Below the pieces are notes generated by a model. It saw only the letters and a list, made by a program, of their open reading frames with translations. It searched no databases and was not told where the DNA came from. Positions 1-64,000 of a DNA stretch of 64,000 bases are shown here, one piece after another. Each line of letters opens with the position of its first letter. Position 1 is the first letter of the stretch. Origin of the DNA: Diphasiastrum complanatum (taxonomy: Eukaryota > Streptophyta > Lycopodiopsida > Lycopodiales > Lycopodiaceae); the NCBI GenBank assembly GCA_029204225.1, contig CM055100.1:5735592-5799591 (forward strand), read 5' to 3'. A program made the translations under genes and the position numbers.

Positions 1-173
1 CCCAGCTTCAAGCTCTTGTACTTAGTTTTGATTATTATCAGAGTTCATTTTGTGTCTACACTACTATTTTCTATTGTGCATTGTAGTTATTCGATCCATC
101 TTGAACTCGATCATTGCTGGTAACTGTCGCACTTCTGATCCTCTACACCACCTGCTCCACTTTTGTTGCACCA
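1..173. other. Unassigned left edge
   Basis: No convincing coding region. It directly abuts the LTR copy that starts at 174. Read on the minus strand it could be the leader and start of the interior of an element running out of the window, but the sequence next to the LTR matches a primer-binding site only in its first three bases (TGG). This stays a guess. Confidence 0.2.
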
Positions 174-895
174 TGTCCCAGAAGTGAGGCTGTCTCTATT
201 TTCGTCTTCTTCTTCTTATTCGCGAACCATTTTGTGTCTTTGAATTTTCTTTTTATGCGGAAGTTGTCTACAGGATCCTAGACACTCGACTACTCACACA
301 TAATACATTCTATTTTAGCAATAAAGACAAATAGCACAAGACAAGGAGATACACGAAAATAGAGCGACTGTATTATCATCAGTGCCTCGCTCGTTGGCGA
401 AATGACACTATGCTCTTTCGTTGTGTTCTGCTCGTTGGCAGACTTTCATGCACAACTATGGTTTCTAGTATTTTTCTGCTCTACTTGCTACCTCTCTCTC
501 ACTGTCTCTTACAGATCTCTGTATTCAGATTCTTTTATTATGATCCAAAGAGGATCGTTTATACCTCCACTGTGTGGAGTTTACAAGATAGCTAAATGTA
601 GAATCACAAGACTAGTTAACGCTAATCAACTAGTTAGTTAGTCTTCGTCGTTGCCATTCATTTCAGTTGGGCGTGAAGCCCGTTGAGCTGCCAGCTGGCA
701 GCGAGAAAGATTCTTCTTTGTTTGTTTCGTAATCTCCCGTTTGCTTTCGTTCTTTTCGTTTCCTTCGTAGTCATTCGGTTTGCACCCCTTTGCGGTTTGC
801 GGTCCTGGAGGTGTGTTTACGATTCACAAATGATTCGCGACTTCGAGTCAAAGACACATTGACTGTCACGAATCGTTCTCGTTCGACATTCTTTT
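174..895 (-). mobile_element. LTR copy A of a copia family (truncated)
   Basis: This segment is clearly homologous over most of its length to the LTR at 8555-9392. Shared landmarks include the run around the 'gacaaatagcacaagacaagg' block, the 'cctcgctcgttggc' block and the 'tgggcgtgaagcccgttgag' block. It begins with TGT at 174, as the other copy does at 8555. Its far end, the CACCACA terminus of the other copy, is missing, and it runs straight into a plus-strand RNase H fragment near 895. It is either a truncated LTR or one end of an element whose remainder lies left of the window. Strand is taken from the copy at 8555, which has an adjacent primer-binding site. Confidence 0.6.
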
Positions 896-1230
896 TGTTA
901 TGACATTGTCGTTGAGAAATGCTATCTTGACATCCATTTGGTGCATTTTGAGGTCTTCTACGGCTGCAGTTCAATGCTACCACCATTTTGTGTGACAACT
1001 TGAGTTGTATTTCACTGTCACTAAATCCCAGATTTCATGGCAAATCCAAGCACATAGAAATTCAGTATCATTTTATTCGGGAGAAAGTTTTCTCAAGGCA
1101 AGTGATCCTTCAATACTGTTCCACAACAGAAATGGTTGCAGACATCTTTACCAAAGCGCTTTCCAGGATCAAGCATCAGAAGTTCTTCAACATGCTGAAC
1201 CTAACGAAGATGCCAAGACACCAACCGTGA
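896..1230 (+). pseudogene. Ty1/copia RNase H C-terminal fragment
   Basis: The plus-strand translation carries the end of a copia RNase H domain: a WLRN-like motif with the tryptophan lost near 910-925, then TTILCDN near 975-995, the KHIEIQYHFIRE stretch at about 1050-1085, and VADIFTKAL at about 1135-1165. In these polyproteins this is the last domain before the polypurine tract and 3' LTR, and that order is seen here. The upstream part is frameshifted and cut by LTR copy A at about 895, so it is a relic of a larger plus-strand element and makes no functional protein. Confidence 0.8.
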
Positions 1231-1232
1231 CC

Positions 1233-1243
1233 TTAAGGGGGAC
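1233..1243 (+). other. Polypurine tract of plus-strand copia element
   Basis: A TTAAGGGGGA-type purine run lies one base before the TGTTGGAAATT start of an LTR and just after the RNase H stop at 1230. This is the standard site for plus-strand DNA priming in LTR retrotransposons. Confidence 0.7.
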
Positions 1244-1667
1244 TGTTGGAAATTAAGCCCATAGTTGTCTCCTTGGTGAATGACTAATTTCTATTTCATG
1301 ATTCTTCCTGCATGTTTATTGATCATTGATCTAGGGTCAGGTGAAACCAACTTCGGTTCTACGTCTGCTCATCTGATACCTGCAGGAATCACAAACTTAG
1401 ACAGCCAATTTATTTGAAGAACATCTACAACGGGCTTCTGACTGATCTCCAGCAAAGGGTATAATTTCAAAGTTCAGATGTTAAGTTTAATAACTTGAAG
1501 TCATTGAAGACTTGGCCATCTTCAAGGGCTTTCGCAAACTTGCATTTAGAACAAGTCTGCAGAAATACATTACTTTCGAGACAGTCTGCAGAAATGAACT
1601 ATGTTCGAGACAACTTCAGGAAATGTTCACAAAAGTTTCGCGACTATCTAAAAGATCAAATAATTTT

Positions 1668-1828
1668 TAACACCTTTGCCTTTTTCGCAAAATCCCGAAG
1701 AGAGAGAAAAATTCCCGAAGGTCATCTATTTTCATGTTGAATTGTTTTAAGGGCACCTTTGCCTTTTTCGCAAAATCCCAAAGACAGAAAAAAAATTCTC
1801 GAAGGTCATCTACTTTGAACGAGGAACG
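1668..1828 (+). repeat. Two-copy tandem repeat inside the LTR (about 86 bp period)
   Basis: A unit starting CACCTTTGCCTTTTTCGC and ending near CGAAGGTCATCTA occurs at about 1671-1732 and again at about 1757-1822, with a few substitutions. It lies in the presumed U3 part of the LTR, where tandem repeats commonly act as transcriptional enhancers. That role is inference. Confidence 0.75.
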
Positions 1829-2044
1829 TTTCCAGCCACTTCCCAAATTTGCGAAGTGAGAGAAAGCCACTTCCCTTATAAAGTGAAGTGAGAGAATTTG
1901 CAACGCCCTCGTCCACGTCAACATTCCCTATGGGTTGACAATGTACACTATGTACAGTTGTCACAGAAGCCATATACTTCCAAGTACAACGACTTACCTA
2001 ATTAGGTGACAATCATTTATTATAACTAATACACAAATGAAATG

Positions 2045-2052
2045 TATAAATA
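2045..2052 (+). promoter_or_regulatory. Candidate LTR TATA box
   Basis: TATAAATA lies about 210 bp before the proposed LTR end, a plausible position for transcription starting at the U3/R border. Sequence-based inference only. Confidence 0.4.
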
Positions 2053-2265
2053 GGTCATCCAAGCACAGATTGTGGGTTGCTCCGTTCATGAGACGCATTA
2101 TTTGAGCCTCTCAATTACGCCATCAATTTTGGTTGTAATTGTTATTTGTATTGTGCTTCAGTGTAATATAGCAGCAGCACATTTTTATCTGTGTAAAACA
2201 TAGATGGATGCTTGTTGTGATTGAATGCACTTTCATTGATGTTTGATTGTGCTTTTATACTCACT

Positions 2266-2277
2266 CTGATCAGAGCA
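2266..2277 (+). other. Degenerate tRNA-Met primer-binding site
   Basis: The string TGATCAGAGCAT shares the ATCAGAGC core with the plant copia primer-binding site TGGTATCAGAGC and follows a potential LTR end. If real, the LTR at 1244-2263 is followed by element interior as well as preceded by it, which would be an LTR-sharing tandem arrangement. Confidence 0.35.
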
Positions 2278-2638
2278 TAGACATCTATGGCTCCTCAGTT
2301 TCAGATCAAACGATGGCTGTCTTTGACGCCTGAGGAACTCGCGATATCATACTGCTCTTCCATTTATTTCAGAACTATACTTCACATTGAATCTGATTTC
2401 AGTAGTACCACACACAAACCATCTCTAATATCTTCGGTGGACTGTACTCTTGTTTTAATTTTTAAGATCATGTTGGGCAATCAGAAGGCATAAAGCTATG
2501 ATTATCTTTTAGCATAAGCTGTCTATTAGATTGTTTTTGCACCTAGTAGCCGATTAGAACGGGAGAGCTATTCCGCAATATTCCTGCTCTCTTCTCTATT
2601 CTCGTTCTTCCTATCTCCCTTGCCCCATCAGATTGGTA
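2278..2638. other. No recognisable gene
   Basis: A 68-codon ORF begins at 2287, about where a gag start would be expected after the PBS-like site, but its translation does not resemble a Gag protein. Nothing else can be supported. Confidence 0.3.
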
Positions 2639-2639
2639 C

Positions 2640-3064
2640 AAAGGATCAAAATTTTACAAAGGGTCAGAATTTATACACTAGGTCGGATTTATACAAAGGG
2701 TCAGATTTATTAGACCTGCTCCGATCCGATCCGGAGTCGAAGACGCCCAAATAAATTGGATCTGATCCGATACAAGGTCGAAGGTGCCTGAAAAAATTAG
2801 AACCGATCCGAATCGAACAGGTTCGAAGGCGCTCGAAAAAATTAGAACCGATCTGACCCGATTCAAGGTCAAAAAATCTCTCTTTGACAAGAATGACATT
2901 GGATCGAAAAATATGCTTGGGTCGAAAAAATTCGATTTTGAATTTTTTGATCCTTTGCTGGACGAGCCTTCATAATTTTTTTGTGTTTTCCAAGAATAAG
3001 TATATACAGATTTTTCAAGATGCCCATTACCTAATGGAATTGGGCTTGACCATAGAATTCCACA
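2640..3064 (-). mobile_element. 3' LTR of degenerate minus-strand copia element, with internal repeats
   Basis: The right boundary is clear: reading the minus strand, a purine tract at 3065-3077 is followed by TGTGGAATTCTATGG, a typical LTR start. The left boundary is not resolved and may lie left of 2640. Between about 2719 and 2870 the minus strand holds three imperfect copies of a roughly 50-bp unit built around GATCGGTTCTAATTTTTTC and a CTTCGA box. Related AAATCCGACCC/TCTGACCC strings continue at 2640-2715. Confidence 0.55.
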
Positions 3065-3077
3065 CTCTCCCTTAATG
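3065..3077 (-). other. Polypurine tract, minus strand
   Basis: On the minus strand ATTAAGGGAGAG immediately precedes the LTR start TGTGG and follows RNase H coding sequence, the expected order. Confidence 0.65.
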
Positions 3078-4965
3078 TAGATCCTGAAAACTTTCGATAT
3101 TTAGATTTAGCTAATTGTTAAATCTGAGATGGTGCTCCTTGGTGAAATAATTTGCTGCCATAAACTCTGGCCTGCAGTAAACCAAAGAAATTACCCTTGT
3201 GATTTGGTTGTCATAGTAGATGAACGTCGGATGTGACTAAATAAAATTGATATCAGCCAAATCGCCTCCTTGGTAGCATTTGTGACAACTATAAAATTTG
3301 ACTCTGCTAAGTTCTGGTTGTTACATGAGATTGGACCTTGATTGGCATAAATCTAGAAGTTGATATTCTGGTGTCGATACTTTCTATCCAATTTGCATTT
3401 GTGTAGCCTTTGAGAATCTTGGTTGATGGGTCGGATTTTTGTTGATTGATGGAAATTAGTCTGTTGGATCGGATTCGAAAAATATACTCAAACACTAACA
3501 TGCATTTCAGATTCTTCATCAAAGTCAGATTGTTACTGAGTAATAAAACATCATCTACATAAAGAGTGATGATAGTGGAACGATCTGATACAGACTTGAA
3601 GTAAATATTCAAGTCTGTCAAGTTTGGATAAAAATCATTCTCGTTTAAAACTGCAAGTGTTGTGTTCTCTTTTGCCTTGCACTGGTCAACATCAGTGGAT
3701 GACTCTGCCTCTGAAATAGTGTTGAGTTCTTGCACAAAGTAGCAGGCCGGATCATCCATGAATTGGGATGGAGGCTATTTGGATCGATTCGATTTTTTGT
3801 GTTGAAATTTAATTCCTTTGATGTTGTTCGATTCGTTAAGTTTCTCACTCATTTTTCGAGTCAGTATCGAATTTTGGAATTTTTACCCTTGGGTCAGATT
3901 TTGGCTGTTCGATGTTTGGGTCGGATTTTGCAGTAGTTTTTTCCTTGAGATCGAAAAATCGATCTTCCAAGAAAGTGACATCTCTACTCGTGAAGGTCTT
4001 TTGAGAGTCCAGAAGGTGGTATGAGAAATAGCCAATATAAATCGATCTTCTGCTCTACGACCCAAAGGGTCGGATTTTGGATTTTTCGACCCTGGATCGG
4101 ATTTTGATTGTTCAATCCTTGGGTCAAATTTTTCTGGAGATTGGCAGTGATTTGACTGAAAGCAAAACATCCAAAAATTCTGATATGGTTGAGTGATGGC
4201 TTCAATCCTGTCCATGCCTCATAAGGTGTCTTGCCATTCAGAGCCTCTAAAATGGATCGATTTTGAAGGTAGGCTGCTGTAGTAACAACTTCTGTCCAAA
4301 ACTTCTTTGGAAGAGATGCATGGGCCAACATGCTCCTTGCACTTTCAATGAGTGACTGAGGCTTCCATTTAGCTGCACCATTGTACTGAGGTGAGCTTGT
4401 TGTAAAATGTTGTTGTATTCTGGTTGCCTTGCAAAAGTCTTTGAATTTGTTGGAGATAAATACTCCCCTTGCATCAGAGCGTAGAACAATGATTCTTCTC
4501 TAGGTCGATTTTTTTGATGATGCTTTGAATTGCATGAAGTACTTCAGAGTATCGGATTTGTTCTTCAAGAAATATGTTGTAGTCCTCTGAGAGAAGTCAT
4601 CAATAATAGTCAACAAATAGACAGCTCCCCCTATGGGAATAGTCTGCATAGGACCACAAATGTCCATGTGTAGCAAATTTCTAGAAGTACATTCTGAATC
4701 TAAAAGATTGAACTTCTAACATGCTTTTGGAAATACAGCTTTTACATGGAGTATCGGATTTGCTAATGAAAGATAGATCTTGTACTAAGTTCTGTTTCGA
4801 CATTTGCTGAATACAATTGGAGTTTAAATGGCCTAATCTGTGATGCCACAACATATCATTTGAATCAAAAGTAGTAGTAAAAAGAGCTTGACTTTTCTAG
4901 ATTTGTCAAGAATAGTGCAGTCTTGTCTATCGAATTCGACCCTCTAACCTGATACATGAGTCTTC
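3078..4965 (-). pseudogene. Degenerate copia pol (GAG-pre-integrase, integrase, RT and RNase H relics)
   Basis: From right to left the minus strand encodes a pre-integrase zinc region (LWHHRLGHLN then CKSC, about 4720-4860), integrase core (MDICGPM at about 4650, SPQYNG near 4375), an integrase C-terminal part (LPKKFWTEVV, RIFGCFAF, about 4150-4330), an RT active-site region (LYVDDVLLLS near 3560) and RNase H pieces (ATKEAIWL near 3260, AANYFTKE near 3150). Frameshifts, stops and a large deletion between integrase and RT show it is dead. The glutamate after NG(V/A)A in the integrase appears as lysine. Short KSDP/NP-rich insertions encoded by AAATCCGACCC repeats interrupt the integrase tail and the linker. 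Confidence 0.8.
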
Positions 4966-5762
4966 GAGGGGTGGATGAATAATTAAGTTTAAGATATCAG
5001 AGATTGAAGTTGGCAAAGAGCTAGATAAGCTGCCAACTTTGCGAGAGCAATCACCTTGGCGTCAAACAATTTTTAAGAAAACTCCGGATTCCATTAGGAG
5101 TTTGTGAAAAGTACAGTACTAAGGACCATAAATGGATCTTTGAATGATCCACAAGGTTGATTGTATGCTTGTTAAACAATCTATTAGAAATTAGTCATCA
5201 GAAAACAAGATCTAGTTTAGCAGCTTGATAGAAAACAAGTAGAGACAATCAAAGCATTGATCAATAAGTGTAATCCAACTCCACACGTGTGGAAATAAGG
5301 CTGTAGTACGGCCTGTAGACAGTGTTTACAATGTGCCAAAGCTGGGTTTCATTGGAAATCAAGAGTAATCACCATACAATGAGAGGAAACATGAGTTTCT
5401 CCTTGAGGCTCCAAAAAGTTTCTATCTTCTCACTATGGAGAATGGGAATACATAGTAAAACACACTTCCTTTGCTAAGTTAAGTGAAAATCCAGCATGTA
5501 ATAAGGAAGTAGACTCCACTTTCTTGCCCTAATGTGAAAACCCTAGCCTAGATCCAAGAGTCATGCTTGGTAGGTGCATGGTAGGTACAAATCTCATCAT
5601 AAATCATGGTCTAGATCCTACAAAGTAGGAATCACTACCAAATGGACACACCACTCCTCTTGACTCGTGGTAACCTACTTTAGGTGTGTATGTACAAGTG
5701 GCACTTTAGCCATTCAAGTAACCAACAAACAATATTGACAAAAATGTACAATATTCTACATG
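4966..5762. other. No gene recognised
   Basis: No supported coding region. The stretch has no sizeable ORF on either strand and lies between two minus-strand copia relics, so it may be decayed LTR or interior. No matching partner copy is visible in the window. Confidence 0.3.
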
Positions 5763-5889
5763 GCTAGATTTGCCAATGTAGGCAATTTTTCACAGAGTTA
5801 TGTGGCAAGCCCGCACCAGCTAAGGGTGGATCCTTATTACGTACCAATGCTAAGAAGGAACATATGGAAGGATTTTGGTGTGCCATTGT

Positions 5890-6669
5890 CGCGACAAGCC
5901 TTGCCTTGTAGCGGCCAATAGTGCCATCTGATTTTAGCTTTTTATTGTACACCCACTTGCAGTCGACTATCTTTCAGTTTTCTGGCAGTGGGTCTAATGT
6001 CCATGCCTCGTTTTGCCTCATCGACTCAATCTCCTCTGACATTGCCTACTTCCAAAATTCTCCTTCTGGACTCTGGATAGATGTTGTTGGCTCTTCTGTG
6101 AAGCTTCAGTACTTGAATTGCGTGTCTTTGCTCCATTGAAGATTGTCAGAGTAGCGGTCTAGAGATCGTCTTTGTCTTGTTGATCTTCGAGGTTCGTTTC
6201 GTCGTTGTTCGAACATTTCTTGTTTGTCGATTCTCTGCTTCCTGTTACTCTGGAGTCTGGGGCTCTGCATTCTGATTTGATGTCTGTCCTCAATCTCCCT
6301 CTTGAATGGGCAGCAATGTGAAGATCTCATGGCCTCTTTCGTCTTTTAGTCCAGGGAATGTGGACTCATCAAATTTCACATCTCTGTTCGAAACAACATT
6401 CTTCGTGGTTAGAGCCTGTACACATGTGTTTTGTTCGAGTAGCCGACCATGATTGTTTGTTCAGATTTGTCATCGAACTTGCTTCTTTTTTCTTTTGGAA
6501 TGTGCTTGTATGCTGCACATCCAAACACCCATACGTATGACAGATCAGACTTTCTGCCTGTCCACATTTCGTATGGTATTTTATTTTCTAGCGCTGTCGT
6601 TGTAGATATGTTCTACAGGTGTACAGCTGCAGCTATTGCCTCAGTCCAGAATTGACCTGGCAGTTGAGC
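5890..6669 (-). pseudogene. Copia integrase C-terminus, linker and RT N-terminus (broken)
   Basis: The minus-strand reading shows the integrase tail (FWTEAIAAA near 6640, WVFGCAAYK near 6530), an arginine-rich linker (RRSTRQRRSL near 6160), and the start of RT (WTLDPLPENWKIVDCKWV near 5980, then RYKARLVA near 5900). There are several in-frame stops and one frame change. It then ends in non-homologous sequence before the first RT aspartate motif, so no polymerase could be produced. Confidence 0.75.
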
Positions 6670-7320
6670 CTATGCCATCATGCATCTGGCTCCTTCGACT
6701 AGCATTCTGTTTCTTCTTTCTGCCACACCGTTGTATTCTGGTGTGTATGCAGGAGTGAATTGGTGTTCTATCCCCTGTTCTTCGCAGAATCTTGAAAATT
6801 CTGTGCTTTTATATTCACCTCCATTGTTAGATCTAAGGATCTGTATCTTTTTCGAGGTGTGTCGCTCTGCGAATGCCACGAACTTCTTGAAGGAATCAAA
6901 CACTTCAGATTTCTTCTTCAAGTAGTAGATCATGGTCATCCGGTTGTAATCATCTATGAACATCAGAAAGTATCTCGAACGTAAGAGCGAATCTGTTTTC
7001 ATCGGTCCACAAACATCAGAGTGGACGATCTCAAAAATCTCTTTGGCTCTTCTTCCCTCATGCGTGAATGGATTCCAATGTTGCTTGCCTTTTTGACAAG
7101 CTTCGCAGAACTCAGTTGAAACCTTGAGACCTGTGACTATGCCTTTTCTGCTCATGTTGTACAGGCTCTGCATGTTCAGATGATACATTCTCCTATGCCA
7201 AAGCTGATCTTCATTTTCTGAAGCATTTAATATGCTATTGGAGTTGCTGATTATTTTGGATTTCCTTCTCTGCATCCGACCGTCAGCAATTTGTTTGTCG
7301 TATTCTCGATCATACGGCAA
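6670..7320 (-). CDS. Copia pre-integrase and integrase core (open but part of a dead element)
   Basis: A 216-codon open stretch of the pol polyprotein, not an independent gene. The GAG-pre-integrase zinc region (HRRMYHLN, then CEAC) lies at about residues 42-75. The integrase core starts with HSDVCGPM at about residue 98 (first Asp). The second catalytic Asp of the DDE triad is replaced by Asn: the usual RSDNGGEY reads RSNNGGEY. The Glu in VAERRNR is kept. Integrase joins cDNA ends to target DNA, and loss of the middle Asp should abolish catalysis. It continues in a different frame into the linker/RT at lower coordinates, and into protease at higher coordinates with an overlap of about 70 nt. 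Confidence 0.8.
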   Translation of the reverse strand: MPYDREYDKQIADGRMQRRKSKIISNSNSILNASENEDQLWHRRMYHLNMQSLYNMSRKGIVTGLKVSTEFCEACQKGKQHWNPFTHEGRRAKEIFEIVHSDVCGPMKTDSLLRSRYFLMFIDDYNRMTMIYYLKKKSEVFDSFKKFVAFAERHTSKKIQILRSNNGGEYKSTEFSRFCEEQGIEHQFTPAYTPEYNGVAERRNRMLVEGARCMMA

Positions 7321-7991
7321 GTGTTGCTGTCGAACAAAATTTGAATGCCTAGATCTGTCATCTTGGAGACAGATAGCAGATCTTTTCTTAGTGAGGACAC
7401 ATAAAGTGCTCCTGGTAGCTCCACTTGGCCTGACAGTGTTCGTAGCTGTAGAGTGCCAATGCCTTTGATATCATGTCTGCTCCCATCACCTAGAATCACT
7501 GCTATGTTGTTTTCGAATTCGTGAAAGTCGATCAAGACCTTCTTGTTGCAGGTTATGTGTGATGTTGCTCCTGAATCAATGACTACATCGTAGTCGTGTT
7601 CAGAGTAGCTTGTTGAAGCTTCATCGAGTATCGTGAAAGCTTCATCACCTCTTTCAGCATCCTTAGATGACTCTGCAACGTTTGCCTTTTCAGCTTTGTT
7701 CTTTCTTTTTGGGTTGAATCTGCAATCGTATGTAGAATATCCTTTCTTCTTGCAGTGCATGCAAGATATTGCTGGATTGAACCAGCATTTGTTGGCCGTA
7801 TGGCCTGATTTGTGGCAGTGATCGCAAGAAGAAGATTGCTGATTCGAGGACTTTGTCTTCTCAAATCTTGGCTTGCTTTTGTTTTTCTTCTTCCCTTTCG
7901 TGAAGAGAGCTTTCTCTTGTTCACTGCTTCCCTCTCCTTCGTCTCTTAGTCTTTCATCAGCGACAAGACTGACTGCTTTGTCGAATGTCAT
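7251..7991 (-). CDS. Copia Gag C-terminus (zinc knuckles) and aspartic protease
   Basis: A 246-codon open frame holding the C-terminal nucleocapsid part of Gag and the protease of the element. A basic KKKNKSK region is followed by zinc knuckle 1 (CDHCHKSGHTANKC, intact CX2CX4HX4C) at about residues 56-69. Knuckle 2 (CMHCKKKGYSTYDC) has Tyr where His should coordinate zinc. The protease active site DSGATSHIT is at about residue 138, with a later ALYV...LLSVSK motif typical of copia protease ends. The nucleocapsid packages RNA and the protease cleaves the Gag-Pol precursor. This is a segment of a larger ORF; upstream gag is broken. Confidence 0.85.
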   Translation of the reverse strand: MTFDKAVSLVADERLRDEGEGSSEQEKALFTKGKKKNKSKPRFEKTKSSNQQSSSCDHCHKSGHTANKCWFNPAISCMHCKKKGYSTYDCRFNPKRKNKAEKANVAESSKDAERGDEAFTILDEASTSYSEHDYDVVIDSGATSHITCNKKVLIDFHEFENNIAVILGDGSRHDIKGIGTLQLRTLSGQVELPGALYVSSLRKDLLSVSKMTDLGIQILFDSNTCRMIENTTNKLLTVGCREGNPK

Positions 7992-8450
7992 ATCTGGTAG
8001 ACTCAGTATGAGCTCAGCGGCTGCGGTAGAGATTTCATGAATTACATCAGCTGTTGTGGTGCTGGGACCTGGTGCTCCTGTCCTGATCCAACGAGTTGAG
8101 CAAAGATCGTTTTGATCTTCTCAACGTGCTGATCCAACTGGTTGCCATCCCATTGTATTGATTGCAGCTGATTGTGAAGGTTCATGACTGAAGTTGCAGT
8201 CCTCACTTCATACTTCTACTTCAATCTTTTCCACGCTGCATGGCTACTTTCGCAATCTTCAATCTGCATGAGTAGATCCTCATTTATGGATGAAATGATG
8301 ATCACCATTGCGCGCTTTTCTGATCCATTTAGCTCTCCTTGGGTCTCCCTCTGGAGGCTGTACCTCTAAGAGCTTCGTCACCGACCAGATGCCTTCGCCC
8401 TTCAAAAGTGTTTTGATTTTAAATTTTCAGATTCTGTAATTTGCGCCATC
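7992..8450 (-). pseudogene. Copia gag N-terminal region, decayed
   Basis: On the minus strand, fragments such as MNLHNQLQSIQW and KIKTIFAQLVG (about 8100-8200) resemble the capsid-like part of copia Gag (UBN2/gag family). Stops and frame changes break it into pieces and no usable start is visible. Confidence 0.6.
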
Positions 8451-8542
8451 GAGACCGATTGCTACTCTGGTCTAGATTGTTGTAGCCATATTGTGTTGTC
8501 TGGAAGAATCACTGTTGGGATATCAGTAGTATTAAGTTGTGT

Positions 8543-8554
8543 GCTTTGATACCA
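8543..8554 (-). other. Primer-binding site (tRNA-iMet type)
   Basis: On the minus strand TGGTATCAAAGC directly follows the LTR end (...ATGACA). It differs at one position from the plant copia consensus TGGTATCAGAGC, which pairs with the 3' end of initiator tRNA-Met. Confidence 0.85.
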
Positions 8555-9392
8555 TGTCATGAAAGCGAGACTGTCTCTTTTTTTGTCTTCTTCTTCTTCT
8601 TCTTCTGATTGTTCGATGAATCACCAACAATTAGTCCATTTATCATTTTCTTTTATGAAGATGAATTTTGTGTCTTTGAATTTTCTTTTTATGCAAAAAT
8701 TGTTTACAGGATCCCAGACACTCGACTACACATCACAGAACACATTCTATTATAGCAATAAAGACAAATAGCACAAGACAAGGAGATACACGAAAATAGA
8801 GCGACTATATTATCAGTCTAATTTTAGAGCGAGATCGTCAGTGCCTCGCTCGTTGGCGGAATGTGCTCTTTCGCTATGTTCTGCTCGTTGGCAGACTTTC
8901 ATGCACAACTATGGTTTCTAGTATTTTTCTACTCTACTCGCTACCTCTCTCTCACTGTCTCTTACAGATCTCTGTATTCATATTCTTTTATTATGATCCA
9001 GAGATGATCGTTTATACCTCTACTGTGTGGAGTTTACAAGATAGCTAAACGTAGAATCACAAGACTAGTTAACGCTAATCAACTAGTTAGTTAGTCTCCG
9101 TCGTTGCCATTTGTTTCAGTTGGGCATGAAGCCCGTTGAGCTGCCAGTTGGCAGCGCGAAAGATTCTTCTTTGTTTGTTTCGTAATCTCCCATTTGCTTT
9201 CGTTCTTTTCGTTTTGTGTCCCTTTGCGGTTTGCGGTCCTGGAGGTGTGTTTACGATTCACAAATGATTCGTGACTCGTTCGTGCTTCGAGTCAAAGACA
9301 CATTGACTGTCGCAAATTGTTCTCGTTCGACCTTCGTTTTTTGTTCGTACTGCGACAAAGTTGCAGGTGTTCACCATTTCTGACACACCACA
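8555..9392 (-). mobile_element. 5' LTR of the minus-strand copia element
   Basis: It has TGT...ACA ends (TGTCATGAAAG at the left, CACCACA at the right), a PBS immediately internal, and a homologous copy at 174-895. The 838-bp length is ordinary for copia LTRs. The right end is set by the terminal ACA and is not verified by a target-site duplication. Confidence 0.7.
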
Positions 9393-11428
9393 TTTTCACT
9401 GATTCTCGACATGGTATTTGAAGATCTGTTTCTATCAGAGCTCTACTAATATGATATCAGTCGATTTCTCTGATTTTCCAACAGTGGTACCATGGCCTGA
9501 TAGGATCTGATACTGGCTTGCATGACGTCCATATGTAATTGCATCTTGGCCATCTTGGCCTTTTTGGGAAGACTTAGGTGGCCTTTGTGAGTGCTTTGGA
9601 GATTTTGGGAATGGTGGAAAGTTTCTGAAAATTTTTGATAGCATCACTTTAGCAAGAGTGAGTTTTAGTGCATTCTCACCTCCTTATATAGAACTGCCCC
9701 CCACCTCCACATTTGGGGAACATAGATGTTAGGTATTAGACTGACTAAAAAAGACATTCTAAGTAAGACCAATGGTGATAATGGAGAACCTAGATGGGGT
9801 CATTCACACATGTGGGGAACTCAAATCGGGGTAAAAATGGCTTTAACCAATAACTCTTTCACAAAAAGATCCGTTAACTCTGTAAGTATCTGTTTCAACA
9901 ATACTTGATCATATGCCTATGTTTACTGACTAGGTAAAGTGCACCAAATAACCCTAGCAACCATGAATACATAGTAGATCCATACAAGATTAATCGTGCA
10001 CATATGAGAATAATCTCACTATGACCCTGTACAAACACATATGTCCTTCTCTGGCAGATTCCTCCAAAATCCGAATTACTCTAATATCTCATTGAGAATC
10101 TTGTAACTTAGCTACAGAAGAATTTTATTTCTCATGAGTAAATAACATACCCGGGAAATCTTTGAGACTGGGAACACATCTACTCTCACGAGTTTTCCAA
10201 CCCACTTACAACTTATCACCAAAATTTCACTCAATCAACCCCTCCTTGATCCTAGTACTCCAACTAAGATTAGGTTGATTTAATACAGACATTCCATGAT
10301 CAAATTCACTTCTTTCCCTCACAAACCTAGGATTAGTAACTTTTGATCTTACTCAGTACTACTTATAATGATTTCCAATTTCCATCCATCTCTAGTTCCA
10401 GATTGTTTCACACAATTGCTAGAGAACTTCTCTCAAATTTGTGCAACTAATATGTCCTTTGATAGAATCTTACTCATCACTTCATCCCTCCTTTTAAAAG
10501 AAGTTTCCAATTTCTTATAAAATTTTGTTAGAGAAATGACAAATGAAAATATCCGAATCATGAAAATTCAATAATAAATGCCTTCCAAATAGGATTCACT
10601 CTATTATACCCAGGACTTTTCTTCTAGATATTCTCAATACAAGTGACAGTAACTATCATCTATTTGAGATCTATCTATGCATAAGAGACAATCTGGGATT
10701 AAAAAATTAAATATCCAATATTTTGGAACATTCCAAATTCCAAGCCTTATCCAAGTAGTAATTCACATGATTATAAACAGTCCTTCAGAAAAGAACTACT
10801 TTTCATACTGAAAGGATCAGATGAATTTAATCTGATGTCCCAATTTAAGAAATTTAAAAGAAGTAAGGGTTCTATAAAAGACGAGAGATAGTTTTAACGG
10901 TTTTTTGATTTTGTAGATTATGAGATACCATTACTGGGTCTGGACTAAACCTCAAAATTTCTCAAAATACCCTTCAAATAACCAATGGCCGATTTTTTCC
11001 ATATCATTAATAGGTACTCAAATTTTCCATTGACAATCAGATCTTTAAAGTCCTAGAATTTCTTTTTCAAAATTACCGATGTCCCATACCACCAGCTCTT
11101 CCTTCCAAATAATCCTTAACCGCCATATTTGATAATCCATAATTTATCTAATTCATATGGATTCCTATATCAGGTATAGGTAGCGTCATACCTCACTCAT
11201 GACTTTTAGCAGTATACATGCTCCCATGAAACGTTTCCAAAACAAGAACACAAATTACAAATCTAAAGCTAAAGCTATGAGCTGAAATAGATGTGATCTT
11301 TCTGTTTTCATCAATAAAAGATGGGAAAACCCATTAGAGTACAAAAGAATGTATGTTGAAAGCGTAAAAGCCATTAGGCGAATTGAGATACCGTACAACT
11401 ATAACAAAGCAACAATCTCACAGAGTAT
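9393..11428. other. About 2 kb without a recognisable gene
   Basis: Only short ORFs are present, and the 70-codon minus ORF at 9435-9647 shows nothing I recognise. The region is AT-rich with scattered stops on all frames and is probably old intergenic or transposon-derived DNA. No repeat partner in the window was noticed. Confidence 0.4.
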
Positions 11429-12359
11429 CTACATAAAGCCTACTGCTTGGTGTAAGTCGCTAGTTAAGACAGTTGGAAGTTTAGGTAGTGTAGGAAGCCG
11501 TGAAGCAGCCGTTCCTGCAACTATGGCACGTCGAAATATTGCAAGTGCCTGAGTGCGTTGTAAAGTCATAGAAACTTGTTGACGATAATAAGCCATAATG
11601 ATAGATAAAGGTGAGGCACCACGTCCTTGGAGTTTTGTTGCAAAACCTGCACAAGATGATAGAAAATCATCGAATTTCTTATGTAGGCACCCATAAGTTT
11701 CCAAAGCAAAAAGAAATAAAGTCTTCTCCAGGAGTGCGATTTGAATAATCTCGCTCTTTATCTAGAGCTGCATGAGAAGCAGTGGCACCCTGAGTAGTTG
11801 AAGCACGACGAAGGAGGTCAGGCCGCGAAGGATCAGCAACAAGAACATCCCCAAGCATGCGAATCCCCTTGCGCGAAAGAACAAGATCAACTCGACGCCG
11901 AGGCGACTGTGAATCAGACACATGCAAGATGTGGGTCTGCTCCCGGACAACATGAAAGCCGCACTCATGTGCAATAGATGCTAATACGTCACGAATGGAA
12001 TCATGAGTCGCAGTGCGCTCTTCGCCAAAAGGGCAACGCATGAGATGAGTGCCAATAGGATCAACAGGGTGACCACGAGAACATTTTGTGAAACCAGCCA
12101 GCACTGGATGAGGGAGACCCAACCTAACCTGAAGAGCGGTGAGAAACAACTCTGAAGAAAGGCGCAAGTGTGGAACAACAGGGCGCACAACAAGCCAAGC
12201 ACCAGCACCCGGGCCTGCACAAGACAGAAGACGAGCCCGAGTCTCATCGGAATGTGAATCACTAAGAAGCTGAGTGAAAGCATGTGAGTGGAAGCGTTCC
12301 AAAAGATACTTTTGAAAATGAGCACGCTGATGGCTAAGCAAAGTCTCAAAGGGAGACAA
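11429..12359 (-). pseudogene. C-terminal fragment of a non-LTR-type retroelement polyprotein (zinc plus nuclease-like domain), frameshifted
   Basis: Two overlapping minus-strand frames (226 codons at 11679-12359; 91 codons at 11429-11704) read as one sequence with a single frameshift near 11735: the second frame continues LFALETYGCLHKKF where the first derails. Visible motifs are a His/Cys cluster (CSRGHPVDPIGTHLMRC, first-frame residues about 93-109) followed by HDSIRDVLASIA, then RRRVDLVLSRKGIRMLGDVL (about 155-174). That order, GxH...C, R...H..(I/L)RD, then RxxD...D, recalls the C-terminal region following reverse transcriptase in some non-LTR elements, with a zinc motif and restriction-endonuclease-like fold. 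No RT motifs are seen upstream. Family placement is inference. Codon use is less AT-rich than the surroundings. Confidence 0.45.
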
Positions 12360-12448
12360 AGAAGCTCACAGAGGTGGAGGGATGAGATCCTTAGCAGCAC
12401 GAAGATGTTGTTGGAAAGGAAGAATGCTTGTTTCCACATGAGTTAGTG

Positions 12449-12512
12449 AAAGAGTTTTCAAAGTAATAACATATAGGAAAGAATTTTCGAAGTAATTACA
12501 TATAGGAAAGAA
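12449..12512. repeat. Two-copy 33-bp tandem repeat
   Basis: A unit of the form TTTTC(A/G)AAGTAAT(A/T)ACATATAGGAAAGAA occurs twice back to back with two or three differences. It lies just upstream (minus-strand sense) of the retroelement fragment. Confidence 0.7.
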
Positions 12513-12582
12513 GGTGAAACTCGTTCCTATCCCTTCACGGCCGCCAGCCGCACTTCCTACTACTTTTTTACTCTCATGCTGC

Positions 12583-12596
12583 CATCACTGGAAGAA
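12583..12596. repeat. First copy of SINE target-site duplication
   Basis: CATCACTGGAAGA occurs here, at 12662-12674 and at 12808-12820, bracketing two SINE copies. Confidence 0.65.
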
Positions 12597-12661
12597 AGGT
12601 TAGCTTGATATCCAAAGTTTCTTTGGTCTCAGGTTCGAGCCTCCTCTTGGAAACCAAGAAG
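12597..12661 (+). mobile_element. 5'-truncated tRNA-derived SINE
   Basis: It lacks the box A head and starts at GGTTAGCTTGATATCC, then follows the full copy: CCAAAGTTTCTTTGG hairpin, box B GGTTCGAGCC, and the CTTGGAAACCAAGAAG tail. It is nearly identical to the full-length copies at 12724-12807 and 18773-18857. Flanked by CATCACTGGAAGA on both sides. Confidence 0.75.
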
Positions 12662-12667
12662 CATCAC

Positions 12668-12670
<3 letters not shown>

Positions 12671-12719
<49 letters not shown>
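12671..12719 (+). repeat. (GA)n microsatellite between SINE copies
   Basis: About 24 GA units. It seems to have grown out of the AGAGAG end of the middle CATCACTGGAAGAG duplication. Confidence 0.95.
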
Positions 12720-12722
<3 letters not shown>

Positions 12723-12723
12723 C

Positions 12724-12807
12724 CCAACGGGGTTGGCTGAGTTGGTTAGCTTGACATCCAAAGTTTCTTTGGTCTCAGGTTCGAGCCTCCCCTTGGAAAC
12801 CAAAAAG
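12724..12807 (+). mobile_element. Short tRNA-derived SINE, full copy
   Basis: An 84-bp unit beginning CAACGGGGTTGGCTGAG. Box A (TGGCTGAGTTGG) and box B (GGTTCGAGCC) of an RNA polymerase III promoter are spaced as in a tRNA. GGGG and CCCC can close an acceptor-like stem, and CCAAAG-TTT-CTTTGG forms an anticodon-like hairpin. The 3' tail is CTTGGAAACCAAAAAG. The flanking direct repeat CATCACTGGAAGA marks target-site duplication. SINEs carry no protein and rely on LINE enzymes. Confidence 0.85.
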
Positions 12808-13047
12808 CATCACTGGAAGAGTGCCACAGCTTCCTGCCTCTCCATCGCGATTCCTACATCTCTCTTCCTTAGGACCTCCATGCGACTCTGGATTATGTAT
12901 TTTCTGCTGGAAATCTACTTCCAGATGCACATAATTTGCAAAAAGAGCTAATAGGAATATGCAAGATATTCAAAGAAAAACGATGAGAACAAGAGTTTGA
13001 ACAAGGAGTGATTGCCGCACCTCTTCAGCTACTCAGAAGGTACACCT

Positions 13048-13278
13048 TCAGTCGCATAAGAGTTCTTTGAAACGGCCTGTGGAAGCGTAGGAAGTAGCGG
13101 ATCCACGCCATTCAGAGGTATGGACTATTGGAAGGATACTACCCTTGTTTTCCTTCGGCCCTAAATCAATGACATATCTTGGACCTGAAGATTTTTTTGT
13201 AGGACAGAAAACAACAGTCTGATGGTTATTTGCAGGAATCAAGCTTCCACAGCCACCCATTAGTGCTCTAACTTGCAT
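13048..13278 (-). CDS. Unidentified 76-codon ORF, possible exon remnant
   Basis: The translation (MQVRALMGGCGSLIP..., ending FKELLCD) is not low-complexity and has a protein-like composition, but I do not recognise the family. Just upstream on the minus strand a CAGTAAGT string resembles a 5' splice donor, so this could be part of a decayed exon/intron structure. It has no adjacent partner ORF. It may equally be chance or transposon sequence. Confidence 0.2.
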   Translation of the reverse strand: MQVRALMGGCGSLIPANNHQTVVFCPTKKSSGPRYVIDLGPKENKGSILPIVHTSEWRGSATSYASTGRFKELLCD

Positions 13279-14103
13279 CCAAAATGGATGCCCAACTTAC
13301 TGATGGACAGCGAGTACTGGTGATGCTAACACATCACGCAAGCAGTCGGATAAGGAAAAAAATCAGGGTTTTCTAAAAACCATTCATTTCCTTCAAGAAT
13401 ATATTTGTAGGATCATTACACTCTCTTCCATCAAGCATTCAACATCCAAAAGCTTTAAGAGAAGGGTTTCATGCATAATTATTCCAAGAATATGATTCTT
13501 ATTCTACTTTCAGCAGGATATACAACATCATACTGCCTCTACTGGGAATAACAATTCCAGTAAAAAAAATGATCTTAAACTGTCTTAGCTTTAAGCTCTG
13601 CTCAAATTACAGAAGTAGCATAGTAACTCTTCCAATCAATGTTCGTAAACATGCAGATCACTGGAGGATTTGAGTAAAGAAAACTTTTGATCCTCAACAT
13701 GCAATTCTTGGAATCATGTGTCTACTTTGCATACAATTCATATTAATTGGGAAAAATTGATTTACAATCAATCTTTTAATGAAACAAGAAGACATGATTC
13801 AGAACCTTATGGAGTTATGCTTGTTAGCACAATCCTTAATCCAACAGAAGCTAACAATAAGACAAGCAAGGAGAGCTGTCCATGCATATCATTCTACATC
13901 AAATGAAACCTTCTTCAAAGCATTAGAAATTTAGGAATGAATTCTTTACTAATTCACAACACTTTATCAAAATTGTACAAGTAGAAGAGCACTCTACCAC
14001 TGAATCTTGAAAAGTATACCTTCTACCGGAATTGGTGAATCCAACTCCATACTTCCCTTGAGAACCCAGCATTCCAGTCCCATCCTAGACCAATCTTAGT
14101 CGA
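13279..14103. other. No gene recognised
   Basis: AT-rich sequence with short ORFs only. The right end abuts a minus-strand PBS, so part of it may be the interior of a decayed copia-type element. Confidence 0.35.
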
Positions 14104-14115
14104 GCTTTGATACCA
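14104..14115 (-). other. Primer-binding site (tRNA-iMet type)
   Basis: The minus strand reads TGGTATCAAAGC one base inside an LTR-like end (TGTAAAGACC... on the plus strand from 14117). It is one mismatch from the consensus. Confidence 0.7.
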
Positions 14116-14116
14116 A

Positions 14117-14465
14117 TGTAAAGACCACTAGGAAAAACCCCTAAGATGAGAATAGGAAAACACAATTGGAGACATGTAGGAGCAAAACCTCCCAACCAAA
14201 TCCTGGATCTAGCCCCTGAGCCATGCCACGTGAAAGCAAGAGAATAAGAGATCAACTGGTGACCTGAACCCAGTTGTCGATGAGAGAATCTCTACCTCAA
14301 TATATAAAGAGTAGATTCATGTGTCTGAACCCATGCAATCTTCATGCAAGTCAACTTAAATAGGTCACATCTCTTCATGCAGTCCTCCTGTCTATATCCA
14401 TACACATACATGCACTACTCAATTAGAGTGTCTGGGTCCTCTCGGGTCAAAAACAGGCCTTGACA
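14117..14465 (-). mobile_element. Small LTR (about 349 bp), 5' LTR of a minus element
   Basis: It begins TGTAAAGACCACTAGG next to a PBS and is proposed to end at GCCTTGACA (14465), giving TGT...ACA ends. A TATA-like string (minus strand TTTATATATTG, about 14299-14309) suits an LTR promoter. The matching 3' LTR and coding domains were not found to the left, so only a relic remains. Confidence 0.55.
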
Positions 14466-14625
14466 TGGAATTAAATATCAGCGCGGCTAACAAATTTGAA
14501 TATTGAAGGGCTGGTCTACCATATTAGGACTATTCCACGTCCTTAACCGAAGAAAAATTCTCTCTGATTACCCCCAAAACCACCTCAAATACACTAAAAA
14601 CAACTAAACTAGTTAGTAGTAACTA

Positions 14626-14643
14626 TCCCCAGCAACGGCGCCA
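14626..14643 (-). other. Gypsy-type primer-binding site
   Basis: The minus strand reads TGGCGCCGTTGCTGGGGA, almost identical to the TGGCGCCGTTGCCGGGGA site used by plant Athila/Tat-type Ty3/gypsy elements. It lies four bases inside an LTR end. Confidence 0.85.
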
Positions 14644-14647
14644 CTCT

Positions 14648-15370
14648 TGGGTCATAGATATAGTTGTCAAGTAGCCCTCCGTCTGTCAAAAGAGTTAGTT
14701 CCACTAGGATAGATCTCTAACTATATTTAGCTTTCCTAATCTACACTTAACATTACACCGCAATCCTAACACCTAACCACATTACAATCCATAGAAAGTT
14801 AGCAAGAGAGCGAAGAGATATAGAGTTAGAGAGAGGTTCTCAAATGCTATTGCCATTAAGCTAATGTGAAAGCATTAAAAATACTAAACAATGAAGGTAG
14901 GAAAATCTTAAACAATTAGCAACATTCACAAAGCATTAGACAAAATAGCATAGCACACGAGTATGCAAATTGGTAGAGTCTCCTCCTCTCTATTAAGCAT
15001 GAAAATGAAGTACAAGAGGTGCCTTTTTATTCTTGGGGAGGCCCTTGCCCATGTGCTTCTATTGGCTACTTTATTGAGAGAGGATTGAAATCCAAGCCCT
15101 TAAAAAAAAACACAACTAAATCTATGGTGCACAAAGAAGCACACCCTATCTACCACCAATTTGACTTTGACTAATATTTTAAACTTAATCAACTTAGACT
15201 TTGGGCCTTTTTATATCATTTATTTACATCGCCCAAGTCTATTTTATTCCATGGTACAATAATTTACATGTGCTCACTGGGCTATAGACTTACGTTCGCA
15301 GGATGCCACGACCCTCACACCTAATTTTCTATTTTATCAGTCTTGTTCATTAATTTATAGAGAATACCCA
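14648..15370 (-). mobile_element. 5' LTR of a minus-strand Ty3/gypsy element
   Basis: The 723-bp segment has matching ends, TGGGT at the left and ACCCA at the right, and a gypsy PBS just inside the left end. The interior should extend left, but no coding domains are visible there. The gypsy protease relic at 16196-16495 lies outside this LTR on the right and so belongs to another copy or to a rearranged one. Confidence 0.6.
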
Positions 15371-15467
15371 CAACAATCTTCGGCTAAGTCCCACTCTATG
15401 CATTCTCGTAACAATCATTCATGGTAAGTGAGACACTATACGTGGATCCTTCAGACACTATATCCAT

Positions 15468-16150
15468 TTGGCCTACTACAACATTGCTGCTTGTGGTTTT
15501 GCTGTTTTTATGAGATTATCGTTTGCTAGCGGTTTTCGTGGATCTGGTCTTTCAAGATCTTGGGGAAATCTCAAAGCGATGTGGATCGACATAACGGAGG
15601 AAATCCTCATCCTCGTATTCTTGGCCTTCCTCCAAGGTAAACACTTGAAGAGCTTGAATCTCGGTTTCACTATAGATTCTCATTGTTCTTGGGGTATAGC
15701 CTATAGGCTGATCACAAAGTGAGATATGGAATCCTGATGGCCTTCGCTAGATTCCATATTGTATTTCTCACGTCTCTTCAACGGAAAATCATCTTCATTG
15801 GTAAAGTTATCTATTGTACCCTTCTCCTAGGTGATTGTTCAGTGGATGTAATGTCAAACTGCAAACAATCCACTACGGCTAAGGCTTCGGTCCGGTTTAC
15901 TACATCAGTTTGCGAATCATCACGTATGACAATCCTTCTCCAACAACATTCGTCCTTTGATTCCTCATTAGAGTAGTTGGTTGTGGCAGAGTTGGCGACC
16001 ATGGCTCATTGGTCAGTTGGTTTCGTAATCAAGTATCAGGATCGATTTTCATTGCAGAATCATGATTCTACAAGACAATATGGTTCTGTCCCTAGTTGTG
16101 AAGCACTTGTGAAGTTTTGAGCCACGATCTTTGTAGTAGGACACTGTAGG
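15468..16150 (-). pseudogene. Gypsy protease-to-RT linker region, decayed
   Basis: Minus-strand frames carry acidic, non-repetitive peptides (for example TLEEGQEYEDEDFLRYVDPH near 15570-15640) that follow the gypsy protease in the same orientation, with intervening stops and frame shifts. No RT catalytic motif is reached. Assignment rests on position. Confidence 0.4.
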
Positions 16151-16195
16151 ATGAGGGGATTCGAGCAAGTCCAAGACTACGAAATCTAGCAAGAA

Positions 16196-16495
16196 TCAAA
16201 TGCCTACTACCTTGATATGCACTTCCTTAGATATGCCTAATGGTTTCACACTCGATTGATCAACAAGTCGGATCGTAAAAGGGGCGCTCACCATATGAGT
16301 AAGTCCCCACACGTGGTATAACATGGAGGACATGATGTTCATTCCTAATCCTCCATCAACTATCGTCGATTCATGTGAAAACTTTTGATGCATGATTGGG
16401 ATCAGTACATGCTTCACATCTTTTCCCATCCTACTCCTAATTGGTGGACAGGTTGTATCTAGAGGACTACCTTGGCATGCAACTAGAACTTCCAT
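16196..16495 (-). pseudogene. Ty3/gypsy (Athila/Tat-like) aspartic protease fragment
   Basis: The 99-codon reading contains IVDGGLGMNIMSS near residues 45-57, then the hydrophobic GLTHM...PFTIRLVDQS and PLGISKEVHIKVVGI segments. This matches the layout of retropepsins of plant Athila/Tat gypsy elements, in which the catalytic motif is written DGG rather than DSG. In the live element the protease would process Gag-Pol. Here neither flanking gag nor RT is recognisable, so it is a relic. Confidence 0.65.
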
Positions 16496-16550
16496 TGCTA
16501 CTAATAGACATTATTTCAACAAGAGAAAGACATTAAAAAAAAAAAGCACA

Positions 16551-16554
<4 letters not shown>

Positions 16555-16616
<62 letters not shown>
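16555..16616 (+). repeat. (AG)31 microsatellite
   Basis: A perfect dinucleotide run. The long Glu/Arg or Leu/Ser ORFs across it are artefacts of the repeat. Confidence 0.98.
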
Positions 16617-16619
<3 letters not shown>

Positions 16620-16849
16620 GCACAAATTTTTTAATCTTTTAGGATTTTTTTTAAGGTTTAAGATGAGAAATAGCGATAATGTGAGTTGAGAGAGAGAGAG
16701 AGGACTTAAAATCACACATTTAAAAAACAATGTAAATGCCATGACCAAAAACACTTACACTCTCACAAAACAATTACAAAATCTTGCCAAAGAAAACATC
16801 AAAAAATGAGAGAAGAGATGACCAATTTAAGGACTTTTAGGATTCAAAT

Positions 16850-17390
16850 TTTGTGTTGAAGCAGTGCTCAAGAAAATTGGCATAGTCTAGGAATAGAACC
16901 GGCAATGAAAGATATAATTCAGGATGTTGCCTTCTAAAAAACCGATAAAATTTTGATTATGTAATAAATTGTATTACTCAAATATATGTAGGATTCTAAA
17001 TTGTTGGCATATGAATATATATAGGATGCATGTAGATCATTATAATATTTCAAGAAATGTTGGGAAGTTCTACCTGAGGTGCTCGACCTTTTGCACAATT
17101 TTTTATATAAGTTATATTTGTAAACCTATGGATACGTGGCTAATTTTTAACCTTATAACACATTGTACCATGAAAATTATTGTTGCAAGCTAGGTTGATC
17201 TCCAAGAAAAGTAGTTGGATGCCAACAATGTTTAAATTTTTTTATTATGATGGATATAATTTAGAAGATAAAAATAGTCTCATTTAAATGCACTATTCTT
17301 TAACTAGGCTAGCTAGTATAATAAAACTCAAACTTTGATAGTTTAAAGATTTAAAATGCAACATTTTTGAGTTGAGTGTTTTAGAAGGCA
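16850..17390 (-). repeat. Dispersed repeat R1, copy 1 (inverted partner at 42040-42640)
   Basis: The reverse complement of this stretch matches 42040-42640 in order, with many substitutions and indels. Shared anchors are the GGAATAGAACCGGCAA / TTCCATTCCTAGAC area, GTGCTCGACCTTTTGCACAA, TGTACCATGAAAAT, and the ATCTCCAAGAAAAGTAGTTGG block. No coding potential and no recognised ends. Probably an old non-coding transposon or LTR relic. Confidence 0.7.
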
Positions 17391-17671
17391 TAATTTTTCA
17401 AAGGCCAACATCCATTGAAATATGTAAGATATCAGAGGGAAACTTGAGGGAAGTTTCCGAGCACTCTGTTGAAGTGCTAATGAAAATTTTCATTGCCACC
17501 CATGGCAAATACCATGCATCGGCACGCAATGACATCATGTCAATGGGTAGCCAAGTGTCATTCATCATGTTGGATACCAAAACCATAATTTGACAAGATT
17601 TCTAGATTTGCACAAGACTTAACCTTGTATGTTTTCAAGAAGATATGTAAGAGTTAAAAAACATCAATGTA

Positions 17672-17732
17672 AGATATCACATTAAATGGTACATTGATTT
17701 CCATGACATTAGATGGTACATTGATTACCATG
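17672..17732. repeat. Short imperfect direct repeat
   Basis: ATGGTACATTGATT(T/A)CCATG occurs twice about 30 bp apart. Confidence 0.6.
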
Positions 17733-17871
17733 GAAATCATTGATTTGATGAGATTTTATCAAAAAAGGTGAATGAGTTTTGTCTCATAGGTCACTTTGAA
17801 TGAAGATTTGGTAATTTGAACAATAACTTGGCATATGTCCAATTCACCATAGAAAGTTGGTCAGTCCAATT

Positions 17872-18048
17872 TTAGCATATGCCCAATTTCTCCCTTGTTC
17901 AGTGCTCTATTCCAGTTTACCTTCTATGTGCAGCTCATCCCAATCAGTGAGTGAGGGGAGTTAGCATATGCCCAATTTCTCCCTTCCCTTGTTCAGTGCT
18001 CTATTCCAGTTTACTCTCTATGTGCAGCTCATCCCCATGAGTGAGGGA
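17872..18048. repeat. Two-copy tandem repeat, about 85-bp unit
   Basis: The unit begins AGCATATGCCCAATTTCTCCC, includes TTCAGTGCTCTATTCCAG, and ends with GTGCAGCTCATCCC(A/C)AT. It occurs at about 17872-17956 and 17960-18048, with small indels. Confidence 0.85.
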
Positions 18049-18757
18049 GTTTCACCCCCATGAGTGAAAGAGGAGCAAAGCCAAAGCTGAAATTGTGGGA
18101 ATGCACAGATATATTAAGATTCTATAATCATACTCAAATATTTTTCTTTGCACTTTTGTGAACTTTTTTTTTTGTGGCATTGCAATGCAGCATCTAGTCT
18201 CTGCTTGTCTTTGAAGAAGAGTGTTCTTGAAGAAGTATAGCTATTGTCTTGCATTATTTTCACTTGAGGTCAAAATGAATGGGTATGAGAAAGGTTTTTT
18301 TTCAGAGGCTTGGAGAAGAAATAAATAATCTGCCTGCTTAAGTTCCTGGAATTTTCTTTATCTTAGAAGAAAACTAGTTGTGTCTCAGCTTGCCAGCTAC
18401 ATTGGAAGGTGAGTAGCATTAACCAAAATTGTAATTTATATTTTGAGTTTGACATCTCATATATTAGTTTGTCATGTTAGTTCATTGTTCCTCTTATATA
18501 TTTCATCTTAGGAAGCAGAAACTTGCAGCGAAGTTCCGGAATGTTTTGATTTGGTTGAATTCGAAATCTATTCAAGTAATCAAGCTAATTTCAGTTTGAA
18601 TGTTCATGATCCCAAGTCTTAACATTCTAAGCATTGGAAATAACTTAAGGCTTGAGGTTTACCAAGAAAACGCAGACGACTGCACAGCGACTATAGGTTC
18701 TTGTAACTGATCTGTAGATGCCAGATAAGACTTGGTAGTTTGCAACGTTCATTTTGC
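18049..18757. other. No gene recognised
   Basis: No supported ORF. Pyrimidine-rich and AT-rich stretches alternate. Confidence 0.35.
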
Positions 18758-18872
18758 CATAACTGAACAGCTACCAACGGGGTTGGCTTAGTTGGTTAGC
18801 TTGACATCCAAAGTTTCTTTGGTCTTAGGTTCGAGCCTCCCATTGGAAACCAAGAAGCATAACTGAACAGCT
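18758..18872 (+). mobile_element. Short tRNA-derived SINE with 15-bp target-site duplication
   Basis: The 85-bp body (18773-18857) is the same family as 12724-12807: CAACGGGGTTGGCTTAG head with box A, the CCAAAG/CTTTGG hairpin, box B GGTTCGAGCC, and tail TTGGAAACCAAGAAG. It is flanked by identical CATAACTGAACAGCT copies at 18758-18772 and 18858-18872, the signature of LINE-mediated retroposition. It lies about 0.6 kb from the stop codon of the EXORDIUM-like gene. Confidence 0.9.
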
Positions 18873-19497
18873 GCAAAATCTACGTTCGTGTCGTTCCTGC
18901 GATTCTGCATTACTTTAGCATAGTGGAAACAAGCTTGGCATTTCACAACTTGTGTATATTAATCGGCTACAAAAAACACTCACCATATCAATTATCGATA
19001 ACGCAAAGGATCCAGAACTTTGCATTGCAAAAGATTTCAAGTGTTAAGTACGTTAAAATTTTACTTACAATTATAATGTTCTTGCTGAAAAGATATGAGC
19101 GTTCTCCGTTTTATATATCCGTCACATAATCTTGGCCGAAAACTATTACTGGTAAATTTCAACTTGGAGGCACTCGTATTTTCAAATGACAACTAACCAA
19201 ACCGGTATTTTATACTATTGTAAATAAGCTACTAGCAGATATTATTTTCGTTTTGCTTGTTAGCTAGATTTCCTATTCACATATGTGTAATGCGGCATAT
19301 TTTCCTATCGAATTGATGTCGTATCCAGGGAATAATCTTCTTGGAAGCTGGCATTTATCATGCCAAGGCAGCTCATTGAGCACAATCCCTTGCTAACATG
19401 ATCACATTGATCATTATCTGGCTCCACCCCTATCCCCGAACTGCCTGGGAGCAGCTCGTTGTCAAATTATTACAGAATCCAAGAACCAATTATGGTT
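18873..19497. other. 3' flank of the EXORDIUM-like gene
   Basis: No independent gene is supported. Sequence just below 19498 should hold the 3' UTR of the minus-strand gene. No single polyadenylation signal can be singled out with confidence. Confidence 0.4.
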
Positions 19498-20469
19498 TTA
19501 AGGCTGGCCAGCGCATGAGAGAGTTGCTGGATTCCATATCCAGGGGACTAAGAACTTGTAAGATTGTATCCCCTGTACATTGTAGCTGGCTTCCGTCTTG
19601 CTATCCTTCAGTAAATCTCCAGGATAGCCAGGATAAGAACCAGGGCCATAACTACTGGCACAAGCTCCCGCAGCTTCTAAGGCCACTGTAGCGTCACCTT
19701 GATAATATCCATTTCCGAAGGGATTTGTGGCTGCACCAGCCAACACTTTGGCTAATGTGATGATCAATCCATCCACCCCCACGCCATTGGGAGATACCAA
19801 AGGCGGTGCAGGAGGTCCATAAAGCGGCTTAGCGTAGGGCCAGGCGCAAAATCCAGGACATTGAGTTTCAGAATTACCAACCCATGCATATGGCAGAGCT
19901 TTCCCTTGTGTCTTCACAGACGGATATGTGTAAAAGTGCTGTCCGCAAAAGTCTTGGCAGAACCCCTCCACATACACATGTTTGTCCGTGAGGACCAAAT
20001 ACACGGCATTTGGATCCGTTGGGAAAAACTTCAAGGATCTTAGCACCAAAGAAGTTAAGTTAGATTTTGTCAGCTGCTTTCCCAGAGAATATTTGTTATC
20101 TGTTCTCTCTCTCTGCAGAGCAATTTGCTGCGCTACACCATTTCCCGATGAATCAACGTAGCCCCGAGTGATAGACCACCACTTTGACACACTGGGAGAA
20201 TTCTTGCTTGCAGCAGGGGCAGATGTCGATGCAAGAAAAGCTCTGATAGCAGATTTTTCAGAATTACTGAACGATCCATAAAACAGGAGGAAGACTTTGA
20301 TTGGACTGGCTGAAAGAACAGGTCCATTATGATAGTCAAGAATGAGGGGAGCCTCAGGGACGAGTACAGCAGAGGATAGATTAGAACACACAAGGAGCCA
20401 AATAAATACATGGAAGCAGATGCTTCGAATGCAGACAAACAATTGCTGTTTGTGATCGTTCATTTTCAT
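19498..20469 (-). CDS. EXL: EXORDIUM-like protein (phosphate-induced protein 1 family), intact single exon
   Basis: A complete 323-residue product, the usual length for this plant-specific family (EXO/EXL/PHI-1, Pfam PF04674), whose members are secreted cell-wall proteins linked to brassinosteroid-responsive growth and carbon status. Residues 13-34 form a hydrophobic signal peptide with likely cleavage after SSA. Family landmarks follow in order: YHNGP (46-50), SVSKWW (93-98), YSLGK (127-131), the Cys pair in GFCQDFCG (169-176), WVGNSETQCPGFCAWP (196-211), GVGVDG (229-234), ATNPFGNGYYQGD (247-259), YPGYPGDLL (279-287), and a C-terminal Cys at 319. NLT at 137-139 is a possible glycosylation site. 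Two in-frame ATGs (codons 1 and 3) are equivalent; the longer is used. No introns, stops or frameshifts. Surrounded by repeats, it is the only convincing host gene here. The exact family member is not resolved. Confidence 0.95.
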   Translation of the reverse strand: MKMNDHKQQLFVCIRSICFHVFIWLLVCSNLSSAVLVPEAPLILDYHNGPVLSASPIKVFLLFYGSFSNSEKSAIRAFLASTSAPAASKNSPSVSKWWSITRGYVDSSGNGVAQQIALQRERTDNKYSLGKQLTKSNLTSLVLRSLKFFPTDPNAVYLVLTDKHVYVEGFCQDFCGQHFYTYPSVKTQGKALPYAWVGNSETQCPGFCAWPYAKPLYGPPAPPLVSPNGVGVDGLIITLAKVLAGAATNPFGNGYYQGDATVALEAAGACASSYGPGSYPGYPGDLLKDSKTEASYNVQGIQSYKFLVPWIWNPATLSCAGQP

Positions 20470-20525
20470 TTTCCAGAAAAATCAGAAGACTGCGTAAGTA
20501 ACTATCGAAATGGATCGATTTAGCG

Positions 20526-20534
20526 ATATAAGCT
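20526..20534 (-). promoter_or_regulatory. Candidate TATA element of the EXORDIUM-like gene
   Basis: The minus strand reads CTTATATCG about 60 bp upstream of the start codon. This allows a short 5' UTR. It is weak support, since AT-rich DNA contains such strings by chance. Confidence 0.3.
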
Positions 20535-20653
20535 GTGAAACCACCGCCAGAGATGAGCTGATTTAAATGCAGTCGAAATGAGACTGTAACAACTCTGTTT
20601 GCTATGATAAGCCTTCACTGTAGAATTGATCTTTTGCCTATAGATAAATCAAA

Positions 20654-20796
20654 ACTAACATTGCATATGCTAATCTTTCTGGATTGATTCAGCACTAACA
20701 TAGCCTATGCTGATCTTTCTGGATTTATCAGCACTAAAATTGCCTAGGCTGATCTTTCTGGATATATCAACACTAACATTGCCAATGCTGATCATC
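20654..20796 (-). repeat. 39-bp minisatellite upstream of the EXORDIUM-like gene
   Basis: About 3.6 imperfect copies of a 39-40-bp unit (plus strand ACTAACATTGCCTATGCTGA then TCTTTCTGGATTTATCAGC), starting at about 20654, 20694, 20733 and 20772. It lies roughly 185-330 bp upstream of the start codon. Each unit contains a GCTGATC and a TCTTTCTGGAT block, so repeated protein binding is conceivable but unproven. Confidence 0.9.
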
Positions 20797-20879
20797 AATA
20801 GGATCTTAAACAAGCAGAAAATGTAAATTCAAACGCTAGCGACAATCCTAGACTCAATTAAAGCACATTACAAGTATCA

Positions 20880-21320
20880 GAACTCAAAAAAACACAGAGA
20901 AACTGCTCAGATTTATGGATTTGGAGCGACAAGTGATGGGTAAATCCGAGAGTGAGAAATGCTGCCGCTATCGTCGAGAGGAAGCTCGAAGGGCTTGAAA
21001 AACTCAGCTATGGTGACACACGATTTATACCAAGGAAAAGGCTTCAGCAAGAAAGAGAGAGGGAGAGAACCGAGGCAAAATCCGAGCCACAAGCCGAGCC
21101 CAGTGCCAGGCTGGCCGAGCTGGCCTCGGAAAGGTCGGTTGGGTGCCGGACCTACTGTACTGACAAGCTGCCGACCGACGGAATGCCACCGCGGCCGAGC
21201 CCCAGTCACTAGTGTTAAAGAACGCTCCATCGGTTGCCACGTGTGCGTTACACAGCTGGCCACGCCTTCCTGATGGCTAGTGGGCTTCAAAAAGAAAAGG
21301 CGGGCCATGCAACCACCCAA
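20880..21320 (-). other. GC-rich segment upstream of the EXORDIUM-like gene
   Basis: A markedly GC-rich island in AT-rich surroundings. It holds overlapping ORFs on both strands (longest 135 codons on the minus strand at 20913-21320), none of which I recognise. A CACGTG G-box core occurs near 21239-21244, and a TATAAAT string on the minus strand near 21026-21032. It could be distal promoter, an unrelated LTR piece or a non-coding RNA start. The ORFs are probably permitted by GC content. Confidence 0.3.
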
Positions 21321-21551
21321 CGTTTACCATTCTGCAAAGCTTGCAAAAGGAAGTCGGTGTGCCCGTCTGAATGAGTTTGAAGGGCACATTTTTCTGTAAA
21401 ACTTGTCCCAATGAAAGGCTCAAAGTTTATTTTGCATGTGCCCTTCACAAGGAGTGTGAAAGGCCCCTCACAAGGAGCTTGAAGGGCATAATAATATGAT
21501 AAAGTCTATGGCTAGGCCAAAGGATGTACACCATGATTGCAAGATGACATG

Positions 21552-21997
21552 GTGATTTCTCCACCATCGATGAACGTCACGCAAATCGCCATCAAAGGAA
21601 TACCACGCAAATCACCATCAAGAAACACTGTTCTTTCTCCACCATCGAGGAACACTATGCAAATCACCATCAAGGAACACTATGCAAATCTTAGGTGAGG
21701 GTGGAGAAAGTGTAAAATTTTCTCCTTCGAGTCCCCATAGAGTGGCATCGAGATTTCTCCACCATCGAGGAACACTAAGGAAATCACCATCAAAGAAACA
21801 CTATGAAATGTTAGATGAGGGTGGAGAAAGTGTCAAATTTCCCTCCTCCGAGTCCTCATAAAGTGGCATCATGATTTCTCCACCATCAAGGAACACTAGG
21901 GAGATCACCATCAAGAAACACTATGCACTATTGTTAGATGAAGGTGGAGAAATTGTCAATTTTCCCTCCTCATGTCTATGGCCCCATAGAGTGGCAA
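21552..21997. repeat. Tandem array with about 120-bp unit
   Basis: Three to four imperfect copies of a unit starting ATTTCTCCACCATCGAGG, with AACACTA..AAATCACCATCAA, GATGAGGGTGGAGAAAGTG and a final AGAGTGGCATC block. Clear copies start at about 21750 and 21871, with an expanded or rearranged first copy at 21552-21749. CCACCATC and GATG(A/G)GGGTGG within one unit are partly complementary, so each unit could form a hairpin. Confidence 0.85.
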
Positions 21998-22856
21998 AGT
22001 TTTCACTTCCCTTCAAAAGTGACGAAGTGAAAATGAAAACAAATATTTATAAAATTGTTGTATCAAGCATATCTCCTTGTGCTTCAACCGATAAACTTGT
22101 TGGTACTTATATTTATTTGACTTTCGCCTCCAAGTTAAACAACCACTTCTAAACTTGATATTGGCAACTTGCATGAGCTTATTCCTAGTGGGATCCTACC
22201 CTTGTCACTATGCTATCCAGTCTAGCTAGTTCCCGCTTTGCTGTTGAATTTTATGAAATGATTTGTCTTTTCATTGGTTACCTTATGGATAAGTCTTCGG
22301 TTAAATTTTGGATGAGTCAATTTTTAAATATGGTGTGATGAATGGTTAGGTAGGGTTAAGCTTTCAAATAAAGCATTTTGCACAAATCATATGTTTGATA
22401 GGGAAGTACCAATATTTCACTCTAAGTTGTGCTCCCTCGAGGTGCTAGTACAACCATTACTACAAGCGTTGGCTAGTTGGTTCGTGACGCGAGTCTTTTG
22501 TAAGATGCTCATATAAGAGAATGTATCATAGAAAGTTGTTTCGATTGTGCTACTAGAAAAACATAAGCATGTGTGGCACAAAAACATTTGTCATGTATAT
22601 CCACACCCATATCCAAGTAGACAAGAAATGCGTGTGAAATGGCATGGAAGCATTTATGGGGAATTTTGACACATGGAAGCATCTACATGGAGGTTTCACA
22701 TGCATCACTTCCATGCAAAATGAAAATATTTAAAAGAAACCCTAGACAAACATGAATGCAACTTGTGAGATTTTGAAATTTGAATAGGCGGGGACTTACA
22801 CATGTGGAAGATCCATGCTTAAAAATTTCATGCTATATTTAAAAGTAGGGCATAAT
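21998..22856. other. No gene recognised
   Basis: AT-rich sequence with short ORFs only, ending at the LTR that starts at 22857. Confidence 0.4.
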
Positions 22857-23479
22857 TGTGAAGGATTTTAGATAATTCAAGATCCAATCCATGTCCCTAA
22901 TCTTAATTGGTTGTACAATAAGGAGCAAACCGACAATTCTGCCAATGTAGAAAAATCAGCATCTACATACAAAATGAGATTCAAACTCTAAGAGATACTG
23001 ATCAAACATGAACCAAAACATAAAATATGTTTGTTGTCCCTACAATTACAGTACCCTACTGTATTCATTCTACACATAGAATTGCAAGATAACATCAAGA
23101 GAGTGCACCAATGAGTAGTAGAACCCAAAGAGAACATGTATAATGATGAAATGAGAGATAGAAGAGAGAAGATGTGTCTCTCCACGAGTTACATCCTTTT
23201 ATAGAGTGTCCAAACCCTATTTGGCCACTTGGCTTTCCCTCCAAAATGTAAACCCTACTATTTTTGGGTCTAGATTCAATGTACCCAAAGTTCAAATTTG
23301 AATCTTTCTCAAACTCAACTACCAACTTTCCCACACTTTCAAAAAGTGTTTATTGAATGTATTTTAAACTAATATAACTTCAAAAAGTTTTTCTCTAAGT
23401 CTAAAATGAGTTTTGGCCTCTTATTGACAATTTACCAAAATATGACTAAACTAGACTAAATTAGTTGAAATCTCTCACA
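22857..23479 (-). mobile_element. Family X LTR, copy L1 (minus, 3' LTR)
   Basis: A 623-bp segment starting TGTGAAGGATTTTAG and ending ATCTCTCACA. The copies at 24345-24986 (plus) and 34535-35075 (minus) are clearly homologous. A minus-strand polypurine tract abuts its right end, so this is the 3' LTR of a minus-strand copy. Confidence 0.85.
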
Positions 23480-23489
23480 CTCCCTCTTC
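23480..23489 (-). other. Polypurine tract of family X
   Basis: The minus strand reads GAAGAGGGAG directly before the LTR start TGTGAGAG. The same GAAGAGGGAG-TGTG junction occurs in the complete relative at 48432-48442. Confidence 0.85.
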
Positions 23490-24344
23490 AACTAGTTTTG
23501 GCATAATTTTGACAATAGAACTTTGATCCAACTTTAGAATGATCTGCATCCTAAGTATAGATCTCCTTTCTATGGTTCTAAAGTATCTTTCATAATTGAT
23601 ATAGAGAATAGTGTTCAAATTGGATGCTTCACTATTTCTTACATCAATTTTACACATCAAGATATAACTAAAACGTGAATCCTACCAAATAGAATGTGAA
23701 TGAAATGATTTCTCCATGCTTCAAACTTTGAACTCTCTGAAAAATTACAGCAACCAAACAATAAATGTGAGTGATGACCATTTGCTTGCTTGTCTCCTCC
23801 AACTTTGTCCTTTTGTGATATGTCTCCACCATAAAACTCCATGAATGAGCCTCCATCTCCATCTTGCCACAAGAAACCATCAAACCTTGATGACTTTCCC
23901 ATGAATGAGTGACATAATGAACCTCCAATAGCTTCATTTCCATCAGCAAAACCAGCCAAGAATGCTAGTACAACTCCAACAATAAGATATTGCAAGACAA
24001 TGTAGCTAGTTTGTCCATATCTTGACAATTTGCACACATCCACATGAAATAGCTAAAACATGAGATAGAACAAGTAAAGTAAACTTTTCCTTTGACCTTA
24101 CTTGAGTCTTCAATAAGCTGCAAAAACATATCCATAACATCTTTGCCAATTACCTCTCCTTTGATGCTCTTGACTACCTCCAAATTGCCAACTTCCTTTT
24201 TGCCTTGTTGAAGCCCTTTGAGACCAACCTCTTGATCTTCCTTTTGACCATCAAAGTCATTGAACAGACTTTGTTTTCTAGATCCATTACTTGCTTTTCC
24301 AGTATGAAAACATGAGAACCAATATCCACTTGCATAGCATCATC
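23490..24344 (-). pseudogene. 3' part of family X ORF (decayed)
   Basis: Minus-strand frames read VVKSIKGE...DMFLQLIEDSSKV (about 24090-24185), a hydrophobic LQYLIVGVVLAFLAGFADG segment (about 23930-23990), and CKIDVRNSEAS...RRSIL...IILKLDQSS (about 23500-23660). All have counterparts, in the same order, in the unknown ORF of the complete element at 48446-50731 (VKSIKEETN, IVIIAGLYD, CKIDVRNSEAS...KRSILMMEIILKLEQSS). Frame changes and stops show decay. Function unknown; the position before the 3' LTR is where env-like or extra ORFs sit in some copia lineages. Confidence 0.65.
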
Positions 24345-24986
24345 TTTGAGAGATTTCAACTAGTTTAGTTTAGTTTAGTCATATTTTGGTCAATTGTCAA
24401 TAAGAGGCCAAAACTCATTTTAGAATTAGAGATAAACTTTTTGAAGTTATATTAGTTTAAAATACGTTCAATAAACACTTTTTCAAAGTGTGAGAAAGCT
24501 GGTAGTCGAGTTTGAGAGAGATTCAAATTTGAACTTTGGGTACATTGAATCTAGACCCAAAATAGTAGGGTTTACATTTTGGAGGGAAAGACAAGTGGCA
24601 AACTAGGGTTTAGACACTCTTAACTCATGGAGAGACACATCTTCTCTCTTCTCTCTCTCATTTCATCATTATATATGGTCCTCTTTGGGTTCTACTACTC
24701 ATTGGTGCACTATCTTGGTGTTATCTTGCAATCTTGTGTGTAAAATGATCATTTATTGCTATTTTTGGTTTCACATGTGTGAAATATAGTAGGGTACTGT
24801 AATTGTATGGAAAACAAACATATTTATTGTTCTGGTTCATGTTTGATCAAGTTCTCTTAGAGTTTGCATCTCATTTTGTATGTAGATGCTGTTTTTTCTA
24901 CATTGGCAGGATTGTTGGTTTGCTCCTTATTGTAACCAAAGATCAGGGATATGGATTGGATCTTGAATGATCTAAAATCCCTCACA
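24345..24986 (+). mobile_element. Family X LTR, copy L2 (plus, 5' LTR)
   Basis: The 642-bp LTR begins TTTGAGAGATTTCAAC (first G mutated relative to TGTGAGAG) and ends CCCTCACA, immediately followed by a PBS. It is in inverse orientation to L1 and L3. A local TAGTT expansion is visible near 24360-24380. Confidence 0.85.
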
Positions 24987-24998
24987 TGGTATCAGAGA
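24987..24998 (+). other. Primer-binding site of family X plus copy
   Basis: TGGTATCAGAGA directly follows the LTR. It is one mismatch from TGGTATCAGAGC. Confidence 0.9.
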
Positions 24999-25584
24999 TC
25001 TTGTGTTTCAGGTTATGAAAGGATCATCCATCTTTAGCAAGGATTTGGAGGAGTTACCAATGCTAGAGCATGCTAGATTGATCTCTACTCAAAAATCAGC
25101 ATTTTTGCATGTGTAGAATTGATCTTTTGTAGGTCAAAACTCAATATAGGATTATATGCTTGATCAATTCTCATTTCAAACTTCGATTACTGGATTTAGA
25201 TGATTTTTGGTGCATTAGAAAGGTCTCATTGGAGTCTACAAGAAGATATATCAAATTTCAAAAAATTGCATGTAGAATTTGAGATATTCAATTTTTGTGA
25301 TTTTGTCAAAACCCTAATTTTGATTGGATCTCTAGTTTGTGAGGCTAAACTTCATTTGAGTGTGTTTCAATCTTAGTAAGCGGCAAGAATCATTATATTG
25401 AGGATAGATCATAGGTTGATCAAGATTTCACTATTCTATGTGTTGATTTTCTAGTTAGAATTGCTAGAAGAGATTTGAGAGGTTCCATATCTTTGTGATT
25501 TCTTCTTGAGTTCATTTGCTGACATTCAAGAGAGTGCTTTGTGCATTGGAACAGGTTGAAAGAAGAATATCAGGTCACTTCAAC
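24999..25584 (+). other. 5' leader of family X element
   Basis: About 590 bp of untranslated leader between PBS and the gag ATG. It also exists in inverted form at about 33981-34522. Confidence 0.6.
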
Positions 25585-26640
25585 ATGGCTACAAGTGGAG
25601 GCTTTATGTTGGAGAGCAATGATAGGCTTACCTCAATCAACTATTCTACTTGGAAGGTGAGTATGGAGTCCTTACTGGAGATGAATGAGTTGATGGAGAT
25701 TGTTGCAGGTGTGGAGGAGAGACCTCAAGCACCTCAAGATCAAGTGAGGTATGACAAGAGAGCAAAGAAAGCTCTACACATGATTAAGATGAATGTTACC
25801 AATGAGCTTTTCAAGGAGATTGGTAAGTGCACATAATCTTTGGAGGCTTGGGAAGCTTTGAAGAAGCTTTATGAATCCAAGTCTACATCAAGAGTGCTTA
25901 CTCTTAGGAGGCAAATCTTTCAAAGTTTGCAAAAGAAGGAAGAGAGTACTCATGCTTTTGTTTTGAGGGTCAAGGCATTCAATGATGAGTTAGCATGTAT
26001 TGATGAAAGCATTAAGGAGGTAGAACTTGTTCAAGTTATACTTAATGGCTTGTTGAATGATCATGCTAATCTTGTCCAAAGTTTTGCTATTCAAAAGACT
26101 TTGCCAAGTATTGTGGATTTGCAAGAGATTTTGGTGAATGAGAAGTATAGGCTTCAATCAAGAGGAAGTGGATCTACATCAACATCTCATTATGAAGATG
26201 AGGTTATGTTCATCAAAGGCAAGTTCAAGGGCAAAGGCAAAGGCAAGTGGTCTAAAGGGCAAGATCAAGGTGAGACTTCCTCTTTTGGAAAAAAGAAAGA
26301 TAAGTCTAAGTTGAAATGCTTTTATTGTGGAATCAAAGGGCATTTTGCTAATGAATGTTTGAAGAAGAAAAGAGATGAAGGTATCAATGACAAAGATTCA
26401 TGGTGGATTGATAGTGGAGCTAGTTCACACATGACTAGTCACAAGGAGTTCTTTACTTCTTTGATCACTTATGATGGAGCCAAGAAAGCAATTCACATGG
26501 CCAATGGTGGTGAATGTGTGATTGAAGGTATTGGTTCAATTCCTATTTGTCTCTCTACTAATAGGAAAGAAAGACTTGAAGGTGTTCTTTACATTCCTTC
26601 ACTTTCAAAGAATTTGTTAAGTGTTTGTCAAATGGATACA
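25585..26640 (+). pseudogene. Family X gag plus aspartic protease, with a nonsense codon
   Basis: The ATG at 25585 (MATSGGFMLES) is chosen because it aligns with the Gag start of the complete relative (51516); an upstream in-frame ATG at 25516 only extends it into the leader. The N-terminal NYSTWKV motif and UBN2-type capsid region follow. A TAA at 25834-25836 interrupts after GKCT, and the frame resumes SLEAWEALKKLYESKS. The zinc knuckle CFYCGIKGHFANEC lies at about 26316-26357. Unlike the relative at 48-53 kb, a protease follows: WWIDSGASSHM at about 26401-26433. The frame is lost after LLSVCQ, near 26630. Gag would form the particle and protease process it. This copy is inactive. Confidence 0.85.
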
Positions 26641-26966
26641 TGGTAAAGTTTGGTGGTGATGCTTGTTTCATTACAAAGGAAGAAATCTTGGTTGCTAGGG
26701 GCAATAGACAAGGTAGACTTTTCAAGCTTGATGCTTTTGTTATGGCTAACAAAAAGGATGGAATGGAAAAGGAGATTGGTCTCAACTTTCCAAAGTTATC
26801 TTTTAGCATCAATAAGATTGGTGGATCTTATGCAAAGTCTAAAAAGCTTCCTTTTGCTAGATCTAGGTCAAGATCTAATATGCTTCTTGGAGATGTTCAT
26901 CTTTGTGCTAACTTGGCTAGTCTTGAGGATAATGATGGTGTTTCAATTGTTCTTCATGGCAAGTGC
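26641..26966 (+). pseudogene. Family X protease tail and start of ORF X, cut by nested copia
   Basis: In the shifted frame SNGYMVKFGGDACF and LFKLDAFVM complete the protease region. Where pre-integrase should begin, the sequence instead continues into RSRSRSNMLLGD...CANLASL...VLHGKC. This is the beginning of the unknown ORF X seen at 50731 and below. The reading is split at 26966 by insertion of the copia element and resumes at 33286. Confidence 0.8.
26962..26966 (+). repeat. Target-site duplication AGTGC (left)
   Basis: AGTGC precedes the 5' LTR, and the same five bases follow the 3' LTR at 33286-33290. This defines the insertion exactly. Confidence 0.95.
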
Positions 26967-28035
26967 TGTTGGATTTACTCCTTCCATCTCTCCTAAATCC
27001 CAATTTTAATCTGCCTCCATTCATGCTGTATATTTTCTAACGTTGTCGTGCAGTTTGTATTTTTACACGCAAATTCAAACAGACGAATAAAAGACGAATG
27101 AATCGTGACACTCTGTTCTCACACACGTCATGGTGACAGGCGAAAGGAGGACACTAATGGCAAAGTGCCCTAAAAGTTAAGGCACCATGTAGATCTTATC
27201 CTAAGGCCATTCGTAAGAGTGACGCACTCTTGCATCATCACAAACGTTCACCTGACTTCACACCCTTTTCCACGCTCATCCTTTGCAGCTGCGCTAACAG
27301 ATTGAACAACGACTGCAGCCACCCACGATCTCGTACAGACAGCACATCCACTCTGTACTTTCATATCTGCACACCTGTAATATCTTGTATATAGTAGATA
27401 CCATCTGTGTATTTAATAGATGACGATGAAGCAGTGTATGCTAGAAGAGCAAGATAAGTCTAGAATAAGTAAAGGAGGTGATATTCCTTATTATAGATAG
27501 AAATAAGCTTCGTAGGGCACGCGGTTTCGTCCGCTAATGTCTTGTCCTCTATCGCATTATTGATCTGTATACTTGCTATACTTAATCTGACACAGTTCAT
27601 TTATTCTGCGCTTAAGATCTGTCAATATTGCTATGCTTATTCTTCTTTCTGTCTGATTGTTCCGGTTGCTCTTTCTGATAATAAATAATTAATTTTTATT
27701 CTTATCTTTCACGAATAATTCACGACTAATTATCAGTCGAGCACTGTCTAGATCTTCGCGAATCATTCGCGACAAATAATTTGTCTTGCAATTCGCGACA
27801 AATTATTCTTCTAGCGCTTCGTCCATTCAAAGGTTTGGCTACGTAATCTAGAATGACCGTGATTTCAATCACTATCTGTTCTTTCCATTTTGATAGGTGT
27901 AGTCATGCTTAGGGAGAGAGTCATTTAACTCATTCCACTGCACACGAACATTTTCTGTTCGAGTTCGCTACTCGTTCGTTTCTCGTTCGCGTCTTGTTCG
28001 TCATTTATTCGTTTCTCTCTCTCTCTCTCCCAACA
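26967..28035 (+). mobile_element. 5' LTR of nested copia element
   Basis: 1069 bp, TGTTGGATTTACTCC...CTCTCCCAACA, with a perfect PBS immediately after. It matches 32132-33285 along its whole length. Its CT tract (28014-28029) is 16 bp. It contains clustered TTCG-rich strings (ATTCGCGACAAAT and relatives) near 27715-27815. Confidence 0.95.
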
Positions 28036-28047
28036 TGGTATCAGAGC
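28036..28047 (+). other. Perfect tRNA-iMet primer-binding site
   Basis: TGGTATCAGAGC is adjacent to the LTR end CAACA. Confidence 0.95.
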
Positions 28048-28193
28048 CATGTTCATAGCTTGATTAGCTTCCACAGTACAAGACTCTACTAGTCGATAGA
28101 GTAATTGTCTTCTTGTTCTGTATTTTTCTAGTATCAGATTTTCATACTTAAGTCACTGATAGTTTCGCCTATCACTTAGGCAAATTCTTCCAC

Positions 28194-28975
28194 ATGGATT
28201 CCCAAGGGAAAGCCAGTTCTCTCATGGACAAGCCTGATGGAGCCAATTACCATCTGTGGAAATTTAAGATGAAAACTCTACTAATGGCAAAGGAATTGTA
28301 TGACGTTGTCACAGGTGCAGAAGGGAAACCCGAAGCAGACGACGCAGCAATCGCCAGATGGAAGCTGAAGGATGGAAAGGCTTTCGCACTGATCATCCTC
28401 AACATCACGGATACACAAATCGACCATGTATCCGAGGCTCAGACATTGAAAGAAGTCTACACTATATGAAGTGCGAGATATAGCTAGAAGCTACATCTCA
28501 GGAAGAAATTCTACTCCCTCAAGATGACAAATGGTGATTCTCTGCAGAATCACATTAATCAATTCAAGAACCTGCTAAGACAAATGGCCGTTGTCGAATC
28601 TGTCATAGACGAGCAAGATGTAGTGATGCAACTGCTTACAAGCTTGCCAAGTTCTTACGACAGCTGGGTGATGATCATCACGACTCATCCAGAATTGACT
28701 CTTTCGAGAGTCACCACTATGTTTTTGTAGGAAAACATGCGAAGGAACGAAGCCTCAAGTTCCTCAGCTGATTCTCACGCCTTGTACACCAACAAGGGCA
28801 CGACAAAGCAGAAGAAGAAACAAGGCTTGAAGCCATCAAAGCTAGACCAGAAACCAGCTCAGCACAAGGAACAGTCAAATATGTAGACAAAGAAGAAGCT
28901 GTTCTGTAGATACTGCAAACGAAACAACCACGAAATTCAAGATTGTCGAATACTTCAAGTGAGGAACAACATCAA
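28194..28975 (+). pseudogene. Nested copia gag
   Basis: It starts MDSQGKASSLMDKPDGANYH, with the NYHLWKFKM motif and a UBN2-type body (LRQMAVVESVIDEQ, LLTSLPSSYDSW). The zinc knuckle CRYCKRNNHEIQDC is near 28910-28950. Stops at 28467-28469 and 28728-28730, and another before the knuckle, break the frame, plus a short divergence around 28470-28520. Structural and RNA-binding protein in a live element; inactive here. Confidence 0.85.
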
Positions 28976-29059
28976 AGGACAGTCGAATCAAGTGGCAAAT
29001 GCAGCTGCATAAGCTCCACAACCAATTCAAGAAGCAGATCATGATGCCTTCATGACCAA

Positions 29060-29425
29060 CCATCAAGGAGCATTTGGTGACAGTTCCTGATTCTTGGACT
29101 CCGGAGCTACTCATCACATGACTAGTCTAATAGGCTGTTTCGAGTCCTATACACCTTACGATACCCAGAAGTTCGTCCACCTTGGCGACAATAGCACACA
29201 AGCTATTAAAGGTGAAGGCAATGTAAGATTATGCTTTGCAAATGATCAATCTAAGCTACTCTCCAAAGTTCTGTATGCACCTAAGTTATCCACGAATCTG
29301 CTCTCTGTAAGCATAATTACAGATCTAGAACACAGAGTAGAATTCGAATGCGATCAATGTAAAGTGGTTGATAGGACAGGCAAGATCCTAGCACTCAAAA
29401 AGAAACATGGATACTTGTATAAATG
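29060..29425 (+). pseudogene. Nested copia aspartic protease
   Basis: The active site LDSGATHHMTS is at 29094-29126, followed by VLYAPKLSTNLLSV, the usual copia protease C-terminal motif. The frame is open for 110 codons and ends in a stop after KKHGYLYK, just before pre-integrase. Confidence 0.85.
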
Positions 29426-30470
29426 AAGTCATTGCTTTTCTGTCTCTAGTCAGGCTCTCAATACTTCAATTCAATCAAATAAAGGTTTACTTTGGCATTA
29501 TAGACTTGGTCATTTAAATTATGCTGCTATACAACAAATTTCTAGACAATCTATTGTTCTTGATCTCGACTATCCTCGCGAAATAGTCGAACTACCTGTC
29601 TGTCAAGACTGTCTAATTGGTAAACAGACTAGGAAGCCATTTAAATCAAGCCATCAGCATGTTGCTAGAGGATTGCTAGATGTTGTACATTCAGATATCT
29701 GTGGCCCGATGAAAAATCCTTTGTTGAAGGATGCCAAGTATTTTATAATCTTTATTGACAAATTTTCAAGAAGAACGATGGTGTATATCATAAAGAAGAA
29801 ATCAGAAGCCTTCAACTGCTTCAGAATCTTCAAGGAGCATGCAGAAAAGGAGACTGGAAGGACGATTAAGGCCCTGAGGTCAGACAACGATGGAGAATAT
29901 ATCTCTATCGAGTTCAAGGAGTACTGCCAAAGCCAAGGCATTGAGCAACAGTTCATCACTCCTTACAGTCCTCAGTCTAATGGCTTAGCTGAGAGGAAGA
30001 GCCGAACTTTGGTCGAATCTGCTAAGTGTATGCTAGCGCATGCATCGTTGCCCAAGAAGTTCTGGGCTAAAGCTGTTTCCACTATAGCTTATATCCATAA
30101 TAGATGTTCGACCAAAGCTCTCTCAGACAAGACACCCCACGAGATGTGGACAGGATTTAAGCCTTCTTTGAAGAACCTAAAAGTGTTTGGGTGTATTGCC
30201 TATGCTTTGATCACAAAAGACACAAGGAAGAAATTGGACTTCCAAGGTCTCAAGACCATCCTGATTGGATATACCTTGTCTGATAACACCTACAAGCTGT
30301 ACAATCCTGATACCCAGCAAATTTTGTATAGCCAGGATACAGTCTTTATCGAGGATAAGTTCATCAACCTCAAAGGCAAGGAAGTTACTCAAGAAGAATC
30401 TTCATCGCCTACCATTGACACGACAGTTCGAGCCTTTGGCTCAAGCATGTCTATCGTCGACCCACTTTGA
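29426..30470 (+). pseudogene. Nested copia pre-integrase and integrase
   Basis: The pre-integrase zinc region (LWHYRLGHLN, CQDCLIGK) lies at about 29490-29630. The integrase core keeps Asp in HSDICGPM (about 29693), Asp in RSDNDGEY (about 29880) and Glu in GLAERKS (about 29990), so the DDE triad is intact though GGEY reads DGEY. The tail has LPKKFWAKAV, VFGCIAYAL and IGYT. 265 codons are open from 29673, then a stop at 30468-30470. Confidence 0.85.
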
Positions 30471-30603
30471 GACAGCGAATCAGACGAAGATGTTGCTACC
30501 CAACAATAAGTCCCAGGAGTGGTTCATCAATCGAATCCTCCCAGAAGATCAAGCTGAGTGCGCACACAGCCCACAAGGTATACTCCTGAGTTTGCTTGTC
30601 TTT

Positions 30604-31658
30604 TAATGCAGGAACCGACGACAGTCGAAGAGGCACTTAGCCACCCAAACTCTAATCTCTGGAGAGAAGCTATGGATAGAGAGTATTCCTCTTTGATCAG
30701 GAATTAGACATGGTCATTAGTCGAAGCTCCTACTGGCTACAATATTATTGATTGAAAATGGATCTTTAAGATCAAATACAATGCCAACGGAGCAATTGAT
30801 CGAAGGAAGGCAAGACTGGTAGCACGAGGATTCACCCAGATCCCGAATGTTGACTACAGTGAGACTTTCAGTCTAGTCGTCAAACATTTGTCGATCCGAA
30901 TGCTCCTATCTTATGCTGCAGCTGCCGTCCTCGAAGTACATCAGCTCGATGTACAAATAGCTTATTTGAATGGATTTATACAAGAAGACATCTACATGAT
31001 CCAGCCCGAAGGATACGTTTTGGAAGGCATGAAGAATCATGTCTATAAACTCTATAAAGCACTGTACGGCTTGAAACAGTCTGCCAGAGCTTGGTTTCAG
31101 AGGATCAACACATTCCTCATTGAACAAGGATTTAAACCAAGCACTGCTGATTGCAACGTTTATTCGAAGTCAGTACAACAATCCTTCATTATCATCACCT
31201 TGTATGTTGATGATACGTTGCTCTTCAGTAACAATACCAATATGGTCAAGGATTCGAAACAGATGTTGTTCTCAGAATTTGACATGACTGATCTAGGCGA
31301 AGCTAACTTCTGTCTTGGAATTCAAATCCATAGAGACAGAGCAAATCGACTGATTTACATCACTCAACAAAGGTATCTTCATAATGTTCTTAACATATAC
31401 AATCTGATGAATTGTAAATTAGCTCACTCACCAATGGATCCAGGCCTGCATTTGTCAAAGGACCAATGTCCCCAGACCAAGCAGGAAGAGGAGCAGATGA
31501 GAGAATACCCGTATCGATTAATACTTGGATCTCTCATGTATGCAATGGTCTGTACAAGACCAGAGATCTCTTTTGCTGTCAACTCACTCAGCCAATACAT
31601 GGGTAATCCTGGAATTACCCATTGGAAGGCTCTTATTCGAGTCATGAGATACATTTGA
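30604..31658 (+). pseudogene. Nested copia reverse transcriptase
   Basis: RT motifs in order: RKARLVARGFTQ (about 30805-30840), LDVQIAYLNG (about 30947-30976, canonical DVKTAFLNG), YGLKQSARAWF (about 31066-31098), and the catalytic YVDDTLLF at about 31204-31227. From 30888 there are 256 open codons. In-frame stops upstream include TAG at 30705-30707, where copia RTs usually have Q or K before TW, and the frame ends at 31656-31658 with TGA where RYLRAT is expected. Both changes are compatible with C-to-T decay of CAG and CGA. Confidence 0.85.
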
Positions 31659-32115
31659 GCTACCAGGGACCAGTGCATCTGCTATGGAGATGTCAGCTAC
31701 AACAATCTTCATCAGCTTAGTGGAAATTTTTAGATGCAAGCTGGGGAGGAGATGTAGACCATCGTAAATCCATCGTAAATCCACATCTGGATTTACATTC
31801 TTCTTCAATGGCGGTCCTATTTCATGGAACAGTCGTAAGCAAACCTCTATCACACTTTCTTCTACTGAAGCAGAATACATTGCTGCTTCTCAATCTATTA
31901 AGGAAGCGATTTGGTTGAGAAATTTGCTGTCAGACATCAATCTGTATCAGCACAACACTACAATCTTGTTTTGTGATAATCAAAGACCGAGAGGTGAGCT
32001 TAACATACTGCAAAATGCGGGACATGATTGCAGATACTTTCACGAAAGCACTCAGTGTTAATGCAAACAACAAATTTTGTGCATTGCTCAGTCTGAAGAT
32101 CAAGGCATTCACGGA
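31659..32115 (+). pseudogene. Nested copia RNase H, with small duplication and deletion
   Basis: FTFFFNGGPISWNSRKQTS, SSTEAEYIAASQS and KEAIWLRNLL are readable (about 31790-31930), then CDNQ, then a jump to REVSLTYCKMRDMIADTFTKAL (about 31985-32055), indicating a deletion. A tandem 13-bp ATCGTAAATCC(A) duplication near 31759-31785 shifts the frame. Confidence 0.8.
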
Positions 32116-32120
32116 TCCAG

Positions 32121-32131
32121 ATAAGGGAGGG
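32121..32131 (+). other. Polypurine tract of nested copia
   Basis: ATAAGGGAGGG lies directly before the 3' LTR TGTTGGATT. Confidence 0.9.
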
Positions 32132-33181
32132 TGTTGGATTTACTCCTTCCATCTCTCCTAAATCCCAATTTTAATCTGCCTCCATTCATGTTGTATATTT
32201 TCTAACGTTGTCGCGCCGTCTGCATTTTTACAAGCAAATTTGCACAGATGAATAAAAGGCGAATGAATCGTGACACTGTGTTCTTACACTAGTCATGGTG
32301 ACAGGCGAAAGGAGGACACTACCTCACAGAATGGCAAAGTTCCCTGAAAGCTAAGACACCTTGTAGATCTTATCCTAAGGCCATTCATAAGAGTGACGCA
32401 CTCTTGCATCATCACGAACGTTCACCTGACGTCACACCCTTTTCCACGCTCATCCTTTGCAGTTGCGCTAACAGATTGAACAACGACTGCAGCCACCCAC
32501 GATCTCTTACAGACAATACATCCACTCTGTACTTTCATATCTGCACACCTGTAATATCTTGTATATAGTAGATACCATCTGTGTATTTAATAGATGACGA
32601 TGAAGCAATGTATGCTAGAAGAGCAAGATAAGTCTAGAATAAGTAAAGGAGGTGATATTCCTCATTATAGACAGAAATAAGCTTCGTAGAACACGCGGTT
32701 TTTTCCGCTACTGTCTTGTGCTCTATCGCATTATTGATCTATATACTTGCTATACTTAATCTGACACAGTTCATTTATTCTGCGCTTAAGATCTGTCAAT
32801 ATTGCTATGCTTATTCTCCTTTTGTTTGATTGTTCCGGTTGCTCTTTCTGATAATAAACGATTAATTTTTATTCTTATCTTTCGCGAATAATTCGTGACT
32901 AATTATCACTCAAGCACTACCTAGCTCTTCGTGAATCATTCACGTCAAATAATTTGTCTTGCAATTCGCGACAAATTATTCTTCTAACGCTTCGTCCATT
33001 CAAAGGTTTGGCTACGTAATCTAGAATGACCGTGATCTCAATCACTATCTGTTCTGTCCATTCTGATAGGTGTATTCATGCTTAGGGAGAGAGTCATTTA
33101 ACTCATTCCGCTGTGCACGAACATTTTCTGTTTGAGTTCGCTACTCGTTCGTTTCTTGTTCGCGTCTTGTTCGTCATTTAT

Positions 33182-33280
<99 letters not shown>

Positions 33281-33285
33281 CAACA
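32132..33285 (+). mobile_element. 3' LTR of nested copia element
   Basis: 1154 bp. It aligns throughout with 26967-28035. The 85-bp excess is explained by a 92-bp rather than 16-bp CT tract near the end, and a 9-bp CCTCACAGA-type insertion near 32320. Scattered substitutions separate the two LTRs. Confidence 0.95.
33187..33278 (+). repeat. (TC)46 microsatellite inside the 3' LTR
   Basis: A 92-bp pure dinucleotide tract, where the sister LTR has 16 bp (28014-28029). It ends 7 bp before the LTR terminus. Confidence 0.98.
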
Positions 33286-33440
33286 AGTGCAAAAGGTAGG
33301 AAAAGAGCTAACTTCATCAATGGAGGTGAAGGTTCTTCCTTGGAAAAGATTGTTGCTAATGATTTCTTTAATCATATGGAAAAAGATGTTGCTAGGTGCA
33401 TGCATGAAGGAGATGGTTCTTCTACATTATTTTGTCGAGA
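33286..33440 (+). pseudogene. Family X ORF X, continuation after the nested insertion
   Basis: It reads GANFIN-like RANFINGGEGSSLE...VANDFFNHMEKD, matching GANFINGVDEDSSLEVIVANDLFVHMEKD region by region in the complete element (about 50390-50490). It completes the plus-strand family X copy interrupted at 26966. Homology stops near 33440, where sequence switches to minus-strand gag. Confidence 0.8.
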
Positions 33441-33980
33441 TCTCTTGCAACTCCACAATACTTGGCAAAGTCTTTTGAATAGCAAAACTTTGAACAAGAT
33501 TAGCATGATCATCCAACTAGCTATTAAGTATAACTTGAACAAGTTCTGCCTCCTTAATGCTTTCATCAATATATGCTAACTGATCATTGAATGCTTTACC
33601 CTCAAAACAAAAGCATGAGTACTTTCATCCTTTTGCAAACTTTGAAAGATTTTCCTCCTAAGAGTAAGCACTCTTGATGTAGACTTGGATTCATAAAGCT
33701 TCTTCAAAGCTTCCCAAGCCTCCAAAGATTATGTGCACTTACCAATCTCCTTGAAAAGCTCATTGGTAACATTCATCTTAATCATGTGTAGAGCTTTCTT
33801 TGCTCTCTTGTCATACCTCACTTGATCTTGAGGTGCTTGAGGTCTCTCCTCCACACCTGCAACAATCTCCATCAACTCATTCATCTCCAGTAAGGACTCC
33901 ATACTCACCTTCCAAGTAGAATAGTTGATTGAGGTAAGCCTATCATTGCTCTCCAACATAAAGCCTCCACTTGTAGCCAT
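33441..33980 (-). pseudogene. Family X gag, inverted copy
   Basis: The minus strand from 33980 reads MATSGGFMLESNDRLTS and continues to KTLPSIV near 33460. Over the first 107 codons the deduced peptide is identical to the plus copy (25516-25836), including the same TAA after GKCT. Downstream it is broken by substitutions. The zinc knuckle is not reached: the sequence ends at the inversion junction near 33440. Confidence 0.85.
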
Positions 33981-34522
33981 GTTGAAGTGACCTGATATTC
34001 TTCTTTCAACCTGTTCCAATGCACAAAGCACTCTCTTGAATGTCAGCAAATGAACTCAAGAAGAAATCACAAAGATATGGAACCTCTCAAATCTCTTCTA
34101 GCACTTCTAACTAGAAAATCAACACATAGAATAGTGAAATCTTGATCAACCTATGATCTATCCTCAATCTAATGATTCTTACCACTTCCTAAGATTGAAA
34201 CACACTCAAATGAAGTTCAGTAATCTCACAAACTAGAGATCCAATCAAAATTAGGGTTTTGACAAAATCACAAAAAATTGAATATCTCAAATTCTACATG
34301 CAATTTCTAAAAACTTGATATATCTTCTTGTAGACTCCAATGAGACCTTCCTAATGCATTAAAAATCATCTAAATACAGTAAACCAACCTACAAAAGATC
34401 AATTCTACACATGCAAAAATGCTGATTTTTGAGTAGAAATCAATCTAGCATGCTCTAGCACTGGTAACTCCTCCAAATCCTTGCTAAAGATGGCTGATCC
34501 TTTCATAATCTGAAACACAAGA
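33981..34522 (-). other. Family X leader, inverted copy
   Basis: Homologous to 24999-25584 in reverse orientation. No coding role. Confidence 0.6.
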
Positions 34523-34534
34523 GCTCTGATAACA
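34523..34534 (-). other. Primer-binding site of inverted family X copy
   Basis: The minus strand reads TGTTATCAGAGC, one mismatch from the consensus, adjacent to the LTR. Confidence 0.8.
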
Positions 34535-35075
34535 TGTGAAGGATTTCAGATCATTCAAGATCCAATCCATGTCCCTGATCTTTGATTACAATAAGGAGCA
34601 AACCAACAATCCTGCCAATGTAGAAAAATCAGCATCTACATACAAAATGAGATGCAAACTCTAAGAGATACTGATCAAACATGAACCAAAACATAAAATA
34701 TATTTGTTGTCTGTACAATTACAGTACCCTACTGTATTTCACACGTGTGGAACCAAAAATAGCATTAAATGATCATTCTACACGTAGAATTGCAAGATAA
34801 CATCAAGAGAGTGCACCAATGAGTAGTAGAACCCAAAGAGAACCATGTATAATGATGAAATGAGAGATGGAAGAGAGAAGATGTGTCTCTCCACGAGTTA
34901 CATCTTTTTATTGAGTGTCCAAGCCCTATTTGGCCACTTGGCTTTCCCTCCAAAATGTAAACCCTACTATTTTTGGGTCTAGATTCAATGTACCCAAAGT
35001 TCAAATTTGAATCTCTCTCAAACTCGACTACCAACTTTCCCACACTTTCAAAAAGTGTTTATTGAATGTAATTTA
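34535..35075 (-). mobile_element. Family X LTR, copy L3 (minus, truncated)
   Basis: Starts TGTGAAGGATTTCAG and is homologous to L2 and L1 up to about 35075, where it stops within the TTTATTGAATGTAATTTAA region. The outer ~110 bp present in L2 are missing. Confidence 0.8.
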
Positions 35076-35754
35076 AGGCTTAATATTGAGTGGGCTTTTC
35101 TTGTTCACCTAGTTCATTTTTTCTCAAAACAAGATCCAAAATCCCCACAATCATGCTCATTGATATGCATAGATTTGAACATATTTGTAAACATATTCTT
35201 TTCCTAATCTCTGGATGTTATTTTTATGACTTTTAGATATAAGTATGGTTCCATTCACCACCCCATCGAAATGTTTTCAATCATTTACGTGTTACCTCTC
35301 CGTCCCTCCCAAATGTTGCTAAAGTTCAAAGATAAACTCCGACCCATATCATTGATTAATGCGCTCTTAGAGAATGATAGATGGTGCATATGAGAGTGGA
35401 TGCAATGTTCAAGCTTGCATTGGATGATTCGGAACATGTCATGTCTAGAATGATGCAAATGTGGAGGTGCTATTTCTATTGAACCATGGAATTTTACTCT
35501 TGACTACAAGTTGCTCCCAAGTCTTCATCAAGCATCTTAGCTCTACTTTAAGGCTCTATTCTTGCTAGCTCTTTGATGATGATATCATGGCCTTGGTTGT
35601 CCTAGATGATCACTTTGTCACTCATTTTGTTGAAATTGTATACACGTTTCTATCTACTAATTTTTTGTGGTGAATAAGACTAAATAGGATTTCTTGAGGA
35701 GTTTCACACAAGAATTCCCCTAATTGGCTGGTGAATCTACAATTTCCTCATTAT
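35076..35754. other. No gene recognised
   Basis: Unassigned AT-rich sequence beyond the truncated LTR. Confidence 0.4.
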
Positions 35755-35905
35755 GTATATTTTATTGATATCGATATTAGTATGACTCGTGCTATTTTTT
35801 AGTCACAAAGCATTCATTACATATATTTTATTGATAGCAATATGACTCGTGCTATTTTTTAGTCACAAAGCATTCATTACATATATTTAGCAATATGACT
35901 CGTGC
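35755..35905. repeat. Tandem repeat, about 65-bp unit, 2.4 copies
   Basis: The unit contains ATATGACTCGTGCTATTTTTT and AGTCACAAAGCATTCATTAC. Two full copies are followed by a partial one. Confidence 0.9.
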
Positions 35906-36419
35906 AACTTCTTTGCTGGAAAAAAAGAACCTCATTTCTTCTAAATAATGAACATCACATGTTGACTTAATCAATGAATCTAAATCTTAAAGATATTCTT
36001 GAAATAGGAGCATAGAAAAAACATAAGAAAAGCTCCCCGTGCTCGACATGAACTTGTGGATGAAAACTCTAGTGCGGATTTTCAGACACAGAAATGAAAA
36101 AGAAAATCAAGATACACAATCCGAGACGATAAGAAAGAGTTACGAATCAATACACGAAAATAATGGAATAGAAAATGTTACAAGAGAAAAAGATGGAAGA
36201 AAATATAACTTGTATAACATAAAACAATGAGGTAAGCTTTTATTATGCTTCTCTTACGTGGCTGCTGTTGTTTGTTGTTGATTTGCGCTTTGTTATCTCC
36301 TTAGAAAATTGATGGATCGTGGAAGTGCCTCGGGCTGCATTTAAATTTGACTTGTCATAAGTTTCTTTTCTTATATTTCGCCTATCTATTTCTCAAGCTC
36401 ATGAAATCAAGCTAATACA

Positions 36420-36645
36420 CTATGGCTTTCCTTGACAGGAAAGATATCTTTCAAGTTGACCGACTGCTTGATCGCAGATGATAGCAAGGACAATCCGACA
36501 CAGACTAAAATTATATTATTAAATATGTAGTACCAAAAATATATCCTTGGCTTTCCTTGATATGAAAGACATCTTTCATGTTGTCTGAGTCCCGAGTCCC
36601 GACTGCTCTAGTGCTTACTCGCAGATGATAGCTAGAAAGATCTAC
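36420..36645. repeat. Imperfect direct repeat, about 75-bp unit, about 125 bp apart
   Basis: GGCTTTCCTTGA(C/T)A(G/T)GAAAGA(T/C)ATCTTTCA, with a downstream CGCAGATGATAGC, occurs at about 36423-36486 and 36547-36634. The inner GAAAGA...TCTTTC is a short palindrome. Confidence 0.7.
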
Positions 36646-37624
36646 AAAAACTTAAGATTAGACATATAATATGACTTGATGAATATCAAAAACAAAATTA
36701 TAATTTAAGACACTGTTTAATTAGCAGTCGCACTGAAGTGGAATCTAAGCGTGCTATAATTAATAGGAAATCAAGGACCACAAAATTTGATTAGAGAGGG
36801 ATGCTTTTTTGTACTAAAGTGGCCTGATTTTGTTCGTAGTCGTAGATCTACTACTGTGCAATCGGCGGACGCTGTTGATGTTAAAATAAGGCATCTGTGT
36901 TTGTACCTTTTGCATCTTTATTGCTGAGAATGAACTTTTGTGATGTTAGAACTTTATTTAAGGAATACAAAGAAAAGCAGATCCTGAGCAGTCCTGACCA
37001 TCAGACAGGACAGATTCTGAGGACCATAGGATCTATAAGTAGCCTACGGTATTTTTTTGTCAGAGGTTGTTGTAGGATATCTAATAATCCACCATACAAG
37101 ATACAAAATATACCTTCCAATCCCATTAAAGTTGAGTGTAAGTTCCAAGGCAGCAGCAGCATGCCCATTGGCACTGATGCCAGTACTTGGCCTGGAGTTC
37201 CATTGTTGAATCAATCAATCAATCAATTTAGTACAACTAAATGACGATAACGCTGCGAGCCTCCAGAATTTGAGATTGAAATTCGCAATAGAAATCTGAA
37301 GTAAAGATTCGAGAAGAAGAGCTCTGTGTCTTTGTGCCTGTGCTAGATTTTCGTTTCGTGTCTCAGAAGTTGCAGACAGAGCCCGCAACGAGTTCTTTAA
37401 AGTCGCCTTTCACACTGGCAACGAGTTTAATTGAAAGCCAGCCGGAAATGAGTTACATAAAGTCTTCTTTCACACCAGGAATAAATTTTCTTCATTAATT
37501 AGTAGCTTCTGGGTTCACGCTGTCACAAGTATGAAGATTTTTTCAAACAGCTGAGATGGACTCATGACTCATGGCATGTGGGAAGATCACTCAAGAAAAA
37601 TGAATGCATATCACCTTTCAGACC
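36646..37624. other. No supported gene
   Basis: A 115-codon plus ORF (36897-37244) ends in an (AATC)n simple repeat at 37208-37227 and shows no recognisable domain. It is likely chance. Confidence 0.3.
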
Positions 37625-37835
37625 AGTGCTTGGGAAATCTCTTTTGAGTTATCCTAAAAAAAACCTGCATTTTATAGAACTTCTCAAATTTTGGAAGACT
37701 TTTACTTATAAAAAGGTGTATAGGCTTGTATAAGAAACCGTCAGACATTTTATGATGCCGATTTTTGAGAAAATTTGCCAGTTCCATTCTTATAGTATGC
37801 CGATTTTCTCGAGCACTATTTCAAACTTTTTACAA
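37625..37835 (+). repeat. Dispersed repeat R2, copy 1
   Basis: Directly repeated at 40440-40655. Shared blocks are GCAGTGCTT/CCAGTGCTT-GG(G/A)AA, CTAAAAAA.CCTGCA, ACTTTTA..(T/G)ATAAAA, TTTTATGAT, GATTCCATTC and GATTTTCT..GAGCACT. Its end resembles the GGTTCCATTCCTAGAC edge of repeat R1. Confidence 0.75.
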
Positions 37836-38264
37836 TCTACGGGTTTTTATTATTTTATTATTATTAATTTTTTTGGCTCTAAATTTTTAGTATATTTGGT
37901 TTTTACATCCTAAACTATATTGCTCTAATTGATAAATTCTCATGTTTTAAATAATCATTTGTCTTGAATTTTTGGCCTTGCCTTGCAAAGTCGTCAATAA
38001 GTGTTGAGGTCGGTCAATGGAGTTTGACAAAAAGTCAACGTTAAAGGATACTTTACGATGACAACCTAAACTTTTAAGGCTTGCTTGGTTGAGGGCTAAA
38101 CTAACATGCATAAGGTCCCATTAAAAAGTTCTTACTAACGCATGCAAACAATGCATGATGCATAAGGCCAAAAAAGCAAAGACATAGAGATATATTCCCA
38201 AAAGCAAAAGCTAACAAAGAATGTGATTTTACTCCAAGATATTTGATGAAATAAAAAATCTCAT

Positions 38265-38725
38265 ATGACATTGTTTAGTCTCAATGTCCTTTATGGTGTA
38301 TACACGTTCATGTACTTTGAATGATAATAGCTTCTAGTTTTTACGTTAATCGCTAGCAGGATCCATGTTTAGTAAGTATGGTTGATATTCTTGCCAAATC
38401 TTCATCTTCCAAATGGTTGCAAGAACATTTGTTGGAGTGAACTTTGGCACATATATTTTTGATCTCCCAAAGCCGGAGCACGTAGTCAACATGCTGAGGA
38501 GCATGGGCAAGTGAGGCTGTTTGATGCCAATTTTCGTATATCAACCCCTTTCCTGGATGAGAAATGCAGGTTCTTGTGGGGATTCCCAATCAACTGATTG
38601 TAAGTGTCAGATTATTCGATACAACCACCTCTAAATGGCTTCATAACAACATTCTAGCTTTCTCACCTAACAAAAATATTACTAGTATTGTTGTTAGCAA
38701 TGAAGTGCTCACTAATTATACTATC
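38265..38725 (+). repeat. Direct repeat R3, copy 1 (about 460 bp)
   Basis: It matches 38876-39347 along its length: TTAGTCTCAATGTCCT, AATAGCTTCTAGTTTTTAC, ATCTTCCAAATGGT, CAAAGC..GA(A)GCA and AGTGCTCACTAATTATACTA are shared. Small ORFs inside (38353-38589 minus, 38564-38782 plus) are not conserved as ORFs in the second copy. Confidence 0.85.
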
Positions 38726-38875
38726 GCTGCTACGATTCTTCTAAAACAATGTGGTGCATTCAAAGAACAACATGTTTGTTAGTTGAAGTCTTCCTCTTCA
38801 AAGTGTTGTCGTCAAAGTGAGGAATATTTCCTTTACAAAAGCTCTTTTGAAGTACTAAACTTGATTGTGTGATGG

Positions 38876-39347
38876 ACAACATTGTTTAGTCTCAATGTCC
38901 TCTGTGGTGTATATATGTTCATCTACTTTGAATTATAATAGCTTCTAGTTTTTACTCAATCACTAGCAACATCCATGTTTATTAAGTATAATTGATGTTC
39001 TTGCAAAATTTTCATCTTCCAAATGGTGGCAGGCACGTTCATTGGCATGAACTTTGGCTCGAACACTTTTATTTCCCAAAGCTGAAGCATGTAGTCAACA
39101 AGAGGATCATGGGCATGGGGCAAATGAGGTTCTTTGATGCCAATCCAATATCTTCAGCAACTTTTCAGGATCAAACATGCAGGTTCTCCTTGGGGATCCC
39201 CAATCATCTATATTAGGCGTCAGATCATCTGATACAACCACATCTAAATGGCTTCAGAACAGTGTTGTAGCTTTCTTACCTAGCACAAACAAACATTATT
39301 GATATCATTGTTGGCAGTGAAGTGCTCACTAATTATACTATCGTTGC
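38876..39347 (+). repeat. Direct repeat R3, copy 2
   Basis: Second copy of the 38265-38725 unit, with roughly 610 bp between equivalent points. It differs by many substitutions and indels, so the duplication is old. Confidence 0.85.
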
Positions 39348-40439
39348 TATGCTTATTCAATCGATGATGTGGTGCATTCACAATTCATTGGCTACAATAA
39401 ATCTGGAGAAAGAATTTAAAGGTTCATCTCACTATCGAGTTTTCAAATAATGGGAGTTTCCCCTCGTCTGATGCATCTTTCAACAAGATGTACTTAAGCT
39501 ATGTTGTTCAGCCTCTATTGGATTTTCTGTGTGTTGGATATTAGTGGCTCTAGCATTTGTGATCTTACCAACGGATCCAATACACCTAACCAAAGCTGTT
39601 GGTTACCAAAGGAGGAGTTTCGACTACTCATCTCTCTTCGTAAAAAAAACACTCTCAAATGCATTAAACTAGGTGTGTGGAAAAGGTAATGCAAATTGCC
39701 ATCCTATCTAGTAGAATAAGCCATGTTTCAGTCCAGACTCTTATCTGTCACATGCATATTTTGCTTTCAACATCTACTACCAAAAGAGTGCACAAGTTTC
39801 TGGATCATGTGGTTTTGAGGAATTGCCATGACCACTAAGATAATTAGAGTAAATGTATGATCTAAGATGAGCATCAAATCAAGAAGCATACTACTTAATA
39901 TATATTACCCGTTCTCCCCCCCAAAAATGTCAAAAAAATGAGTCACAACTAAATACAGGACGAAGGAGGGCTACCTCAAGTTACAACTAATTAGGGGAGG
40001 GAAGGTTCGCCTTTGAGGCCCTTCTTTCAGTGAAAGGGTTGAGGAAGGTGCTATTGCAAAAATAGTTTATTTATTGCACCTTTCGAGTGGAAGGGATGTA
40101 TAGGAAAAAAAAACAAATGTACATGCACCTTTTGGGATCTAGAAGGTGTATGTAAAAAATCGCGTTAGAAAACTATTTCTAGCAAATCACGCTCACAGAG
40201 CATCACTATTTCCTCTGTAAAAACAAAAAAATTGATTTCTTGTTTAAGTTCATCTCTATTTTAAAACAAGGTGATTTCAAATTGCTTGAGCTTTTTAGTT
40301 AGGCTTGCTAAAAAATGAAAAACAAAGAATCTTACAACTTTAAAAGAATAAAAAACAACATATGTGAGCTTGGAAAGGATATAGTCACCATTGATGCACC
40401 TACATGAACTTTAACAAACCAAACTCAAAAGTCCCTCCC
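39348..40439. other. No gene recognised
   Basis: Unassigned AT-rich sequence, short ORFs only. Confidence 0.4.
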
Positions 40440-40655
40440 CTTTTGAGCAGTGCTTAGGAAACCTCCTTTGAGTTGTCAGATGTCCTAAAAAACCCTGCAC
40501 TTCTTAAAGCTTCTCAAAAATTTGAAAACTTTTATTGATAAAAGGAATTACATGCTTATATAAAAATGGTCAAATGTTTTATGATATCTATTTTTCAAAA
40601 AACATGTCGATTCCATTCCTATAATTTGCCAATTTTCTTGAGCACTCCTCTTGAG
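40440..40655 (+). repeat. Dispersed repeat R2, copy 2
   Basis: Second copy of the 37625-37835 unit in the same orientation. Confidence 0.75.
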
Positions 40656-41470
40656 AGCTCTTTCTAAGGAATGGACCACATGCACTCTTTGGGGTGTAAA
40701 CCACCATGTCACATATTGCAATACATGTCAAAACAATGCATTTGAGCAATCTTCACCACCTTTTAAACTTGTTCAAATTCTTTGTCATATACCAACCCTG
40801 AATGTAGCACTCCTGACTCCCGAGTCCCTATACGGTGGGGGAGTGCTGACTCCTCAGTGCATGAGTGCAATTGTGCTTTGACGTAGGCTGTAGCCCCAGT
40901 GCTCACTCCTGGGATTGGACACAACAGGGCACCAGGCTTCTCGGATTCAATCATTCATCCACCTACTATCCCTAGTACCTACAAGGATCTAGCCAGGCGG
41001 CCTGCCCCTGCGAGGCCCCACCCACCTTGGTCACGAGGCGCCTATATGTGGCAAGGATCACCGCCACGCTACATGCATGAGAAATTGCTTTATAAGGTAC
41101 GGCTCACCATCACCAATAGTCCGATCGACATGGAGGAGGAGGAGTCAGGAGCCAGGACTCTTCAGCTTTCAGGCCATTTTTCCAAGTGTTTTCCAGGCAG
41201 GCTAGCCGCTACGGGAAGGGGAAGGACTTTGGAGTTTGGACTCTAAGGCTAGGGGCCCTTGTGGCGGCCCCTCTGAAGAAACCTAAAGCCATGAATTGAC
41301 CATTTCTCCAATAATAATAATAGATATGAACTGGAATGCGAATGGCCTTTTTAAGTTCTTTTTTTTTCTGTATGGAAGCACGAACGTGACACATATTTTG
41401 ATTGATTCAACTTCTACAAAGATCTCAAGAGTACAAATATGAAGAAAAGGTAGGCCATGGCCCATGCAAT
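40656..41470. other. GC-richer unassigned segment
   Basis: Contains a 115-codon plus ORF (40899-41246) with a Pro/Arg-rich middle and no recognised domain, and short ORFs on the other strand. Composition differs from the AT-rich flanks. No transposon signature noticed. Confidence 0.25.
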
Positions 41471-41631
41471 TGAAGTAGGGTGGTGATAAGGATATTGAAA
41501 TTTGAGGCCGCCATTAAGATGAGACATCTCATTTCATGGGAGACTTTAGATCTTGTTGATGGGCCACGTTTTCTTACTTTTCACAAATAGTTTGAATTGG
41601 CATTTCACCTTATATTCTTTCGAGTTTACCA

Positions 41632-41752
41632 CAAAAATTGCTCCAAATATAGTTAAAAATGTTACATCTATGGCCTTTACTCGAGTCTTGTCAAAAATTG
41701 CTCCAAATATAGTTAAAAATGTTACATCTATGGCCTTTACTCGAGTCTTGTT
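41632..41752 (+). repeat. Perfect 60-bp tandem duplication
   Basis: Two apparently identical 60-bp units (CAAAAATTGCTCCAAATATA ... CTCGAGTCTTGT) lie head to tail. Perfect identity among decayed DNA points to a very recent event or an assembly artefact. Confidence 0.95.
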
Positions 41753-42039
41753 CCCATGGGCTTGTAAGTTGAGACACCTTGTGTGTGTTATTTTAGGGTT
41801 GAGTTTTTAAAATCACTTTAAATGCGGAACTCCTTAAAATAGTCAAGTCAACTAGATTCATTATGTACCATAGTAGGTACACTTGCTTTACATCACATAG
41901 TGGCTCCCACTCTTATCCAAAAATTGAGCAATGAGAAGTACATAAATTATTGTCTACTTTTTGGTGTTGCCTTGCAAGTTGCAACTAGTGACGTGAAACC
42001 TCCCTCAAATTTTTCTTAAATGTCCTACATCTTTTGATA

Positions 42040-42640
42040 GATGTTGGATTTTAAAAAAAAACGCTTTTTAAAACCTTCAACTCAAAAATTTTGCATTCTG
42101 AAATCCTATAACTATCAAAGATTACCATTTATTATAGTAGCTTGCTTTGTTAAAGAATATTGCATCAATTGAAACTATTTTTAATCTATTAAGTTATATT
42201 CATCATAATAAAATAATCTCATAATTTTCAAAGATCGTTGGCATCCAACTATTTTTCTTGGGCATCAACCTAGCTCGCTACAACATTTTCATGGTACAAT
42301 GTGTTATTAGGTTAGAAATTAGCCATGTATCAATAGGGATACAAGCGTAACTTGTATAAAAAATTGTGCAAAAGGTCGAGCACTCGCAAGTTAGAAGTTT
42401 CCCATTTCAAAATTTTACATGGTTTCTTGAAGTATTACTAGTATCTACATGCATCCTATATATTCAAAAGCCAATAGTTTAGAATCCTACATATATTTTA
42501 CTAAACATAAAATTTCCTACAAAATCACAATTTTATCGGTTTTCACAAGTCAACATGTTGCCTTCTATATTTGAACTCAGTTTTTGAGAAAACTTGTCGG
42601 TTCCATTCCTAGACTATGTCGAATTTTCCTAGAACTGCTT
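42040..42640 (+). repeat. Dispersed repeat R1, copy 2 (inverted relative to 16850-17390)
   Basis: See 16850-17390. Here the order is AACTCAAAAATTTTGCAT, GTTGGCATCCAACTA, TCATGGTACAATGTGTTA, TTGTGCAAAAGGTCGAGCAC, CATCCTATATATTC and GGTTCCATTCCTAGAC. Confidence 0.7.
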
Positions 42641-42674
42641 GCAACTTGCAAAGCCAACATGTGTTTAAACGATC

Positions 42675-42781
42675 AACACAAATTTGTGGGTAAAAAATGA
42701 AAACTAGGCCAATCTTATACAAGCATGTTGAGCGGTTAAAAATGAAAAGTAGGGCAATCTTATACAAGCATGTTGAGCAAA
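42675..42781 (+). repeat. Two-copy tandem repeat, about 46-bp unit
   Basis: AAAAATGAAAA.TAGG.CAATC and TTATACAAGCATGTTGAGC occur twice in succession. Confidence 0.85.
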
Positions 42782-43199
42782 CCTATTATTTAATATGAAG
42801 GCTTGCCGATGGGTCATCGAGAAAAGAAAGGTCTCTCCACTTTTATTCTTGGTTTGAGTTGCCATCATGTTTCACATGAAGTGGCAAGGGCCCTTTGTCA
42901 CGTAGGGGAAACTCAGGCTCATTATTTTTACCTTCAGGACATTGTTTGACATGTGAAGTTGTTATAGACAGTTTATAAGCACTGGATCAATCATGATGCG
43001 TGGATCAAAAAAGGCCACAGTGCGACATTCCATTAATACTTGCCACACAAATATGAAAGCAGACTATTCCTGTTCACGTCCTCTCGCTTGTTAAGAGAGA
43101 AAAATGGGTGTTGAGATGTATTGGCCAAGCAATGTTTATTGCCACTAACTAATGTGAAACGACTCGATAGAATCTTATAGGATCCTTGTTTACAATTCT

Positions 43200-43600
43200 A
43201 GCCTATGCCAAGAGCAAAGTTTTTTGACTGGTGAGCCTATCCATGTGGCAAAATTTGGATAGTCTTGGTGATTGAAAATTAATAATCATTGCATTAAGCC
43301 AACTAATTCCAAGGAGTTTGCTGCCATGATTAGCTTTGAGTGAGGCTTTGTTGACTTTGTGGGAGCAATTCATCTTGAAAGAGCATATTGACAACCATTC
43401 CAAATAAATGATGGCGAGGATGGATTGAGGAGTGAGTCAGCACAAGAGCTTGAGCACCGGAGCTACACCTAGCTGGGAACGGTGCCCCGTTGATGATCAA
43501 TCTTTGTGCATGTTTCAACAACTCAAAAGTTGGAGGTAGTATTTCCAGTAGCTCAATCTCCATAGCTATGGGCTTGGCTATCTCAAATAGTTTGTGATAG
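43200..43600 (-). other. Unidentified minus-strand ORFs, possible exon relic
   Basis: Minus-strand codons from about 43600 read KLFEIAKPIAMEIELLEIL and PPTFELLKHAQRLIINGAP, ending at a stop at 43330. A second frame (43203-43403) carries on for 66 codons. The peptide is not low-complexity, but I cannot assign it. No start, splice or neighbour evidence makes it a gene. Confidence 0.2.
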
Positions 43601-44276
43601 TTTACCTTATTCTTGGCTCTTGCAAGGATAGAGAAAGAAGATTCTCAGCAAGGGTTTCTATGTGTGTTACGGTTTGATCTTTGTAGGATTTTTTAGATGC
43701 ATCACAACAAAGATTGCTTGTTCAGAGCTTGCAATTGAACAAACTGTAAAAAAATGGTAGTTTATCAGAAACGTGCTCTAATACAATATTGTAAATAAGT
43801 ATCTCAATCAGAATCGAGATCGATTCACAGATAAACATCTAGAATCAAAATCTAGATCGAGATACTGGCAATGGAAGAATGCAACAGATGAGCTGTGGAT
43901 CGGTAGTGTGTCAGCGTCGTAGCAAGAATCAAGGTGCATTAAATCATTAAGCAATGTACAAATGAACAATTAGTAGTGTAGAAAAAATTTGCACTCTTTG
44001 ATTAATTAAAAATAGAGTACATGAGCATGAAGTTGTGCGCGAATCTGTCAAGTGCAAAATAGAAGAGCTTCAATCGCTAGACCGTTGATTGAGGCAAAAA
44101 CAAACTGAATTACAGACGTCCTTGATCATTCTGTTTGATTTGGTGTATACATTGTGTTGATGATTGCATATCACTGATCAAAACTTGAAAGTATAAAATT
44201 AAATCTACTTAATTTACTAGAGCCGTCCTATAGTAAATAGCAGTCGTTGTTAACAGTAAATCTATGTACAGAGTTG
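43601..44276. other. No gene recognised; possible LTR remnant
   Basis: It follows (in minus sense) a copia RNase H fragment, so part may be its 3' LTR. No ends identified. Confidence 0.25.
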
Positions 44277-44672
44277 CTAACTGTTAGCGTCGTCTTTCTG
44301 ATTGTGAGGTTGGGCAGAATCGACTGACGATATTGAAACAATATATGGGTCGATATTTGCTTCTAGGTTGAAATTACTACCGATGTCGGAATACGTATAG
44401 GGTCGAGTGCTTTGATTATCACAATATATGGTTGTTGGTTGTAACTGAGCAAGGTCGATACCTGCTAGTAGATTCCTCAGCCAAATCGCCTCCTTAGTAG
44501 CATTTGTGATAGCTATGTATTCCAATTCAGTTGATGACAAAGCTATTAAGCAACATATAAAGTGATGATTATGAAGGAGATCAAAACATAATTTGAAATA
44601 GGCATTCGAGTATGCCGAGTTTGGGGTGAAACCATTCTCGATTAGGAATGTATTTATCTTTTGAAACTAGGC
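44277..44672 (-). pseudogene. Copia RT/RNase H fragment with internal deletion
   Basis: The minus strand reads KINTFLIENGFTPNSA from the RT thumb side (about 44610-44670), then jumps to SSTELEYIAITNATKEAIWL RNLL and TTIYCDNQS of RNase H (about 44390-44520). After that comes a stretch encoded around GGGTCGATA/GGGTCGAG strings, like those in the 3.0-4.9 kb relic. The missing piece includes YVDD. Confidence 0.75.
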
Positions 44673-46962
44673 CCTTGGGGACTATTTAATCTCCATTCTT
44701 GAAAATTTTGAAGAAGAAAATTGCCACCTATTCATGGCAAAATGCCAACAAAACAATTCTAAGAGCTTTGACTATAAAAAGTATTAACAATTTGGAAGAG
44801 ATTGTTTGCATCCAATTGGCATTTAGTTCACCGATTTGAAATGGATATACGTTTGAGTCTATGTTTCAAATTATAAAATTCACAAGAGATACAAATTCAT
44901 ATATAGACAAATTGATTGCAAAAATGAGTCGTCAAATAAAAATGAGAATAAAGACGAGAAGTATATGCCTAGCTATAGAAATTGTGTATATGCCTAGCTA
45001 ATTGCCTAGTTGTGTGAAAATTTTTAGAGTCTTGTTTGTAATACAACATTGTTTTTTCTTTGGTGGGATTTGTAGTGCCTTCAAATTAGGCAATTAAATG
45101 TCTTCAAGCTTGATTGAAACATATATCACATTTGTCCTTTTCAAGAACATTGAGATCTACAAACTAAAAATCTCACTAGAAGCTACAAAGTATATACATG
45201 CTCACATTAGAAATGATTATGCTTTGAACATAATGACAAAAAAAAAGAGAAATGACATGAAGACCCCCTTTTTTTTTTTTTTTTTTTTAGAAAATGTCAA
45301 TATTTAAAATGTATCAAAAAAATTTATGGTAATACTAAAAAAGTATCGTAGTTTGCTAGAAATTTTAATCATCCTAAATTTTTTTTTATTAATAGATTAT
45401 GATTAATTAGCATATATTAAATAATAATGTTATTTAAATAAAACTATTAGTCACACAACTACTAAAATAAGCAATAAATTTAATTTTGCTTATTTAAAAC
45501 AAAATTTTTAAATTTTTTTAATGGATTTTAAAAGTTTTTTAAATAAAGAATCTTGTATTAATTTTTTCTTTCTAAAGTTATTGCAAAAATTTTAATCAGT
45601 ATTTTTCAGATTTTGATATTTTTTAAATCTTTACTTATATTTCAAATATTTCTGTAAATTTATTGAATATTTAAACATTAAATGATTGTAGATGAAATTA
45701 TTTAAAAACAAACAAAATGACATGATTTGTGAAAAAAATTTAAATAATTTTGAGAAGACTTTCTCTCTCTCTCTCTCTCTCTAACAATATTATTCCCAAA
45801 AAATATTATAGAAACACGTCAAGAAATTAAAATATTATAAATTAATCAAATCAGATTAAATAATATTTAGTATTTTTTCAATAATATGAATTTAACAATT
45901 TTATATATTCTGACCCAATTCAAGATGGACCAGCACCTTTTGTTCGGTCTTACAAAACTTGACAATAAAATATCTTTGATGGGGTCCATTACAAAAGTCT
46001 ATTTCTTACTTTTTAATATATTGTCTAGACACTTAGAGACAACTTTATGCCAAATTTTCACTAATGGTTGGCCGGGTTTTACATGCCATTTTTTAGTTTT
46101 GCAAAAATAAGCTTTAATATTAGTTCGATTTAAAGTGCGAAAATATCGGCTAACATTTGAAAAGGCTTTTTCATGGATCCCCATTGCCTTGAGCAAGGGC
46201 TCGGCAAGGTTCATCCATTCAGCCCTCTGCTTGTGCTAGGAAGCGCCATGATGTCCGTTGAGGTTCAAACATCACGTAGAATGATAGATCTGGGTGAAAT
46301 ACTAGTATTGAATTCGGTCGAAGATATGATGGCAAGTTGAACAAGGTATAACTATGAACTGAAGGCTAAAAAGTATATCAGAAGGCTATGTAAGAGTTTC
46401 AGAAAAGTTTGGTGATGGGAAAAATTCGCAAGAGCTTTGTTAGAACAAGTGAGAGATGAAATCGAAATCAACCCTTTTATAGGACAGTTTGGAGAGTCTA
46501 TTATACGACATAGTACTAGTTTGGCTCATCAGTTCTGGACAAAAATTTGTAGGCATGTTCAGTATTGTGAAAATAGCTTCCATAATTCTTGGCAAAGGTT
46601 TTTGACCAATAGGGTAGCTTGATGAAGGTTCGATACCCTCGCCTAATTGCATCCTTTGTCTAGATACTACATTTAATACAACTTTTCAGGGTTTTAACCT
46701 ATGCCAACCTAGTTTTGGTGTTCTAAATCCATCTGTTAGGTCGACAAAGGTTCATATGACTGTAGCATGCTCGGCGAAGGTTCCCAAAGTAGCATATGCC
46801 TGAACTCTCGTCAGCTTCAAAATAGATATTTTTTGTGCAAACCAACCTTCATCCATGTCAATATTTTTTTTTTTCAAACTCTTTTGGGCAGCGACCTTTT
46901 GCTAACACAAAATTTGCCTGTTTCTGAAAAGATATTCGCGGTACACAGAACGGGTTTTTCTG

Positions 46963-46970
<8 letters not shown>
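44673..46970. other. AT-rich region without genes
   Basis: Very AT-rich around 45290-45900, with a poly-T run (45270-45288) and a (TC) run at about 45765-45782. A GGTTCGATACC string near 46625 resembles an RNA polymerase III box B but lacks a box A partner. No coding region is supported. Confidence 0.5.

Positions 46971-47008
<38 letters not shown>
46971..47008 (+). repeat. (CA)19 microsatellite
   Basis: Perfect dinucleotide repeat. Confidence 0.98.
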
Positions 47009-47011
<3 letters not shown>

Positions 47012-47416
47012 TCTCTTTTTGCAAATGAAAAGTGATTACAAAATGGTGGCACATCTCTACTTATAGACAAAGTTAGGGTTAGGATTTTTGGTTCACCCAA
47101 AAACCATGTGCCATAATAACTTAAATATCAAAAAAAATTTAAAAATCCAAATTGCATTTTAGAACTACTCGAGTCCTTTCTTAGTTTGGCCCATTGGTAT
47201 TTTAGATCTATCTCTACTTCTCTCGCCTTTGGCTTACGAGTACAGTGCACCATTTAAAGGTGTTTGACATTGTATTACTGATAGATCTAATTCGTATGCC
47301 AACTCGGCCATGTTTTTATTCCCGTTGTCGTAGAATCTGTTGGAGAGATGCTGGGCTTTGTTTTCGCTCGTCGGCTGGTCTGCAATCTCGTTGACCTTCT
47401 TATATTGGCTTTCTCG

Positions 47417-47590
<174 letters not shown>

Positions 47591-47780
47591 TCCTCTCCCT
47601 TGACTCTCTCTCTCTCTCTCTCTCTTGTTTGTGCCCTATTCTCCATTGATTGAATCACAATTGCTAGTTAAACCTTTTACCTTTTACCATTTGCAATAGA
47701 GAGAGGAACATATATAATGAATGGTGATCGTATAAAAATATTGTTGACCTTAGTTGGAAATAATTGTTCACACATGGCAT

Positions 47781-47785
47781 ATAAA
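47781..47785 (+). repeat. Target-site duplication ATAAA (left)
   Basis: ATAAA precedes the LTR at 47786 and recurs at 53335-53339 after the second LTR. Confidence 0.9.
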
Positions 47786-48432
47786 TGTGAAAAATACATA
47801 TCCTAAGTGGATCTAAACTCCAAGATCATTGGCTTGAATGCTTGCACTCCAAACTACATAAGCTAGGAATTGGCAACACATTCTATGCTACCTAGAATGC
47901 AAAGAACTTGATCAAAAAGCATTTATCACAAATGGAAACTTCCATAAACATCAAGTGCGGCCCAAAATAGCATTATACAATCCATAATACATCAGCCTAT
48001 CACTTTTGGAAAGCACCTAAGATCATACACACAAAGCTTGAACTCAATCACTACACAATGCCAACAATGGAAGGAGAACCCAATAGAAAAATCTCTCATT
48101 AAGCAAATGAATACAATGGATCTGCTCCAACCTGTTTCTCCACGGCCTACCTGCTATATATAGCTGAGAGAGATGACTCTCTCTCCTCTCTCTAGACCCT
48201 CCTTACCTAAAATATGCCCTATATAGGTAAAATTGGCATATATGTCCAAAATACATGAAAATGGACTCATTTCGAAGGTCTTGAAGTTTGACACTTCTTC
48301 ATACTGAAAAAATACACTTACTAAAAATATCTAGACCTGTTTCACACGTGTGAAAAGTCAGATCCTAAACTATGTGCCATTTTTAGCAATTTTGGCCTAA
48401 AACTAGACAAGGAAATGTTGACAATTTTCACA
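47786..48432 (-). mobile_element. 3' LTR of the family X non-autonomous element
   Basis: 647 bp, TGTGAAAAATACATATCC...ATTTTCACA. It is identical by eye to 52688-53334 except for two bases in the first 16. A palindromic CTATATATAG TATA-like box lies near 48152-48161. A CACACGTGTG palindrome lies near 48344. Confidence 0.95.
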
Positions 48433-48442
48433 CTCCCTCTTC
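48433..48442 (-). other. Polypurine tract of family X non-autonomous element
   Basis: The minus strand reads GAAGAGGGAG immediately before the LTR TGTG, and three bases after the TAA stop plus GTT of the final ORF. Confidence 0.9.
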
Positions 48443-48445
48443 AAC

Positions 48446-49048
48446 TTAACTTGCTAGTTTTACAACACTACTTTGTTCCAACTTAAGAATGATCTCCATC
48501 ATCAGAATAGATCTCTTCTCAAGGATCCTAATATGTACAAAATAGGACACAACATAATTGATATAGATAATAGTGTCCATATAGGATGCTTCACTATTTC
48601 TTACATCAATTTTACATAGAATCATAAAAATGGTACATGTAAAAGAACATAGAATCTCAATTAATGAATTCCTCCATGTATCCATCTCTGGTTTCTCTGT
48701 AAAATAGCAGCAAACAAGTTGTAAATGAAAGTGATCAATAAGTGTTTGCATGCCTCCTCCACATTTCACTATACATATAGTGAATGCAACATGTATCTCC
48801 ATGAATGAACTTCCATCACCACCTTGCCTTTGTAGATCTTCAATCCATGAAAGCCTTTGAGTGAATGAATGCCAAAAAGATGTGTTCCCTACTCCATTTG
48901 AATGACCAAAACCTGAACTTGAAATACTTGAAGTACCTCCACAAGATTTGCACACAACGCTTGATCCTACAATGTCAACAAGTTGCCAATTTGCCAACAC
49001 TAGAATACTAGATCTTGAACTTTGTTCAAAAGAAAACATATTGACCAC
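48446..49048 (-). CDS. Family X ORF X, C-terminal 200 codons
   Basis: It is in the same frame as the 560-codon ORF and separated from it by one TAA, so it may be the C-terminus of one 762-codon frame reached by readthrough, or a second product starting at the ATG three codons in (VNMFSFEQSS). No domain recognised. Features: a Cys/Gly/Ser-rich stretch (VCKSCGGTSSISSSGFG), a hydrophobic SFTCTIFMILC segment, and a basic/hydrophobic end (KRSILMMEIILKLEQSS). The end segment is conserved in the decayed copy at 23500-23660 (RRSIL...IILKLDQSS). Such conservation in another copy argues that this is a genuine element-encoded frame. It ends 3 bp before the polypurine tract. Confidence 0.6.
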   Translation of the reverse strand: MVNMFSFEQSSRSSILVLANWQLVDIVGSSVVCKSCGGTSSISSSGFGHSNGVGNTSFWHSFTQRLSWIEDLQRQGGDGSSFMEIHVAFTICIVKCGGGMQTLIDHFHLQLVCCYFTEKPEMDTWRNSLIEILCSFTCTIFMILCKIDVRNSEASYMDTIIYINYVVSYFVHIRILEKRSILMMEIILKLEQSSVVKLAS

Positions 49049-50731
49049 TTAAATACCTTTCAAGATCTGAATGAATTCATGTACTTGATCATACAAACCA
49101 GCAATGATAACTATTCCATCTCCAAGATCCAAAGGATGCAAAACTATGGAACTAGTTTTATTGAAATTTGACAATTTCAACACATTGACATAACAATGTT
49201 CATACATGAGATTAGGCAAGTGAGGTAGAGTAAGAAGACACTTCCTTGCAGCTCCAAAGACCTTACTTGAACCTTCAAGAACCTGTAAAAACAGATCCAA
49301 AATGCCTTGACCATTTGTCTCTTCTTTGATGCTTTTCACTAGCTTCGAATTGCCACTTGTCTCTTGGTGTTGATGAAGCAATCCAAGATCAACCTCTTGA
49401 TCTTCCAATAAGACATCAAAGATCTTGCATATGTGAACATCTTCAGATCTGAAACTCTGAAGATACTCCCTCTCAAACACATGATTAAGATCCCACAAGA
49501 TCTCATCAATGCTCAAATTTGACCCTTCACTATAGTTAGTGAAAACAATGCCACCATCATAAACCAAAAGATAGATTCCAACATTTCCATTTAACATGAA
49601 GTAGAGTAGGTGAAGATGAGTATCAAACCTAATCAAAACAGCCCTCTTGAGTTCATAACAAACCTCAATAAGCTCACCAATGATATCTCCCTTGCCTTGA
49701 AGAAGTTGCCACTTGAGTTGCTCCATGTAGTCTTCTTCAACCAACCTTTTGCCATCTTGACCATGAATGAACAATCCACCACAATCATAGAATGCTTTGA
49801 GTTGATGAAGAGATGTTAGATCCATGCTTTGGATCTTCCCAAGAACCACTCTTCCATTGCCCTTTCCTTCACAAGACTCCCTCTTAATGCTAGCACCACA
49901 AAAGTTAGAAACCTCCCTCTTGATAGTTGCACCATAAGAAGTAGAAGACTCTTGAATATTAGAAGCCAAGAAAAGAATCCTTAGTACCTTCAACATAAGA
50001 GTGATTGAAGTACTCTCTCTTTTCAAACATGAACTTCTACTCAATGATTTAGGTAATGAGTCATATGATAATGATTCTTCCTCACTATCGTTCATAAAAA
50101 CATCATTCAAAGTACATCCTACTTTGAACACTTCACATACTTCTCTTCCTTTTGACTTGTGATCTCCCTCACCAAGTCTCATGATAGAAACCTTTGATCT
50201 ACTCTTTTTATGAAGAAATGTGACACCACTTGTTGCACAAATGACTTTATCACAAAAAGATGTAAAAGAACCATTTCCTTCAAGCATGCTCAAAGCACCA
50301 TCATCTTTTCCCACATGATTACATACATCAATATGAAAAGAATTAGAAGAACAACCATCTTCTTGCAAAGAATGACACTTAGCATCTCCATCTTTTTCCA
50401 TATGAACAAACAAGTCATTAGCAACAATCACTTCCAAAGAAGAATCTTCATCAACTCCATTGATGAAGTTAGCTCCTTCCTTACCTTTTCCATTTTTGCA
50501 CTTGCCATCTAGCACCATTGAAGAACCAACAAGCCTTGGAAGTCCATGAGTAGAAGAGTACAAACATGATGCTAATTTAGCTCCACATGACTCCATATGA
50601 CTAGTAGGTAACACTAGTGCATCTTCAAGATCCAATGGATCCAAAAAATTGACCATAGATTCACCAAAGCTTGCCAAGTTAGCACAACAATTATCATCTC
50701 CAAGAAGTACATTAGATCTCAACCTAGGCAT
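49049..50731 (-). CDS. Family X ORF X, 560-codon protein of unknown function
   Basis: The ATG at 50731 overlaps the gag stop by 13 nt in the -1 frame (GAATGCCTAGGTTGA), so translation could follow gag by reinitiation or frameshifting. The ~63-kDa product has no protease DSG, integrase D-D-E, YVDD or RNase H motif. Visible are an N-terminal Ser/Asp-rich part, a KCKNGKGKEG basic patch (about residues 91-100), a Lys/Ser-rich central part (SHKKSRSK-like HKKSRSKVS), and a more hydrophobic C-terminal half (LLYFMLNGNVGIYLLVYDGG; LGDGIVIIAGLYDQ). Homologous segments occur in the plus copy at 26840-26966 and 33286-33440 and in the minus relic at 23490-24344, so ORF X is a family trait. I do not recognise a cellular or viral homologue. 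Confidence 0.7.
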   Translation of the reverse strand: MPRLRSNVLLGDDNCCANLASFGESMVNFLDPLDLEDALVLPTSHMESCGAKLASCLYSSTHGLPRLVGSSMVLDGKCKNGKGKEGANFINGVDEDSSLEVIVANDLFVHMEKDGDAKCHSLQEDGCSSNSFHIDVCNHVGKDDGALSMLEGNGSFTSFCDKVICATSGVTFLHKKSRSKVSIMRLGEGDHKSKGREVCEVFKVGCTLNDVFMNDSEEESLSYDSLPKSLSRSSCLKRESTSITLMLKVLRILFLASNIQESSTSYGATIKREVSNFCGASIKRESCEGKGNGRVVLGKIQSMDLTSLHQLKAFYDCGGLFIHGQDGKRLVEEDYMEQLKWQLLQGKGDIIGELIEVCYELKRAVLIRFDTHLHLLYFMLNGNVGIYLLVYDGGIVFTNYSEGSNLSIDEILWDLNHVFEREYLQSFRSEDVHICKIFDVLLEDQEVDLGLLHQHQETSGNSKLVKSIKEETNGQGILDLFLQVLEGSSKVFGAARKCLLTLPHLPNLMYEHCYVNVLKLSNFNKTSSIVLHPLDLGDGIVIIAGLYDQVHEFIQILKGI

Positions 50732-51516
50732 TCATTTGCAAAATGTCCTTTTATCCCACAATAAAAGCACTTGAACTTTGACTTATTGTTCTTAGTAGAA
50801 GAGGAAGAGGAAGAGTGATCATCATGATCAAAGTTACCACCTTTGGACCATTTCCCTTTGCCTTTACCTTTGCCCTTGAATTTGCCTTTTGTGAAGAAAG
50901 CCTCTTCACCTCCACCTTGCAAGGATGCACCATCAAGCTTTGATTGCAACCTATGTTCTTCAGCCAATAAGATTTCTTGCAAGTCAACCACACTTGGCAA
51001 GACTCTTTGAATGGCAAAACTTTGCACAAGGTTAGCATGTTCATTTAGCAAACCATTCAACATAACTTGGACTATTTCACCATCTTTTATGTTCTCATCA
51101 ATGCATGCTAAATCATCACTTAGGGACTTAACTCTCAAGATAAATGCATGAGCACTTTCACCCTCTCTTTGCCTACTAGAAAATATTTGTCTCCTTAGGG
51201 TCAATACCCTAGATGTGGACTTTGATTCAAAGAGCTTCTTTAAGGCATTCCATGCCTCACTTGCACTTTGACACTTTCCAACTTCCTTGAGAAGTTCATT
51301 TGTAACATTCATTTTAATGATATGAAGAGCCCTTTTGGCCTTCTTATCAAACCTTTGTTGCTCTTGAAGTGTGAGAGGTCTCTCTTCAATTTCTGCAACT
51401 ATGTCCATGAGTTCATTCAACTCAAGTAAGGACTCCATCCTCACTTTCCAAGTAGAGTAGTTTGATGAACTCAACCTTTCACTAGACTCTAGCATGATCC
51501 CACCATTGGAAGCCAT
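50719..51516 (-). CDS. Family X Gag, intact (265 aa)
   Basis: A complete Gag: ATG at 51516 (MASNGGIMLESSERLS), the NYSTWKVRMESLLE motif of copia Gag N-termini (about residues 20-33), a UBN2-type capsid region (ALHIIKMNVTNELLKEVGK; SEAWNALKKLFESKS; LTLRRQIFSS), a Gly/Lys-rich basic stretch (KGKFKGKGKGKGKWSKGG), a Ser/Asp-rich spacer, and a single zinc knuckle CFYCGIKGHFANEC just before the stop. It is shorter than a Gag-Pol because the stop directly follows the knuckle. No premature stops, unlike every other gag in the window. It should assemble particles and package RNA; the missing enzymes would have to come in trans. The 53.8-kb copia Gag is similar and may represent the helper lineage. Confidence 0.92.
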   Translation of the reverse strand: MASNGGIMLESSERLSSSNYSTWKVRMESLLELNELMDIVAEIEERPLTLQEQQRFDKKAKRALHIIKMNVTNELLKEVGKCQSASEAWNALKKLFESKSTSRVLTLRRQIFSSRQREGESAHAFILRVKSLSDDLACIDENIKDGEIVQVMLNGLLNEHANLVQSFAIQRVLPSVVDLQEILLAEEHRLQSKLDGASLQGGGEEAFFTKGKFKGKGKGKGKWSKGGNFDHDDHSSSSSSTKNNKSKFKCFYCGIKGHFANECLG

Positions 51517-52675
51517 GATTCTAATGTTTCTTCAACTTTTAGGTTTTGTCCTAAAGCACTTAGCACTCACTTTTCTCTCAACAAATGATAGATAAAGAGA
51601 TCTATGAAGATTTAGGACCCTAAAACACTTCTATCTTGAACCTAGATGGTTTCCAAGCATAGAAAGGAAGATTGAAACACATGCAACACTTTGCACACAC
51701 TAAGAATGGATTACAAAATCAAACCAACCTGAACACACTCTTGCTTAAGCTCTCAAACTTTCCAGCAAGTGACCAAATCAAGTTATGGTGTGAAGAGTTA
51801 CTTGCATTCTTAGAAAATACCCAAAACTAGGATGCCAAGATTACCTAGTAATGAACAAACTTGATCAACATATGATCAACACACTAAGATATTGATTCAA
51901 CCTGTAAAACCACATGTAAACCACACTTCTAAAAGTTTATAAACTCCAGCAAGTGATAAATACAAGATTTAGAGGTGAATGAATGAGCACACTTAGTGAA
52001 TCACAAGACTAGCTTCACTATCTTGTCAAATCTTGGTGTTTAGATGTAGATCTAAGATCACTTCACATGAGAATGTTCCTCAACCTGTTAAGAACCTGAA
52101 AACACACTTGCATAATGGTTAACACCTTCCAGCAAATGCTCCAATCAAATTACATAAGGAGAGTTACTTACATGCTCAACAAAGTACACCAAAAATTATG
52201 CCAAAATTGATGACAATCTTTACAATATGCTCTTCACAATGGAGCTTGCAATATGTTCACCCAAAAAGGGGATCTTTCATCCAAATGGGAGCTTTGCTCA
52301 GCCTTTAGGAGAATTACAACTCACTCAAAAGAGCATTTGTCATCCACTTAAGGAGAAGTTTCATCCACTTAAGGAGAGTGTTCATCCAAGAATGGAGATT
52401 GTCAACAATAGGATTGAAAAGAACATTGTTAGTATTGAATATGCACAAGCCTCACAATCACAAATGATTAGGTGTTATGATCTGATCCAAAATAGTTTCT
52501 TTTCAGCCTCTGATCTTCAATAGACCTGAAATATGCTTTTGATCCACAAGTTCAACTCACAAAACAAAGGTTAGTAAGATTTGATCAACAAAGCAATGCA
52601 AAATCATGCTAGAACTTGATCAAACATCCAAATATCACCAAAAATGGAATACTTACTGTAAATAGAAGCCAACCA
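51517..52675 (-). other. Long leader of the non-autonomous element
   Basis: About 1.16 kb between PBS and gag without a conserved ORF. It contains repeated CAGCAA(G/A)TG / CCAGCAAGTGA strings and a direct CATCCACTTAAGGAGA(A/G) repeat near 52330-52375. It probably carries packaging and dimerisation signals, by position only. Confidence 0.6.
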
Positions 52676-52687
52676 GCTCTGATACCA
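52676..52687 (-). other. Perfect tRNA-iMet primer-binding site
   Basis: The minus strand reads TGGTATCAGAGC, directly abutting the LTR. Confidence 0.97.
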
Positions 52688-53334
52688 TGTGAAAAATATA
52701 GATCCTAAGTGGATCTAAACTCCAAGATCATTGGCTTGAATGCTTGCACTCCAAACTACATAAGCTAGGAATTGGCAACACATTCTATGCTACCTAGAAT
52801 GCAAAGAACTTGATCAAAAAGCATTTATCACAAATGGAAACTTCCATAAACATCAAGTGCGGCCCAAAATAGCATTATACAATCCATAATACATCAGCCT
52901 ATCACTTTTGGAAAGCACCTAAGATCATACACACAAAGCTTGAACTCAATCACTACACAATGCCAACAATGGAAGGAGAACCCAATAGAAAAATCTCTCA
53001 TTAAGCAAATGAATACAATGGATCTGCTCCAACCTGTTTCTCCACGGCCTACCTGCTATATATAGCTGAGAGAGATGACTCTCTCTCCTCTCTCTAGACC
53101 CTCCTTACCTAAAATATGCCCTATATAGGTAAAATTGGCATATATGTCCAAAATACATGAAAATGGACTCATTTCGAAGGTCTTGAAGTTTGACACTTCT
53201 TCATACTGAAAAAATACACTTACTAAAAATATCTAGACCTGTTTCACACGTGTGAAAAGTCAGATCCTAAACTATGTGCCATTTTTAGCAATTTTGGCCT
53301 AAAACTAGACAAGGAAATGTTGACAATTTTCACA
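52688..53334 (-). mobile_element. 5' LTR of the family X non-autonomous element
   Basis: 647 bp, TGTGAAAAATATAGATCC...ATTTTCACA. Same length as, and almost identical to, 47786-48432. The TATA-like CTATATATAG near 53054 would drive minus-strand transcription into gag. Confidence 0.95.
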
Positions 53335-53339
53335 ATAAA
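53335..53339 (+). repeat. Target-site duplication ATAAA (right)
   Basis: Matches 47781-47785. Confidence 0.9.
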
Positions 53340-53829
53340 CATTGGATGAGAACCCATATTTGCTCCCATTTGTTTAGCCAGAACAAAGTTTCCTTCATCA
53401 TTGGTCCAAAGATAGTGATGTTATAGCTTTATGGAAAGCTTATAAGGAGTACTCTCCATTGAAATCGATCACAAATCAATCTGATGTGTCTATCAAGAGT
53501 TATAAAGAATAGGGAGAGGTCCAAAACTTGAGATCAAGACATAGTTTGGAGCTGTTGAACACTTTGAGCCTTCCTTTGAAGCATCTAACACATGCCAAAA
53601 GTAGAATCAAAACTTGTCTATACTCCTCGACTTAGTTTTTTGAGAAATTGATCTTGTTTATCTTGTTTTGTGGAATATTTGAGACCTATCTCAAATACAG
53701 TTGCAAGTTTTCACATAGGACTGGTAGCACATCCGTGAAAATTCCTATAGTGAAAGAGAGTAGCAACATCTAGTTTGTGTGGAGCAAGCTCAAACATATA
53801 ATTGTCCAACAATAAGAAGTCTTCACAAT
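53340..53829 (+). other. 5' flank of a copia element, possible LTR/leader
   Basis: Contains TGGTAGCACATCC at 53722-53734, which matches a TGGTATCAGAGCC primer site at 10 of 13 positions. The young element may thus have inserted in the 5' LTR of this older element. Uncertain. Confidence 0.3.
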
Positions 53830-54622
53830 ATGGCACCTGTAGGAGGATATCTCTTAGAACCAAGTGAAAGACTAAGTACCTCCAATTATTCAATATGGAA
53901 GATTAGGATGGAGTCTGTTCTTATACTCCAGGATGTTATGGACATAGTACTTGGTATTGAGAAGGAGCCTCAAGCACAACTGGAAATACCAAAGTATAGG
54001 AAGAGAGCTAGGATGGCTCTACACTTCATTAAAATGAATGTCTCTAATGAGATTCTAAGAGAAATAGGAACTTACACCACTGCTAAAGAAGCTTGGGATG
54101 CACTTAAGTCTATCTATGAAGCTAAGAACCCTCACTCTTAGAAATCAGGTTTTTCAAAGTTTTCAAAGAAGTGAGGAGAGTGCATCAAATTAAGTTCTAA
54201 GAGTAAAAGATCTTCATTGTGTTGGTGTCACAATCAATCAAGATGAGCTAGTACAAGTCATGCTTAATGGCTTAAAAGAAGACTATGATAATCTTGTTCA
54301 ATCCTTTGCTATAAAGGAAGAGTTGCCCAATTTGGAAACTCTTCAAGGAATTCTCATCTCTGAAGAATGAAGACACAGTTACAAACTTTCAAGGATGAAC
54401 AAACTCGAGCATATTGGAAGTGACAAAGCTCTCTTTGTCAAGGACAAGCATAAAGGGAGGAGCAAGAACCAGTTTTCTCAAGCTTTCAACAAAGACAAAG
54501 CCAAAGACAAAGACAAAGATGGAGAAGAGGATGACTCAACTCATCCTTCTACTTCCAAGACCAAGAAGAAGAAAGTCAAGTGTTTCTTTTGTGGCAAGAA
54601 GGGGCACTATGCCTCTAATTGA
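53830..54622 (+). pseudogene. Copia gag, decayed (relative of family X Gag)
   Basis: The ATG at 53830 (MAPVGGYLLEPSERLS) is chosen by alignment with family X Gag. Then SNYSIWKIRMESVL, ALHFIKMNVSNEIL, EAWDALKSIYEAKN, and after a frame break VMLNGLKEDYDNLVQSFAIK. The zinc knuckle reads CFFCGKKGHYASN followed by TGA exactly where the last Cys should be. At least four stops or shifts. The similarity to the intact Gag at 50719-51516 runs the full length, placing both in one lineage. Confidence 0.85.
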
Positions 54623-55372
54623 TTCAAAAAGGAAAATCAACTCAAACAAGCAAATCTCTCTAATGATAAAGAAGAAGGCTTTATAGCGAGTGATGGAGAA
54701 GGATCCCTCATGGTGTCAATCTTTTCTTCAACATCCTTCAAGAAGGATGGAGCATGGTACATCGATAGTGGTGCCTTATCACATATGTGTTGTTGAAAGG
54801 AGTCTTTTGACTCTATTGTACCTTATAAAGGACTTAAAAGATCTATTTATACAACAAATGATCACAAATGCTCTATTGAAGGAATTGGCAATATTCCATT
54901 AAAACTTGCTTCTTCTAAAGTTCTATTACTTCCAATGTTCTTTTTGCTCCTAAGCTTACAAAGAACTTGATAAGTGTTGGAAAGTTGTTTGATTGTGGTT
55001 GTGATGTGAAATTCAATGACAATACTTGCTTAATTAAGAAAGGTGATGAGATGCTAGCTAATGGATCTAGATATGGTGGCATCTTCAAGTTAAATTCTTA
55101 TGAGAATGCAAACTTTTGTGAAATTGCCTTTATGTCTAAGGAGGACTTATGACATAGGAGGTTGGGGCATCCTAACTATAAATCTATGCTTTCTATGATC
55201 AAGAATGATAAGGCTATTGGCCTACCAAGATCACTTTCCAAAGATATCAAGCCATGTGAGACTTGTGCTATTGCAAAATTACATAGAAAGCCATGTCAAG
55301 TCTTCTATTAAGACTTCTCATCCTTTGGAAATAATTCACTCGAACGTTCATTTTTCTTCCTCAAAAAGTATT
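54623..55372 (+). pseudogene. Copia protease, pre-integrase and start of integrase
   Basis: Protease active site WYIDSGALSHM (about 54754-54786). APKLTKNLISV end motif (frameshifted, about 54940-54975), HRRLGHPN (about 55153) with CETCAIAK (about 55258) for the pre-integrase zinc site, then IIHSNVHFSS (about 55335), in which the first integrase Asp reads Asn. The solo LTR at 55378 interrupts the integrase core. Confidence 0.8.
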
Positions 55373-55377
55373 GGCGG

Positions 55378-56160
55378 TGACAAGATTTTCAGAATTCACA
55401 CGTGTGGGGAATGTCCACAAGTATGATTGATCTTGATTAAGCTTTGTGATTAGCAAAGTAACCTGATTCTAGATTGTTTAGCAAGATCTAGTTTAGAAGA
55501 AATGGCTTGACCACAATCTAGCATGCTGAGCATCAGATTATGATAGCAATGAATCAAAGAATGAACAAAAGTACAAGATTTTAGTGTATTAGCATTGCTT
55601 CAACACAATTTAGAGAGAGAAAGCTAGAGAGATAACAAGCAAAATAGTCTAGATCCAAATTGGCATGAGGTAGCTACAAAACTTTGGTTCTTCATCAATG
55701 ATTGTGAGGAGAGCTACACATATTTATGGAGTTTGAGGTAGAACCACATCTATCCATTCCAAAATGACAACTAAAGTGACATCTAGAGTCTATGTGACAT
55801 TTGTCACTTGCCATGCATGAAATTCTACCAATTTTTTACAAGTGTACTAGTTCTAACTAATAAAGTACAAATCATCATGCATGTGTCCATTATACTTTGT
55901 GCATGCCTTGCATGTCACTAGGATCACTTACAATTAATGCATGTGAATTGCCACGAGTTTCTACAAGCATGACTTTGCCAATTCTACGTCTACAAACTAT
56001 ATGCAAGTTGTATTCTTCAAACTAGACATTACATAACCATGTAGCTCTAGTTCTACATAGGCCAAACTTGGCATTTTGCATTTATGAGCTACATACTTGC
56101 ATGGTACAACATTTGTAGCAAGCCAAGAAATCAATATGATTTGTTTTTCCAATTTTAACA
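55378..56160. mobile_element. Solo LTR (783 bp) with TSD GGCGG inside copia integrase
   Basis: The insert begins TGACAAGATTTTCAG and ends CAATTTTAACA, with GGCGG directly before (55373-55377) and after (56161-56165). No PBS, PPT or coding sequence is inside, and the interrupted integrase frame resumes exactly after it (GGATCFVTFID). This is the signature of LTR-LTR recombination leaving one LTR. Its source element is not in the window. It contains an ACACGTGTGGGG string near 55399. Confidence 0.9.
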
Positions 56161-57025
56161 GGCGGTGCTACTTGTTTTGTTACCTTCATTGATGATTTTA
56201 CAAGGTATACTAGGTTGTACCTTCTTTCTTCAAAATCTATGGTGTTTGAACACTTCCTAGTTTTCAATTAAAGCTTATGCTGAGAAACAATTTTCTTTCA
56301 AAAGTAAAGCTTTGAGATGTGATGGAGGAGGTGAATACATCTCCAATAAGTTCTATAATTATTGTGAGGTTGAAGGGATTAAAAGAGAGTTTTCTTGTGC
56401 TTATTCCCCATCTCAAAATGGGGTTGCCGAAAGAAAAAAATGATCTCTATGTGAATGTGCTAAAGCAATCCGAGTTGAAGCTTCTTTGCCTATTGAATAT
56501 CTGAAGGCTTTATTCAAGAAGAAACCTAAGGTTGATCACCTTAGAGTTTTTGGATGTGCTTGCTTTGTTCATATATCCTTGGAAACAAGGAAAAGAAATG
56601 ATCCAAATTCAGTCAAAGGGATCATGGTTGGATACTCATCCAACAAGAAGGCGTACCTCAATTACAATTGAGAGTAGAGATGTTATTTTTCATGAGAATA
56701 AAAAATACATCTTTGATGAGGCCGAGATCAAAGATTCTCAAAAGGATTCTCCTATCATCACCCTTGAAGATTATCATGGAGAGATGGGGCCGAGAATTGA
56801 GGAGGAGTCACCTCGAGTTTTCTCACCAAGGAGATCACAAAGAGAAAGATCCGAGCCTAAGAGGCTCACATATGGAGATAAAGGCAAACAAGTGGAACTC
56901 AACTCCACTAATTATGCATATTTTGTTTCACATGAAGAGCCAAAGGATGTACATGAAGCAATCAACTCAAGAGAATGGTTTCTAGCCATGAAGGAGGAGT
57001 ATGATGCATTGATTGCCAACAAGAC
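56161..57025 (+). pseudogene. Copia integrase (rest) and linker
   Basis: GGATCFVTFIDDFTRYTRL then LRCDGGGEYISN (second Asp kept) and SQNGVAERKK (Glu kept), then LFKKKPKVDHLRVFGCACF and GIMVGYSS. A frameshift near 56650 leads to a linker with SPRRSQRERSEPKRL, a common copia integrase-RT spacer, and ends with WFLAMKEEYDALIANKT before a stop. Broken by several stops. Confidence 0.8.
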
Positions 57026-57690
57026 ATGAGAGCTTGTGGATCTTCCATCCAACAAGCATACTATTGGTTGCAAATGGGTTTTTCGAGTCAAATATAATCA
57101 AGATGGCACAATCAACAAGTACAAGACAAGACTTTGTGCAAAGGGCTTTGCCCAAGTTTATGGACTTGATTATGAGGAGACTTTTGCTCCTGTTGCAAAG
57201 ATGGTATCAATAAGAGTCATCATTTCTATTGCTTGTTTTTTCAAATGAAAAGTTTTTCAACTAGATGTCTCAAATGCTTTCTTAAATGGATATCTAGAAG
57301 AAGAGATTTATATGGAACAAACTCCTGGGTTTATCCAAGACAAGGCCAAAGTCTGCTTGCTCTTCAAAAGTCTCTATGGACTAAAGCAAGCACCAAGATC
57401 GTGGTATTCACGACTTAACACTTTCCTTATCTCACTAGGATTCAGTCTTAGTAACTACGATCCTTCCTTGTATGTCAAGTTCTATGATAGTGATATTGTC
57501 ATTCTTCTAATTTATGTTGATGATATTATACTAACAGGAAGTTGTATCAATTTAGTTGAAGAAACCAAAATTGCACTTGGAAGAGAATTCAAGATGTAAG
57601 ATCTTGGAAAAATTCATTACATCTTAGGATTAGAGATTGACTTCCATAGAGAGAAAGCTTTTGTTTGTGAATCTAAGTATGCTCTTTCAA
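57026..57690 (+). pseudogene. Copia reverse transcriptase
   Basis: GCKWVFRVKYNQDGTI, YEETFAPVAKM, FQLDVSNAFLNGYLEEEIYM, SLYGLKQAPRSWY and the active site YVDDIILTG (about 57513-57540) are all present and canonical apart from DVSNAF for DVK(T/N)AF. Stops at 57027-57029 (TGA), about 57246-57248 and 57597-57599 interrupt it. Confidence 0.85.
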
Positions 57691-58046
57691 TGTTGAAAAA
57701 GTTTAATATGCTAGATTGTAAGAGTATTGATACTCCTATGGAGCAGATTGTAAAAGACCCTAATAAAGGTGACGAAAGATCCTTCAAGGACATCACTCTT
57801 TTTAGGAGTCTTATAGGCTCCTTAATTTGGCTTACCGTAACTAGGCCTGATGTAAGTTTTAGTTTTCATAAGTTGAGCCAAGCTATGCAAAGTCCTACTA
57901 TTCATCATTGGAAAATGGCCAAAAGGTACTTAGGTACATATCTTCAACCTATGGTTATGGTTTGTTATACAAAAGTGAAGATCTTTCTATTGTTGGCTAT
58001 TCTGACTTGGATTTTGCTAGTGATAAAGTGGATCAGAAATCTACAA
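57690..58046 (+). pseudogene. Copia RT end and start of RNase H, truncated
   Basis: SLIGSLIWLTVTRPDVSFS (about 57810-57860), then after a one-base shift GYSDLDFASDKVDQKST (about 57993-58040), the first RNase H motif. Homology stops there, so the rest of RNase H, the PPT and the 3' LTR are missing. Confidence 0.8.
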
Positions 58047-58734
58047 ATGCATCGGTATACGACGCATTCCTAAACGTTTGGGATCTAGCAAATGAATAAG
58101 CTAATCATCAAAAAACTCAAGTTCTCCCACAGTAAGAATGTCATCCTCACCGGTGGATATTTCAGTAAGAAAAACATCCTCAGGTATCCACTCAATAGGG
58201 AGTGTATCTGATAGATCCAGATCGAAGTTGAGCATCCATTATCAATAGGATCGAGATCATGTTGTAGATGTACTAATTGACAAGTGGGTACATCTCCATT
58301 GCATTACCATTATACTGCAAATCATAGAAGTTTGAAGTAGGCAGACCCTGTCGGTTGATAGCTGGCTGGAATCTGTCAATTAGAGAATAAGCGCTAGTAG
58401 AAAGAGGAACTAACTAGAGAGAGAATTACAGCACATTGGCACCGATACTCTTGATCATCTTCTTGCATCTGAAGATATCATTTTACCAGTTTATCTTTCA
58501 ATTCTAGCAATTTCTGCTTGCCTGCATGCATTTTTACATTCACTGCTTTTCTATCCGCACGCATTGCCTCTGAAACCATCATTAGATCCATACCCAATCA
58601 CACACAGTTATGACAACCCACCGCCCCACTGCTTTCCATAGCTCTTGCAATTTTTATGACAACCCATTGCTTTCCATCGCTCTTGCAATTTTTTAGGGGA
58701 GGAAGAACTGTTGCTTGAACTGTTGCTTTAAAAA
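58047..58734. other. No gene recognised; possible start of the next LTR
   Basis: No coding evidence. It lies between the truncated copia element and the CCGACG array that precedes the next copia PBS. Confidence 0.35.
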
Positions 58735-59170
58735 ATTCCCATCCGACGTGCATCCGACGACTAGTTAAAAATTGTGATGATTGCATCCAAAGACTAGTTA
58801 AAACAATTCTATTCGATGATTGCAACCGCCAGCTTTTGCATCCGCCAGTGTTGCATATGACGTTGCATTCGACAGTGCATCAGAATTAATTCCCATCCGA
58901 CGTGCACCCGACAACCTTGAAAACTTTCCATTCGACGTTGCATCCGACGACTTGATAAATTATTATTCTATTTGAGTTGTATTCGATGAAATTTTTGTCC
59001 GACGATTGCATCCGATGACTTTCTGTCCGACGTCGATGATTTTATGTCCGACGGCTAGTTTCTAGTTTTCATTCGACATTGCATCTGACGATTTTATGTC
59101 CGACATGCACCCGATGATTTGCCTGTTCCATCTGACAATGTAGCTTAACTTACTTTCCATCCGACGTAGG
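58735..59170 (+). repeat. Degenerate CATCCGACG(A/T)-type motif array
   Basis: Over 15 copies of CCGACG or near variants (TCCGACG, TTCGACG, CCGATGA, CTGACGA), mostly as (CAT)CCGACG(A)TT-like 8-12-mers at irregular spacing of about 10-40 bp. They often alternate between GCATCCGAC and TGTCCGAC forms. Not a clean tandem repeat. It would fall in the U3 part if the LTR ends at about 59985. Confidence 0.75.
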
Positions 59171-59985
59171 AAACAAAATGTTTCTATTGCCAAAGCTTTG
59201 CTAGCTTTCAATCCTGAATTTTTGACAAAAACGACACGACACGACACAACATGACATGAAATCAATCATACTCCTCAACTGACCAAGAAGATCAACCAAG
59301 TACCATGGGGTACAAATATTTAATCAGATATCATGACATCAGCAAAAGTAATCTAGATCATGGCTAATCTGCCACTCTTGTAGTTCATGATTAGTTGTAG
59401 ATGCTTAATCTTTCTAATCTAGAAGTTACACAACGCAAGTTCATGAACTATATTCTTTCTGCTAGATGCATAATACTGTAAGAAAAGAAGTAAAAAAAAA
59501 AAGACGAAAATACATAATACATGTCCGCTTGTGAGCGAGACAATTTTGTAGAGGATCTGTAGATCCAGAAGTCCACTAGTAAGCGAGACATCATTTGTGA
59601 GAGAACTGTATATTTCTCATGCCAATGCACTGTGTGGATCTATCATGCAATGCTCGAAAAACAGAAGATCAATAGATAATATTGTAGCTGTTAGGCACAT
59701 ATTAATCTGTATGATTGTATGACCTTGAATGTATTTTTGTCTGCTACTATTCGTGTATCTGATTCACTTGTTAATTCAATTTCACACTTTGGTTTGATTT
59801 TGTTGAATGCTATATTAATCTATTAACGTAGATCAGCAGAGTCTATCTACACTCTGAAGGATTGTAGGAATGATATAGCTGGCAGTGACCAACAGTCATA
59901 TCTGAATTCTTGACGAACTGATTTCGTGTTTCGTGTTTCATTTCATTTCGATTTGTTTCACGATCTCTATGCTTCAAGTATGAAT
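59171..59985 (+). mobile_element. Probable 5' LTR (downstream part) of the copia element at 60 kb
   Basis: The right end is inferred from the PBS at 59986. The left end is unresolved and the LTR may include the CCGACG array. An (ACACG)n pentamer run is present at about 59231-59250. No second LTR copy in the window. Confidence 0.45.
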
Positions 59986-59997
59986 CAATATCAGAGC
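59986..59997 (+). other. Primer-binding site, degenerate
   Basis: CAATATCAGAGC retains 10 of 12 bases of TGGTATCAGAGC and precedes a copia gag by about 280 bp. Confidence 0.65.
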
Positions 59998-60277
59998 TCG
60001 TTTAAGTTTCGCTTCACTTTGCTTTGTTTCATTTTTGCCTAGATTTCGTCTCATTTCATTTTGTTACGTTATAGAGCCTGATTGATCCAACACGAATTAT
60101 TCTTGAACAGAAATAATTGGAGTTTCGTAAAAGTTTTGAGAATCGTTTGAGAGACTTTTATTAGTTTGTCACCAAAGTTCTAGCTGGAATTTTTCATTTT
60201 TTTAATGCACCTATCAAATCCAAGAGGCAAAGCATTCAAACAAACAACCATCAACAAGTGAACACATTTTAGGAGCA

Positions 60278-61044
60278 ATGGCTTCAATCAGCAGTATACA
60301 ATCAAAGATCTGTACAATTATGGATTCATCAGGATCTAACTTCCTTGCATGGAAAGTTAGGACCTCGTTGTGATACTAAAGAGTGAAGGATTATTCCCTT
60401 GGGTCGATGGCACCAAGGAGATGCCTACAATGACAGGCAAGGAGCTACGTGAATGGAGGGAGAAGAATGACAGGGCGATAGCCTTGTTATCATCATTTCT
60501 AGGATAGCCTCACACTTGACCTGGCTACACTCTCTAAAGCAAAAGAGATGTGGGATACACTACTCACAAGATTTCAGACAAAATCACGCAGTCAGATAAT
60601 TATGCTTGAAGATCAACTGACGAACCTGCAGTGGGATGACAAAGACCTCACTTCTTTCGTTAGGAAGATGAAGGATCTATTCCTATCACTACACAATTCT
60701 GGAGCAGAAAATACAGTGTCAGCAGAGAAGCAGCTCACTTATCTATTGAGAGCCTTACCAAGATCCTTCCAGACAACCAAAACCCTGCTAGACAAGGATC
60801 CTACAATGACAATCGAAAAGGCAATTGTCGAGATTCGAGAGGAAGTCGAGGCTCAAGAGCACCTTGATCACAAGGATGGTTCTGACCAAGCCCTCTACAA
60901 CAATAAAGAAAAGACAAAGAAACAATTCAAGCCTAAGAGGGAGTTAGATCGAAAGCAAGATCGTGAACAACAAGCAGAAGGAAGCAGCAAAGGCAAATTG
61001 AAGAACAAAGGAAGACCGAAACAGCAAAGTGCATCAAACTCATG
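60278..61044 (+). pseudogene. Copia gag, second lineage, broken
   Basis: A start MASISSIQSKICTIMDSSGSNF with FLAWKVRTSL is followed by stops and a shift. It then continues as an open 165-codon stretch from 60548: MWDTLLTRFQTKSRSQ, QLTNLQW..DLTSFVRKMKDLF, LLRALPRSFQTTK and a Lys-rich tail. This is the capsid-like part of Gag; the zinc knuckle is missing. Its sequence is unlike the family X Gag. Confidence 0.75.
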
Positions 61045-61232
61045 ATGATTCGCCAGACACTCTATGGCACAAGAGACTTTGCCATATGAATTCAATGGCA
61101 CTATACCAAGCAAGTCATCATGGAGCAATCACAGGGGTGAGTATCTCGAATGCAACCAGTTTGACGACCTGTGATGCATGTCTGAAAGGTAAGATGTCAC
61201 GCACTCCATTTGTCAAGGCCCTATCGGCTTAG
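61045..61232 (+). pseudogene. Copia pre-integrase zinc fragment
   Basis: LWHKRLCHMNSMALYQ (usual LGHLN here CHMN) then CDACLKGK give the H-H-C-C pre-integrase site. It directly follows gag, so protease has been deleted. Sequence after SRTPFVKA is unrelated. Confidence 0.75.
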
Positions 61233-61339
61233 ATTTAAGGTAAACCAAGATCCTGGACCATCCAGATGGACACCTAATCCTGACGATCACACTGTTCACC
61301 ATGCTCACCATGCTGCAAGATCTGACAAACGAACACCCT

Positions 61340-61920
61340 GACTGGAATTACCAAAGTTGGACGGTAATGTGGTTCCTCATAGATTTTTACAAGTCTTTGA
61401 GAATGCATGCGAAGTGTATGGAGAATATACTGACAATGCAAAAATCCAACTTTTCTCAATGACCATGGTAGATAAAGCACGAGAATGGTTTTTTTAACCT
61501 CGATCGTGATGATCGACGAGATTTGTCAGAACTGAAAGAGTCTTTCATTAAATGCTTCGAGCTTTTTAGACTCATAGAAACCCCTTTATACGCCTTAGTA
61601 ATATAAAAATAAAAAAAGATGCACATGTACGTGACTACATCGAGCGCTTCAAACGTCTCAGAAGTCAAGTCCATGAACAACCAACTGACAAAATGTTGAT
61701 CATATGGTTTATAGTTGGTCTTCCCAAACGCATCCAGAAAGAGCTTAAACCTATCGACCAAAATGGTTATGCCTTCAGCACTTCAGAAGCGATGTTTTGT
61801 ATGCGGAGAAACCACTCACTTTCAAAGTGAATGTAGACTTCTTTATGACTTTGTAGCTGAGTGTGTTGATTGTATTAGAAGGCATTGCTATAAAGATTGT
61901 CCTAACTAAACCAAGAAGAC
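61340..61920 (+). pseudogene. Ty3/gypsy gag fragment with zinc knuckle
   Basis: FLQVFENACEVYGEY, SMTMVDKAREWF (about 61390-61495) and, after a break, RDYIERFKRLRSQVHEQP and WFIVGLPKRIQKEL (about 61630-61750) are the retrotransposon-gag domain of plant gypsy elements. A CX2CX4HX4C knuckle CFVCGETTHFQSEC follows at about 61797-61838, and a second cluster CVDCIRRHCYKDC lacks one residue of the spacing. Frames are broken throughout. Confidence 0.7.
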
Positions 61921-61989
61921 AGTTCCAGCATGTAGGGTATCTAAAGAGCCGTTGCATGCAATCACACATGCACAACATAAGGTCTTAGA

Positions 61990-62620
61990 TCAGTCTAAGG
62001 CAATACCATGAGTTTCGAGATGAGTTTGATAGAGTTGAAGATAGGATTTCTACTTCGCCATCCGCCTAGTTACCTATGCAGGGGCAACCGCCACAAGGAA
62101 TAGAGGTTCTTTCTAATCTCTTACAAGCCCAAATCACCATGCCCTTCTACACGATTGTCAAGTTTTCCAAACCTTTGCATGATGCTATACTGCAAAGCTC
62201 CCAACAGCCTGATGTACCTGATGAGATGAGACATCCGGAAAACGCTAAAGTGGTTCATAATGTTGACATGAGCTTACTTCATATAGGTGTTGCTAAAGGT
62301 AACAGCATCACTTTATCCGTGCATTACAAATCTTAGCCATCCATGAGAGTATCGATTCGACCATAAAGGGTCATTATGTGCAGAGTACTAATATCATTAA
62401 CTGGGGTCATGCTTTAGCAACTATCAATTGTGTCAATGCCACTCTTTGTGAATGCAAGGTTCAAGTAGAGGTCCCAATCGAAATCACTATACACTCCACT
62501 GATATCAACACTCTCATTCCTATGTTCTATAGTATGTTTGAAATGTTTCTTGAGTTCTTACAAATTGTAGATTATTGCTACACTAATATAAGTAAGAACA
62601 TGGAATGGATTTGAAACTAC
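61990..62620 (+). pseudogene. Possible gypsy gag-to-protease region
   Basis: Two open stretches (86 codons at 62076, 78 codons at 62378) in the same orientation as the gypsy gag, with PFYTIVKFSKPLHDAIL and INWGHALATINCVNATL. No catalytic DSG/DGG could be found. Assigned by position only. Confidence 0.3.
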
Positions 62621-63329
62621 ACCCATTGAAAACACCAGAATCAACAAAACGGAAACAACTAAAATCTACAATCCTACAAAGTGCTTACTACAATTATCAC
62701 TCAACAATTGTAACAAGAACTCCTCAGGGAGTCAAGCACAAAGCAACATCAGATCAGAATGGTATTGATCTACCACAAAGCCTTGCACATCTACCTGATC
62801 TTAATCACAAATCCAAACTTAAAAGGGGAGAATTAACAACAAAATACATTCATACATCAATACTCGAACTTAATGCATGAAGATGGAGCATAGATGGAAA
62901 TCCAAATAGGAAGATCTTCAATTAACAATGCAGGAGCATCAATACAATATCTAGTGCTGGGAAACTCTTGGAGGAGGCCTCTATGTATACCCACGAGCTG
63001 GTGAATCCAATTCTACAATACTTTGGATTCCACCTCTTACAACTGAGTGAACCCCAATCTATAAAGATTTGAGATCCACCTCTTACTTGATAATAGGAGG
63101 CCTCTTTATTAAAAATCATAACTTAAGTTGAGAGAGTCTAAGTTACTAGCTCCCACATGGTTCTCCATCTTTTGGGAACTACCATGGGGCTCACAGAATA
63201 CACATTTTTAGCCTAGCACTGAATGATTCTCGTGCTCTCAAACTTGGCTCTCAACTTCATCTCTACTTGAAGCCCTTTTGAGTGGACAGGTTTTGCATCA
63301 ACACCTCTGGGCATGGCATCAGCTAACAC
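62621..63329. other. No gene recognised
   Basis: Contains a short direct repeat of (T/A)G(A/G)(T/A)TCCACCTCTTAC near 63025-63095 and otherwise unassigned sequence. Confidence 0.35.
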
Positions 63330-63654
63330 CTCATGAACACACACATGCACACATACATATATACACACAGATACAAACACAAATATATACATACACATAC
63401 ACACATGCACATAGACATACATACACACATGCACATACATTTATACACACATATATACACACATATACATATGTGAATATATACATACACAATCATGCAT
63501 TATACATACACACATATACATATACACACTCTCTCACACATGCATACACACACACTCACACATACATACACCCACACACATGTACACACACACTCACCCA
63601 CGACACCCAAAAACACATATACATACACACATATACACACACATATATGCATGT

Positions 63655-63708
<54 letters not shown>

Positions 63709-63759
63709 CCGTCTCTCTCGTTTTTCTCTCTGAAATACACACACGCATATATACACAAT

Positions 63760-63790
<31 letters not shown>

Positions 63791-63795
63791 GCACA
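63330..63795 (+). repeat. Complex (CA)n/(CATA)n satellite-like simple repeat
   Basis: Compound purine-pyrimidine repeat, with a pure (AC) run at about 63657-63705 and another near 63761-63785. The His/Thr or Cys/Val ORFs are artefacts. Confidence 0.95.
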
Positions 63796-63805
63796 CACAA
63801 ACGAT

Positions 63806-63807
<2 letters not shown>

Positions 63808-63858
<51 letters not shown>
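63808..63858 (+). repeat. (CT)n microsatellite
   Basis: About 25 perfect CT units. Confidence 0.97.
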
Positions 63859-63865
<7 letters not shown>

Positions 63866-63934
63866 GAAAGTCCCTACCTTGGCTTATGGGGTGGGGGTGG
63901 GTTTATCTTTTTTTCTCATCTTTAATAGCGTATC

Positions 63935-63949
63935 CCCCCCCCCCCCCCC
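63935..63949 (+). repeat. Poly-C run
   Basis: A run of about 15 C. The length is unreliable in most sequencing chemistries. Confidence 0.9.
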
Positions 63950-64000
63950 AAATCCAAATCGGCCGCCGCCCATTGGCCGCTTTGGCAAACTCTTGGTCGC

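What the first reader, a model, noticed from the sequence alone, without database searches (positions are those of the whole stretch)
47786..53334. Young, intact non-autonomous LTR retrotransposon with gag plus a large unknown ORF in place of pol
Seen directly: TSD ATAAA, two 647-bp LTRs that differ by eye at two bases, perfect PBS, PPT, an uninterrupted 265-aa Gag, then 560 + 200 codons with no protease, integrase, RT or RNase H motif. Known: TR-GAG-type elements keep only gag and move with enzymes supplied in trans. Unusual here is that pol is replaced by a long ORF kept open in the youngest copy. Inference: the family has recently been mobile and ORF X may be useful to it.
Basis: partly seen in the sequence, partly recalled or inferred. 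Interest (0 to 1): 0.88.

Follow-up and report, generated by a model that had tools for sequence, protein, structure and literature searches.

The report
Pol-less Copia element carrying unknown module
A recently inserted jumping gene keeps its own capsid gene but, in place of its copying enzymes, has a long unknown protein segment that related families in the same genome share, so it probably has to borrow enzymes from a relative.

Summary
The element is real: 647-bp LTRs with two differences, TSD ATAAA, PBS, PPT and a Copia-type gag, without pol. In 19 of 20 fetched sister copies gag, "ORF X" and the "200 codons" form ONE frame (Gag-X, 1023-1030 aa) that ends just before the 3' LTR; the window copy has a 22-nt gap and a premature stop.

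X is a shared module: Gag-X here, Gag-protease-X in El2, and in El4 it replaces RT within elements 97-98% identical to an autonomous one (L049; RVT_2 E=3.5e-77). A block at the X end has 6,945 genome sites, an L049 RT block 2,136. X synonymous divergence is 5-7 times lower than gag's, so X probably moved between lineages.

X stays open while its amino acids drift: omega 0.77-1.6 against 0.07-0.16 for gag; nonsense changes 0 versus 10.9 and 7.3 expected. I infer helper-dependent elements in which an uninterrupted frame to the 3' end, perhaps sparing the RNA from decay, matters more than the protein. No known domain matched X. Nearest described analogue: wheat RLG_Quinta (GAG plus DUF1). New variant of a known kind.

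The parts
47781..47785 (.). target-site duplication ATAAA, left
53335..53339 (.). target-site duplication ATAAA, right
52688..53334 (-). 5' LTR, 647 bp, TGTGA...TCACA
47786..48432 (-). 3' LTR, 647 bp, 2 substitutions from the 5' LTR
52676..52687 (-). primer binding site TGGTATCAGAGC (initiator-Met tRNA type; identity of the tRNA recalled)
50719..51516 (-). gag, 265 aa in this copy (Retrotran_gag_2; weaker DUF4219 and CCHC zinc knuckle matches)
50726..50728 (-). joint where this copy lacks 22 nt present in sister copies L017 and L020; X is out of frame with gag here
   Evidence: lengths of the other hits
49049..49051 (-). premature stop of this copy, absent from L017 and L020
48584..48616 (-). 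33-nt block near the X end, identical in El1 and the El2 relative; 6,945 genome sites with up to 3 mismatches
48433..48445 (-). polypurine tract GTTGAAGAGGGAG
24345..26361 (+). decayed El2-type relative: LTR (about 24345-24986), PBS, leader, gag with a stop (25585-26361)
26362..26966 (+). El2 relative: protease (DSGAS) and pre-integrase region running up to the start of X; frame broken in this copy
33286..33433 (+). El2 relative: continuation of X after a nested Copia insertion (about 26967-33285)
22857..24346 (-). El2-type 3' half: 3' LTR (22857-23477) and X end, inverted relative to the 5' part
33439..35076 (-). second El2-type 5' part (LTR, leader, gag fragment with the same gag stop)

Best explanation
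The window element (El1) is a young but defective copy of a Ty1/Copia-type non-autonomous family whose unbroken form encodes one Gag-X polyprotein of about 1030 aa. Shown: El1 has Gag and a 764-767-aa module X and no pol; X also follows Gag-protease in the El2 family and stands in place of RT in El4, whose copies are otherwise 97-98% identical to an autonomous element; copies with X in frame with what precedes it exist in El1, El2 and El4; gag of these families has diverged far more than their X. Inferred: X spreads between families by template switching between co-packaged RNAs and displaces pol; these elements supply Gag (El2 also protease, El4 also protease and integrase) and borrow RT and the rest from autonomous relatives such as L049, which shares the PBS, the TGTGA/TCACA LTR ends and a PPT with one different base. 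Inferred, less certain: X is kept because a frame that stays open to within about 13 nt of the 3' LTR gives the full-length RNA a short 3' UTR and spares it from nonsense-mediated decay, so that the open frame is selected and the amino-acid sequence hardly is.
For: Single Gag-X frame of 1023-1030 aa in 19 of 20 fetched copies; stop codon 13 nt before the LTR in L017. El2: L044 has 860 codons open from the gag end through PR and preINT to the X end; in L029 PR (Pol_BBD E=2.9e-25) runs in frame into X. El4: L050 has 1255 codons open, Gag-PR-INT-X-RH end; L047, L048 and L050 match L049 at 96.9-97.9% up to the same left junction (L049 nt 4324); L049 has RVT_2 at E=3.5e-77. X dS 0.24 vs gag dS 1.66 (El1/El2) and 0.10 vs 0.54 (El4/El2). 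Frame guarded: 0 nonsense vs 10.9 expected (El1/El2, 419 trimmed codons, lowest of 300 simulations 3); 0 shared nonsense vs 7.3 expected, P=6e-4 (El1/El1b, 194 shared changes). Amino acids nearly free: omega 0.78 (bootstrap 0.55-1.05), 0.77 (0.54-1.17), 1.59 (0.73-5.5); gag 0.07 and 0.16; aa identity 0.644 vs 0.642 simulated under neutrality. El1 and L049 LTRs align better than shuffled (score 247.5 vs at most 132.5 in 20 shuffles), with shared termini and PBS. Copy numbers.
Against: omega is below 1 in the two largest comparisons (2 delta lnL 3.08 and 1.80, neither significant) and replacements are slightly milder than neutral (mean BLOSUM -0.32 vs -0.52, 6.7% of simulations as high), so a weakly constrained protein is possible; X aa 560-770 gave omega 0.34 (2 delta lnL 4.99, one of five regions). 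L017 and L030 were compared because their X is open; the five other El2 copies have 0-2 stops and 0-4 frame-breaking indels in X. L038 and L042 have 1 and 4 private stops and 2 and 3 private frame-breaking indels, which I take as decay after insertion. The two nonsense tests share the L017 branch. In El2 the window copy and L030 have a frame break between protease and X. In L048, L035 and L039 the X frame ends before an out-of-frame RNase H, so it does not reach the PPT. El1/El2 LTRs are weakly alike in a forced global alignment (0.69 over 575 positions), so 'no BLAST match' is not 'unrelated'. No expression, decay or transposition data. Within-family X variants (pN/pS 1.06) are mostly singletons.
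Confidence: 0.55

Rival explanations
1. X is a functional but fast-evolving or loosely constrained protein tail of Gag (for example a disordered spacer, an assembly tail, or a factor that interferes with the helper's RT), and the frame is open because the protein is needed.
For: Open, in-frame X in copies of El1, El2 and El4; strong codon periodicity; omega slightly below 1 in two comparisons and 0.34 in the C-terminal region; one hydrophobic stretch near the C-terminus.
Against: Amino-acid identity equals the neutral expectation and replacements are nearly as radical as neutral ones; omega about 1 or above in several regions; no Pfam match above cut-off in X, none in NCBIfam, no PDB match assignable to X; both single-sequence AlphaFold models are of low confidence, which says little either way.
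Confidence: 0.3
2. X carries cis-acting RNA signals (packaging, dimerisation, plus-strand priming) for the shared helper; the protein frame is secondary.
For: A 33-nt block identical in El1 and El2 with 6,945 genome sites; similar rates at all three codon positions; in the loci read the X end lies near the PPT or is followed by RNase H sequence.
Against: It does not explain the missing nonsense changes and the in-frame joints; the exact block is absent from L049, so its enzymes do not need it in their own RNA.
Confidence: 0.15
3. X is only hitch-hiking filler, open because it was acquired recently from coding sequence, with no selection at all.
For: omega near 1 in most comparisons; many individual copies carry private stops.
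Against: At the observed divergence 10.9 and 7.3 nonsense changes were expected and none found; no stop or frame-breaking indel is shared by L038 and L042.
Confidence: 0.08

Closest known systems
RLG_Quinta with its partner RLG_Cereba (wheat centromeres; PMC11302176, passages read)
   Same: Non-autonomous LTR element whose ORF encodes GAG plus a domain of unknown function (DUF1), partner with the same PBS and LTR ends, gag lineages far more divergent than the flanks, explained there by template switching.
   Different: Quinta is a Gypsy family found there in Triticeae and oat; here the gag is Copia-type, X occurs in several architectures (after Gag, after protease, in place of RT), and X was tested for frame and amino-acid constraint. 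I could not compare DUF1 with X.
TR-GAG elements (PMC8704663 and PMC9784723, passages read; the founding 2015 paper is not held)
   Same: Two LTRs and an ORF with gag, no pol, moved in trans; one Arabidopsis TR-GAG was seen to transpose in ddm1.
   Different: TR-GAGs are described there as having a single ORF for GAG; here about three quarters of the polyprotein is X.
RLG_Sabrina and RLG_WHAM semi-autonomous elements (PMC9744471, passages read)
   Same: GAG-protease without RT and INT, and Sabrina variants with unique unknown coding segments, linked to an autonomous partner.
   Different: Gypsy families; in the Sabrina variants the unknown segments replace GAG-Pro, here X follows Gag or Gag-Pro and replaces RT in El4.
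Autonomous-type Copia element L049 in the same genome
   Same: 97-98% identical to El4 outside the replaced part; same PBS, PPT with one different base, TGTGAAA...TTTCACA ends as in El1; related gag.
   Different: Has RT and RH and no match to X; this copy has some interruptions of its own frame.

Membership tests
Ty1/Copia LTR retrotransposons | Copia-type gag | tested here: met
   PF14223 E=8e-24 for the window gag
Ty1/Copia LTR retrotransposons | protease-integrase-RT-RH order (INT before RT) | tested here: inconclusive
   Seen in the related L049 (Pol_BBD, gag_pre-integrs, rve, then RVT_2); cannot be seen in El1 itself, which has no pol
LTR retrotransposon insertion | LTR pair, TSD, PBS, PPT | tested here: met
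TR-GAG | two LTRs, gag, no pol | tested here: met
TR-GAG | ORF encodes GAG only | tested here: not met
   Gag-X frame of 1023-1030 aa in 19 of 20 copies, Gag about 263 aa of it
RLG_Quinta | GAG plus unknown domain in one ORF, RT and INT absent | tested here: met
RLG_Quinta | Gypsy superfamily (derived from Cereba) | tested here: not met
   Copia-type gag
RLG_Quinta | homology of X to DUF1 | not tested
   the DUF1 sequence was not at hand
Non-autonomous partner of L049 | same PBS, LTR ends and PPT | tested here: met
   TGGTATCAGAGC; TGTGA/TCACA; PPT GTTGAAGAGGG shared, one base differs after it
Non-autonomous partner of L049 | mobilisation by its enzymes | not testable with these tools
   needs a transposition assay

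The most novel reading that the evidence does not exclude
X is a 'translation runway': a recombining module that repeatedly turns autonomous Copia elements into helper-dependent ones and is selected for being an uninterrupted frame up to the 3' LTR, probably so that the Gag messenger/genome escapes nonsense-mediated decay, while the encoded amino-acid sequence is nearly free to drift.
Probability: 0.3. Interest if true: 0.85.

Novelty: new variant of a known kind. Interest (0 to 1): 0.66.

Why it matters
Non-autonomous LTR elements with long unknown frames beside gag have been described, and it is not known whether such frames encode needed proteins. Here one genome holds the same module in at least three architectures beside a nearly identical autonomous-type relative, so the conversion of an autonomous element into a helper-dependent one, the transfer of the module and the split between a guarded frame and a free sequence can be tested directly. 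If the runway idea holds, RNA surveillance would shape what non-autonomous retrotransposons look like.

Tried and rejected
Rejected: decayed pol (no pol match in X; in El4 X stands where L049 has RT). One-copy captured fragment (6,945 block sites). Chance ORF. Two separate ORFs (true only of the broken window copy). My first comparison, of window sequences alone, gave X omega 1.00 over 117 codons (0.54-2.3) and no excess at third positions, which looked like plain non-coding sequence; the sister copies changed that to 'frame open, sequence nearly free'.

Led nowhere: AlphaFold of the first part of X (mean pLDDT 32.8) and of a 149-aa piece (42.8); no fold search was made on such models. PDB sequence search (only two weak hits, to Arc and PNMA2, on the gag side). 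NCBIfam. IMG/VR (close relatives only). Codon counts from a nucleotide-level El1/El2 alignment, which broke into many small gaps and were not used (last three rows). dN/dS among El2 copies: X 1.07, gag 0.90, neutral for both and thus uninformative on constraint. An El1-specific copy count and a count of a mid-X block were asked for and never answered.

Rows dropped: codons next to gaps or in windows under 40% identity in the trimmed El1/El2 set (419 kept; the untrimmed comparison had 612); codons next to gaps in the El4/El2 set (254 kept); codons where L038 and L042 differ in the El1b set (619 kept); L027 left out because it has no single long frame. Of 40 listed hits 20 were fetched; of 40 six; of the sites listed twelve; of 40 four.
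Full report
WHAT IS IN THE WINDOW. The element lies on the minus strand at 47786-53334. The LTRs are 647 bp and differ at two positions, 634 and 636; the TSD is ATAAA; the PBS TGGTATCAGAGC abuts the 5' LTR and GTTGAAGAGGGAG the 3' LTR. The gag frame (265 aa) matches Pfam Retrotran_gag_2 at E=8e-24 and a CCHC knuckle. Then follow 560 and 200 open codons. The longest sense ORF in 500 Markov copies per model was 217 codons. Period-3 composition gives p=6.5e-15 for the 560 codons and 0.0046 for the 200; LTR (0.47) and leader (0.12) show none. No Pfam match in X reached a curated cut-off; NCBIfam gave none and PDB two weak hits on the gag side.

THE WINDOW COPY IS BROKEN; MOST SISTER COPIES ARE NOT. 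The genome is held (1.74 Gb; window = C9:5735592-5799591). A 2-kb query gave 40 scored matches of 3,027 candidates, at 98-100% identity; the other 39 span 2006-2023 bases where the window has 2001. I fetched 20 of the 40 regions. In L017 it ends 13 nt before the 3' LTR. Against L017 the window copy has 11 substitutions, a 1-nt gap and a 22-nt gap at the gag/X joint; one substitution lies in the stop at 49049-49051. LTR pairs of the 20 copies differ by 0-5 substitutions, mean 0.0029 per site; at 1.3e-8 per site per year (recalled) that is about 0.1 million years. These copies were chosen by similarity to the window and are therefore biased to young ones.

RELATIVES. The window holds decayed relatives (El2 type): gag, then protease (DSGAS) and pre-integrase, then X, interrupted by a nested Copia element. 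Six El2-type copies were fetched (L029-L034). L029 shows Gag-PR-preINT running in frame into X, with one stop in gag, and L044 has 860 codons open from the gag end through PR and preINT to the X end; the window relative and L030 have a frame break between PR and X. A 33-nt block near the X end, identical in El1 and the window's El2 relative, has 3,470 + 3,475 genome sites with up to 3 mismatches and none for the reversed control. From the listed sites, all on contig C1, I took 12: one El1 (L043, 856 codons open), two of a sister family El1b (L038, L042; X 86-87%, LTR start 81%), five El2-type (L036, L040, L041, L044, L045; LTR start 79-97%), three with X joined to integrase or RNase H sequence (L035, L037, L039) and one fragment with the RNase H end (L046).

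X IN PLACE OF RT. A query with the L039 integrase gave 40 matches at 98-100%. Of four fetched regions (L047 and L048 were chosen because they also carry the X block) L047, L048 and L050 carry X and L049 shows no match to it. L049 has gag_pre-integrs, rve, SH3_retrovirus and RVT_2 (E=3.5e-77). L047, L048 and L050 match L049 at 96.9-97.9% from the LTR to L049 nt 4324, just inside RT; there X begins in all three. The match resumes at 5204 in L047 and L048 (RNase H kept) or at 5580 in L050 (RNase H end only). L050 has 1255 codons open from gag to the PPT; in L047 gag to X is open for 986 codons; in L048 the frame is interrupted before X and again before RNase H. RNase H was recognised by recalled motifs and by a BLASTP match of an L039 piece to the window's other decayed Copia element (42% over 45 aa, E=8e-13). 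A block of the L049 RT has 2,136 sites against 6,945 for the X block; the two patterns differ in length and conservation, so the ratio of about 3:1 is rough. L049, El1 and El2 share the PBS and TGTGA/TCACA ends; the PPT differs by one base in L049; the El1 LTR aligns with that of L049 at 0.71 (score 247.5, at most 132.5 in 20 shuffles).

DIFFERENT DEPTHS OF GAG AND X. El1/El2: gag dS 1.66, omega 0.07; X dS 0.24 over 419 trimmed codons. El4/El2: gag dS 0.54, omega 0.16; X dS 0.10 over 254 codons. LTR and leader of El1 and El2 gave no BLAST match at E 1e-3, though a forced global alignment of the LTRs gives 0.69. The simplest reading is that X has passed between lineages by template switching, as the wheat paper proposes for exchange between its gag lineages (PMC11302176, passages read).

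FRAME GUARDED, SEQUENCE NEARLY FREE. omega of X is 0.77 over 612 codons (2 delta lnL 3.08), 0.78 trimmed (bootstrap 0.55-1.05), 0.77 for El1/El1b over 619 codons shared by L038 and L042 (0.54-1.17) and 1.59 for El4/El2 (0.73-5.5). Among 19 El1 copies X has 8 synonymous and 32 non-synonymous variants (ratio 1.06) and gag 2 and 0, mostly singletons. With the observed substitutions a neutral X should have met 10.9 nonsense changes (El1/El2; lowest of 300 runs 3) and 7.3 among 194 changes shared by both El1b copies (P=6e-4); none is present. Against this: L017 and L030 were taken because they are open; L038 and L042 have 1 and 4 private stops, and the other El2 copies 0-2 stops and 0-4 frame-breaking indels each, which I read as decay after insertion; the two counts share the L017 branch. 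The 17 gaps of the El1/El2 protein alignment are whole codons, which such an alignment imposes, but both frames are open throughout. Aa identity is 0.644 against 0.642 simulated; mean BLOSUM62 of replacements is -0.32 against -0.52 (6.7% of simulations as high) and +0.47 for gag. One region of five (X aa 560-770) had omega 0.34.

MECHANISM. Shown: anatomy, families, the autonomous-type relative, in-frame joints in some copies of each family, the different depths. Inferred: mobilisation in trans, and the reason for the frame. Retroviral gag messengers have a long 3' UTR that exposes them to decay (starts of the abstracts of PMC2925335 and PMC5580461, listing), and a Nicotiana assay has been used on RNA surveillance of transcripts with long 3' UTRs (start of the abstract of PMC6277124, same listing). 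A pol-less element with 2.3 kb of stop-ridden sequence after gag would be exposed; an open X to the LTR would not. L048, L035 and L039, where X ends before an out-of-frame RNase H, are against a strict version. The rival, a loosely constrained protein tail, is close behind.

KNOWN KINDS. RLG_Quinta (GAG plus DUF1, partner RLG_Cereba), RLG_Sabrina/WHAM and TR-GAG are the nearest (passages read). As far as titles and abstract starts show, none of my seven answered paper searches listed a Copia family with an unknown module replacing RT, or a test of frame against sequence constraint in such a module; only the listed top papers were seen, and the library lacks most subscription papers. The host was not identified; that it is a plant is an inference.

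Noticed in passing
window 22857-35076: Composite of El2-type pieces: an inverted 3' half, a forward 5' half and a further inverted 5' half, both gag copies sharing one stop; could be a template-switch or fold-back product, later hit by a nested insertion.
   Followed up: partly
window about 26967-33285: Nested Copia element (LTRs 93% alike, PBS at 28036, decayed coding) inside the El2 relative, with AGTGC on both sides as apparent TSD.
   Followed up: partly
window 53830-58050: Decayed Copia element with gag (44-54% aa identity to El1 gag in two pieces), protease, integrase and RT, ending after the RNase H start.
   Followed up: partly
G000 C1:25525877-25535176 (part in L041): Four X-block sites exactly 3,089 bp apart: apparent tandem array of short El2 units sharing LTRs.
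   Followed up: partly
L035, L039, L048, L050: The El4 X carries a piece homologous to El1 X nt 64-217 in a different place and without a match in the El2 X used: X itself is a mosaic.
   Followed up: partly
L009-L028 gag: Only 2 variants in 263 gag codons against 40 in 767 X codons among 19 young copies; fewer than expected if most arose after insertion.
   Followed up: no
window, ending near 47587: Long GA simple repeat just left of the element.
   Followed up: no
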